From: Geosiphon pyriformis
Taxonomy: Eukaryota > Glomeromycota > Glomeromycetes > Archaeosporales > Geosiphonaceae
Assembly (NCBI GenBank): GCA_016748015.1
Contig: JAAOMT010000299.1
Location: forward strand, 1,039,924-1,103,923
Reading direction: 5' to 3'
Length of the DNA: 64,000 nucleotides
Every line of letters begins with the position of its first letter. Position 1 is the first letter of the stretch. The position numbers and the translations under genes are program-made. The notes below the pieces were generated by a model. It saw only the letters and a program-made list of their open reading frames with translations, was not told the DNA's origin and did not search any database. Shown here in pieces: positions 1 to 64,000 of the stretch.

Positions 1-266
1 TTAACATCGGTCCCAACAGTCTCATCAACTGTATTGGACTTGTTAGCCTTTGTATCTTTATTTTCGCTTTTTTGAGGGGCTTTCCAACTCTGGCGGTTTT
101 GTTTCTTACGAGCTTGTTTTTCTGCAGGGTCTTCATGCACCGAGATGGCTTCAGTGTGGAACTTGGAACCAGTGGCAGAAAAGGATTCGTTGAGGAACGA
201 AGTAGATGTTTCCGAGGTAGGAATGCTCAAAACGTGTTCGGCTGGAAGATTCGTTTTGTCGGACAT
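1..266 (-). CDS. Partial open frame, possible retroelement gag N-terminus or host gene fragment
   Basis: On the minus strand an open frame starts at an ATG at 266-264 and runs 88 codons off the left edge of the window. It begins MSDKTNLPAEHV and is rich in Ser, Thr, Lys and Gln with no recognisable domain; a basic stretch near residues 60-75 contains ARKKQNRQSWK. Its base composition is clearly more balanced than the A+T-rich DNA beside it, so it is either a young insertion or a real gene end. About 100 bp upstream (in the sense of this strand) is a CACA followed by TTTTGGGAGTTGCTCTGGGAC, which could be an LTR end followed by a primer-binding site; that would make this a gag leader. This reading is weak. 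I do not recognise the protein. Confidence 0.35.
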   Translation of the reverse strand, partial: MSDKTNLPAEHVLSIPTSETSTSFLNESFSATGSKFHTEAISVHEDPAEKQARKKQNRQSWKAPQKSENKDTKANKSNTVDETVGTDV

Positions 267-1063
267 CGTCAAATAGGGCAGGACCTTTATTCTTTGGTTT
301 TCCTGGGTGTACTACTGTATAAAAGAAGGAATGTCTTGCTATGTCCCAGAGCAACTCCCAAAATGTGTGACGAAATTGGTGGGCCTCAATGCCTGATTTA
401 ATATATAGTCATATAGCTGATAGATATGGACATGCTGCGACAAAGTGAACATGATGTCACCATTGACTTGATGATTGAAAATTTTTATCAAAACAACGCG
501 AACCATCTCACTCTTCTATAATTTTTAACAGATATGGCAAGTAAGCTTGACATTTATTAGCGTTTATGCCCTTATTAATTTTTAGGTTCAAAAATTGAAT
601 ACATAGTATAATTCATAACTCTCTATTTCTCCATCAATAAAATTAATTATTAAAACTTTATAATCAAACATTAATTCATCTTTTGTTTCATCCATTTTCC
701 TAAATAACACAACTTTAAATTGTTTTAAAAACACTTTTCTTTGGTTAGAAGTTTTTTAAAAAACACATTAAAAACAGTTTTAATATTGATTTTACTATTA
801 AAAAAGTTTTAAAATTTATAGTATTAAAGTTTTTGTTTTTTTTGGCAATTTTTATAACTATTATTATTATTATTTTTTAAACAGCCTAAAAACAATTATT
901 ATTACTAATAACTTTAATAATAATGAATTATTTTAAAAATTTTTGAATTGATTTTTTAAAAAAATTTAAGTTTTGGCTTTTTAACTTATTTTTGGTTTTT
1001 TTATCACCAATTTTAACAAAATAATTAATTTTAATTCAATTATAAATAACAATATTCTTTTAA
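267..1063. other. Non-coding: possible short LTR, then A+T-rich DNA
   Basis: Bases 267-540 have moderate G+C. They might be the promoter and leader, or a short LTR, of the minus-strand frame at the left edge: a TGTTA lies near 531 and a TCACACA near 366 when read on the minus strand. Bases 541-1063 are A+T-rich and no gene was found in them. Confidence 0.35.
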
Positions 1064-1072
1064 TTTACATAA

Positions 1073-3850
1073 TTTTTTTTTATTTAATTAATAAGTGCAA
1101 TTCAATCATTATTTAATATACAGAAACAAACCAAGTAATTCAAATTAAATATGGTTTATGTGCTTATTACATGTGTTCAGCCACTTGAACTGGACAAAAC
1201 TACACTATATATACACACTAATCTCTAATCTATTATCTAAACCTGAAAAAAACAAACAAATCTTATGCAATCCAAAACTAACAGCAAAAAATTCAACAAT
1301 GCCAAACAAACAAACCACTTTAATTAAAAAAAATCTAAACAGACTGTTGTCTACTTTAAGCAATACTTCTTTATTATTGACCAAATTATTTTTTTTTATA
1401 TTAACTCTAAACTTTGACCTAAAATTTTACAGCTTATCATGATATATATTAGCCAAATAATAAACAAAATCAGTCATCATTAACACAGCCTTTTTCTTAT
1501 TCTTGAATCTCAATATTGCTTTATTAATCCAATTCTTAAAAATGAATTTTTTGTATATAATTTTATAAATACCAATATCTAATACTCTTAAAAAAAGAGT
1601 ATATAATACTAAAGATAATAATAGAAAACAAGATCTTACCAAGAACTTTTACAGTTTAGCATAATCTATTAAAATTTCAGAACAAATTAAAACATTTTTT
1701 AGACAAATAAAAACATAATCAAACAGTTTAATATTATTACAAAACAAATATAACACACCCAAATAATTTCTGTTATATAGTTTTTTCTTAACTGCAGTTG
1801 GCAGTTTCTTATAAACTGTTTTTATTAAATATTTATAAAATACTGCTAAAGTTTTGTTGGTAAAATCAACAAGTATATAAGAATTAAGATGCTAAACTAA
1901 AGCAATATAATGCTAATTAATAATCTAAATAAATAAGATTCACAAAATTTTTACACCTAAGTCTGTTTTTTATTAAGCATAATTAATTAATTAATATATA
2001 TTGTAAACAAAATAGTAAGCATTGTTTAAAACAACCAAACTATTTGTTAAGAAAAATTTTTTAAAAATACCAATAGGCAAAAAAATATAAGACAGTACTA
2101 TATTATTTACAAAAATATTAGCTTAATTATTGTTAGTATATCTTAAGTGTTTTTTGATCTTAACTTATATAGCAAAAATGTTCTTAAATTTAATTAAATT
2201 ATTCATATGCTACTTTTCAATTCAATATCTATTATGGAAATCAAATACATAAAATGTGAGTTCTAATATATATGTATTTATGATAGCTTAGATGTTTATA
2301 TACAAAACCACTAAACAAAAAAAGAAAACATATTCTAATACCAATACAATAACTTATAACTCTATTAAAATTAATAATAACAAAACCTAAAACTTTAATA
2401 CTTAGATTTACTTTAACATCAAAAAAATAAGTTATTGTTCTACTTATTACATTTACAGTATTTAAACTCTTTAGCAAACTATCAATATACACATTAATAT
2501 CTTCTGTATATAGCTTATATAAGTATTTCTGAACTCTTAAAAAATTTTTGAACCAAAAAGATTTGTACAGCCAAAGACAAAGTTATTTTTAATAGATTTA
2601 ACAGAAAAGCTATTTATATAAACTGAAGTTTTTGTAAATTATATTGGTATTAGATCTTTCAAACTCAGTTTTTTTTAATAGCAAAAAATTTTCCAATTTA
2701 TAATTGAGTTATGTTGGTCCAAAAATTTATTACTAAAAGCAATACCAAGCCATTTTAAATAATAAATTATACTAAAGTAACAAAAATTACCTAGTATTTC
2801 AGATATAGAAAAGCAGCCAAAAGAATAAAAAGCACAAAACAACTTATTTGTTAAAAATATATTGTTGTCCAAAAAAATTTTCATTATGTTTGTTAAAAAA
2901 TTGTTTACAAAGCTGACTTTTAATTTGACTGGGAACTGTAATGAGTTTTTAGGCATCTATTTTATAATTTATAAATTCAAAAAACAATATGTGAATAAAT
3001 AGTTGAGAATTTTTAACACATTAAAAAACCACATCAATAAAGTTATCTTGTTATCTATTTGTATTTACTTAAATAATTTTAGTTTATATAAAAAAAGATG
3101 ATACAGAGTCTCATTAAAAAAATTTCTTAGCAGATTAATCTTGAATCTAAGTTTTTTTCTGATTATAATATCCCATTTTTGACAAAAACTCTTAGAGACA
3201 AAACTGAATTATATCTAATAGTTAATAATAGACTACAAAACTACTAAAACTAAATAAAAAAATTATTTATCTAACAAAGTTTTTCTGAATACTATGTTTA
3301 AAAAAACTTGATATTTCAATATACTTTAACCAGACTAGATTTAAACATGCTTTTAGTCAACAAAAAAATTCTTAAATATCTGTGGGATTTACTATGCTTG
3401 GCAATAAAAATTAGTTAATTACTAATATGTAATAAAATATTAGTAATTTTTTGATTAATGAGAATTATAACTGTCTTATTATTGTTAAAACAAATATCAT
3501 TTATCTTGAAAATTAATCAGTTATATTCAAAATATACTGTGTTGAAATCTGCTTATTTCTTATTTAGATTGTATTATCAACAAAAGTTTTAGCTATAAAA
3601 AATAATGTTTTCTTTTTACTGATTTCTATTTTGTTTATTTTTACTACAAAATTAATATTAATTTGGTATTTACATAAATGTTTCTGTCTTTTAATCTCAT
3701 ATAATAGGAGGTCATAAAAAATTTTTTATAGAAATAATGAAAAAATTTTATTCTAATCTAGTTCATTATAAACCCTATAATTCTTTGAGAAGCCAAAATC
3801 TGTTATAATTCTATTAACTCTATTATTGTAAATATTACCAAAAAATCTAA
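1073..3850 (-). mobile_element. LINE-A, 3' third of an old decayed non-LTR retrotransposon
   Basis: This is the 3' part of a minus-strand LINE. Position by position it follows LINE-D (25.4-29.2 kb), starting from an A-rich tail at about 1,073-1,085 and a 3'UTR, then the C-terminal domain and RNase H, and ending inside the reverse transcriptase. Bases 3,700-3,845 align with LINE-D 29,020-29,165, and bases 1,108-1,300 align with LINE-D 25,436-25,640. The copy is far more A+T-rich than LINE-D, most differences are C-to-T or G-to-A, and no long frame survives. At 3,850 it is broken by LINE-B and it resumes at 10,586. A 9-bp TTTACATAA at 1,064-1,072 recurs at 22,214-22,222 and is the probable target-site duplication of the whole LINE-A. 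Confidence 0.85.
3840..3850. repeat. Left target-site duplication of LINE-B
   Basis: AAAAAATCTAA at 3,840-3,850 recurs at 10,586-10,596, directly after the A-tail of LINE-B. Part of the match is poly-A, but removing LINE-B and one copy restores the colinear LINE-A reverse-transcriptase region, which supports the junction. Confidence 0.75.
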
Positions 3851-3905
3851 GTGTAGATAACAACATTCATCCACAAATCCCAAAAAAGAGTCTAAAAAGT
3901 TTTTT

Positions 3906-5785
3906 TTGAAAGAAGTTTTTACCATTCAGTATGATATCTCTAAACTGTTTCTGTTCGATTACAAGACCACCATTGGCCCAAATACTGCTATCATAAAGAA
4001 GGCTGCTAAGAGTTCTGGTTCTGGTAATGGTTTTGAGACGGTCTTGTCGAAAAAGAAGAGGAGGGAAGGTGTTTTGAAAGATAGTTCCAGTGACAAAAAA
4101 GTGGCTTCTAAAGTCCAGGAGAGCTATTCATGGGGTTCAGAAACTGGGAACACTACTGAGTCTGAGAGTATTGATATAGAAGAGGAGTGTCTGATGGAGG
4201 AGACCAGCTTTGATTTTGGTGAAGGTGGTGCTCTGGCTGGTGGGAATCATGATCAAACACTCACGAGTTTAAAAGTCAAAACAAAGAAGGCATTGGGCAA
4301 GCCGTTAGGAAAAATTGATTTTTCAAAGGATAGTGATGGTGATAGTATTCTCTCGGATACTCCTCTTGAGCTCCCCCCTCCTTTGAAAAACTTGATCAAT
4401 GTTTCAGTCAGGAAGTCATTCACATTAGATATTGGTTTAGATAAGGTGGCTGGCAATTCTTCTCAGGAAAAGCTTGTGGTGGTGAGGAAATTATTTTCTG
4501 GAATCAATGGTTTTGGGGGGTGTCTACCCTCTCAAAATTCTCAGAGATCATTAGAGCAACGTTCACTTCTGAATCGAGTCTAATGAAAGCTACTGATAAG
4601 GCTGCAAGTGCGAAGATCCTAGTAAATACCAATCTCAAAAAATCATCTGGGCGATCAGATCGGGCTGTAGTCATAAAAGAAATTCCAATTGGAACATTGG
4701 CTGAAGCTGTGTGCACTGCGCTATCCAAGTTTGGAGTTATTAAGGCAATCAAGATGCAGTTAATTGAGCTGTAACAGAAGGCAGTAGTAGAATTTGAGCA
4801 ATCAGATCAGGCTGATTTGGTCGCAGCTGAGTAGTCCATTCTAATCGGAAAAGATGCTATACATGTGGCTAGGGCTGATTTAGACAAGGAGGCATGGGAT
4901 GCATGGGACCAACATAGGGCACTGCTTTACACATTACCAATGGGGACCAACACTCATGATATCTGGGGCTTTGTTAGATCTGTAGATGGGAAAACATGCA
5001 TCATTGATCATCATTCTGTTATATATAATTGGGCCAGGTGTGCTGTTGTTTGCTTTGACTCTGCTGAATCATTGGATACTGCTGTGGGAACCACACCAGT
5101 ACTTAAGAACACCAATCTCTGCTGGTCTCGCCTCATTTCTGCTAAATGCGCCAAGTGTGGGAAATTGGGTCACATGTCATTGGGTTGTGTAGTTGGTAAG
5201 AAATTTTTTTTTGGTAGTTCGCTGTGTAGAGTTTTCTCAGATGCGGATAAAAGCAGGCTGACAATTATCTATGCCAAACGCTCAGCTCCGGTTGTCCGTC
5301 CGGTCTTTTTTGGTGGTCTTTCTTGGGCAAAAGTTGCTCGTGGGTCTTCTTTGCTCTCCCTCTCTAGTCAGAATGTTTTGGTGGATAATGGCTCCTCTTC
5401 AGAAATGAAGCCGTCCCTACTGGTTACAATAGAAGTCAATAATAGGTTCGCCACTCTTGAGCACAGTCTTGTCAGCCTCATGGAGCAAGTTGGTAAGCTG
5501 GCTAAGAGGTTGGATGCACTCAGGCCAATGGTTTCCCAGCCTAGCCCTGGATGTCAACCATTAGTGACCCCTTTATCACAGGATCAAAGGGCAGATGTAG
5601 TGATGAGTGAGAGTTCAGGTGCATCCATTAGCAGTGGGAATGTAGCAGGAGTGGTGTCTTTTGATATGTCTTCAGTGTCTAAGCTGGAAAACAGCATGAA
5701 GTGTTTAATGGAAATGGTTCTAGGCCTTTTGGCCAAAGTGGATAGTATTAGTGTGTGTTCGGTGTCTCTACCCCTCACTCAATGA
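3906..5785 (+). pseudogene. LINE-B ORF1, nucleic-acid-binding protein (frameshifted)
   Basis: ORF1 encodes the RNA-binding protein that packages LINE RNA. The N-terminal part (3,906 to about 4,520) is acidic and Ser-rich. A shift in a G-run near 4,515 moves the frame; the sequence then continues as SKFSEIIRATFTSE, matching LINE-D ORF1, and runs into a stop at 4,772 where LINE-D has Trp. A second stop (about 4,831) lies at a codon that is also a stop in LINE-D. From 4,865 the frame is open to 5,785 and contains a CCHC zinc knuckle, CAKCGKLGHMSLGC, followed by a Ser-rich region. The stop codon overlaps the ORF2 start as ATGA (5,782-5,785). The protein is not expressible as it stands. Confidence 0.85.
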
Positions 5786-8700
5786 GCAGTTTGGTCTAAA
5801 AAGTTGCTACATGCAATGTCAAGGGCATGAACAATCCTGCTAAGCAGAAGGACATTATTAGGTGGCATAAGGAAATAAACAATATGGTCTCTATCATTAC
5901 TGAAACGAAATTGAGAAGTAAGGTTCATTCGTGGATTGCAGATAAGTTTGATGATGTCCGAGTATTCACTTCTGGTTTGAACTCTGGTCACTTGGGTATG
6001 GGTGTTGCTGTTGTTTTGGACATTTCTTTGGCTCGTCATGTGTACAAGGTTTCTGAGGTGCCTGGTTGGCTCCTGTCCATTAAATTACTTTTCAAGGATA
6101 AACTTTCTGTATTGATTCTGGGGCTTTATGCTGGTGCCTCTTCGGCGGTTCAGTTCTCTTAGGCTGGTAAAATCAACTCTCTCATTGCAAAGGCTGTCAA
6201 TGAATCTTCTTTTACTGTTCTTGGTGGTAATTTCAATGAAGATGATTCTTGTAAGTATGCTAGTTTTAGGAAGTGCCTTGATTTGGGTCTGGCTAATTCT
6301 TTGGTTGGAAGCCTAGCTGTAAAAATGCCTACTTGGGCAAACTCTAAAGGTGTTAAAAAAACGATTGACTATGTTTTGGTTTCTTCAAATTTGGTTAATG
6401 CAATAGTACACCGTGGTGTTTCAAATGCTGGTGAATATTTTGAAATGGATTATCAGGCTGTTTCTGTGTCTTTGGGTGGTTTGCTGGACATGCAGTTGAA
6501 CTCTTTTCGCAAACAGGCGAATAGAGATTATTAGAAGTTTAATTTTAAGAGTATTGATGACATGAAATAGAACAAGTTCAAGAGTGCTACAGCAGCTAAT
6601 GCCATCATTTTCTCTGATGATTTTATTGCCTCCCAGTGGTTCTCAGATTTGGATGCAATGTGAGATGTTGTTCACAAGATAATGGTTCTTTCAGTTGATG
6701 AAGTGTTCAAGAAGAAATAGTTTAAGGACTATGATGGTGTCTTCACTAAGGAATCATCCAAATTTCATAAGTTAGAACTTTTGATATCGAAGCTGGTTAA
6801 AGCTTCTCAGTCGATTTGTTGTGATGAATTCATTTTACTGTTGGATGTCTAAGGTTCTCTTGACGATGATAATGCCTCTGTAGTCAGATCTCTCTTTCTC
6901 TCCGGTTCTCCTCTTGATACTGTTCGGTCAGCTCTCTCCAAGGTCAGAAAGACTTATCACTCACTTAAAATGGCAGAATCAAGGCACATAGAAGAATCTC
7001 AAATCAAGTCAGCGATCAAAAAGAGGATAGAAAGTTTCGAGCTGAACAAGAGTCACACTATTTAAAGCATCTTGGAGTGCTCTTTCCATAAGGTTGTTTT
7101 GGACCACTTAGTAGTGGATGATGAGCTGATTTTGGAACCTGGTCCTGTGAGATTAAGAGTGGATGATATCATGAAAAGGTAGACTAAGAAGCGTAGGGTG
7201 GTTCCCAATGTTCCTGACATATGGCACCGTCAGTATCAGCCATTGGATTACATTTTTGATGAGGCTTTTTCTGGTGTAATACAGCCAATTGAGTTTTTGA
7301 ATTTGCTTGGCATGGTTTCTGATCTGCCTATTGGCAAGGCTGCTGGTCTTTCGGGTATTTCAAATAAGCTGTGGATGCATAGTGATAGGTCTGTTCTGAA
7401 TATGCTCTTGGTGCTTCTGAATTCATGTTTGTCTCATAAGTCTGTGTCTGGTCTTTGGAGGGAAGCTTGAATTTCGATGATCCCTAAACCATATGAGTGA
7501 GAAGATGTCTTCACAAATACCCAACCTATAGCCTTGATCGAGACAGCTCACAAGATCTTCTCTAAGATTCTCTCTGACAGGATATTGCTGGCATGCAGTG
7601 CTCATGACATTTTTCATGGAGATAATTTTTCAGTTTTGAAGGGTACTACTATCCAGACTCCTATTTTTGCTATTGGTTCAGTTGTTGAGGATGCTTTGGA
7701 GAAGAATCGGGAGCTCTGGCTGGTATTGTAGGACATATGAAAGGTGTACGACTCTGTTGGATGGAAGCATCTCAAGAGGTGTTTGGTCAAGATCAAAATA
7801 TGTGGCAAGTTTATTCATTTTTTTGGCAATATTCATAGAAATTGGACCAATCAGGTTATGACAGACTTCAGTTTAACTGATGATTATAGAGTACATGATG
7901 GGCTGGACCAAGGAGAAGTTTTTTCCCCCCTTCTTTGGCACATATTTTATGATCCTCTTTTGTGCGAAATCAAGCGTTAGGAGAGTGTATGTGAATATAG
8001 GCTCAATTCCCATTTTGTTTCCAGAAGTGGTCGTGCTGAATCTCAAGCTGGGTTTTCTACTTTTTTCGCTGTTGGGGCCTATGTTGATGACACAATTTGG
8101 ATAGACAGCAGTCAGGCTGCTATTCAGCATATTCTCAATGTTGTTAGTGAATTTTTTCGAATTAATGACATTTCAATCAATAACGACAAAACTGTGGCCA
8201 TCCCTATTAATGCTAGGATCAGCAATCCGTCTCTTTTTATTAGTGGTTCACCTATTTTTATAACCAAAAAAGGTGAATCTTATCGATATCTTGGTATTTT
8301 TCTCTCAACTGATGGTTTTTCTAAGCCTAGTTTGGCTAAAGTGCATTCGGATGTTTGTTTTTTCAGTAATTTGGTTCTAAAGAAAGCAGTTTCAGATAAG
8401 CAGTTCTTGTACCTAGTATTGGCAGTTCTCCATCCTATAGTTAGCTACAGGACACAGTTTAGCTTTGTCCCTGTTAGTGTGTGTGACAAGTGGGATGCTC
8501 TGATTCACAAGAGTTTGAAACTTAAAGCTGGTCTTCCTCTCGATTTTTCTAGTAACACAATTCATCATCCTTCTTTTTATGGTCTGAAGTCCTTCTCACA
8601 ATGTCAGTCTGAAAACAAGGTTGTTTTACTTATTAGTTTTGCGAACTTCTGTGGGGTTCTGGGTCAATTGTTTAGTCACAGATCTTATGACTTACAAGTT

Positions 8701-10455
8701 CTGTGCTGGTGCCCCATTCATCTATTGAGTTCGCTGGCTTGTATTCATGTCAGTGTTTTCAATAATTTTTTGTCAGGTATGGTATGCATTCTTCTTGAAT
8801 GTAATTTGTCTTTAGGTGGCTCTTTGGCCGGCTCTTTTCAGTTTCGTAATGGAGTGCCTATGTCTACTGTTTTGGGCGAATTCTTGTTTTTCAAATACTT
8901 GCCTTCTCTCCAGCGTTATGGCATTGCCTTTGTGGATCAGCTTCGGAATCATCATGAAGATATCTTTGACTGGTACATCTTTAAGTAATGGAAGAAACTG
9001 GATTTTTGTGGTCCAGTTCTTGAATGGTTTGGGCGCTCTGTTGCATTTCTTAGTGATGTGTCTCCCTTTCCATTGGCCTTGAGTGGTGTTGGCCCTACAG
9101 ACATTTGTAGTTCTAATGGTTTTGTGTTGGTATGTGATCATCTATCTTGAGTTGGCACTGATAGTTTGGCTGTGTATACGGATGGGTCAGTAAAAAATTT
9201 GGGCACGACTGGTTGTAGGACCGGAACTGCTGCCTTTTTTGAGGACATTGACTTGGATTTGGGTGTTTATGTTCAGGGTCTGATGTCATCTACTTTGGCA
9301 GAGTTGCAGATTATAGCATTGGCTCTGGAATGCATACCTGTGGATTGTTTTGTTCGCCTGTTTTTGGATAGCCAGGCAGCTTTAGATGCTTACAAGTCGG
9401 AGGTTGACTTGGTGTGTCCTGACTTTTGCAATCAGTGTTGGGTTGAGTGCCGGCATATTAGAAATATTATACACGGAAAGAATTTGAAGGTTAGCTGGCA
9501 CAAGGTTAAGGGCCACTCTGGTGTGTTGGGAAATGATTGTGCCGATAGCATCATTGATACTGCAGCTTTCTCTGATTGGTTTCTTTCTTCTCGTGTGGCT
9601 GAATGATTTTTGTTGGCAGATGGTGGTATTGTTTTTGGCAATTCTAGACACTTTGTTCGTGATGTTTTTCATGCTGTTTGTCGGGTATGCTAGAAGGTCA
9701 GTTCCGGTTCTGGGTTCTTAGCTGGTAATTTGCACTCAGATGTCAATTGGCTTGCCTCTTTCAGAGTTTGGCATCCTGATTTGCATATGGCAACTGGTTT
9801 CACCAGCAGGTGCACTGCTAATATTCGTACTTACTTCATGAAGGCCTTGTACCATCGGCTTCCCATGGCTGTTCGAAAACACATTTATGATAAATGTTAC
9901 TCCAGTGTTTTGTGTCTGTATTGTGGTGAGGTGGAGGTGTCTGATTATGTGTTTTCTTGCATTATTGATGATGCGGCTCATCATCAGGTTTTGGAATCCT
10001 ATATGTTTTCTTGGAAAGTGCTTTTTGGTCTCTTTCTTCCTGCTTTATGTGTTTTACAGCTGCTGTTAACCTGTGCCACAGACCTCCTAGTGTTCTCAAC
10101 TCTTTGCAAGGGTTTTGTTTTCAAGGGATGGCTTCAGGAGGCTGTTTCTGTCTTCCATGTTCCCAAAGTTGCTGGTGTTAAAATTGCTGATTTTGTATGC
10201 TCTGTTTGTGTTGTTTTTAGGAATAACATTTGGTTGGTCTGTGCTAAGTATCGTGCTTACATGGAAAGGAATGGCCTGATCCCAGTAAATGGCTTGGTTC
10301 CCGTCTCAATTTCTGGTTTGACTTCAAGATTCTCAGATGGTGTGGTTAAACTGCTTGGTGTTGTTGAAGTGTTTGGTGTCTGTTTTGGCTTTCGCAAATC
10401 TTACTCTTTTTTTTCAGGTATTGGTGATTCGGTTTCAATTAATATAATTGTGTAG
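5782..10455 (+). pseudogene. LINE-B ORF2, endonuclease / reverse transcriptase / RNase H (multiple stops)
   Basis: ORF2 would nick the target and reverse-transcribe the element. The domains in order are as follows. The APE-like endonuclease (about 5,800-6,530) keeps the ETKL glutamate, but the usual GDFN reads GNFN. The reverse transcriptase (about 7,200-8,250) has the KAAGLSGISNKLW block and an intact YVDD at 8,080-8,091. The RNase H (9,166-9,606) keeps its acidic residues in YTDGS, LAELQ, LDSQ and GNDCAD, with the GHSG motif. A C-terminal CLYC..DYVFSC motif (about 9,910-9,960) has lost its usual His (DHVF to DYVF). At least eight stops break the frame, including TGA for Trp at 7,468 and 7,498, TAG for Gln at 6,160 and 7,729, and TGA for Arg at 7,738. 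It is inactive, but the parts are easy to recognise. Confidence 0.88.
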
Positions 10456-10585
10456 TGTTGTCCTAACTGGCTTGAGTGGCTGGTCACGTGTAAACAGTAC
10501 ATGATTCATGCCTAGTTTAGATCATTTCTTTGATGTATAGTTCTAGGTAGTGTTTGGACCTCACTCATTAAATGATAATAAAAAA

Positions 10586-11953
10586 AAAAAATCTAATAAA
10601 TTTGCTATATATCTTAATGCATTTCAAACTAACTTTCAAATAATATCATTCCATTAAATTGTATGTTTTGTATATGTTTTAAAGAACCAATTAGAGCTTC
10701 TAACTTTTTTTTAAAACATTTTTTACAATAAAATTAATTGTAAATACTAAAAACTGAATTAAAATGATTTTTAAGACTAAGAAATTGTTATTATAAAAAA
10801 TATTGAACTCACTACATATAGATAAAATACAATTTAATAAAATCTTGGATAAAATCTTTCTAATAATCTTAATTAGCACTATAAATTATGTGTTTGTAAG
10901 AATTCTATTTTATTTATATGGCTTAAAAATTATTGAAATTTATGCTTTTTTTCAAAGAGTTGAGATATTACTGAGAGATAGATAAGCATTTATTAAGTTC
11001 AAAAAGCACACCAAAACTATGTTGTTACAGTGTTTTCAAAGTTCATTAGTTATACTAAAAAGTTTAGTAGCTTTACTATTAAACAGACTGCCAATTACCA
11101 GAATTAATTTGTTTATACTAATTTTATCTATTACACTAAAGAAGACATTTTTATTTACATATAACAAGAATACATATTGAAAAGCTCATGAATTGGGCAA
11201 AAATAAAAGCATTTCACATTTTCTTGTTCAATTCTTTATAATTTTATTAATTTTGGGTCTTATCTTGTTTAATTTCAAAACCAAGTTTTTTCTAATAACT
11301 AAATAATTTAGAACTATCTTTCTAAAAAAATTTTTTAAAACACTTTTAATCATACTTTTTTTATTAAAACTGAAATTTTCTATGCATTTTTTAATAGCCT
11401 TATTAATAAAAAAAATTCTGACTGTTTTAGACTTATAATACTTAGATTTTTAATAATTTTTTTTATTTTTGACAAGTATTTAAACACATTTACAGAACTT
11501 ATACTATTATAAATCAAATTTTTGGCTTTAGAAGCTTTCACTTTATCAATAAACAACCAAATTTTAATGTGTTATTAAAACCAAAAGCTTTTATTATTTT
11601 AGTAATCAATAATTCTAGTTTGTGAAATTTTGAAAATTGTTTGTTTTTTAACCAACTTAGATTACTAAACCAATATTTAGAAAACACCATATTAGCTGTG
11701 TTTACTACTATTCTACTTAAAATTTCTCATATTGTATTTAACTCTTTAAGATTTTTAAAGACAATAAATTTATCTATTACTATTAACAACTCAACAAAAA
11801 AACATTCTTTAAAATATATCTACTTAACACAATCTAAGTTTTTAATTTTAAACTTTCAATGATTTCTATTAGCCTGTTTGTAAATACTATTTAAATAAAT
11901 ATCCAACAGTTTATTCAAACTAACTGAAATTAAAACTGTCTTGTAATTAGTAT
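10586..11953 (-). mobile_element. LINE-A, middle segment (reverse transcriptase to endonuclease)
   Basis: This continues LINE-A on the far side of LINE-B. Bases 10,591-10,690 align with LINE-D 29,170-29,270 and bases 11,855-11,953 align with LINE-D 30,450-30,550, so the segment covers the 5' part of the reverse transcriptase and the linker down into the endonuclease. It is heavily A+T-shifted and no long frame remains. It stops at the 5' LTR of the Ty3 element and resumes at 19,604. Confidence 0.85.
11950..11953. repeat. Left target-site duplication of Ty3 element C
   Basis: GTAT at 11,950-11,953 recurs at 19,604-19,607 immediately outside the 3' LTR. Four bases alone are weak, but the flanks also join into a continuous LINE-A endonuclease sequence. 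Confidence 0.7.
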
Positions 11954-12632
11954 TGTTATAGTTGAAACTCATACTTTTTATTAGTTATCACATATATTAA
12001 CCACTAATATTATATAATTAATTACCCTATTTTTAGATAGTAATTATTAACCTGATCATTGACTTGATCATTGACTTAATTGTTGATCTGATTATTGACC
12101 ACTTTTAATAGCTATATAAGCAATAAATCTTTTAGCTGTAGAAAAACATGTCAGAAATTAAGGAAATCAAATAAATAAAATAACAACTTTTATCTCAATT
12201 TTTTTCTTATTGCTAATTTCTTTTTTCTTACTTTCAAGTATTTAAATATCTTAAGATAAAAGATTACTTGTTGGTTATTTTCTATCTTTTCCTGAAATGT
12301 GTAATTGTAGCATTTGAAGATTATTGAATAAAATATGACTAAAGAATACATCTAATACCTGATATTGAATTCTAAAAATGCTGATATAAAGCATAAAATT
12401 ATACCAGTATGTAATTATTTGTTGACAGTACAGACTATTTCTCTACTTTCAAATTTTCCAGTTATCTTTTAAAAAGCATAGCAACTGAGATATTTTATGA
12501 GACTGATCTTGCACATTAAATCTATACTCATTTAATTTGCTTTTTGAAGTTGAATTTTCTTTAATTCCTTTTATCACCTTACAATCTTGTTCTTTTTTGT
12601 TATCTGTTGGCTTGTAATTCCAATTCATAACA
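11954..12632 (+). repeat. 5' LTR of Ty3 element C
   Basis: This LTR is about 679 bp, with TGTTAT and ATAACA ends. It contains a run of imperfect TGATCATTGACTTGATCATTGAC-type short repeats near 12,050-12,100. A TATATAAG box and AATAAA-like sequence follow at about 12,112-12,130, and these are likely promoter and polyadenylation signals. It aligns end to end with 18,915-19,603. Confidence 0.9.
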
Positions 12633-12689
12633 TAAAAGTGGTGCTTTCTGTGAAATTGTCAAAATCCATTTTGTTTCTTATTATATAGG

Positions 12690-14130
12690 TGATTATTTAT
12701 ACTTGTTACAACAATTAGAAAAACATTTTAAAGCACACAACAAAAACAATCTAAACTTTATTGAACTCTATTTTTTGCTCTTCTGCTTGATTTGCTTCCC
12801 TATTGAAAAACAATCCAGTAGACAATTTCAAGACTTTTGAAACTGGTTTTTAAATAACTATTCAGCTAAAACCTACACAGTTTATACAACTTATTACTTT
12901 GACCAAGCTTATTTTGAAGACAATTTTAAAGAAAAAAACAACAACATTAATCAGCTTTTATATTCTACAATATTTGAACAACAACCCCCTAATTCTGAAT
13001 ACTTAAATCACCAAGTTTATATTTGGATTGCTGCTTATTAATTAGCTAAAACACCTTTGAAACAGAAGAAGAAAGCTATTAAACTGCTCTTATTTTTGAT
13101 TTCTTTTCAAGTAAATCAAAACATTCCACACAAACAGCTACTTCTAAACTAATGACTAATAACTCTATACAATAAAACATTCTGATTGCTCTCTAAGACA
13201 TACAAACTGCTTTAGAGCAAAGAAACAATATTTCATTACTATTATTCAAAGATAATACACAAAATCCAATTAAATAATTAGATGACTTTAAAAGAGCTAT
13301 CACAGCTAACCAATATGATAATGAATACAAATTCTAAATCATTAGTGGCTACTTTCAAGGCTTTTTTGCTACTAGGTTCTCACAAGAAACCAATGCCAAT
13401 GCTCAGCAAAGAATTATTAGATGGACACCAACAAATGCTGAAGAAGACAATATCTCTTTTACTATCTGGTTTGAAATGAAATTTAAAACTTCTATCTTGA
13501 TATTCAAATGGCACATGGAATTAAAAAGAAAAATCCAAGATCCTGATAAAGTTGTAACTAAATATGCCAAAGCAATCAGAAAGTTAATCAAGCAGATAGA
13601 CTTTGGAAGAAATTGGACAGAAAAACAGAAAATTTACTCCTTTACAAAAAGATTAAAAACTAATTTCTTATATGCTCTTTGGCTCCTTTTGGCTTTGAAA
13701 GATAATTTCACAATGAATATAGTCATTGAACTAGCCCAATAAATTGAAGATAATAAAAGAATGCACTTAGAATTCATACTTTCAGTTTTTGCTTCTGCTC
13801 CTATTATGGCTCTTGCTTCTCAAATGGCTGCCACTTTTTTTACTGCCCAAACTCCAAATTCCAATAAACAATTGATAGATAGACTCACAGCCAATCTTGT
13901 CTGGCTATTAGAACCTTTAGCCTAAGCAGTCAGAGAGAATTAACAATCCCAAAGATCCAGATATGAACCCTATTTTAATCAGTTTCAGCAACTCTCTTAT
14001 TAAAGACAACAAAATTGTGGCTTATTTGTGTATTATTGCTGTGGATTAACTGAATATCTCTCCAAAGATTGCAACAATTCTTCTCTGTCTCCTCCAGTTT
14101 TTAGAAATAATAATAATTAAAACAACAGAA
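12690..14130 (+). pseudogene. Ty3 element C gag (decayed)
   Basis: The gag region is broken into short frames. A conserved retroelement gag segment is readable at 13,476-13,790 (KYAKAIRKLIKQIDFGRNWTE, then LALKDN and ELAQ), a core I recognise from glomeromycete Ty3 elements. Downstream, near 14,025-14,075, a degenerate zinc knuckle reads YYCCGLTEYLSKDC, where Tyr replaces the expected His. Stops at several points make it non-functional. The start of gag is uncertain; translation resembling protein begins at about 12,700. Confidence 0.75.
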
Positions 14131-14259
14131 TCAACAATAACAATGTTCTTAATTAAAGATTCAATTATGTTAACATCAATTTTTTTGAAGAGAATCTCTT
14201 AGTTGAAGCTACTGTTTATCAGTCTTTAAACTGATAGGTGCACTTCCAAAGGGTAAGAG

Positions 14260-17200
14260 TGCAAGCCAACCAAAAGAAAACTTTTTTTATGCTTTTAACC
14301 TAACTAATAATGATCATGACATAAATGAACTAGCAATCAATATCTCTAAACCAACAAAGAAGAAAAAAAAAACCAAGATTGATTTCATTCTGGATCCAAA
14401 CAAAGCATCCACATTAACTGCTAATAACAATGAGTTACTAAAGACTAAAGTTTTTAAAAATTCTTTAAAGCTGGAACCCCCAGAAATTGTACAAAAATTT
14501 GGCTTCTATTTCATTATTAAAGATCTCATGGAAACCCCAGCTCACATTATTTTTGGCCAGTTAATAACCCATTCACAATTCAGAAAAATTTTTTGCAAAT
14601 TCTTAATCTCAAAGAAAAAAACACCAAAAACCAATAAACACTCCTAACAAGCTGAATTTGCTGACAATAGTAATGTTATCCCTCTAATTTGCAAAGCCCA
14701 AGTGGCTGGTTATTTCATTAACTTGATTCTAAACAGTGGATCATTTGTAAGTATAATTGTCAAACACTTCCTGAAAGCCATTGGTAGAAAGATTAATAAA
14801 TCTTTAACCAGACCAATGACCAATGTGCATGATAACAAAAAGAAAGGGCTTGGTATAGCCAAAGCTGTTCCTATTTACATCAATAGCATTAGCATTGAGA
14901 CTGACATGGAAGTATCTGAAGCAAAAGAATACACTATTATTGTTGGCAATGAATGGCTTAAGAAGACAAAAGCCTTACTTGATTATGAATTTTGTGAGCT
15001 AACTATCAGATGTGGTAAAAAACCCATTGTGGTTAAATATTGCCATTGGACAACTTGTTCAGTACTCAAGCAGAATTAAAAAGATGAGCAATTAGATGAA
15101 TTAGATGATGAAGAGAGCAATGAAAAAAAAGATCAAGAAGAAACTGTTGAACTCACTTATATCATCTTTATTAGCAATAGCAAGCCACTAAATAATATCA
15201 AAGCTGACAGAAAAAAAATTATAGTAAATAACAAACTAATCTGCTGGCCCTATTATGATATCTTCAAAAGAATTTTTGATAGAAAATCTGGCAAGAAAGC
15301 CAAATACAGTTATTGGTGACATGGTCTTTGTATTTGTTACTAATATAATAAACTCTTGTATTTTCCTAATGATAAATGCAAAACCTGTCTAATCTACTAT
15401 AAAGATTGAGAACTTATTAGCTTAATACCAAGAAAAAAACTAAGAAAAGTACAAAAGTCTTTGAAAGTAAACCATCTGAAATTTAATCATTTACAGTAAA
15501 ACAAAAAAAACTTTTTCTTAAAGAAAAAAAGTAGACATTAAAAATTTGTCGATTAGAAATAGCCCAGTTATCTCAAAAGAAGGTAATACTTCTGAATAAA
15601 TCTATGTAATATAATACACTATTACCACCAGAGAAACTTATCCCATCTATTTGAAGCCTTATTAATCCAATTGATACAATAATGAGTTTATTAAGAAAGA
15701 AATAACCCAAATAAAAAATCTTAGATTTATACAAGAAACCAAGAGTAAATGAGCTTTCTCAGTTGTAGTAGTATCCAAAAAAAACAGAACTCTATGTTTT
15801 TACATTAACTATTATCAATTAAATGCTATCACTATAAGAAACATATATCTACTTCCCAAAATTGATGCAATGCTAAACAAATTCAATGGTGCTGCTTTCT
15901 TCTTAACCATTAACTTAACTGCTGGATTCTGGCAAGTAGAGATGGATCCAGAAAGTAGAAAAAAAACTGCTTTTATTACCAAGTATGGTACCTATAAATT
16001 TACAGTTATGTCTTTTGGTCTCACCAATGCTCCTTCTACCTTTCAACACCTAATAAACAAAGTGTTTGAATCAGTAAAAAAAAACTTTGTTTTGGTTTAT
16101 TTAGACAATATAATGGTATACTCAAAAACCTGGAATAAATACCTTGAACATTTACAAAAGAATTTTTATCTCTTTAAAAATGCTGGTCTTAAGATAATCT
16201 AATTAAATTTTTCTTTAGATAACAATCCACTTAGTTTTTTGGTTATCTTATTACAAAAGATGGAATTTTTTCTAACCCAGCTAAAGTTGAAAAAGTTCAA
16301 AATATTAGACAATTAATGAATGTTTTTGAACTATGCTTTTTTCTTGGTTTGGCTTTTTACTATTACAAATTTATCAAGAATTTCTTTAAAATTTTCTTTC
16401 TTTTTAATCAGCTACTCAGAAAAAATGTCAATTATTACTGAAGCATTTATCAACAAAAAGCTTTTAAAACTTTGAAAGAAAAACTTGTTATTGAACCAAT
16501 CCTTAAACAACCTAACTTGAACCAACCTTTTATCCTGTACATTGATGTATCTGATTATGAACTTAGTGCTGTTTTCTCACAGAAAGATGAAAATAACAGA
16601 AAACATGTTATAGCATATACCAGTAAAATCCTTACACCAGCAGAAAAAAACTATTCAGTTACTAAACAAGAATGCTTGGCAGTAGTTTGGGCTATTAGTT
16701 ACTAAGACCAATATCTTTTTGGTGTAAAATTCCTAGTAGTAACAGATTATCAAGCCAGAACACAAACAAATAACTTGCTGAATACTCTATCTGAATGAAT
16801 TTAACTATGATATTCAATACCACAAAGAAGCAAATTATTAAAATATCAATGTTTTTTTTAGACTTATCATTCAGTGATAGTACAACCTTTTAATCAAACC
16901 AACTTAATTATTAGTAATACTCCCATAAACAAACACAATAATGAACTTGAACAACTATTCTGCCTTAATAGAATTTTTGGGTAAAGAACAATAACTACTA
17001 GAATACATTAGACAGCAAAGAGAACATTTGCACAAACAATCAAATTTCTATTTGATTTACTAAAACCAACTATATAAAAAAAAAAAGATCTTGACCACCC
17101 CTAAAGAGTTATTAAATTTAAAGAAAAAAAAATTGTAATCTACAACATATACACTAATCCATTAGCTAGATATTTTGAAAAAACAAAAACAATTTAGAAA

Positions 17201-18065
17201 ACTTTAACTTGCTATTATTGGCCTACTTTAGGAAAAAATATTGCTGAATATATCAAAACCTGTAATATCTGCCAAAAAAGAGAAAAACCCAATTGAAAAA
17301 AAGATATTTATTTAATTTCTGTTGGCCAACCATTTGACAGAATCGGTATAAATGTTGTTGGACTCTTAATAATAGCTTCTGATGACAATAGATATATTAT
17401 TACAGCTATTGACTATCTTACAAAGTGAATAAAAGCAAAAGCTACTCCAGACCAAACAGTAGTTTCAATAGCCAACTTTATTTATGAAGATATTATCTGC
17501 TATTATGGCTGTTCCAAAGAACTTTTATCTGATAGAAGAAGAGCTTTTCTCAGTACACTGGTTGAAGAACTTTGTAAAAAAGTGAGAATATGTTATAAAC
17601 TTTTTTCTTCTTATTACCTTCAAACAAATGGCTTAATGGAACATTTCAATAAAACACTATATGAAACATTAGCCAAAACCAGTAAAAAAACAAACTTATA
17701 GAACAAAATTTTGTCTTCAGCTTTGTTTGTTTATAAAACTGTGAATTATAACATAATAAGTTATAAAACTTTTTATCTGCTCTATGAACACATAGCAATA
17801 TTACCAATAAAAACTGACATTAAAACAATATCTTTTGAAAAAATCACAATAGAAAATTATAAAAACATTTTGCAAAGAAGACTTGGTACTATTCTTGACT
17901 TATTGGTAGAAGCATAAATAATTGCTTTTAAAAAGATAAAACAGTTCCAAAAAAAACTTAAAAAAAAAACTTATAAAACACTTTCTTTAAGTATTGGTGA
18001 TTTGATATTAGAATACCATTTAAATAGAGACAATGTCTATAGTAATAAATTCTCTAACTAATAGA
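14260..18065 (+). pseudogene. Ty3 element C pol: protease, RT, RNase H, integrase (decayed)
   Basis: The polyprotein region keeps its domain order but has many stops. The protease active site at about 14,722-14,745 reads LNSGS instead of LDSGS, a GAC-to-AAC change that removes the catalytic Asp. The reverse transcriptase (about 15,780-16,200) contains the FWQVEMDPES and FGLTNAPSTFQ blocks, but the catalytic box at 16,098-16,109 reads YLDN instead of YLDD, again G-to-A. RNase H lies at 16,500-16,720, with QKDENNRKHVIAYTSK and KQECLAVVWA. The integrase zinc motif ends at about 17,285 (CNICQKREKP). The integrase catalytic triad is still readable: Asp at 17,411, Asp at 17,531 and Glu at 17,639. 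Confidence 0.88.
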
Positions 18066-18375
18066 AAGAACTCTTTTTAATCAACAAAGTTTTGAATAAT
18101 AGTTCTTATATTCTTTAAGATCAATCTGAAACAATCTTCAATGATCATTTTGTTCATGATATATAACTTAAAAAATATTATAAATGACCTGATTGATTGT
18201 CTGTTGTGATAATACTAACTCAAATAATTAGCAAAAATCAAGTATAAATAAATGCACCATTCTTAAAACAGAAATATCTTCAATTAACATGAATAATTAT
18301 TTCTTGGATCAAAACATTTAAAACACTTTCTATACTCTCTATAAGTATTAGATCAAAAACTATTCAAATACTATT

Positions 18376-18855
18376 TTGACTATTGGAAAACAAACCATCA
18401 TAACTGATAACAGTAGAACACATACTGTTATTAGATCCAAGAAAACCACTACCAAAAGAGAAAAAATTAGTAGCAAAATGGATAAATATCTGTTGAAAAG
18501 TATAATAGCAGCTATATTTTCATCTTTTAGCACAATTAGAAAAACACTCCAAAAAATCTTGCCTATAAACAAAAACTTGTTATATAGAAGGCAATTAAAA
18601 CTCTATGGTTGTTTTGGTAAAATTATAGAAAATATGAAACTAATAAAGAAAATAATTTTAGAGATACAAACAGAAATTTTAGACATTATATGCTTAGATA
18701 TCTCAAGAATTTTAACTATTGCTAAAAAAGCCAAAACTCTAATACAAAGATTTGGTTTCTTGAATAAAAAACTCATTTTACTTCAAATATTATATACTTT
18801 ATTCACCAAAGACTTCAATAAACTAGTTAGCTTTAAATTAAACAAAACTTTTTAA
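18376..18855 (+). CDS. 159-codon open frame between integrase and 3' LTR, unknown
   Basis: This open frame lies downstream of the integrase region and ends 60 bp before the 3' LTR. The product is basic and rich in Ile, Leu and Lys, starting MTIGKQTIITDNSRTH, with no recognised domain, signal peptide or zinc motif. It is one of the longest uninterrupted frames in an element otherwise full of stops. Two readings are possible: an accessory 3' ORF of the Ty3 element, or a chance frame favoured by low stop density. Another frame through the first 100 codons also gives protein-like words separated by stops, so the original reading frame here is not certain. Confidence 0.3.
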   Translation: MTIGKQTIITDNSRTHTVIRSKKTTTKREKISSKMDKYLLKSIIAAIFSSFSTIRKTLQKILPINKNLLYRRQLKLYGCFGKIIENMKLIKKIILEIQTEILDIICLDISRILTIAKKAKTLIQRFGFLNKKLILLQILYTLFTKDFNKLVSFKLNKTF

Positions 18856-18914
18856 ATAGATTATTATATAAATAGCTTGATTTTACTGGAGTTTAATCTC
18901 TTTGGAGAGGATGA

Positions 18915-19603
18915 TGTTATAGTTAAAACTTATACTTTTTATTAATTATTACATGTATTAACCACTGATATTATATAATTAGTCACTCTATTTTTAGATG
19001 GTGATTATTGACCTAATCAATGATCTGACTATTGACTTGATCATTGACCTAGTCATTGACTTGATTATTGACCACTTTTAATAGCTATATAAGCAATAAA
19101 TCTCTTAGTTGTAGAAAAACTTCTCAGAAATCAAAGAAATTAAATAAATAAAATAACAACTTTTATCTCAATTTTTCTTTTATTGCTAATTTTTTTTCCT
19201 ATTTTCAAGTATCTGAATATTTTGAGATAAAATATTACTTGTTGGTTATTTTTTATCTTTTCCTAGAATATGTAATTGTAGCATTTGAAGATTATTGAAT
19301 AAAACATGACTGAAGAATACATCTAATACCTAATATTGAATTCTAAAAGCACTAATGTGAGGCATAGAATTATACTAGTGTGTAATTATTTGTTGACAGT
19401 ATGGACTATTTTTCTATCTTTAGATTCCCCAGTTATCTTTTAAAAAGCATAGCAACTAAGATATTTTATAAAACTGATCTTGCACATTAAATTCATACTC
19501 ATTTAATTTGCTCTTTGATGTAGAATTTTCTTTAATTTCTTTCATCACCATACAATTTTGTTCTTTCTTGCTATCTATTAGCTTGTTACTTCAACCCATA
19601 ACA
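18915..19603 (+). repeat. 3' LTR of Ty3 element C
   Basis: This LTR is about 689 bp and aligns along its whole length with the 5' LTR. It has the same TGTTAT and ATAACA ends and the same TGACC/TGATCATTGACTTGA short-repeat cluster (19,005-19,075). Many of the differences between the two LTRs are transitions. Confidence 0.9.
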
Positions 19604-22213
19604 GTATCATAAAAATCAGATATAGTACCAATCTTATGATTAACAACTGCCAATAACAAGTTTATATTTAGAAAAACATAGTTAATAATTTTTGCAACAC
19701 CTTTAGAATTGCTCCAAGTAGAAGTCTTAACCAAAGAATGTTTGTTAAAAATATTTATTAATCTTATATTTGAGTATTTTCCAAAACTTGTATATTTCTT
19801 AAAACTATCTTTATTAAAATTTTTATTCAGAATTACAAAAGAACTGAAACCAACTGTTCTTAAAATAAATAAGTTAACTTTGGAAGCCTGTTTAAACTTA
19901 GTTCCAATTAAAATCTCAGCATACAAGCCCAGAACCATGACTAATAATTTGCTTTTAAACAAAAAATATACCAAAATTAATCTATTAGAGATCTTTTTTA
20001 TCTTAATAATATGTCAAACCAAAGAAACATTTATAATGATAGCCATGTTAGCACTACAAAAACCACTCTTCAAACCAGATGTAAAAATCTGAACTCCATC
20101 AAACCTATTTATAATTCACAATTTAACACTATATTTTATTTTTATTTTTTTAATAATAAATATTATATAACCAAAATTTACATGTTAACAAACAATGTTT
20201 TTTTGTTTTGCCAAATTGTTCATACTTTTGACATTACATATAGCTATTTTTTAAATGAATTTATTTATTGAGACAAAAAACACACCAAAAAATTTAGCAT
20301 ACAACTAAACTAATTTCTCCAAAATTAAATCAAAAAAAACTTCAAAAGTCATTATTTTTAATTTTAAACTGTCCACTTTAATAGTTAAAGATCTTAAAAT
20401 TACTTGGACTCAATATTGAAGCTTTAGTATTTGCCAAAAAAAAAAGAGGAAACAATATTTGTAAACCATTTAAAAATATGTCTAAAACCAAATTCAGATT
20501 TGATGTCATAAAATTTGTTAAAGTAAAAGCAGAAAAAGAAAAAACCAATAGCACCAAGTTCATATTACTAAGTCTTTACACAATATTAGACACTTAATCA
20601 ATCAAAAGCTCCAAAAAATATTCCAAAAAATCTAACTGTTTATTAATTATAAACATATCTTAAAATTTAGAAATCTCCTTTTCAAAGAATAAAACATTAG
20701 AGAAAGAGAGTCCAAGAAATAAAACAGATTAAAAATTAATAGAAACAGCTATTAAAAACACTATTTGGGCCCAAGACTTGTTATCAAAAACAGCTAGTCA
20801 AAAAATAAGCACATTTTTTCTTGCATAGAAATGGGTAAATTAAAAACAATTTTGATTTGAAATAAATTTTTTATAGATCTTTTTCTAAACTAAAACAAAT
20901 GAACCAAAAAAGTTATATTTAAGAGAAAAATATCCAAACTGCTTATATTTTTTATAGCATACTAATTCCAATCTAGTCCAAAAAAGTTTTATACCACTAA
21001 AAATTGGCTTTGTATAAAATACAAACTTCAAATTTTTATCTGACTTAAAACCAATTACAGTACAATGAACTCTATTACCAGTTTCTAATAACTAATTAAT
21101 GATAAAAGTTTTTTTGCCAGCTTTTTTCAAAAGAGTGCCAAAATTATATGCAGTTGTATTTACAGACAAAGTAAATAAAAACATCTTAAAATAATTTTTA
21201 AATATCCAAATATCTTAAACTCTTATAGCTTAAGCTATATGTATTGAGTTTTTACTAATTAGGAATAACTACTTAAATGCCAATTAATTTGTTTGATCTG
21301 ATTTAACAAACTCCACTATAATTTTTTGTCATAGTCTAATAAGTTGTAATTTGATAAACACAATTTAATTATACTTAGATACTGCAGCAATAATTATTTT
21401 TTTAGATATATCTATGAGAATTTTTTTGATAATTACAGTCCAATCTGAATGAAATTCTTGTTTCTTAACATTATTGTTTACAATAATTTTTTTTTTGAGC
21501 CAATAATAAGACTTTTTTCATGTTTTCTTCTGATGTAAATATTAATCTAATAATTTTTTCAAATTTTGAGAGAGTAGTAGTCTTTTCAAATCTATTAATT
21601 GTTGAAAAATTTTTTCTAATTATCTGAATTTTTGCTGTTACTAATTTGCTTTCTATAGCTAAAAAATTAATATATAAGACAAAAAATTTTTTAATTAATA
21701 CTTCTATTGAAGTTTTTATTATCTTGGAGTTAATTTATTTTCTGTTCAAAGAGATATTAAGAAAAAGTAAAAGAGATCTAACTTTTTCATTTATATAAAA
21801 ATCAAAAAAACTAAAAAAAAATAGTAACAGCTAAACCAAAAAAAACTACTACCAATACTAGTTACAGAATTATTGTCTTTACTATTATTAGAATTACCAT
21901 TTATATCCGAAAACATACTATTATTAGAACTAGACTTAATTAAGAAAATATCTTTTTTATTACCAGAGTGTTTGATGTTATCAAAAATAATTCTTTTTTT
22001 CTAAGAGAAAAAGCCACTAACAAGATCATGAAAAGTCCCTTTGGACATTTTTTTCTTAAATATATTACTGCTCAAAACAGTTTCTAAATTCACAACAAAA
22101 AGGTTATTGAATTGAAAAATATTGAAGAAAAACAACAAAAAAAAACAAAAACTTTTTTTTCAAAATTATGTTTTTTGGGGAATTTGGAATATAGGAAAGA
22201 AAAAAGTTTTATT
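19604..22213 (-). mobile_element. LINE-A, 5' third (endonuclease, ORF1, 5'UTR)
   Basis: This is the 5' end of LINE-A, read on the minus strand. A 127-codon frame at 19,974-19,591 retains endonuclease text (VLGLYAEI, SFVILNKNFN, STWSNSKGVAKIINYVF) that matches the LINE-B and LINE-D endonucleases. The rest corresponds to ORF1, with stops throughout. The 5' end lies near 22,213, where the sequence aligns with the start of LINE-D at about 33,150-33,196. The TSD candidate TTTACATAA follows at 22,214-22,222. Confidence 0.83.
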
Positions 22214-22222
22214 TTTACATAA

Positions 22223-25207
22223 ATATAAACATAATAATAATAATAATAATATATTTATTAAAATAACTAAAATTATTATTTGGCTGTATTGCTTGATATA
22301 ATTGTTTTTGGTTAATTATTACTTATTAAAAAGCAAAATAAGTTGTATTTTAATATGTATTTTTATTTAATTAAAAAACAATATTATTTATTTTAAAAAA
22401 TTAAGTTAATATTAAAATTAATAATTAACAAATAATTATTAACTATAAATTTTTTTTAAGTAAATAACTTTTGTTTTAATATTTAATATATTTTTAAAAA
22501 ACAATATTAAAATATTGGGAATTGCTAGATCTATTTATAATACGTGATATCATTTTACATCATAGTTTTGTATTCAACTATATATAGAAACATATTAATA
22601 AATATTATAGTTGTTCATAACGAAGTGTTTTTTAATTATAAAACACTATAAATTACTTAAGGCATAATAAAAAATTAAATATATAATCTATATTCAATTT
22701 TATTTTTTATTTTAATTAAACTAATATTTATTTGAATTACTAATAAATAATTCTTAAAATTCTATATATATTAATATCATATATTGTAAATGGATCAATT
22801 TAGCAATTTCCTAATTCCTAATTTAATTTACTCTTATTATTTTTAATTTAAATATTTTAAAATAAAAATTATAATTTTTTATTATTTTTTAGCTTTAATA
22901 AAAAATTATTAAATAACTATTTATTAAAAAACAATAATATTTTTTGTCAAATTATTCTTAATTTTTAAATTTTATAAAATTTTATAAAATTATTTTAATT
23001 TTTTTATTGCAAAAAACACAAATTTAATTTGTTGTTTATAAATAAAATAATTTGAATTATATAAATAAAAATTCGAAAAAAGTTTTTGTTTTATTATTAT
23101 AATTTTTTTAATATTTTTATAAGATATAAACTTAATTGTTTAAGAATTAATAACTATTACTAATAATAATATAACTAAAAAAAATTTATAAAAGTATTAT
23201 ATAATTTTATTTATAAGCTAAAAGAATTTCAAAAATTTTAAGAATAAAATAGTTTTTCTTTAAACAAAGTTTTTATTTTTAAATAATAAAATAGTTTTTT
23301 TTAGTGTTTTTAATAATATTAAGACATATATTATAAAAACTTATAATAATTAATATTAGTTTTAATGTTAATAAAAACAAAGCTTTTTTGAATTTTAAAA
23401 TAAATATTCTTAAAGCAAAAAAAATAAATATTAACAAAATAAAAATATTATTAATAAATACAATTTGTTATAATTATAAAAATAATAAAATAGTTCTCTT
23501 TTTTTTTTGTTTAAATTAATTGATTTGTTTTTATAATTATTAAAAAAAATTAAAAGTTACTATTAAAATATTTAATGTTTTGATCATATTATAACTTTTA
23601 ATGCTTTTTTATAATATTAGTCTTTAAATATTTTAATATATTTTAAAAGTTTTTGTTATATCTAAAAGTTTTATTAATTTATTTTTTAAGTTGTATTTAT
23701 TTAAAGTTTTTTAAAGATTAATATTAATAATAAGATTTGTTATCAATTATTATTTGATAAAATTGTTGTAATTATATTCAGTTAAACTTATATTATTTAA
23801 TTATAATTGGTAAAATTAAGTATTGTTTTTTTATTTTTTTTGATAAATAAACAATTTTTGATAAAATTAATTTTAAAATACTGTTTCTGTTTTTATTAAG
23901 TTATTATAATATTAAATTACATTATTATAATAATTATATTACTAATTATATTTGTATTTTTTTTGCTTTTTTAGACTATTTATAAATCTTTAATAAAAAA
24001 TAAAAAAATAAATTAGTATTCTGTTAATTATTATAATTAAAAACAATTGGTTTAAATTGTTAAAATTTTAAAAATATTATATAATTTGTATTTGGCTTTG
24101 AATTATAAATTTTTAGATAAAAAATATTTTTATTGAAATTTTAAAAATAAAAATTTAATTAAATTTAATTACTTTAGTTTAATTTTAAATTTTAAATTAA
24201 AACTATTTATATATAAAATATATTTTTAGTTCTATAAAATAGCTTTTAAAAACTTGATATTTTATAATATTTTCTATATTATTTGGTTATTATTTATTAT
24301 AATCTATTATTTTATATTATTTTATGCTTTTTTATTTAATATTATTATTGATTATTTGATATTATTATTATTTTAGTGTATATTATTATATATTTATCAT
24401 GATTATTTTTAATTGGTTGGTTTTTTTTACTTTAATAATATTGTTTTTTTTTAAAATTGAGTTTTTGTAAAATTGTAAAATTTTTTAATTATCTTTTTAA
24501 TATTGTTAATAATTAAAATATTTATAATTAGATTTAAAAGTACTTGTAAATAATGTTTAAAAAACTAAGTATAATTAATAAATAATTTTAAAATTAATTA
24601 TTATGTTGTTTTTTTTAATAAATTATTTAACTTGTTATAAAATTTTTTTGTTGAATAATTATTATTATAATCTGATTAATATTTAATTATTTATTAATTT
24701 TATATATAACAAAAATTGTTAAAATCTTTTTTTATAGAGGTTTAACTATATTAAATATTAATAAGTTTTATTATTCATAAGTAAAAAATTATATTTGTTT
24801 TATTTTAATAAACTGTTAATATTAATGTTCTTTTTTTTGTAATAAATTTTTATTTTAAATAATTAAAAATAAGTGTTTTATCTTGTATATTTTTTTTCTA
24901 ATTTAATTTTATTTAGTAGTTAAGTTAATTTTTTGTAATTAATATATATATTAAATAGTTGCTTTATATAATATTTTCAATTTTATATGACTTAATAAAT
25001 AATAAAATATTTTAAATTAATAATACTGTATTTTTGTTTTGTAATATTTATATTTCTGTTAGTATAAACAATAAAATATTCTTTGTTACTTTAACTAATT
25101 TGAAATAAATTTTTTATTAAAGTCAAGATAAATTAATATTAATGTTTTAATTAATCAATATTTTAGGTAATTAAAATTTTTTTGTTAATAATTAGTTTAT
25201 TTATATA
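22223..25207. other. A+T desert, no gene recognised
   Basis: This is about 3 kb of extreme A+T sequence with no long open frame. A short stretch at 22,530-22,630 keeps a few C and G bases. Given its neighbours it is probably decayed repeats, but I could not match it to any element in the window. Confidence 0.6.
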
Positions 25208-25402
25208 AAATATTTTTAAATAGCAAATAATAATAAAAACTGACAATTTTTAAAAAGTTTTAACAAATCATTAATAATATTTAAGAAGTTTTATAAATTC
25301 TTGTTTTTTTAAGATTTATAAGTATAAAGAATTTTTAAATAGCAAATAATAAAAAAAACTGCCAATTTTTAAAAAGTTTTAACAAATTATTAATAGTATT
25401 TA
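25208..25402. repeat. Tandem repeat of about 120 bp, left portion
   Basis: Bases 25,208-25,327 and 25,328-25,402 are successive copies of one unit (TTTTTAAATAGCAAATAATA ... CAATTTTTAAAAAGTTTTAACAAAT ... ATTTATAAGTATAA). The second copy is cut by LINE-D and resumes at 33,209-33,253, followed by the start of a third. The 12-bp TAATAGTATTTA at 25,391-25,402 recurs at 33,197-33,208 as the LINE-D target-site duplication. Confidence 0.8.
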
Positions 25403-25543
25403 TTTATTTTTTTTTATTAAAACAATTTAACGAGTGAAGCCCAACCACTACCTAGTACATAGAACCAAACTAAGTGGTTCAAACTAAGTATGAATCACAC
25501 ATTCTCTACATGTGGCTAGCCATTCAGACCAGACAAGGCAACA

Positions 25544-28500
25544 TTACACACCTAAAACAACACGCAGATTACCATTCAAACCAGAAAAAAAAGGACAAGG
25601 TCTGCAATGGCCAAAATTCACAGCAAAAGACTCTACAATACCAAGCAACCTGACCATTCTATCTGAAAGCACAGAAGACCCACAACATAAAAGACCCACC
25701 ACCAAACCATTATCACCAACTAAGCCTGCTTTTTCTATATCCACTCTAAATTTAGACCTTGTTAACCACATCTTGGATCGATGCAACTTAACCAAATACC
25801 TCACAAAGTTAACTACCACACTAGTAGCACTCTTAACATCACCAAAAATGCCAACTGTCTCTGCACACCAATCCTTAAGCACAAACTCTCTATACATGAC
25901 TGAATACAAGCTGACATTTGAATAATAAAGATTAAGAGTTCTTAAGACAGAGGAAGAAGATGGGTCACAAGCACCAGCCAAAGAAATCCAGCAAGCAGAT
26001 GCCTCCGACAAAATGTCCCCCCAAATATAAACATCCTGTGAACAGGTGAATACGTGGTCTGGCAATTCCACCTCATTACACAACAAATATTGCATGCCAG
26101 GATAACTTTTATCATATAACTTTTTACAGACAGCCACCAGCAGCCTTCTGTATAGAGTTTTATCAAGTATGTGTAAAGAATCACAGACTTATGGCTGGTA
26201 AACCCAGCAAGCATGTACAAGTCGAGATGCCAAATCTGTGTGGAAGCAATCCAATCAAAACTCTGCAACAAAGCAACTGGAATCACATCATGACCTGAAC
26301 CAGCCTCCTAATGAGCATAACAAATAGATCTATAAATATCTCTGACAAAGTAACAAGTGTTACCCAAAATTGCAGTACTTTTAGCCACCAAAAAACACTC
26401 ATAAACCCCAGCCGGCAAAGAAAGAGGAGAGCCAGTAGTCTCACCAGCCAGCGTATTTGCTCTATTATTACCAGGGACTCCAGAATGACTCTTGACCTTA
26501 ACCCAACTCACAGCGAGATCTTTATTTTTAATCAAATTGGCAATATATTTTCTCTCAATTCAACAATGATTGCAAAAATCAGGAACAGCAAAAGCTAATT
26601 TGGATACACATGCATCAATGACAGCTTGGCTGTCAAGATGCAAAACCACTGTACAGAAGGGAGGAACACATTCCAGAGCAAGAGCCATAGCCTGCAATTC
26701 TAATAAAGTTGAAGATAAAAGCCCACAAATGCCAACACCAACTCCTGAATCCAAAGCAAAAAAATAAGCAGCAGTCTCACTAATTACACTGGAGAAGCCA
26801 GCAAATTTCAACGAACTATCAGTATAAATATCAAAAGAGCCAGACCAAACTTTGAGTAAACCATCATGCACAAAAGCAAACTGTTCAGAATCCAAAATGC
26901 TACAGCCTGAAAAACCATCAGCTTTAACAGCAGCAGGTGACATTGAACTTCTATCCAGCAAAAATCTCGATGTGACATTGAACCAGTGAGGCACAGAGCC
27001 CCTGGGATCAAGCCTCTTCCAACAATAAAAAGTCTTCCAATCCATCACAGCACCTTTTTTGTCAAGGAGTCTGTTATCAAAGGCAACTCTAAAACACTTC
27101 AAAGAGTGAACACAACTAAAAAACAAGGATTTCCCCAAAATCTCAGACATAGGAAAATTACCAGGGTCCCTAAATGTACTAGGTAGAAAGCCTGCCAAAG
27201 ACAGCTTACAATCCAAAAAAATTCTGACCACACCAGCTAAAAAATTGTTCACAAAACTAATGAGCAGCTTAACTGAGAACTGCAATGGATTCAAGGGTGT
27301 CCATCCAAGAACCTGCAAATCCAAGAAGTGATGAAGAAACAACTGACCAAGAATGCCCAGAGCATTTGAAAAAGATATTACTGCAGCCACCTTACTCTCA
27401 GATTGTATCTGGTCAAAAAGCTTCAAGCCATAAAAAGAAGGATGATGTAAAGCCTTATTCAGGAAGTCACGAGGCAAGTATGTCTTAGACCTAAGGCCTT
27501 TCTTAACCAAAATGTTCCACTTGTGACATACACTAGAAGAAACAAAATTAAACTGCATTCTGTAGCTAACAATTGGCTGCAAAACAGTAGAGACCAAATA
27601 AAAATACTTTTTGTCCATAATAGCCTTCCTAAGTACAACATTGACAAAGAAATGAACATCCAAATGCGCTTTGGCCAAACTAGGTTTGGACAATCCCTTA
27701 GTCAACAAAAAGATTCCTAGATATCTGTGAGCTTTGCCTTTTTTCACTATAGAAATCGGCTGATCACTAATACTTAAAGAAGCAATCTTGACACCCTGAT
27801 TGATCGGAATAGCCACTGTTTTCTCATTGTTAATAGAAATATCATTGATTGAAAAAAATTCACTAGCAATATCAAGAGCATACTGCATGGAAGTCTGGTA
27901 ATCTCCCATCTAAATCATTGTTATCAGAGGTTTTTGGTCTCTTTTTTTGAATGTTGTAAATGTCTGTTGGTTGCAAATTCATGTTTTCTAGAAGTAGTTG
28001 AATCTCCAATAACTGAATTTATCTTCAAATTATCTCCTATAATTTGAACTGCTAGGCTTATAAGTAAAATGGCCAATTTCTTGCCAGTTATTTTATGTAG
28101 TTATGTTGTAGTAAACATTAACTCTTTCCCAGGAATTGCTCGTCTAGAAGCTCACTAAAAAAAATGTGTAGTTACTTTGCTGTGAAAGTCAACTCTTCTA
28201 CAGGAATCTTGTCTGTAGACTACCCTAATAATTGTAATAAGAAAAGAAAAGAAAAATAAAAGAAATGTAAAAGAAATAGAATTCTGTTAAGGAAAACGTT
28301 TTCTATTCAGGCCTGGAGTCATTAACAGTTTACTGAAATTGGTAGCTAATCAATTTCAAAATGTTAGTTGGGTTCTTGGGGATTTTCCAAGTGCAAATAA
28401 TTAAAGAATTTGGTTTTTTGAATTATTTGATATTTATTTTTTTTTGTGTGTGTAGAAATGGTTCTAAGTGATAAAACTAAAGTAAGATACATTTTCTTGA

Positions 28501-31210
28501 AGAGAAAAGCTCTTCTTTTATACAACTTGTTGTAGTACTAGTCTATGAACTTGCACTTTTTCTTTTGCTCAAATTTCAGCAAACTAAAGATATATTTTGA
28601 TGAACTACAAGTTATTTTGCTGAACTATTGATTAATTTGGGTGAACTATTCTTAATTTCAGCAAATTTCTGTAAATTTCAGCGAATTTTAGAATGTTACA
28701 AAGTTCAGAGTATTGTGTAATTTGATCATCCTACTTTCTGTTATACTAATTAGATTATTTTAATTGAATTGTGATATGTGATAATTGATTAAATAATAAA
28801 TGATAATTTGAAATGATATTAATATACTAATTAATTATAGAAATTATAAGAGTAATTTTATGCTAATTAATAGCTAAAATTCTACTGGTAACATCGTATT
28901 ATCCACAAAAGCACCAGCAACCAAAAAGAATGACATTCCACCATTATTTTTAATTCTGCCAGTCTTTGTCACAAAATTAGTATCAATCCTGTATCCACAT
29001 AAATGTTCATACCTCTTAATCTCACACAAGAGTAGATCATAGAAGATCCTCCAGAGAAGGGAAAAGAAAACTTCATCTTGATCCAAATCATTGTGTACAC
29101 GATAGCCATCCTATAGACCAAAATTTGTCATAACCCTATTAATTCTATCATTATGTATGCCTTTGAAGAAACTAATAAATTTGCTGTACATCTTAATGTG
29201 TTTCAAGCTCACTTCTAAGTAAGACCACCCAACCGAGTTATATGCTTTATGCATATCTTGTAACACCAGCCAAAGTTCACAATTCTTCTCCAAAGCATCC
29301 TTAACTACTGAGCTGACAGCAAAAACTGGAGACTGTGTAGACATACTCTTTAAAACAGAGAAATTATCACCACAAAGAACACCAAACTTGCTGCAAGCGG
29401 ATGAAATTCTGTTAAAAAGAATCTTAGAGAGAATCTTCTTTGCAGTCTCGATTAATGCAATAGACTGAGTGTTTGTAAGAACCCCATTCCAGTCATAAGG
29501 CTTTAGAATCATTGACACCCATGCTCTCCTCCATAAAGTAGACATCTCACCAATAATTACACATGTATTCAACAGCTCCAGAAGGCAATCCAATACCACA
29601 TTGCCACTATGTTTCCACAATTTATTAGGAATGCCAGACAAGCCAGCAGTCTTGCCATTAGGAAGATTATTAACCACTGAGAGCAGCTCATCCAAACTGA
29701 TTTCACACATTACTCCAGAAAAAACATTGTTCTGCACATAATCCAAAGGCGCATATTGGCAAGCCCAGAGATTAGGCATCGCTATAAGTATCACCTGCTT
29801 TTTTGTACATCCCGCCATGATCTCATCCACTTTAGACTTCACCTCTTCAGGTTCCAGAACCAAGCCTCCATCAACCACCAAATGATCAAGTACCACTTTA
29901 TGAAAAGGCCGGTCCAAAATACTTCTGATCATGTCCCCTTTATTAAAAGTGAAACTCTCCATGCGTTTTTCTATAGCTTTTCTAACAGAAGCCTCTTCAG
30001 CTATCCTTGATTCAAACATTTTTGATTTTCTGTATTCCTTGTGAAATAAAAACAGATGCTTAAGAAGAACCCCATTATCCTTACCCAATCTAACCAAATT
30101 AGAGAATGCGCAAGCTTTGTCTTCATCCAAAGTGGACCATTTTTTTATGAAACAGACAACTTCAAGCATATCACCAGAGTGGACCACACCAAGAATCTTA
30201 GCGACAAGCAACTCCAACCCAAAGAACTTTGAAAAATGTTTGTTCCTAGAGCAATGAAATTCACTAAATCACAGTCTGGCAAAAATCTTATTAGCAGACC
30301 CAACCATCTCCTTTTCCAAAATCGCCCACATAGTATCCAAATCACCACCAGTTTTGGCATTAGTGAAGACATCTTTGATCAACAGAAGCCTTGCTGAAAC
30401 ACAATCCCTAAACTTATTCCACTTGGACACATCCGCATCCTTAATCTTGAACTTTCAACAATCTTTGTTAGTCTGTCTGCGCAAATTATTCAACTGAACA
30501 TCCAAAAGCCTACCCAGACCAACTAACACCATGACATTACTATGATCCGTGTCAAAAAAATTCAAAACTGACCCAATCCAATGCTCAGCAACAGTAGATA
30601 ACAGACTCTCATTAACTAAAATATAATCAATAGTCTTTTTGATTCTTCTTGAATTGTACCACGTAGAAGCCAATGCCAATTGATGGCCAGCAAACAAATT
30701 AACCAAACCAAAACCCAGGCAAAACCTGAAACTTACACTCCTCTCAGACTCATTTTCATTAAAATTCTCACCCAAAACAACAAAATTGCTGGTATTAGCT
30801 TTAGCAATGAGAGAATTAACTTCAGACGTCTGACCAAAACAAATGCCAGAAGAGGCACCAGCATACAAACCGAGCACAATTACCGAAAGCTTGCCTTTGA
30901 ACAGAAGACACACTGAGATAACATAACCAGGGACCACCTCAATCTTAGAAACATGGTAAGTCAAAGAATTGTTTATGATTATAGCAACACCAGCACCAAG
31001 ATAACCAGCATCCAAATCAGAAGTAAAAATCTGAACCCTCTCAAATTCATTCTTGATTCATGGCCCAGAGGAAGGCCTCAACTTCATTTCAGTAACAAAA
31101 GAAACCATACTCCCAGAGCTTACATGCCAATAAACAATGTCTGCCCATTTGGCTGGAATATTGAGATCCCAAATATTACACATAGCAAACTTCCAAATTA
31201 GGTCATTCAT
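25544..31210 (-). pseudogene. LINE-D ORF2, endonuclease / RT / RNase H, split by element E
   Basis: ORF2 starts at the ATG 31,210-31,208. The endonuclease (about 31,210-30,455) keeps TEMKL and TDH-like text, but GDFN reads GENF. The RT region is open from 30,217 to 29,111 (NGKTAGLSGIPNKLW, VSMILKPYDW), and the catalytic box at 28,898-28,909 reads FVDN. Element E then interrupts it, and coding resumes at about 27,909 (DISINNEKTVAIPIN). RNase H (about 26,830-26,440) keeps YTDSS, LLELQ and LDSQ, but the last acidic site reads NNRAN instead of an Asp form. The C-terminal motif CNEVELPDHVFTC (about 26,075-26,035) keeps its His. Confidence 0.87.
27902..28884. mobile_element. Element E, non-coding insertion of about 1 kb in the LINE-D RT region
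   Basis: About 0.98 kb separates two RT segments that are contiguous in LINE-B. It has no long open frame. The 7-bp CTGGTAA at 27,895-27,901 recurs at 28,885-28,891 and may be a target-site duplication, although the codons at the left junction do not rejoin cleanly. The right half has repeated TTTCAGCAAA / TTTTGCTGAACTA motifs (28,575-28,695), and the middle has a purine-rich AAGAAAAGAAAAG run. I found no terminal inverted repeats. Decayed relatives occur at 34.4-38.4 kb, so this is a repeat family and not a one-off insertion. Its class is unknown. Confidence 0.65.
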
Positions 31211-33044
31211 TTGGAGAAAAAATGTGAAGGAGCACCCAAACTAGAACACAAGCCATCCAAACATGCTAACACCGAACCAATAGAAGCCTCCAAAGATGCC
31301 AACTTAGACTCCAAGCCACCCACTTTGCCAGTGAGAATCCTGGAGTTACTAGAACTGAAAACATGCACACCAACATCAACAGTAGAAGAAAAAGAAGTAG
31401 ACAGTATCAAAGTGCATTCCAAAACCATATTCGAGCCTGAACCTGAAGCCAAAGATGCAGAAGCATCAGGAGGAGAGACAAAAGAGGAAGATACCAAAGG
31501 CACCAGTCCAGCACTATCAAGATGTCTAACAATAGTAGACACCAGATCAGAAAGAAGCTCAAGTGAGTGTTTCAAAGAGACCAAACATTCATTTAAAGAA
31601 GAAACATTACCAATATCACAATAAGAAGAAGAAAGCAGATTTGAGCTGGGACCAGCAAAAAAACCATGAGAGAGGGGAGAAACCACTGAAACCACTTGGG
31701 CCCAGGACTTTCCACCAAAGGCAACAGGGTGGAAGATAGGAACCTTCTTTTTTTTATATAACTTGGCCAGCTGGAGATGTCTCTCTTCAGAAACAAAACC
31801 TTTAAAAGACTTAACCAAAGATGACAATGGCATAGAACCAACTGGAATGTCACACTTAAGAGCTGAATGCCCAAAATGTCCACACTTCCAACACCGAACC
31901 AAATCCAATCTAGCTCATGAGAGCCACCCACTACCAAAAACAGACTCAGTACAAAATGTTAAATCCAAATCTTTCTCAGATTCAAAGCCAACCACAGCAC
32001 ACCAAAACCTATTGTCAGTGTCCAAAGATCGATTGATGATACAAGTCTTACCACCAGCCCTATCCAAAAGAATACCAAGATCATGTACAGTTGTTTCCAC
32101 TGGCAAAGTAAACAAAAGTGCTCTAAAACAGTCTCTTGATGCCCAGATATCACAATCTCCCACAGCTTTTGCCACATGTACTGAGTCTTTTCTGATCAGA
32201 AATGACTATCTTGACGCCAACAGATCAGCCTGACTTGATTTGGCAAATTCCACCACAGCTTTTTGCCACATACCAATTAACTGAATTTTGATTGATTTAA
32301 TATTACCAAATTCGGCAACTGCAGTGATGATCATTTTCTTTGGTGTATCTATGGGAATTTCCTTGATTACTATGGCCCAATTTGAACGCACTTCTGATTT
32401 CTTGAGATCAGTGTTTATGACAATCTCTTTTTCTCTGGCCAAAGATGCAGCCATATTCATGCTTTTTTCAGAAGTAAAGGTAAATCGGATGATCTCTTTA
32501 AATTTTGAGGGAGTAGTGGCCCCCCCAAAACCATTGACCAATGAAAAAAATTTTCTAATTAACTGAGTTTTTACCATTGTCGAATTCCCTTTTATAGCAC
32601 TAAGATTGATATCAAGAGCAAAAGATTTTTTGACAGACACCTCAATCTGATTTTAACAATTTTAGGGTCAATCCATTTTCTTTTCAGAGAGATTGAAAGG
32701 TGAGAAGGAAGAAAAACATCTTTATCATTATCCATGACAAAATTAGGAAAACCAAGAAGTGAACCAAAAATGGCACCAGTATTAATATACTTGGCTTTAG
32801 AAATATTGGCAGCTGAATCCAGAAGAGACCCAATATTAATGCTGGTCATGTTAGTATCTTCCTCGTCACCAGACACATTATCCACATTAGAAAACACACT
32901 GTTACCAAGCTTAGACCTGTTCAGAGAAATATTCTTTTTATCACTTGAGTGTTTAACATTCCCAAGCACAACTCTCTTTTTCTGCAAAAAGAAACCACCA
33001 GTAGGACCATGAAAAGCACCCTTTGGTGCCTTCTTTTTAGACAT
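31207..33044 (-). pseudogene. LINE-D ORF1, zinc-knuckle protein (frameshift and stops)
   Basis: ORF1 starts at an ATG at 33,044 (MSKKKAPKGAFHG). It passes through an acidic, Ser- and Asn-rich segment and changes frame near 32,650. It continues with SVKKSFALDINL and KFKEIIRFTFTSE, the segment shared with LINE-B. A TAG follows LLASR at 32,206 and another stop occurs near 31,914, just before the CCHC knuckle CWKCGHFGHSALKC. The C-terminal 230 codons are open. The stop codon (31,209-31,207) overlaps the ORF2 start. Confidence 0.85.
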
Positions 33045-33208
33045 GTTGCTACTAGAGGCAGTCTTCAGATCTACGAAAAAGAGGTTATTAGAAAGAAAAA
33101 TTATAAAATACTAACAAGGAAAAAATAAAAAACTTCTTTATCAAAAAAGCGCTTTTTGAGAATTTGTGGATATAAGAGAAAAAAAAGTTTTTTTAATAAT
33201 AGTATTTA

Positions 33209-33260
33209 ACAAGTTCTAAACATTCTTGTTTTTTAAAATTTATAAGTATAAAGAATTTTT
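33209..33260. repeat. Tandem repeat of about 120 bp, right portion
   Basis: ACAAGTTCTAAACATTCTTG and ATTTATAAGTATAAAGAATTTTT complete the repeat unit that LINE-D interrupted at 25,402, and then begin the next copy. Confidence 0.75.
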
Positions 33261-34390
33261 TAACTTTTTTAATTTTTTTAAAATCTAGTTTAATTTTAGT
33301 TTTTTTGATAATATAAGTTAAAGTGTAATTTTAATTTTTCAAAAAACATTTGTCAGCATTGAATTTAAGTTTAGTTAGGACTTCTAACAAGTCAAATTGG
33401 GTTGAGTCTTGGTCTGACTTAGATTTGACTTGGAAATTTTCATTTTTAAGAAATCAAGTCAAGTTTAATAGCTTATGACCTAACTCAATTCATTATATAT
33501 TACATGTAAAAATTTTATTGGTAAAATTTTATTTTTAATTAATAGAAAGAATAATAACTAATTATCTGTTATTTTTCAAGTTAAAAAGAGCTAAATTGAA
33601 ATTTAATCTACTTATATATAAGACTTGATGAGTTGAGTCAAATTATGAGATTTTAATTTGCATTAGAATAACTCAAATTTTTATAAATCAAGTATTGAGT
33701 CAAAAAGAATCAATTTAACTCTTTCAAAGCTTTAAGTTCAGTATTTTAAAAATAATTAAAAACTTATTGCAAATAAAAAAAATAATTACCAAAAATTTTG
33801 GAAAATATATTGGTATTATTTAGATAAACAATTACAAATTTCCATAAGAGTTTTTGTAGACAATATTCATAAAACATTAAAAGATTGCTAAAATATTACA
33901 TAATTCAAATAACATAACATTGAACTTAAAATTTTTATTTTAAATAATAAAAGCAGTTTTTAACTTATTAATATTTACTGGTTAAATTGAGTATAAAAAA
34001 TTGTTTTTTGTTTTTTAAATAACAATTATTATAAATAACACTCTTGATTTTTTAATAATTAATACAAAATTTTATTTTTTTATTTTTTTTTGATATCTAA
34101 AAAAACAGATAAAAACCATAAACTTAAAGATTTTTAATTAAGTTATTGTCTAATATTTGCTATATTTCTATTTTAATAATTTACATAATATTATATTAAG
34201 TTTTTAATTATTAATATATTATTTATATTAGTAAAAAAATATTTAAAAATTAGTTAAATTTGGCTTTATTGTATTTAGTTTATGTAAATTAGTCTGTTTT
34301 AAGTTTATGATATATATTGATGATTATATAAAAAATTTTGGTTTTCTTAAATTAGTTAAAAAACTGCTGTTTTTTTATAAGTATAAAGAT
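33261..34390. other. A+T-rich non-coding DNA
   Basis: No gene is recognised. Bases 33,360-33,730 contain repeated short AAGTCAAGT / TTGAGTCAA-type words, such as GAGTCTTGGTCTGACTTAGATTTGACTTGG, which suggest an old locally repetitive sequence. Confidence 0.5.
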
Positions 34391-34392
34391 AA

Positions 34393-35350
34393 ATGTTATT
34401 ATTAGAGATTTTTATTATCTTTCTTTAATATTGTTAATAAAAGCTGTTAAATTTTCTTTAAGTTAATTTATCTTCAAAGTATCTTTTTATATTTTGAATT
34501 GTTTGTGCTATTAGGTTTATGATAAAATAACCAGTTTTATGCTAATTACTTTGTATAGTTATTTTGTAATAAAAATTTTTAATTGTAGACTTTTTAATTA
34601 CATGTATTTATTTTGCTATAAAAATCAACTTTTTACAAAATATTTTGACTATAAATATCTAAATAATATAAAAAAATAATCATCTTGGTTTTCCAGCAGT
34701 ATTGTAAAATTGCTTGGGATTGCAAAGAGATTTGGTGTTTATTTCAGATTACATAAATTATGCACATTCTTTTCAGGTGTTGATGGTAAAGTTTCAGTTA
34801 GAATAGATTAATAGTGTTGCTCTAATTAGTCCAAGTGGCTGGTTATATATAGAAAGTACATGATTTATACTTAGTTTAAATCATTTTGTTAATGTATTAT
34901 ACTAAATAGTATATAGGTCTTACTCATTAAATAATAATAAAAAAAGTAAAAAGTAAAAAAAAAATAGATAAAAAAAAGATTAATAAAAATGTTTTTTATT
35001 CAAATATAAAATTAACTAAATTATTATAGAATTAATAAGTAACTAATTTTAAAATATTAATCAAGATTTGTAAATTTTAAAACAATAATTATAAATAAAA
35101 TTTGTGTTTCAAAATAAAGATTTAATGTTTAAAAACTATAAAAAAATCAATATTTATTCTTAAAAAAAAAATTTTTTTTTTATATAACTTGTTATAATAC
35201 TATTCTAAGTTTTAGTACTTTTTTTTGCTAATATTTTAATAAACTAAATATATATTTTGGCATATTACAAATTATTTTAATAAACTATTAAGTATTTTAG
35301 TAAACTGTTAAATATTTTAACAAATTTTTAAATATTACATATTTTAAAAC
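34393..35350. mobile_element. Decayed copy of element E (same orientation), carrying a LINE fragment
   Basis: Bases 34,400-34,640 align with 27,915-28,190 (for example TTAATTTATCTTCAAAGTATC against TGAATTTATCTTCAAATTATC). Bases 35,160-35,350 align with the right half around 28,490-28,680 (TATAACTTGTTATAATACTA against TACAACTTGTTGTAGTACTA). Nearly all differences raise A+T. A LINE 3' fragment (34,683-34,970) lies inside it. Confidence 0.65.
34683..34970 (+). mobile_element. 5'-truncated LINE 3' end, LINE-B/D family
   Basis: Translated text KLLGIAKRFGV, FFSGVDGKVSV and a stop match the last residues of LINE-B ORF2 (KLLGVVEVFGV, FFSGIGDSVSI). A 3'UTR (GTACATGATTTATACTTAGTTTAAATCATT) and an A-rich tail from about 34,930 follow. 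This is a typical truncated reverse-transcription product of about 250 bp plus tail. Confidence 0.75.
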
Positions 35351-36720
35351 TAGTTTTATTAAAATTTAAGTATTATTTGTAATTTTTAGATAATAATCCA
35401 AAATTATTAAAGTAATTTGGTTTAAGAATTGTTGAAATCTTAATTATATAAGCTTTTTAATATTTTACAAGCCAAAAATATAATATCTTTATGCAAAAAA
35501 TTACAATATATATTATGAAAATTAGTATTAAAATTATATAAAAAGAACTATATTATTAAAGTTAATTTAACAAATATCAATTAACAACAAAAAAGTAAGA
35601 AATTAACAATTAATTAAATTATAATCAAATTATGATACAGTTCAATTAAAAATTCAAATAAAATAAAAAAATTAAGAAATACTAATAAAAATTAATAATT
35701 AATATATGTAATCTGATAACAATAGATTTTGTTATGCTTTAAAATTTTTATATATCTTTATTTAAACAATTTATAATTTCAAATTAGTAATTATTATTCA
35801 AAAATAATTATCAAAAAATATAATCAATTAATCTGCTTTTAATTATATTAATTATAATTAATATTATTAATATACAATTAATGTTTTAAATTAAATAATT
35901 TAAATCTGATTATTAAAATCATTAACTTTTGGGAAAATAACATGTTAAAAAAGATTAAACTAAATTAATTAATTTAATAATTAATGTATTTAAAATAATA
36001 TTAATATAATATATAAATTTTATGGAATTTAATTATCTTTTTTATTTTTTTATAAATAATTAGTTTTAATTATATTATTTTTTATTATATTATAAAAAAA
36101 TAATTTTATTATAATTTTACTTAAATAAAATAAAGTAATATAACAAATATCTTATAAAAACATATTAATTAAATATTTAAATAACATTATTTCTAATTTA
36201 TGTTTACTATTTTATAACTTCTTAATAACTTTTTTTATTATTTTTTAAATTGAATATTTAAAAATCACATTTATTTGAAAAAATTCTGGTTTAACTTTAA
36301 AACAATAATTTTGGTTGCTTTTTAATAATTCAATTTGTTTTTTATATTTTTAGTGAAAGTTAATTATTATTTTTAACTATAAACTTTAAGCTGATTGTTG
36401 TCTAAAAATAAATATTGATAATATTATGATTTTTTTTACTTAACAAATTTTTTTATGAATTTATGTGCTTTTTTTTTGTATATTGTAAAATAAATTTATA
36501 TAACTATGTATATATTATAATTAAAATAATAATATGATATAACACAATCATATTAAATTTTAAAAAAATAATTATTATTCAATTTTTAATATATTTAAAA
36601 AAAATTTATTTACAATTAAATTCTGTTTAAAACTTTAAATTTTTGTTTATAATAGATGTAAATTAGCTAAAAATATTTTAAAGTTGTTGTATTAGAAATA
36701 ATTATCAGTTTAAATAAACA
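35351..36720. other. A+T desert
   Basis: This stretch is extremely A+T-rich with no open frame and no recognised repeat. Confidence 0.55.
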
Positions 36721-36724
36721 TTTG

Positions 36725-36960
36725 CTATATTAAATATTTAGAAAAGCACTAAATATTATTGAAATTTTTTTTTTAATATTGTTAATACCAAATTGTTGTT
36801 AATTCTGTTATTAATAAAAGCTGTTAAATTTTTAATAAGCTAATTTATGTTCAAAATATTTTTTATATTTTAAACTGTTTGTGTTATTGAATTTATAATA
36901 CTAGTTTTGTGCCAATTATTTTATATAGTTGTTTTGCAATATTATTAACAAAAAATTGAG
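36725..36960. mobile_element. Decayed left half of element E
   Basis: TAAAAGCTGTTAAATTTTTAATAAGCTAATTTATGTTC, then TTTAAACTGTTTGTGTTATTGAATTTATAAT and CCAATTATTTTATATAGTTGTTTTGCAATA, follow the left half of element E (27,940-28,110) in the same order. Confidence 0.55.
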
Positions 36961-37129
36961 TTATTAATTATAATAAAATTATTTTTATAATCTTAATTAT
37001 TAATTAGTATATATTATTGTTTTAATTTATCACTTATTATTTAATTAAAATATTAAGTATTACTATTCAATTAATAATCTAATTTATACAATATATAATA
37101 GTAACTAAGTATAATAATTAGATTATACA

Positions 37130-37815
37130 ATATTCCAAATTATATAACATTTAAAAATTCATCAAAATATTTAAAAATTCAATAAAAAATTCAATAATTT
37201 ATAGAAATAACTTGTGGTTTGCCGAAATATATCTTTAGTTTACTAAAATAATAGCAAAAAAAAGTGTTAGATTATAAAATAGTATTATAACAAGTTGTAT
37301 AAAAAAAAACTTCTTTTTTCGAAAAAATATATCTTAGTTCAGAATAATTAATTAGTTACAACCAAGCAATTCAAAAAAAACCACTTTGAAAACCAAATTT
37401 TTTTATAATTATTATTACTCAAAATTTATAAACTCTAATTAATATTTTAAAATTAATTAATTACCAATTTAAAGTTTGAATAAAAGATTATTTTTTTTAT
37501 ATTTTTATTCACTTTAATTTTTTTTATTTTTTTTCATATTATTAAGTAATCTATAGTTAAGATTTTTATAGAAAAATTGATTTTTACAGCAAAGTAACTA
37601 TATATTATTAAAGAACTTATTGTTAAAAATATTTGTAAAAAAATTGACTTTTATTGCAAAGCAATTATAACATAAAATTGGTTATTCTATTATAAACTCA
37701 ACAATACAAAATAATTCAAAGTATAAAAAGATACTTTGAAGATAAATTAGTTTATTAAAGATTTATAAGCTTTTATTAACAGTAGATTTGACAATAATTT
37801 AGCATTATTAATATA
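37130..37815. mobile_element. Decayed element E in opposite orientation
   Basis: The reverse complement of 37,555-37,815 follows the left half of element E, and the reverse complement of 37,200-37,340 follows its right half (AACTTGTGGTTTGCCGAAATATATCTTTAGTTTAC). This copy preserves TTTCGGCAAA where the copy in LINE-D has TTTCAGCAAA, suggesting that a CG was lost there. Confidence 0.55.
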
Positions 37816-37904
37816 AAAAAAAACTAAAATCTTTAATGACAATAGTAAAAATTAATTTTTATATAAAAAAAGTTTGGTTTTTTAAAATAAAAATTTATTT
37901 TATT

Positions 37905-38205
37905 AATGGGATAATTTTTATCCAATCACTCTTGAGCATTTACTTTTTCTTTGCTGCGTCTCAATTCGCCCTTGTGAGAAAACATAACGTTACTGTATCT
38001 TCAATCCCATGTTCTGAAAATTATTTGGGAGTTTTATTACATCTTTTTAATCATTCGGCATAATAAACATCGGTTGGTTGTAAACCGCTCTTTAACCACT
38101 CTTTGGTTTGATTATTATCAAACCCATTTTTTTCTCACTTGTGTTGCAATTCTGGTGCAAGACCTAGGTGAGTGTTTTTCCAATTATTTGAACAATTATC
38201 ATATT
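37905..38205. other. Balanced-composition island inside the A+T desert
   Basis: About 300 bp with normal base composition is bounded on both sides by extreme A+T sequence. Near its right end is TTCTGGTGCAAGACCTAGGTGAG, which could suggest an LTR boundary with a primer-binding site, or a young solo LTR. A 75-codon plus-strand frame (37,836-38,063) overlaps it but is not convincing. Identity unknown. Confidence 0.4.
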
Positions 38206-38239
38206 TTTAGTAATTATTTGATTAATATTTTAAAGCTAT

Positions 38240-38420
38240 AAAAAAAATAAATACTTTTTTTTATATAGACTATTATAGTTTTTAGCACTTTTTTGCTAAT
38301 ATTTTAATAAATTAAATATAAATTTTAAGAAATTACAAATTATTTTAACAAACTATTAACTATTTAAGTAAATTATAAAATCATTAATTATTTAAGTATA
38401 ATTTGTTTAAATTACTTTTT
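38240..38420. mobile_element. Decayed right-half fragment of element E
   Basis: TTTATATAGACTATTATAGTTTTTAGCACTTTTTTGCTAATATTTTAATAAATTAAATAT follows the right half of element E (28,517-28,590) in the same orientation. Confidence 0.5.
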
Positions 38421-40430
38421 TTTTCAAAAATAAAACTGCCAAAATATTAATTATTAAAAAATATGCTAATATATAATTTATTAAGTTTGATATTATGACT
38501 TTTTTTTGTAATTTTGTGGATTTTCTTTGGATATAAAATACTAAAAAAACTATATATTAATTTCCAAAAATTTTATGTTTAAAGATTAAATATTTAAAAT
38601 AGTTAATAAGTTAAGTTAAATTAATATTGTTTTTATTAATTTGGTGTATAATTATGTGATAATTTACAAAAAACTAATTTGGTTACTTAATTTTAAGTTT
38701 TAAGCTAAATATAAAAAAAAAGATTGGTTGGTAATTAAAATTTTAAAATTTTAATATTAAAATATTATTTTTTTTGCTTAGTAATATTTTGATTTATAAA
38801 ATTAATTTAACCAAAAAAATTAGTTTAAATTTTAGTTTTGTCAAGAAATTGTTTTTAATTTTATTAATTTTTGAACTTTTAAATTGTTAATAAAATATAA
38901 TTAATTTTAATTAGCTTAAGTAGTTAATTATATATAGTTAAACATAAGTCTTACTTATTATTTGGTTTTTTGCTAAATTATATTAAATTATATTTATTAA
39001 AACAAAATAAAAATAAAAAAGTAATTATACTAATATTTAATATTAAAATTATATTATTATAAATTATTTAGTTTTCTGTGCTTTATTTTATAATATCTAA
39101 TATAAATTAGAATTTAAATTAGAATTTTAGAATTTTAAATGCTGAAATTAAAGTGTTTGAAAAATTAATAATGAAACTTATTAGTTTTCTAACAATATAA
39201 ATAATTTTATTGTTTGTTAATAAAAAAATATTTAACATAAAATTAAAAAAACAGTTTTTTTATTAAAACTAAATTGAAAATTTTAGTAAATAAAACATGT
39301 TTAATTTCTTTATAATTTTGTAAAAGCTGATTAAGCTTAATATAACATCAAAAAAAACATTTAAGTAATTTTTTTAAAGTATTTCAATTTTAAATTGTGT
39401 TATAAATGAAATAAATGCAAAAAAAATATTTATAGTGTTTAATATAGTGTAGTTTTAATGTAAATTTGAATAATTTATTACATGTAAAAAACATATAAGT
39501 TGTTTTTATTGTATAATATTCTTTATTATGTAATTATAAATTATAATTGAATTATGCTTAATAATATGTCAAAAAATAAAATAAAATCTATTAGCTTAAT
39601 TAATAATATTTATGTTAAGTAAAATCAATTAAAACAATTTAATTAATTCAAATATTTTGAAATATTAGTATTTTGTAACAAAACTATATTAATTATGCTT
39701 TTTATCCTAAAAATTAATTATTAACTTAATTATTTGTTTTTTATTAATTATATAAACAAACTTTTTTATAATTGTAAAAAAGCATTAAAAAAATAATCAA
39801 CTACAATTTAATTAATTAGTACTTTTAAATTAAAGTTTATTAATGTTTTTTAAATTTTTATTGTTAAATTAACTTGAAAATAGGAAACTTGTTTTTGTAA
39901 TCCTGAATAAATAATTTTGAAAATAATTAATACTGGTTATTGAATTTTAAGAACACTATTTAAAACATAAAATTACATAAGTTTATTATTTTTTATAAAT
40001 TTTTTCTACTCTTATATTTCTTTTAAAATATTTAGAAGCTGTAATTTTGAAACTAATTGCACAAATTGAATTGCTTATACATTTATTTTACTCTATTTTT
40101 GAAAATTTTTAACAATATTTACCATAATAAATAATTTTATTAGTTATTATTTTTATTTTTAATCTTTCATATTTTTCTTTTTTCAAAACTTTAATTGTTT
40201 ATAAATTTTTATTTCAATTATTTTATATATTATTATTATTATAAAATTTTTTATTAATAAACTTATCATTTTGTTATAATTAAAAACTAAATTGTTTTGT
40301 CTAAGATTCAAAGTTTTTTATATAATTTTTATTTATTTGATATGTTGTTTCTTAAGAATATCTTAAAAAAAAATAAAATCATAATATTTTTCTGAGATTC
40401 ATTAAGTATTTATAGAAAATTTTAAAAACA
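38421..40430. other. A+T desert
   Basis: No open frame or repeat is recognised. Composition changes abruptly to a more balanced state at about 40,440, which marks the edge of the gene compartment. Confidence 0.55.
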
Positions 40431-40597
40431 ATAGTAATAGCAGGTGGCTAGTCACGCATGGTTTGCGAAAACTAGTTTGTACGAGAATACACCGTAAGCA
40501 AGGAAATATAATAATAATAATATGCTCATTTCAAATAATGTCAATTTTTCAAAAATGATTGTCAAATTGGTATATTTTCAACAAAGAACATGAAGTA

Positions 40598-40792
40598 AAA
40601 AGGAATATTTTGGCAAATAGAGATATTATAACGAATAAAGTATTGTGGCAAAATAAATGTTGCATGCCAAAATAAAACATGTAAAAGTTTGCCTTTTTTT
40701 ACTTGAAAAAGTGGCATTTTTTATCACAATTCATTACAAATTATTAAATTTGCCACAATATTTCCATTTGCCGAAATACTTTTTTTCTTAAT
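40598..40792. repeat. Imperfect inverted repeat with TTTGGCAAAT motifs (MITE-like)
   Basis: The left arm, GGAATATTTTGGCAAATAGAGATATT followed by GTATTGTGGCAAAAT (40,602-40,655), is mirrored by AAATTTGCCACAATATTTCCATTTGCCGAAATAC (40,746-40,779). The motif resembles the TTTCGGCAAA repeats in the right half of element E. A miniature inverted-repeat element is possible. No target duplication was confirmed. Confidence 0.45.
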
Positions 40793-41429
40793 TTAGTGTA
40801 ACATTTTTTCTTTGCTTTATTGAGTGTGTAGCGCTTTCACAATCTACTAATTTAGCACATGCACATATCGAAAGTAAACATGAACCGTACATTTCCATTC
40901 GTGACTTTATTATTCAATTTCTAATTTTTGAGTCAATTTAAAAGTTATGTTTAATATTTTATATAAATATTTCAAAATGAGTATCCATATTGCCTAGTTT
41001 CATTATTTCTTTGAGGAAAATTACTTCATATAATGAAGTCAGAAATTTTAAAAAAATCATTATTTGATAATTCTCTATTTCATCGTATGTGATAAGGATA
41101 CAGTAAAATTCTCGTCGTTTGGGTTTGCCCAGTAAAACATTCACATTCATCATTTCCTTAATATCGTTATCTCCAAAACGAAAAATTATTATATAAATGA
41201 TTTGCGATGGTTGACATACTTTTATTTGTTGCGATTAAATCAAATATTTGATATGTGAGTTCGAAACTCAATATTTGTGAGGCATTTAGTATCTCCAAAA
41301 CCACTATCGTTTCAGGCAATATTAAGAATAAATTCGAAAATTTCTTCCCTCTGAATAAATAGAACATAAAATTTGAAATTCTGAATGAGTTATAGTCTGA
41401 AAAATTATATAAACATCATATTGAAAAGA

Positions 41430-42939
41430 ATGTTGCCCAAAAATTATGAAAATTTTATAAAGGAAGTTTCTAAATTATTTTTAGTTATTAAAATAATCGG
41501 GTTCTACTTTCTTTTTGTTTATTTCCCTAATAATTTTTATTCCCAATCTTCAAATCACTGCAACATTTCATCTATCACAAAGCTAACATTGGATGATGCC
41601 TATAATCCACCTATAAAAATACGCATTCCATCTTTAAATTCCACCTCAAGTTGGAATAAAGCACATCTATTAAAACGAACAGGGTTTGGCAAACTCCAAA
41701 ATTCGTCTCCCTCGAAAATACTGGTCACTGATTTAGCCTTAATTGATTTCTTAACAGAAATGGCTCGAGTAGCAAATATTCCTTATTGTTTTCCACAAAA
41801 CAATATGTGGGGTGAGTAATAGGTTGTAAATGAAATTTCAATTTTCGAAAGAAGTTGTCCAAATTGCTGGAATTTTTCAATATTTTCCTACCAAAATCAG
41901 GTGAAGTATTCTTGGATGAAAAAAAGGAACATATTATTGGGCATTTTAGAGGAAGGTATTTTTAGACGTTATTTTCAAATCTAGATTCAAGGATTTTAAT
42001 TTTCTATTATTCTTAATATTTTTCATCGACTCATAGGCCCAGAGATGACAAGATCTCAATGGGAAAAACGTAAAAACATTTTAAGTAAACAGGAATCTAA
42101 ATATGGAGGAAGAGTGGACTCTAAATTTTGTACAGCACCTGCAGATCCTAATCTTCAGTATGTAATTATAAAAGTTATGACATTAGCTACAACAGTGTCT
42201 GGCTCTAAAATGAAATTAATTTTCACTGGACATGGAATTGGAGGAGGTAAAAAATCATAATATTCAAATTCAAATATTTTATTTATCGAGTTCCTTTAAA
42301 ATATCTCTCGACTAATAAAATGATTTTGCTTAAATATTTCAAGCATATGCTTTTAACACGGCCTTAACCATATTGACACTTGAAAAGGCTGGTTTATTAA
42401 CTACTTATCAATTTAACCGAAAATTTGAGATGCAGGTTATTACGTTCGGTCAACCACGCCTAGGCAATAATAAATTCGTTGAAATGATTCATAAAGAAAA
42501 GAACCAAGTAAAAATTTACAGAGTGACCAATGGAAATGACTACGTTTCCCAATTTCCAAAAAAAACTAAAGATAATAAACAATATTGGCATATCGATACT
42601 GAATATTGGATTCCTGGTATTGAAGATTGCGATTGTGGTTCAATGGCTGGACAAAAAAATGAGAATGGCTTGTATAGAGTTTATCAATGTCCTGGCTATT
42701 TTCCCAATGGTCAGAAACAGTTTGGTGAGAATTTGGTAAGGATTTGAAATAAAAGCTTTTCAGCATCAATATAATTTTCATCATGCAAAATGGATAAGAT
42801 TTCTCGCGAAAACCTAAAATCTAAATATATATTTTAGGAATGTAACGCAGGAACAGATGGATCGAGCAATTTTGCACATTTTGGTCCATGGTTTGGCACA
42901 ACTTTTGGAAATTGTCAGCATTTCCTCCCAGTTAAATAA
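41430..42939 (+). CDS. Class 3 (alpha/beta-hydrolase) lipase-like protein lacking the catalytic serine
   Basis: Fungal class 3 lipases are usually secreted triacylglycerol hydrolases. Five exons are proposed: 41,430-41,811, 41,901-41,955, 42,037-42,246, 42,344-42,735 and 42,838-42,939. The ATG at 41,430 places a hydrophobic segment (LFLVIKIIGFYFLFVYF) at residues 16-32, a signal peptide or anchor; an ATG 45 bp upstream is also possible. Exon 2 carries HIIGHFRG, the family FRG motif. Exon 3 ends with FTGHGIGG, where the family has GHSLGG, so the nucleophilic Ser is Gly. Exon 4 carries TFGQPRLGN, the expected Asp in NGNDYVSQFP and the His in HIDTEYW. Exon 5 is Cys-containing. Exons 2 and 3 do not join in frame: exon 3 needs phase 1 and exon 2 ends in phase 2. 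It is either a pseudogene or pseudoenzyme, or a base is miscalled. Confidence 0.82.
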
Positions 42940-43199
42940 CGAAAATGATGAAATTTTTTATATTCTTAGCATTCAAAAGACTTTTCTAGCCAAACGTCAA
43001 CAAATGGGATGCTTTAAGTTTCTTTTATTTTCCGAAATTAAACATCAATACTGAGTTAAATTCAATCCTTAAGATTTAGGTTGACATGTTTCGATTTGAT
43101 TTTTCAGTTAATTTAATCAAAATAGGTTTTGTAATGTGTAAAATGAAATTTCAATCAAAATAATGGAAAAGATAAAATATTCACCTTACGATATGTAAA

Positions 43200-43424
43200 T
43201 AATTCTTTTGACTTGATTTTTTCCAAGTTTTATTTACCATTATTTAGATACATATTGAATATCATGAAATTTGACCCCCATAATAATATACCCCTGCGAT
43301 TAATCGGTCATTTCAAAGAGATTGTAAAAGGCCATAATCCAATTAATGTGAAATTTACAGGTTTGTTTGTAATTGGTGTGATTAAATTTTTTTTACAAAA
43401 TCAATATACTATAAATGAAAACTA
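43200..43424 (+). other. Possible short exon or gene remnant
   Basis: After a pyrimidine-rich ATTATTTAG at about 43,240, an open stretch reads KFDPHNNIPLRLIGHF and ends near a potential donor, ACAG/GTTTGT (about 43,361). I do not recognise it and found no partner exon. The A+T-rich DNA from 43,425 to 45,960 has no convincing gene. Confidence 0.2.
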
Positions 43425-45960
43425 AAACAAAATTGTAAAGCCAAAAATTACTACAATTTTCCGATTCTATATCACAATATTCATTATAACCATTTTCATC
43501 ACCAAAATCCAATTTTTTATTGTTATTCGATTGAAGAGGTTCTTGGATCAATATTCACATTACTAAAAACATAAAGTCGGAGTATTTTTTATGTCACAAA
43601 GTCATAGTTGAAAATCAATTTAACTTCAAGACCTTTTGAAATTTCACAATATTTAAATACAGTCAAATTATTGTTGAATTGGTATTATTTCAGGTATGTT
43701 TGACTTATCATAGAACATACAATATAGTTGTTAAAAATATCTTCAAATTATTACAGTCTTCTGATAACAAATTCCAATAGTTGTTGACTATTGTTAGCCT
43801 AAATAATGTTTTTTTCAGAATTTCTTAGCATGTTTTGTTTTAAGAATTCTTTAGGCTCTAAATCACCCAAATAATATATATATATCTAAAATTTATTTCC
43901 AAATAATTTTGTAAAAACCTTGTGTTTTCTAAATACACTTGAATATTAAGTATTTAAATTATTTTATTAATAACTGTTTTCAGGTTTGGAATTTAATCTG
44001 CTAATTTCAACAAAGTTAACAAATAGTCAATTTTGCAGTTATTAGAATTTTTTAATCAAAAAAATGAAATTCAAAAGTGATATTAGTTTTTGTTAATTAT
44101 AATTTTAATTAAAATAAAAATATTTTGGTAAATTGTATTTATTTTAAGTATTAAAGCTTTTAAGCTATTAATTAATATATTTCGTGAAAAAAATAGACTT
44201 GTTTTATACATTTTGAGTTTTAATATTTTCAATTTTAGTAATTTAGTTTTTGCAATAATTTTGGCAAATTTTTAATTGTGATAAAGTATGAAATGCTATA
44301 TAATTTAAATATTGCATTTTATTATAATTGTGAATTGTTACAAATTAAATTGTTAATAAAAAATAATTTTATAATGTTTTTTTTTTCAAATTTCAATTGG
44401 TAACATTTCTTTTTTTAAAATATTAAAATAAAATATATTTTAATTAAATTAATAATTGCAATTTGTTATTTAATTGCAAGTAAACATTAAAATAGTTTTT
44501 TGATCAATAATTTTAAAAAGTGTAAAGTATTTTGGTCAAAAAAACAATTGTTTATGTTAATTAAAATATTTTTGTTTAAGATTTTTAATAAATTGTTAAA
44601 TAGTATTATAAAAATTGATTGCCAATGAAATCGTTTGTAATGCTTTTTAAATTATGTTTTATAAATGGCTTAATTATAAAAAATTGTTCTATTTTTTTAA
44701 AAGCAATTGTTTCGATTTCTTTTAATAAGTCAAAAATAATAAAAAGTTTTTATTATAAAATGGTTTTTATTCTTTTAAAATACTCTTTTAATGTTTTTTT
44801 TATTGATAATATAAGAATTTTTTGTAAACTACAAAAAAATTTATACTTAATTATATTATGATTAACTGTTTTATGTGCAAAATCGTTAAAAATAAAACTT
44901 TATGGTATAAATTTGTTTTTTACTGGTTTTTTAAGGTTTTAAATAATTTTTTGTTAAAATATTTTACTAAAATATTTTTATTTATACTATTGAAAAGAGC
45001 TTGTAATAAATGCAGAGTTTTTTAGAAAGTATTATTATTGATAGACTTAAGAACGTTTTTTATTGAATAAATATTTTTTCAAAAATAAAACTTGTAATTA
45101 TGACTGTTTTTTGCTTAAATTTATTTGTGTTTTTATATATTTATAAGATTTGTAAAAGAGAGATTTCTAAAATATCAAAAAAACCATTTTAACACAATTG
45201 ATTAATTTATTTACATATATTTTTCATATAAATAAACTTTTTTTACAACATGTCTTTTGGACTATTATTAATTTACTTAAAACTCTTTGCACATTTGCTT
45301 TTTTTTTATGTGAGAGATCTTGTTATATTTCAACCTCATTAGCTAAACTAAGCAAAAATCATATGAAGAAATATATAAGATACCCAAGGTACAAGGCATC
45401 ATGCTGATCTCTAGATTAGATATCAGATTATGTGAAATTTATATTTCACTAAAGCATAATGAAGCTCAAAAAGTAGAAAAAATAACTTTGAATTTTATTT
45501 ATTAGTATTCACAACGGACTTGCAGGGAGAAATATAATTTAAGGTAATCTATTTCATATAATTGTTCTATTTCTAAAGACAAAGAAGAATGCATTGGTAT
45601 AGAATATGGGAAAATGATTTTTTACAATACAAAAAGTTTGTTATGTCACCAATTGAACAGCAAAAACGAAATATATTTCACTAGGCAGGAGTTAAGATTT
45701 ATAAGTTTTCTGAATTTCAATCATAATATTGCTCCTTGCAATTTATTATCGGTGGACGCCAAATTTTTTTATGCATAATAGTATTATTGGTGGGTATTTT
45801 TTTGAATTTAAACAACTTTTCTTTTCGAAATCGGGTCAAAATCTTACAATAGTAATAATTTGTAGAATAATTATTTATAAATTCAAATTTATAATATTAG
45901 ACAACATGAATTATTGTCTTGATAAATTTCAAAATTAAAATAATAAACTGGGAGGGGTTA
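43425..45960. other. Intergenic A+T-rich stretch
   Basis: No gene is recognised. Bases 43,950-45,190 are as A+T-rich as the desert to the left, and a few Phe/Lys-rich frames there (for example 44,619-44,861) look like chance frames. Confidence 0.5.
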
Positions 45961-45964
45961 TTGC

Positions 45965-46623
45965 TTGTACCATCACACTAAAAAAAAAGGATCTCGATTT
46001 GACGAGGACCAGGGAAATTTGAAACATTGGAATTTTTCATCGCAACTAAATCAGGTCACAGATTGTGCACAACAGTTAATAATGCTTAATTTCACAACGT
46101 GGTTGTCCTCTATTTCGGGTGATTCGAATTTGAACTTTAAAGTTAAGAGTTATACTGCAGGAGGGCAAAGAAGCTACAAATGCATTTATTGTTAAGGCAT
46201 GCAACGCGTGAATTTCTTGCCAAGCTTTTTGATATTATAACATGCAACTTATCAGTATAGCTATAAATTAACGTTGGTTTCGTCGTAGTATTAATAAATG
46301 CAGAGTGGATTTAGTAGTTTGGATAATGCAAGAATCCAGACATTTGGCGGATTTCGTGTTTTCCCGGGTTTACATTAAGCATGTGAACTTTGAGGCATAA
46401 ATTTGAAATTTTTCTGAGGAGCCAAATTTATTGCCAAACGAAGATTGCAGCGAACCATCCCAGAGAGTTGAAAAAAATTGAAAACTGTAAGATAATCTCA
46501 GGACCAATTTTTGTGTCATGGCATTTTAGGTACGATATTATTTCGATTTACACGTTGCTAATAACAAAGGGTTCATTGCGTGCTTGTTCTTGGTCTCAAG
46601 ATCATCATAGTATTCAAAGGTAG
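45965..46623 (+). other. Balanced-composition stretch with short frames, unassigned
   Basis: The frame at 45,965-46,195 reads MYHHTKKKGSRFDEDQGN and contains LIMLNFTTWLSS. A second frame lies at 46,390-46,623. Composition is close to that of coding DNA, but no splice pattern or domain could be assigned. It may hold remnants of one gene or exons of an unrecognised gene. Confidence 0.2.
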
Positions 46624-47707
46624 TGTAATTGAAACTTTCATGACAGTAGCAATATAAAATACCTGTAGAGACTTCAAGTTTTTTTGTTCTTTTTCATTAA
46701 ACCTCTCGTTCGCAATCGGAAATATATACACCATTATGACCCAATCTTAAACTTTCAATCACATGCGCTTCTTATTTTCTTAGGAAATAATTGCATCCAT
46801 GATTAAGATTTCAAAAGTCGCGTTCCTCCACATAGTAGAGAAAAAAAAGGTACAAAATTACGCCCATATTTCATTATCAACTTGAAATCTCAAAAATTTT
46901 TCATTTACTGTTTAAATTCAACAATTGTATTGTATTATTATTTAACAAAGATTAGACGACGAAAGGCGAACAATATGCACAAATAGGTATTTTTTCTCAC
47001 TAACGTATTTTTATAGACAAAAAAGTATTCTAACTCTTTATGCCACCATTGTGATTATTATAAAGGGGGAAGAAAACATTTAAGTGGTGGTGGTGGTGGT
47101 AGTGGTGATGGCAGTAGTGTGATTGGTGTGATAATAAGATGATTACAATGTTAATACAAGGTGTAGAGCGACTAGAAACAACATAGAATAATATAGAAGC
47201 TTTACAAACCTAGGTTGAGGAAAAAAAAAAAAAAAAAGCAGAAGAACTTTTAGGAGAGGAATAGAGGCGAGGTTTGATAAAACTAAATTATATAAGCTTA
47301 GATAAAGATATATAAAAGTTGTCTTGACGATTACAAGTGGGCCACGGTTGAGAAAAAAACGAGAAACGTAAAGCTTAACTGGCCGGCATAGGTCATATAA
47401 TTCATTATGAAAAAAAGGGGGACGCTACATAAACCAAATAAAATAGTCGTCAATCGGAAGACAAAAAGAGATTAGAAATAAAATTATTGGAAACATGAAT
47501 TTTTAATTTGTGCTATTTTGTTCGTCGAATCGTTGTCATCTATCAAAGGTTCTACTTTTTTTAAAAAATGCGGCAAAATTGTCTTTTAAAATAGAGGAAA
47601 AGATAACAAAATGAAATATTTTAACTGGAGTTTTCTCCATTTTTTCTCTTCGATCCCTTTTTTCGTATAAAAAATAGTTTTTTGTCCGTTTCGTGCTTGA
47701 GCCAGTT
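46624..47707. other. Intergenic region downstream of the Myb gene
   Basis: No gene is recognised. It contains a GGT-rich microsatellite (about 47,082-47,115), an A-run at 47,221-47,237, and A-rich sequence typical of 3' flanks. Some of it is probably the 3'UTR of the minus-strand Myb gene. Confidence 0.5.
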
Positions 47708-50700
47708 TTACATAATACTTGTATAGGAATAATGCTGTCTGGAAGAAATACCATTTGCTGTAGCATTAGGATAGATCAAGGCTAAGTTGTCTGTGATGAC
47801 GGTATTGTGCTGTTGGGGTGACGAATTCTGTGAATTTATTATCGAGCCAATTGATTTTACGTGGATAGTTGGTGATGATGAGGCTGCAAGACCAGACGAC
47901 AATTGTGGCGTACCTATGCTACCAGTATCTGATGGACTATGTGTCGTTGTAGAAGTAGAAATTGAACTTGATGGATATATAGTTGTAGGACTATGCGTGA
48001 ACTTATAGTCAATGGGTGAGTTAGGACTATGCTGTTCCGAGACTAATGAACAGACATCATTTGAAATTTCAGTTTGCATATTATGAGATTGTTGCTCATG
48101 TTCTTGCTGCTGCTCTTGTTGATAAAGATTTATTTGAGACAGATCAAGTGGTGGTGGGACTGGATGACGTAGCCCCGTTTGAAGAAAAGAACTAGCGACA
48201 CCATTTTGTCCGGTGATCAAAGTGTTCATGGTTGGTGTAGTAGGAGTAGAATTTGGTGGACTAATCATGGCCACTGAATTATTATCATCATCATTACTAT
48301 CATTTGAAACAGCTACTGTTGTAACGGCTGCAATTGCGTCACGTTCAAGTTTTGCCTGCTTATTTTTGATTTGTACCCATCGAGTTCGACATTGTCGCTA
48401 TAGGAAAAGAGTGAGGGTTTAGTTTAAAAATTCCCCTATTATTCATATCAGAATAAATTTTATTGAATCACCTGAGTGCGTCCATCAATCATCTCCGCGA
48501 TACGAATCCAACAACGACCGAACCTCCGTACACCTTCCTTCAATATTTCATCTTCTTCAGGTGACCATTTACCTTTTCGAACACGAGGGTCCAAAGCTTC
48601 TGACCAACGAGCTTGACATTGAATTCCAGTTCGATGTGGGATCCGAGCGGCAATTTTATTCCATGGGATCGGCTGAGGATTACCATCGGAATCGATGAGA
48701 TCAACATATTCTGCTACAGCTTCTTTTAAGGCTGCATCTTCTTCTGGTGTCCAACGACCTTTGTGTATCGTTGGATTTAATGCACCTAACCATCTTGTTG
48801 AGCATTGCATTGGCGTACGATTGGGAACGTGCGCTGCAATTAACGACCATTTATGAGGACCATAGATACTTATCGCGGCTCTTAGTAATTGATCCTCTTC
48901 TTCTGTCCATTTTGTGTAAACTGGAGGTTTTTGGTTAACTAGGCTGGGTGATGATGGTCGCGATGATGAATTTGAAGTTGGCGTTGGTGGCTGTTGATAA
49001 TCAGGGTCGTATTGGGCATCGGAATATGTGTTAGGCTGCAAAAACGATAAAAATATTTATGCATAAGCGGTTGGGGTAGATGTAGGCACATGATCTAAGA
49101 ACTATCAAGATATCCATGACGTAACGACTTTGTCATACTGAGCCGGCCAATAGCTACAGGTACTGATCGACGTGTGAGAAATTTTTTCGAAAGAGCACAA
49201 AGGTTTCGTCATTCTTTCAATGCCGGTTGAAGCATTTTATGCCATTATTTCCCCGAAGAAGCACAATATCGTTGTCATACAAACAGAATTGATAATCATC
49301 ATAGAGAAAAACTTACATCGAATTGATAATCGTATTGTTGCATGGAAAGTTCATCGCTAAATGGCATTGGTTGTGTTTGCGAATAAGGAAGGGTTGCTGA
49401 TAATGGCGTTTGTAAGCCATCCAACGATACCATATTCGTGGGGCTCGGATAGGCACTTTGCAAGATCGATCCATAGGCAAGAGAACCCATTTCACATTCT
49501 TTCGTGGCCGGGAACTGGAAACAGAAAATAATATAAAGAAAAATTAACCCAAGAAATACAAACAAATTAAAAATTCCGAGATAGACAATTAGGGGAACAA
49601 GAGCTGAATTCAGGTTATTTTACCTGCCAATCTCCGTGATCAATTGGAGAATTCTTTGTAGTGGGTGGACGAAAAAAGGATAGTGTAAAAGGTTGGTTGA
49701 TTGAATGAGTAGAATTTTTATTGGTCAGTTAAGGCAACTCAATCCAGAGGGTTTTTCATCAAAGGAAATGGAGAGAACCGGAAAAGATTAACATGAGAAC
49801 TTACCAAATTTGATTTATGAATATTTCGTGGGACATTCTGTTGAATTTCTACATTACCTCGTGTTCCAAGTGAGTGTGAACTTGCATCTGAAAACTTTTT
49901 TCCATTTGTACAAACAAAGGGAAACAGGCATGGAAAAAAAAACAAAAAAAGAAATGACGATGATTAATTACATTTAGGGAAGTAAACAAGAAAAGAGCAA
50001 CAATTTGTTTGAATGTCAAAATCTGATAAGCTGCTGCAAAAAGTAGATCGTGACGCTATCAACAGAGACAATGAAACCTACCAATTTCTGAGGGAGGTCT
50101 TGTTTTTGAAAATCTTGCTGAGATACCTTTGGGAGCAACAATCAGATAAAAAGTTGTATTTTTTTTTAATGAAAAAGTTTGTTTCTATTATATATTATTT
50201 TATATTTATTTTATATACAAATAAAATCCAATTTAGATTTTGATATTTTCTGTACCTGATATGTTAAGGCTGCAGCGGCAGCTACAGGAGGATTTGGACA
50301 GTTGTTATTGCTTTGCTCACGAGAATAGTATTGCTAATTGAATTTGAGATGAGGGGTAAGAGAATCGTAAGAAGAATGTTTGACAAAAATATATTCATTT
50401 GCAAATGAAAACAAACGATTGAAGAGTCGAGGTTATTGTTATTTTTTTTGGGTCAAAATTTAAAAGTTTGGGACTCGATAAATAGTGGGATAAAAAAAAA
50501 GAACGCGATTTTGCGAAATTTAAGAAAGGATTGTGACAAGGGGTTTACTGTTGAATTCTGATTGGTTTTGAAGAAGACAAAGAAATACAAAACAATAATG
50601 ATAAAGTAAAAGCTGAATTGAATGACACCTACTTGGTAAAACGGTGTGACGTTTACATTGTTATTGTTATCAAGAAAGTATTGGTAAGGTAAGTGAATCA

Positions 50701-50792
50701 TCATTGGATTAGTATTGTCGGTGAGTTGTTGTGATTGTGTTGGTGTTGAGGGGTGATTGTAGTGATGGGTGGAAAGCAAAGAATGTGTTTGC

Positions 50793-50823
<31 letters not shown>

Positions 50824-51219
50824 CAGTTATCAGATTGTTACTGGCGTTATTATGGTTACGGTTGAGCTGGTAGCTGTGGTTGTTGTTCATTTCAGATGGG
50901 AAGGTATTATTGTTATTATTATTATGATCTTGATGATGTTTGTTAGTTGAAATTGAAAACGCGTCTTGTATTAAACTTGTTGGCGATAAAGGTAAAGTAG
51001 CTGTATTTGAGTACGCGTGATCTAAATTCTTCCCCAAAAAAATCAAAAAGAATTTTAAAGTTTTTAGATTTTTTTTTTAGAAAAGAAATCATTGATTAGT
51101 TAATTCCCTTATGGTATTAGAAAAATGTCATCAAAAAAACTTTTGTAAAACTCTTGAACATTACCTTGAAATGCGTTGTTGCTATTATTATTGTAGAAGT
51201 TTGGAAGGATCGCTGACAT
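47708..51219 (-). CDS. Three-repeat Myb-type transcription factor, Asn/Gln-rich
   Basis: This is a nuclear DNA-binding protein. Eight exons join in frame to about 677 residues: 51,219-51,165; 51,021-50,633; 50,333-50,256; 49,887-49,858; 49,653-49,624; 49,514-49,317; 49,035-48,472; 48,397-47,708. The start MSAILPNFYNNN is the first ATG of an exon that splices in phase. Exon 2 encodes Asn runs and a Gln tract. Exon 7 holds Myb repeats 1 and 2 and most of 3 (KWTEEEDQLL...W...W; GRWTPEEDAALKEAV...W; GKWSPEEDEILKEGVRRFG), and exon 8 completes repeat 3 (QCRTRWVQIKNK). Repeat 2 has an insert, YVDLIDSDGNPQP, before its helix 2. The C-terminus is Ser/Thr/Pro-rich, typical of an activation domain. The two 30-bp exons are the least certain. 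The specific target or ortholog is not identified. Confidence 0.85.
50788..50823. repeat. TTG microsatellite encoding the poly-Gln tract
   Basis: Tandem TTG on the plus strand encodes a run of twelve Gln in exon 2 of the minus-strand Myb gene. It is likely to vary in length between strains. Confidence 0.8.
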
Positions 51220-54200
51220 AGTAAGAGAAGGAGGGAAAAAAAAGGAGGGAGAATGTAAGAATTGAGGGGAATTTATAATAAATATTTTCGAATAATAAAC
51301 TGAACAAAGAAAAAAGAAAGATGTGTATAGTTGAATTGACGCAACAAAAATAATATACAGCTAAAAGTATTAGCCTAAGAATGTCGATGTTGTTGATGAT
51401 GATTATGATGAAAGATCAAAGGCAGGTAAAAGCACGCAGCACGAGGTAGAAAAAATGGCGTTGTCAAAGAAATAAATTATAAAGAATGTAGAATATTTGA
51501 AAAGATCGAAAGAAAGGGTGATAGAGAGATTTGGGGAAGGGAGAGGAGAGAATTAAAAATGAGGAATTGAGGAGGTAAAGACAGAAGGGGTGAATAAAGT
51601 AAAATGATCAAAAGGGGTAGAGATTTTTTTGAATAGTGTGAACTAAAGGGGCTACTACAGGTAGCAGATATTTTAACTTTGATAATAGCGTGTGCTTCGT
51701 CGGAATTTTTTGTGATTTTGTCGGTGATTTTTTTTCTGCGCAAGATCAATTCGTAAACAAGGTCGTTCAGAAATCTGGAGAGGTCGTTAGAGTGGTTGTA
51801 TATATCATCAGTCAAAGAATATTTATAATGATAGTAAGAAAAAGAAGAAATGAATCAGATCAAAGTAAGAGACATCAATTTTTTCTAGGACAAGAGAAAG
51901 AAGTCAAATTTAACAATCAAGAGTCCCTTGGTAGTAATTGATGCTGATTTTAGTAAAGATTCAATGATGATGATGATGATGATGACGATAAAAAAATGAA
52001 AGATGTATGTTTCGAAAAGGTTTAAGAGCTAATTTTGAGATGTAGGTATGTACTTTTCTTTGCATAGAAAGTGATCGTTCTTTCAAAAAAAGAACAATGA
52101 TGACAATGGAGCTTCTCGGGTCAAAATGAAAGGAGGATTTGCGGTTAAAGGTTGGGATCGTACACAACCAGCACACATGAAATGATGGGAAATGGGAATT
52201 CAGCCTAGAATTTATTACTTTTGAACTTAACAAGAATAAATAAAATCGGGTTGATCGTTACCAAAAATTTTCAATTTTACTATAAGTAATCGGTTAACTT
52301 CTAAACTAATTGTTTCGCTCAGTTTTATAAAAGAGAATTCGATCAAAAAATGACTTAACAACATTTCGAAAAAAAAGGGGCATAAAAACTTTGGCAGTTT
52401 CAAAAAATCTTTTCCAAAACCAAAGAATTGTCAAATGTATGGTTATATTTTTATGTTTGTAAGGGTTTTTTCCGTTGGTAAAAACTATTTCTATTTTTCA
52501 GGTAAAAGGTAACCTCGTGCTCTATCGATCACTGAACCCATAGGGAACCCAAACCTGTTATTTATCTAGCATGATAACATCATTCTGCAGAGTTTTGCTT
52601 CGCTCAAAATAAAAAACAAATGCTAACATAAGCAAGATAGATCGGGTCATAATAATTTATCGTAAAAGATATTTTTAATCCCAAGATTGGTGTACCTTGC
52701 ACCATCTGCAATTATCGATATAATAAGGACTTGAGCAAGAAACAAAGACACGCTTTCACTATTTCAAAACGTAGAAAGTACATATAAAGAGCATTTGACC
52801 AGTTCACGAGGCTGTCATTTTATCTTCTAATGCATATTTTCTTGTCAAAAGCTCCCCACTTTTTGTCGTCATTGATCCATTATTTCAATTTGTAAGTTTT
52901 TATTTGATCTTTTAAAAAAGAAACATTCAAAGAAAATATCTCATGAAACCCCTTTTCCCTTACTTGTAATTCGTTTCTCTTCAACTCCTTGTTTTTTATT
53001 ATAAGAATCCCTGCAGCAAAGGAATTTTATTCTACAGCTTGTCTCGTCCCATCTCATCTTTACCTCTTCTCTTTCCTACATTGTATTCTAATTATTTTGT
53101 TGTCACCGCCCGTTGCTGTTGATATCAAGCTTTTAATGATCTTGCATGTCTACTCGACTTGTTTTTTTCTTATCGTACTAATACTCTATCGAAATTAGTA
53201 TCAATTATTAGTACAATTACTGACAATTATTCATATTATTTTTATTATTACCGATAAAGGGTATCAAGTAGTGTGGTCGACTAATCTGATAAGTTTCTTG
53301 GAGATATTTTCCGTTATTATTTTTTAATTAGCGAATCAGACGAAGTTTGAAGTTGGGTTTGACCATATATTGTTGGCTGTCAAATGATGATTATGAAATT
53401 CAACAAAGAAATTCACCCAATACCTCGATTATTACCTAAAACATTTTTTCTCAGCTTCTATCTATTTGAAGGCTGTTTTCATTGAATATTTTGTTTGCAT
53501 GGATTGGTCTTGGACAAGATTGTGTTAGAAAATCATTGGAACTAAATATATACACCAAACTTAAATAGACTTGAAAGACATCCAAAATTAGTCTGTAAAA
53601 ACATAGTTAGAATGAGAGAATATTCGATATTTTTTGGAAATTGAATTTAACTCTTTTGAGTTTTTATCTTTGTCACCTTGAACGAGAACTGGGTGCTAAA
53701 TCGTAAGAGGAGATATTCATAAAATTTGACGGAAATGGTGAAGATAGAAATTGTACAAGTAAATTTCGGAGCCGTGGTTTTTGACTTGTCGCCGCCAAGT
53801 CTATATTTGATATTTAATGAAAATGGTTTGCGAGCATAATCATGCATGAATTCAAAACTGGACTGAATCATAAGCTTACCTAATATTGACCCCCGATACC
53901 TAAACTGTATTTAGTCTTTATCAGCCCACAGAGTCAAAGTTTCTATGTTTTCAACCTACATCATACCATCAAAAAAAGGACATCAATAAACCTCAACAAA
54001 ATTTAATTTCCAAGGAAATGATTTCCAGGGGAGTTTTAGGTTTAATTTTTGGTTTCTCGATCGGTTTTTTTCCTCAAAGTCATAAAAACCATCGGGTGGG
54101 TGAGAACCCTCCTTATGAGAGCTTTATCAAATTGTTAAAATTTGAGCTCAACGGCTTTTTAATGGTTCTTTGTTGATAATGCACAGGTTAAAAATCTTGG

Positions 54201-57132
54201 AATTTTTTTAGGACAAAAGATTTTCAAGAAATTTCCTAAAAACGTCATCATTTAATTCACATGTTGATCAAACTCCTGATCCGAATTTAGATCAGATCCT
54301 ATTTTTGGCTCTAAAGCTTTGTTATTGAAGAATGAGGTTCTTGGAGAAAAAAAAACTTCCCTGCATATGATCCAAAGAAGCATTTGCAGAATTGTTTGGA
54401 TACTTTTTCTTCTTTATTTCGAGGTCGATCAGGGTCTGTGAATATTCTAGTACAATTCTCATGACAGAATTCCCAGAAAAAATTTGCATTTCAAGGTCTT
54501 TATTTTAAGCTGAATTGATTAAAAATCAGAAAATCACTCTAAATTACTTGTTTGGTAGTTTCTGCTTAGAACTTACAATTTAGAGATGACTTTTTCTTAA
54601 ACTATCATAATCTATATTTAACCTTCTTTTTAATATTCGGAAACATTCTAATTCAATTTTCTGATCAACTTAAACTTTTAATTTGTCAAATGTTCGGTGA
54701 AAGTTAAACAAATCTCATGAGATTTAGCGAGATCTTGTTTAGAATAACTTGCCGAAAAGTGGCATTTCTTTTTTTTGAGCCACTTCTGAGTCCATGCTCT
54801 TCCAAACAAAGCTAGGAGATTGTTGAAGGTAATATTTTCATGTACAAGCATATAAGTACTGAAAGCTTTATATTTGTTTGAATTCCTACAAAAAGAAACT
54901 GTAATTTAACATCATTCTTAATATTAAAGTTGTTCAAAATCCTATGACAGTATTTCTTCAAAAATAAATTTTCCTATTACAACAAGGAATGTTGAATTCA
55001 ATTAAACATTGCTAAATTTACAAAAAGTAAAAATACAGTATAAATTATTAAGAAATCATAAAACAATCTCGGAGTTTCTTTAATTTTCATACTTCTTAGT
55101 ATCATGAACCTTGGTTAAATCATTATTATTTTTTAAATGCCAAATATCTTGACAAAAAATCAGGTTTGTTTTTTTTTTCACTTAAAATAAAATTGTTCCA
55201 AATATTAGATTTCAAGACTGAAGACAAAAATAAAAAGAAGTAAAATACAGAGAATTAAAAATAAACAAATCAAAACAAGTATAAATTTATATATATTTAA
55301 AAAATTAATAATCAAGTTAACAATTAATTTTAGAAATAAAATTTTATATTAAATAACATAATAAAATAAATAAATAATGAATAAAACAATAATTACTAAA
55401 TAAAAGCTAAAATTACAATATAAAAATGACTTAATTTAATAAAATTATAATATTACTTATAAAAATATAAATTTTTATAAGTTTTTTTATTATTGTAAAT
55501 ATTTTTAACAATTATAATAACAAAAACCAATATATAATAATAATTTAAATATAAAATAAAATTGATAATTAAAAAATATAAGAATAATATAATTATAAAT
55601 TATAAAAATATATTTCAATTATATAAAAAAACAAATTAATTAAGAAATTTCTTGAATCAATTTGATACATTAAAGGATTTTATAATATTAAATAAAAATT
55701 TATTGCTTATTAATAGTTTTTCAAAATTTTTAAAAAATATCATTATTTTATTTATTAAAAAATTTTAATTGCGCTTAATTTCAAAATATTGAATTATCAG
55801 GTTTGACTAAATTGATAATTTTATTCTTATTTTTTAAAATTATTTATAATAATTATCAAAAATATAGTTTATTATTATATTATTTTTGTTCATAATTATT
55901 AATAAGTTTATCAAATATAAAATACAAATAATACTGGAAATCAGAAGCTACAAAAAATATTAAAAGAAAAAAAAATTATTTCAAAAAAAACTTATTGGTT
56001 TGATTGTTCAAGAAAAATTTTATTTGAAATGTTTTATTAAATTAAAATACAACTTGAAAAAAAAATGCCGAATTTAATATAAATTTTGTAAGCTCAATTA
56101 TATTGTTGTCCTACTAAATTGTATTTTTTTTTATTCAATAGAAAAAACTAATTTCAATATTTGATTTGATCATAATTGATACAAATTTTTTTAAAACAAT
56201 TATGTTTTGAGAAAACTGCTGCATCAACGATAAAAAACTTATTAGATCTATATATATTAGAAAAATTGGAAAAATATTCAAGATTTTTTTTTTCATTTAA
56301 ATATTAAAATTTTTAACAAAATTTTGTAATAGTTTTAAATTTTAATTACCAGAAATATGTGTTTATGGCTATTATACAGTTTTGATTTTAATTGAATTGA
56401 AAACATTTTAAGTGTAATATTTAAAAAATATGAAAAAATTGTTTGTAAAGTTAACATAAAAAAAAATGAAACCATCTTTTAAAAATATAATTTTTAGCAA
56501 TCCTAAAAATAAATCAAATCCTATTTAAGCTTGTATTAATACAAAAAAAAGCATATTAAATACTAACATTATATTTAACCATATTTTTTTTGTTATTATT
56601 AACAAAACTTATTATTAGAAAATTATTCAGCTATATTAATAATATTAATATTATACTTTTTAAAATTTAACTGTTATTACTTTTTGTAAATATAATTTTT
56701 AGAAATAAAAACAGACTTTATTCAAATAACAAAAAATATCCAATTTAAAAATTAGTTGTATCACAATAAGTGTGAAAAATGTGGGAAAATTTATTTTATC
56801 TCCTTTTATAATATATATAATATACTAAATTTTGAATTTGAGTTTATGGGAATTGGTAAATTCGGAATTTGATCTTAAATCATCCGTGACGAATGATTTT
56901 GAATATAAAACCAATTAGGCTGTTTCGAAGTTATATGAAAGTGACATCAGTATAATAAATCAGAGGTTTTATGATTTCAAACGTGTTCAATAAAAAATCT
57001 TTTTTTTAAGGATCTTTCTTCTTGCTTCACCCGGGTGTATTCCTGTAACTATAGCTGGTCTCCTATATTTTTCTTCGTTATTTTATCACAGTCTTTAGTT
57101 AAATAAGTCCATATGTAGGTCGCTTTAGGCTT
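51220..57132. other. Long intergenic region between the divergent Myb and axis-protein genes
   Basis: No gene is recognised in about 5.9 kb. Bases 51,220-54,900 have gene-like composition and may hold 5'UTR exons and regulatory DNA of the Myb gene. A GAT microsatellite lies at 51,963-51,986. Bases 55,200-56,800 are a second A+T desert with no frame. Composition recovers at about 56,820, upstream of the axis-protein start. Confidence 0.5.
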
Positions 57133-60100
57133 ATGAATAAGGTTAATCCTACAAAAGAAGCATTTGATCAACTTGATGCCTTTCTTAACCCAAGGCCAAC
57201 TCAAGCTGACGCCAAACGACGTGGAAGACCACCGAAAAAAGAAAATACTCTTTCTGCCAAGCAGTAAATATAACCTTGAAAAAAATTTCGGTACCATAAA
57301 AACTGGATGTTTATAAACAATAAATCATCAACGTAACTTAAATTTTAGGGTTCAAAATTTGCTTCAGGACATATACAACCGAATTAAGGAGGAGGTAAAT
57401 CTCTTGAAGTTTATTGAAAAAAAAATACAACCTTCAAGCAAGTTTATAAACTTTCATTCCTTTTTAGCCTGAATTATCAAATTTCATAAAAATAACATCT
57501 CCAAATGAGGTTCAACATGAAATTTTTGCGTTAGAAAGCTTAATGCAAAAATACGGCCATCTCAAAAACGCGACTAAAAGGATCACGGAAATAATAAGCT
57601 TAATGATCAGCATTATTGCTAATAGTGGAGTCTTTGAAAAAGAGCAAGACAGCAACTGGGAAAAAGTGTTACTTGACGCTTTAGGACTAATAGAGGCATG
57701 TTAAAAAGTATTCTTACGTTATCAAATTTGACTTTGGATAAAAAACAAAATAAAAACTCAAAGGGGTTTTCTTTTAAAATACTAGCACATTATTTTAAAA
57801 GATGCTGTTGGTAGGTCCAAATTGAAATGTTTTGGTTTTAACAATTTTCATGAATGAAAGAGCGAAATAATATCCTGGTTCACTTTTTTTAGACAGAGTC
57901 ACAATGGGTAAATTTTGCTTAAAAACATTGACTGAAACACTAGTAAAGTCCTCGCTGAGCGTTGATATTCGCCGAATGGTAATTTTCCGCAAAATTTTTC
58001 TATTTCAACGAGACACAAATCTCTGATACATGAACATATGTAAATAGACATCCGATGTGATAAACACCCTTTTGACAGGATGTAAAGAAAACAAAAAGCT
58101 TTTGAGCCACGGTAAATTCCTTGATGTGTATCCTTTTTAGGAAAATTGATATTAAAATTTTTAGTGCAAATTTGCTTTGAGCAAATATCAATTGCGAAGA
58201 CATTGAGTCTTTTACTTTCCTTTTATTGACCTGAATAAAAGGCAGACTGCTGCAACATCAATGAAGGCTGCAGGAGGTTGTGAAATATTTAAGTTGGTTT
58301 GAAGTTTTGCTCTCTATCTTTTATCTAAAATTTCGGACAATATGTTTCTATGAAATAGATTATGAGCTTCAATTCAGACACCTTGAAATTCTTTTTCGTC
58401 TATGTCCAAGGATGCAGGAAGATCGAGAAATATTTGCTAATAAGGTCTTCAAAGGTGATTATCAACTGACAGGACTCTTCCTAGAAATTAATGCCGAGGA
58501 TTTTTTGATGGTAAGCCAAACAGACCCAATATATTTATTACAGTTGTTATCACTTACGAAAAAATTTTAAAATTGTAGAATACTAGGAATTTCTTAAACG
58601 TCCTCAATTCCTCAAATGATGGCGTGACAAAAGCGTACGTTAGAGACCTGCGTATCATTTTAAAAGAACTTGGTTAATTTTTAGCATTTTACCAGTCCAA
58701 AAACTTTGAAGATGACACGCATGCAGTACAATCGAATAGATTTTGATCGTCCAGATCAGCAAGATTGTTTCTTCGTAGACTTTAACCGATGGACAATCTC
58801 GGCGGCAGTCCAAGGCCCAGATGCGGTATGAAAGTTCTTCGAGTCACTCAAATCTAGCAAAAGATTGCCACTAAAGCATATATTATCTCTTTTTGACCTC
58901 AGCACTCCAACGAATCTGAAGGAAGCGACATCATTGATATCAAGTATCAAAAAATCCGCAATTGGGAAATAGTGGATGAATCATATTGTAAATTATTATG
59001 AACATATTGTGTGTTAATCTAGAAATTATGATTAATTTATATTTTTTATCGCAGCACAAATCCTCAAAATACACCTTTGCGAAGCTCTCCAAATTGGCGA
59101 CCAAGAGGGCACCCATTATACGAGCTTTTCTTCTACTGAAGATTCTATAATATCCATGACAATTGCCTCCTCCGAGGAAAAAAATATCAGAAATGATATA
59201 GCTAAAATTTTTGCTAGTCATAATGTGGTAAGGTTTTGCTTGATATTCAATTGGAACATGAGTTTTACTAGGAAGCAACCTAGCTTCAATAATCTGACTT
59301 CATATTATTAGAAGTCATGCTCACAGCCCAAAGTTTCGGTGTCTGTTGATGTCTTGCGTCCTCTTGGATCTTCAATAAATGCGGTAAATGCACGAGACAC
59401 ACTAGCAAAATCCCTTGAGGCATCACAAACGCCATCAATTCAACAGCCAACTCGCAAGCAAGCCAAGAATCAGAAAATTGAGAAAGAAAAAGCCAAAGAC
59501 AAAGAAAACGTATTTGACACTTCATCCAACATAAATTTATCTGACGAGGAAAATAGAAAAGGAGAAAATTTACCGTCTTCTCTTCGTATTACACCACCTC
59601 AACCGTTGCAAGAATTTCAATTTAATGACGACTCACCCACGCTGCAAGAAAACTCACTCTCGATGATTAATATTGGTTCAGATTCAGATGCGCGACTTCC
59701 CTTTCCCCCTCCAAAAAAACGTTCAAAACCGTTAAACCTTTCTGCTTCAAAAAAACGACGAAAGACCAGTAAGGAGGAAACAGATGAAATTGGGGATAAA
59801 GAGGCCGAATACCATGAATTAAATAGAAACACTGATAAATTAGATTTGGAAAAAGCATCGAAAGCTGATTCTCAAAAGACAAGTATCATCAAAAACCTTG
59901 GCCGAAGAACAGGTAAACCAGTTATGAGTAAAGGTGACTCTACAGACAAGTGCATGAGGGAGAAAGCAGGTATTCAAAAAGCTCAATTTAAAAATGCGTT
60001 TGATTTCGATGCTGATGAAGACGTATTCGATGTGCCTTTACAAGACGTTCCAGAAAGGGAATCAAATAAATTAGAAAAGCCTATGCGTCCTTCTACGTCA

Positions 60101-61851
60101 AATACCCAGTCACTTGCTCAGGAATCTTCTAATAATATAGAAGACTTTGAAGGTTGGGAGAGCCACGCTGAACCCGAAAGGCAAGGCCTGTCTAAACACT
60201 TTCAATATAAAGACAAAATTTCCAGACTAGGATCAAATTGGGCTAAAATAAGGGGTGATGCCGACGAATGTGGGCATATATTAAAGCGGGTCCCCCATAA
60301 AGGTGTTCAGATAAATTATAATACAATTGAAGAAATTAATTACAGTGCTATTCCCTCGAAATCCAAAGAAAAAAGCATTCTTAGCAGATGGGATCAGGTC
60401 CAAAACCCAGGTGAACCACAAATAATCAAGCAACACAAATTCGTCGAGAATTCTAAAGATCAGGGAGATAGACCATGGATATCATGGAACCAGAATAACG
60501 CAGCAGAAATAAGTTCAAAGCCTCTTCCTAAAATGCTTTTTAAAAAAAACATAACGGTCAGTTGTAAAATATAGCTATAAATAAATTATGCACCTCAGTT
60601 AATTTAATTTGGATTTATCAGTTTTATATTTCTTTCCATAGGTTAACGAACTAGGAAGCCCAATGTTAAGTGCCGATGAGAAGGAAGCTTTAAATACTCA
60701 AAAACAGATTGAAAATGAAAATTCTTCTTTAAATACCTTTGAGGAGAAAACAAAGCGAAGAACAAATCTAAATTTGCAATCACGTAAGTTTTTTATCATT
60801 TATCAAAGCTATTTAATGTTCTCACTCTTCATTTTCCTCGTTGAAATTTTAGAACTAGAAGAAGATTCTGCATTCGAGAAAAAGCACGGCAAGAAACGTG
60901 GTAATCTGAGGCCATCAGTCTTAATGATAAATATCCTTGACTATTTTCTCATTTCAACAACAAATATGAATAGTTCCTTTTATAGAGAGGCTTGGTATAT
61001 TAGTCAAGAACACGTATGATAACGAGAATGAGGATGAAATTGGTAAACCAACAGAAGGTAAGAAGTTTACATGGTAAAGTTTTTTGAACAAGCTACATTC
61101 ATGTACTTTATTGACCTCATTTTAATTGAATTCTCACTCATAAAGGGCGAGATAATTTACCATCAACTAGTGGAATTTATCGCGCATCCTCAAAGCCATT
61201 ACAAATGACTTCGTTCGACGATCGAACTCCAGAAACTCAAAACCAAATGGTCTGCGAAAGTGATGAACTAGATGGTCAATACCAGATTGAAGATCCTGAT
61301 CTCCAATTAGAAAATGAGCGCAGTCACCTGGGTGGGTCAGAAAAATTCGCAGATGACAGGCTTGACCAAGAAATTAGAGGATTATTACAATGTGTTGGAG
61401 AGGTATGTATTTCATGTACTGGATTTTTCATATGTCTCGAAATAATTTTCTTTTTTCTGTCCCCTAGACAATATTTCAAAATTATCAACAACAAGATGCT
61501 ACTCTTTTTCAAGCAACACAAAATGCTATGTTGCAAGAGGAAAATGAGGTAATTGAGAGTCTAGACAGGCAATTTGAACGCAGGTATGAATTGTAAGCTT
61601 ATTATTATATTTAGATTTTAGATTTTAATAATGCATGTTCCAATTTCCCCGGTCTATTTTTTAATAGAAGGGAACTTCTCGACACCTATAAACGCAAATA
61701 CTCCTCTATCTCGGATGAATCTCAACACATGGTCGGTAAATTGAAAGAAGCGCGTAATGAGTTAGAAGGATTAGACTGGACGCTTGTTGAGATGGAAAAG
61801 ACAGCGCAGCTTGTCAACAACCAACCTGAAGAGAAAGTGAAAGAGTCTTGA
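57133..61851 (+). CDS. SYCP2/Red1-like meiotic chromosome axis core protein (about 1,080 aa)
   Basis: Axis core proteins organise meiotic chromosome loops and recruit HORMA proteins. The ATG at 57,133 follows an in-frame TAA. Exons: 57,133-57,263; 57,349-57,394; 57,468-57,699; 57,893-57,978; 58,079-58,111; about 58,240-58,276; 58,359-58,510; 58,579-58,638; 58,685-58,825; 58,903-58,987; 59,055-59,227; 59,312-60,556; 60,642-60,783; 60,853-60,900; 60,986-61,057; 61,146-61,402; 61,468-61,583; 61,668-61,851. Junctions from 58,276 onward keep frame; those between 57,978 and 58,240 are unresolved. An AT-hook-like RRGRPPKK is near residue 30. A helical N-terminal domain contains AAGDYELQ and NFLNVLNS. 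A following domain has CFFVDFNRW, NWEIVDESY, ILKIHLCE and IAKIFASHN. A long charged, disordered middle and a C-terminal coiled coil (LDRQFERRRELLDTYKRKY onward) follow. That order, and those motifs at matching places, agree with my recollection of SYCP2. Confidence 0.7.
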
Positions 61852-62283
61852 ATCATTTACGAAATAGCAACTAATATAATTAGAATGTAATATGTGGGTC
61901 AAAGTCACGGGAAATACTAAAAATAAAATTAAATCTATCTAAACTTCTGGTTTGTTATCGCGATCATAGCTCAGATGAAAGTTGGGTAAAATTTTTCCAG
62001 GCGATAGCTTCGAAAATTACCAATCGCTCATTCTTGAAGTAAGTAATTTTGATTTTTTAAAATGAAAATGATTTGCAGTATACTTTTTTAGTGTTAAATA
62101 TTAAGTTTAAGAAATATAATAGGTGAGAAATTAATACAAAATTTTTTAAATATTTCTAAGCCAATTTTTTGATTCGATATTCAAAGTTAAAAAAGAAAAC
62201 TATAAAAATTAAGTTAAATCTTTTATAGAAGATCCTAAAAAAATTATTTACAAAATAAGATAGGAACTAATTTGTTATATGCT
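61852..62283. other. Intergenic gap between convergent genes
   Basis: This 432-bp gap lies between the stop of the axis-protein gene and the stop of the minus-strand secreted-protein gene. It is A+T-rich and has AATAAA-like signals (about 61,921). It probably contains both 3'UTRs. Confidence 0.6.
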
Positions 62284-63093
62284 TTAAGTAAAAATTCCAC
62301 CACCTTGCTGCATAAATTTCTCAGAGCTGAATTCTTGGCTAACGTTGCAAATAAGTCTTCTCTTCAGCTTTCTGTTCTTTTTGAGCCAACTGATCTTTTT
62401 TTTTGCTGCTATTTGCACATTATTCACCGATGATAGCGCCTCATTTGAATCTTTTATGGATTCAGAGGTTCCCAAGACTTGTGGTCTTTTTAATTTTTTA
62501 ACTGGTTGAGAAGTTCGTGAGTTTGAGTTTAGATTGGTCAAATTCGGAAAAATAATTGAAGCTGGAGCCTTAACTGCTGAGCTTGGTCGAGTCTTTATGA
62601 GTTAAGTATTATTTTGTAATGATACTAGCCTTGAGTTAGTCGAAATTGGCTGGATTTTCTTTATGGGTGGAAATTTTGGGAATGTCAATCGATTATTAAG
62701 CACTGATGAATCAAATATTCTTGGAGTTGGTTGTTCACCATCAGGTGAAATTAAATTATCTCGAGGAGAATTCTGATTGTATTTACTTTTGATCATTAAA
62801 TTAAGAGCGAGTTTCTGAGAGGGTTGAAGCATTGTTGCCTGTGTTTCAACATTTTCAGTTGAATCCAATGAATTTAAATTATTTGATACTAATTGAATCG
62901 CGTTATTTGAAGCCACGGCGGTGTTCAAATCTGATTCTTCAATGGTTGATAAAAGAATTGAGGGTGAATTTAGGCTTCGAGTGTTTAATCTTATTAATGG
63001 TAAATTTGGAAATGTGTAGGCAGGAGATAAAAGTGTCATAATAAGTATTAATAAGACATGGATGGATCGAATAAGGCGAAGAGTACATTTCAT
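62284..63093 (-). pseudogene. Candidate secreted protein with one in-frame stop, basic C-terminus
   Basis: The ATG at 63,093 begins a clear signal peptide: MKCTLRLIRS, then the hydrophobic IHVLLILIMTLLSP, with probable cleavage near AYT-F. The mature part is Ser/Asn/Leu-rich, without Cys or a known domain, and reaches a TAA at 62,604-62,602 after 163 codons. The same frame then stays open for 105 more codons, to 62,284, and ends with a Lys/Arg-rich segment (AAKKKISWLKKNRKLKRR) resembling a nuclear-localisation signal. The TAA may be a disabling mutation, a polymorphism, or part of an unspliced intron: GTATCATT...CATAAAG spans exactly 33 nt around it in phase, and a longer intron is also possible. 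If functional it resembles candidate secreted effectors. No homolog is recognised. It is listed as a pseudogene only because of the stop. Confidence 0.5.
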
Positions 63094-63165
63094 GTTTTTT
63101 TTTGAGATTTGTTTTATTTATTTTTATTATTTTTTTGGGCTCTTGAAATTTTATTCTACAGATTA

Positions 63166-63166
<1 letters not shown>

Positions 63167-63240
<74 letters not shown>
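63167..63240. repeat. TTA/ATT trinucleotide microsatellite, about 25 units
   Basis: This is an uninterrupted (TTA)n tract, upstream of the start of the minus-strand secreted-protein gene by about 75 bp. On the minus strand it would read as poly-Asn in another frame, but no gene uses it. Confidence 0.9.
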
Positions 63241-64000
63241 GATTATACTTTGAAATCTTAGCCTTGGAAGCCATTTATTTATATTTAGACAAGAATTTGT
63301 TCATTCAGAAAACTTTTGATCTATCATCAATAAATAATGAAATTATGATCTTGAATATTTTTAAAGAAAAATCTTTTCAAAAATGATTGAAACTTTTGAT
63401 GTGATGATTTTATAAAAATTGAAAAATTAGTTTATGACCACCAAGAACATGTACAATTCAATAAATAAATAAATAAATGGTTTTCATTACTTTTTCTATT
63501 TTATTTGAAAGTATAAACAAACAAACAAACAAACAAACAAAAATAAAATAAAAAAGTTTATAAACTGTGGTATGTTGTTAAATAAATAAAAAAAGAATTT
63601 TAAAATATTAAATCGGTCATATTCTTTTATTCAACAGATAACGATAAGAAACTATAAAAAATTCTCTTATTAAAATTTAATAAATATTAATCCTTTTTCG
63701 AATATCAAAACCTAGATTTTTCATTAGAGTTCAAATTTTCAAACAATCAATACTGTACTCATGACTTTTATTCCAAGAAGATACTGACCTATGGTGTTTA
63801 CTTGCTTTTGATTTCAAAAGTTTTTAACAGAATGACTGGTAATTATATATTCATACTTTGATAGCTAATTTTTTAGCATGTAAAAACTCTAGTAATATTT
63901 GGATTTTTTGACATGCTAGAAAGAAGAGATGTTTCAATTTCCACGTTTCATGTCCTACTCACTTTTCAACCTTTATAATACATTAAATTTAAGCAAAAAT
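63241..64000. other. Non-coding right end of the window
   Basis: No gene is recognised. Short AAAT (63,461-63,478) and AAAC (63,518-63,542) microsatellites are present. The promoter of the minus-strand secreted-protein gene should lie here. Confidence 0.5.

Follow-up and report, generated by a model that had tools for sequence, protein, structure and literature searches.

In SYCP2 and Red1, HORMA closure motifs follow directly after the ordered domain. The Glomeromycetes are often called ancient asexuals, and Geosiphon pyriformis, the source of the DNA described here, harbours a cyanobacterial endosymbiont. The kind of protein considered below, SYCP2-type, is already known. In the accessible sections of Tromer et al. 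(2021; PMC8131943), membership is set by a match with E<0.01 that covers the final ARM repeats together with the entire PH domain; a SYCP2-type protein of Diversispora epigaea is used or listed there, and the species appears in a figure legend on the profile search path. The original prediction for our locus, made from the letters alone, had stated that such genes are easily annotated as hypothetical. This is true of the GenBank entry, 'hypothetical protein G9A89_020450' of G. pyriformis, but the source annotations of two relatives already give the name synaptonemal complex protein 2. Given these names and the Diversispora entry, the family has therefore not been overlooked in this lineage. 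The available main texts of the Glomeromycetes genome papers that we word-searched mention neither Red1 nor SYCP2, and a search that covered few subscription papers found no literature linking SYCP2 to mycorrhizal fungi, Red1 to meiosis in Rhizophagus irregularis, or the synaptonemal complex to Rhizophagus. What appears to be new here, as judged from sequence, is the genome's own Hop1 together with PKVSVSVDVLRPL of the axis protein directly after the ordered domain.

We analyzed a 64-kb stretch of the G. pyriformis genome (hereafter the window), and conclude that the gene at 57133-61851 (+) very probably encodes a SYCP2-type (Red1/SYCP2/ASY3) meiotic chromosome-axis core protein acting by the mechanism proposed below. 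The assignment to the SYCP2/Red1 family, already proposed in the original prediction, is supported by the family profile, the fold of an ortholog, a closure-like motif and a Hop1 gene. The gene has 18 exons and 3282 nt including the stop, and encodes 1093 aa (Table 1). Exon number and limits had been predicted exactly and were reproduced by the spliced model, whose translation contains every motif quoted at that time (AAGDYELQ, aa 201-208; CFFVDFNRW, 297-305; NWEIVDESY, 336-344; ILKIHLCE, 347-354; IAKIFASHN, 393-401). The supposed source, a probable arbuscular mycorrhizal fungus, had to be corrected: G. pyriformis is a glomeromycete but, strictly speaking, does not count as an arbuscular mycorrhizal fungus.

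Table 1. Coordinates of the features of the Geosiphon axis gene in the window.
Feature	Position in window	Residues (aa)	Strand	Basis or remark
Exons 1-9	57133-57263, 57349-57394, 57468-57699, 57893-57978, 58048-58127, 58242-58276, 58359-58510, 58579-58634, 58696-58825		+	
Exons 10-18	58903-58987, 59055-59227, 59312-60556, 60642-60783, 60853-60900, 60974-61057, 61146-61402, 61468-61583, 61668-61851		+	
AT-hook-like motif KRRGRPPKKE	57214..57243	28-37	+	Pfam AT_hook E 0.34, under its cut-off
ARM-like helical domain	57259..58605, introns included	~43-263	+	Ambispora helices 38-270 transferred by alignment; 5IWZ match
Intron 5	58128..58241		+	U12-type by donor GTATCCTTT; surrounding coding sequence skipped in GenBank model
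Spt16M/PH-like domain (SLD)	58700..59215, introns included	~275-398	+	
Charged linker	59312..61336, introns included	403-972	+	Composition; disorder predicted in Ambispora ortholog
Putative HORMA closure motif PKVSVSVDVLRPL	59327..59365	408-420	+	Resembles C-terminus of Geosiphon Hop1, RKVSISVGHIAVL
Conserved basic patch PPKKRSKPLNLSASKKR	59708..59758	535-551	+	Alignments; nuclear-localisation-like by look
KKRVPFIERL	60891..60993, split by intron 14	878-887	+	V-x-F in 7/11 models reaching region
C-terminal long helix, presumed oligomerising coil	61337..61794, introns included	~973-1075	+	Ambispora helix 866-964

The axis gene is not a chance reading, because 12 proteins in the databases, representing 11 species, show similarity to it. 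With residues 1-430 of the initial model as query, this gene's own GenBank model was recovered at 93% identity, and nine other relatives at 33-59% identity over 71-99% of the region. Also, Pfam PF26290 is precomputed for four orthologs (P0003, P0004, P0005, P0007) and was absent from our Pfam scan of the members.

The Hop1-like partner that the original prediction had proposed to look for was found: the Geosiphon genome encodes a Hop1 consisting of a HORMA domain, a PHD-like finger and the tail KRKVSISVGHIAVL. Three HORMA pieces of this gene scored above cut-off, the PHD match (E 0.0033) being under its own, and in the PDB the protein matched HORMAD1 8J69 (E 2.1e-11). The tail has KVSI eight residues before its end, the same distance as in eight of the ten compared proteins that carry KVS[IV]. 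In the axis protein, PKVSVSVDVLRPL sits immediately after the ordered head, the right place for the closure-like motif whose presence the original prediction had proposed to test. The best axis-protein match of the 25-residue Geosiphon Hop1 tail falls at aa 401-414. An equally good match occurred anywhere in the shuffled axis protein in 48 of 300 cases, and the figure for its position was 7 of 2000; only position makes this match notable. When 30-residue Hop1 tails were compared, two of the five being cut or altered, the best ungapped axis match lay outside the post-head region in four of the five species pairs, Geosiphon included.

The KVS[IV]S[IV] motif is present in six of the 12 axis models and missing from the other six. 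Hop1 was found and the motif kept in all six species concerned (Geosiphon, two Ambispora, Gigaspora, Racocetra and Dentiscutata), and no Hop1 match at E up to 1e-10 was obtained in the five species whose axis protein is without it (5/5: Rhizophagus clarus, Rhizophagus irregularis, Funneliformis, Diversispora eburnea and Entrophospora). We tentatively suggest, as a possibility that we consider rather doubtful, that axis protein and Hop1 have become uncoupled in Glomeromycotina, the motif eroding where Hop1 is missing while head and coil remain. If this were true, Geosiphon would retain the ancestral axis protein-Hop1 pair, and the lineages lacking Hop1 would either build their axis without it or employ the axis protein outside canonical meiosis.

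We propose the following mechanism. The ARM plus Spt16M-like head would pack as in SYCP2, as homology and the predicted fold of the ortholog suggest. KVSVSV, just behind this head, would, as the shared motif and its position suggest, be a closure motif gripped by the HORMA domain of the genome's Hop1 in the way that Hop1 grips its own tail. If Hop1 grips the axis motif, the axis protein would therefore seed Hop1 on the axis. The helix at the C-terminus, roughly 100 residues long, may self-assemble into Red1-like homotetramers and filaments, a mode that we infer because SYCP3 was not detected: the exon-by-exon search of the genome with SYCP3/Cor1 (PF04803) gave two sub-threshold matches (E 0.21 and 0.80). 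The AT-hook-like N-terminal segment may add a direct contact with DNA, and the protein as a whole would act in a cryptic meiosis, in pairing and recombination.

Against this meiotic role, a true SYCP2-family protein might have left meiosis and been retained to work on somatic or mitotic chromosomes, a reading that we consider improbable. It has a precedent in the kinetoplastid kinetochore proteins KKT16-18, drawn from the SYCP2-type family according to the accessible sections of Tromer et al. (2021; PMC8131943), and it would fit the five species that retain the axis protein with neither motif nor Hop1 match. The failure to find Spo11 in the Geosiphon genome also speaks for it; the exon-by-exon search, which could miss genes, gave no match for Spo11 (PF04406, PF21180) or Mnd1 (PF03962). 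However, Geosiphon has DMC1 as well as a Hop1 with a closure tail, and the joint retention of motif and partner in 6/6 species argues against a non-meiotic role.

The identity of the head was examined by profile and by fold. The family profile searched against the PDB retrieved SYCP2 5IWZ at 9.9e-11 (chain 110-371) and nothing else convincing, as expected from the original prediction. Searched singly against the SYCP2 segment with HMMER filters off, the window protein scored 1.7e-4, and nine of the 11 other models were below 0.01; the initial and corrected models were almost equal (24.8 and 24.0 bits). Both the family profile and the window protein, the latter with filters off, fall within the limit of Tromer et al. 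(2021). The corrected N-terminal half, searched singly with HMMER default filters, had no PDB match at E up to 1, and within this same limit the whole-length family profile retrieved no chain from the PDB. Pfam SYCP2_SLD was placed correctly but under its cut-off (16.8 bits for the initial model and 14.8 for the corrected one, vs 26.5), and among seven family members scanned, SYCP2_SLD was detected in two and AT_hook in two. RGRP is present in 10 of the 11 N-terminally complete models, the exception being Entrophospora P0010. The fold was predicted for the Ambispora ortholog (mean pLDDT 55.5 overall, 64-93 in most head blocks), in which ARM and Spt16M/PH form one fold module; its predicted ARM-plus-PH region fits SYCP2 5IWZ best, far above the other ARM proteins listed, a structural match of the kind that the original prediction had named as support. 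An unrelated protein with a PH-like domain and ARM repeats of the type found in CTNNBL1, beta-catenin or importin is contradicted by this joint ARM-PH match and is very improbable.

The long charged disordered middle that had been described is borne out by a linker of 570 residues, 32% of them charged, and, in the Ambispora ortholog, by pLDDT <50 over residues 415-731 and 733-864. The basic patch is weak or absent in Diversispora P0009. KKRVPFIERL resembles an RVxF (PP1-docking) motif, the Geosiphon proline fitting this consensus poorly. The short C-terminal coiled coil was upheld in part: a single helix of 99 residues is predicted at the C-terminus of the Ambispora ortholog, but no sequence tie to a known axis coil was obtained. 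The coil profile gave 17 weak unrelated PDB matches (best 0.027) with no axis chain among them; the available text of Tromer et al. (2021; PMC8131943) likewise describes fungal coils as too diverged. The hydrophobic periodicity of the helix was strongest at 3.67 among the eight periods printed, and was reached in 17 of 2000 shuffles, a somewhat flattering figure since the shuffles were scanned over fewer periods than the data. This segment probably coils with others.

The corrected model, whose final splice junctions were set by orthologs, restores two conserved pieces dropped by the public annotation. It differs from the GenBank model (98% identity) by exactly two insertions, of 17 aa and 10 aa, located in conserved domains. 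An alternative splice model with a 29-nt intron and a different exon 15 start was ruled out by ortholog junctions. A decaying gene or misassembly, whose reading frame was saved by picking splice sites freely, might be suspected from the two skipped pieces and from the U12-type donor needed for intron 5, but it is hardly credible against 17/17 GT-AG introns with no stop or frameshift required, insertions that are both backed by Ambispora leptoticha and align with it gap-free, and U12, U11 and U6atac snRNA genes above cut-off in the genome. Scanning the window for Rfam families and tRNAs gave no match, and a plasmid search found no plasmid sequence in the linker DNA.

A full-length axis core gene and a matching Hop1 docking tag offer a concrete testable pair (peptide, HORMA domain and a target for antibodies on spread nuclei), which makes hidden sex in a supposedly asexual group easier to test. 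Also, the Geosiphon sequence may serve as a link between SYCP2 of animals and Red1 of yeast, which has diverged far more.

Compared with mouse SYCP2 (PDB 5IWZ), the Geosiphon protein shares the ARM-like plus Spt16M-like head, by profile and fold, as well as a closure-like motif right after it, a long linker and a C-terminal helix. It differs by its coil, which has about 100 residues where that of SYCP2 has about 175 (West et al., 2019), by its AT-hook-like N-terminus and shorter linker, and by the lack of a detected SYCP3/Cor1. With Red1 of budding yeast and Rec10 of fission yeast, it has in common, by their descriptions, the order of the parts, the closure motif after the head and the fungal origin, and with Red1 also a C-terminal coil that is short (residues 705-798 in the Zygosaccharomyces rouxii protein), whereas Pfam scans of the axis protein and family members detected no Red1/Rec10 family. 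The D. epigaea SYCP2-type protein of Tromer et al. (2021; PMC8131943) belongs to the same subphylum and is presumably an ortholog of the Geosiphon gene; unlike here, the closure motif is not discussed in the accessible sections of that paper. Finally, as far as the available text of PMC12678776 describes it, ecRED1 of Ectocarpus comes from a brown alga and its motif is C(S/G)LA, with several motifs present, but it resembles the Geosiphon protein in its ARM, PH and coiled-coil parts, and there too RED1 and HOP1 of one lineage share a closure-motif feature.

Manual splicing reproduced the 18-exon gene of the original prediction, with 17 of 17 introns being GT-AG, and the spliced protein contains all the motifs quoted there. 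The top database match of this SYCP2-type axis gene, which lies in an assembly of 124.7 Mb and 406 contigs, was 'hypothetical protein G9A89_020450 [Geosiphon pyriformis]', with 93% identity for the initial splice model (residues 1-430) and 98% for the corrected one. The sole differences are 17 residues of the ARM domain (GKFLDVQTAATSMKAAG) and 10 of the next domain (QILKIHLCEA), which the GenBank model lacks and which align without gaps to Ambispora leptoticha. Changing a single exon junction turned a PDB match of 6.5e-5 into none under default filters, with unfiltered scores less than 1 bit apart. Thus, single-sequence searches with this family need caution. In the public model of Ambispora gerdemannii (P0004), a protein bearing PF16837, PF12108 and PF11931 is joined upstream of the axis protein; the annotator probably fused two adjacent genes.

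Features of the axis gene, its window and the genome (C, contig of the same assembly)
Feature	Position	Strand	Details
Axis gene	57133-61851	+	18 exons, 17 introns all GT-AG, 1093 aa; manual splicing, ortholog-corrected
Putative HORMA closure motif	aa 408-420		PKVSVSVDVLRPL; immediately C-terminal to the head (ARM-like and next domain); resembles Geosiphon Hop1 tail
Intron 5, U12-type donor	58128-58241	+	within ARM coding region; starts GTATCCTTT
U12 snRNA gene	C150:172514		above cut-off
U11 snRNA gene	C312:327240		above cut-off
U6atac snRNA gene	C365:129720		above cut-off
U4atac match	C191:8149		weaker, below cut-off
Hop1, GenBank G9A89_023211	C401, locus L016 3050-6210	-	HORMA, PHD-like finger, C-terminal tail KRKVSISVGHIAVL
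Open frame, 171 codons	62602-63117	-	just downstream of axis gene; begins with MKCTLRLIRSIHVLLILIMTLLSPAYT, signal-peptide-like by eye; possible small secreted protein
ATT microsatellite	63162-63246		28.7 copies; upstream of the preceding frame
Broken-looking non-LTR-retroelement-like stretch 1	3861-10455	+	reverse-transcriptase-like frames, CCHC-like knuckle, by eye
Broken-looking non-LTR-retroelement-like stretch 2	25544-33110	-	as stretch 1
Myb/SANT-like repeats, then low-complexity tail	47708-49056	-	Myb-type transcription factor by eye

The two retroelement-like stretches overlap GC-richer parts of the window.

The 17 skipped residues are likely explained by a U12-type intron 5. Its donor alone proves nothing, because 2.84 such sites are expected by chance in the window, where it occurs once. 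Together with a branch-like match (7 of 9 positions of the consensus, 11 nt from the intron end), the U12, U11 and U6atac genes, with U4atac below cut-off, indicate that the intron is likely spliced as U12-type. Such an intron is to be expected in Geosiphon, since 205 minor introns are reported for Rhizophagus irregularis (PMC10639083).

In Red1/SYCP2, the ordered head is directly followed by a HORMA closure motif, a disordered linker and a coil, as described by West et al. (2019, PMC6349405). The original prediction proposed looking for such a motif and for a Hop1-like partner, and both searches returned a candidate. The Hop1 protein has three HORMA pieces above the Pfam cut-off and a PHD-like finger below it (E 0.0033); its one PDB match at E ≤0.01 was HORMAD1 (2.1e-11). 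A further HORMA locus, on C324, looks Mad2-like by eye. Hop1 ends in RARKKRKVSISVGHIAVL, and KVS[IV] was found in 10 of 19 proteins of the Hop1 database search, exactly 8 residues from the end in 8 of them, ranging from chytrids to Basidiobolus and Endogone; we take this end to be a closure tail. When the last 25 Hop1 residues were shuffled, an equal match arose in 7/2000 trials within the 50 post-head axis residues and in 48/300 anywhere in the axis protein. With 30-residue Hop1 tails, the best axis match fell outside the post-head region in four of five species pairs, Geosiphon included. KVS[IV]S[IV], a pattern picked after the Hop1 tail was known, appeared in shuffled linkers (aa 403-972) 4 times in 200000 within the first 50 residues and 33 times in 200000 anywhere.

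Six of the 12 Glomeromycotina axis models (11 species) lack this pattern. It is present in Geosiphon, A. leptoticha, A. gerdemannii, Gigaspora margarita, Racocetra persica and Dentiscutata heterogama, all six of which gave a Hop1 match, and absent from Rhizophagus clarus (two models), R. irregularis, Funneliformis geosporum, Diversispora eburnea and Entrophospora, where Hop1 was found in 0/5 species at E ≤1e-10 among the 7987 candidates sharing most words. This co-occurrence is treated as a lead, because the species are mutually related, the search was restricted to those candidates, several axis models are incomplete or of poor quality, and a faint [KR]VP[IT]S is retained at the motif position in Rhizophagus axis proteins. 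The available text of a Gigaspora rosea paper counts seven meiosis-specific genes, without naming Hop1 there.

N-terminal to the head lies an AT-hook-like KRRGRPPKKE (Pfam AT_hook below cut-off). Of the 11 models that are complete at the N-terminus, 10 retain its RGRP core; SYCP2 and Red1 are not known to carry an AT-hook. Conservation among the axis models is partial for two further elements, the basic patch KPLNLSASKKR and a V-x-F segment.

Other meiotic genes were searched in the Geosiphon genome. Joined exon pieces scored 252 bits for DMC1 vs 192 for RAD51 on C344 (L022), and 199 vs 261 on C150 (L020; NCBIfam), all partial and none at curated cut-offs; we read them as a DMC1 and a RAD51 gene, respectively. 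Spo11 and Mnd1 families had no match in an intron-blind search, which is weak evidence of absence.

The coil forms homotetramers in Red1 and tetramers with SYCP3 in SYCP2, according to West et al. (2019, PMC6349405). Because Cor1/SYCP3 was not detected in the Geosiphon genome (best E 0.21), we infer a Red1-like, self-assembling coil; its hydrophobic periodicity is maximal at 3.67 residues among the eight periods printed. In the literature searched, no discussion of an axis protein for Geosiphon or of its Hop1 pairing was found. In the accessible text of Tromer et al. (2021, PMC8131943), SYCP2-3 genes are present across all eukaryotic supergroups, HOP1 and SYCP2-3 are reported absent in Mucoromycetes and Zoopagomycota, and Diversispora epigaea is listed among the search-path species. 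The Gigaspora ortholog and one from R. clarus are already named synaptonemal complex protein 2 in database sources. On the basis of that text and these names, the Geosiphon axis gene is a further member of the already known SYCP2-type family.
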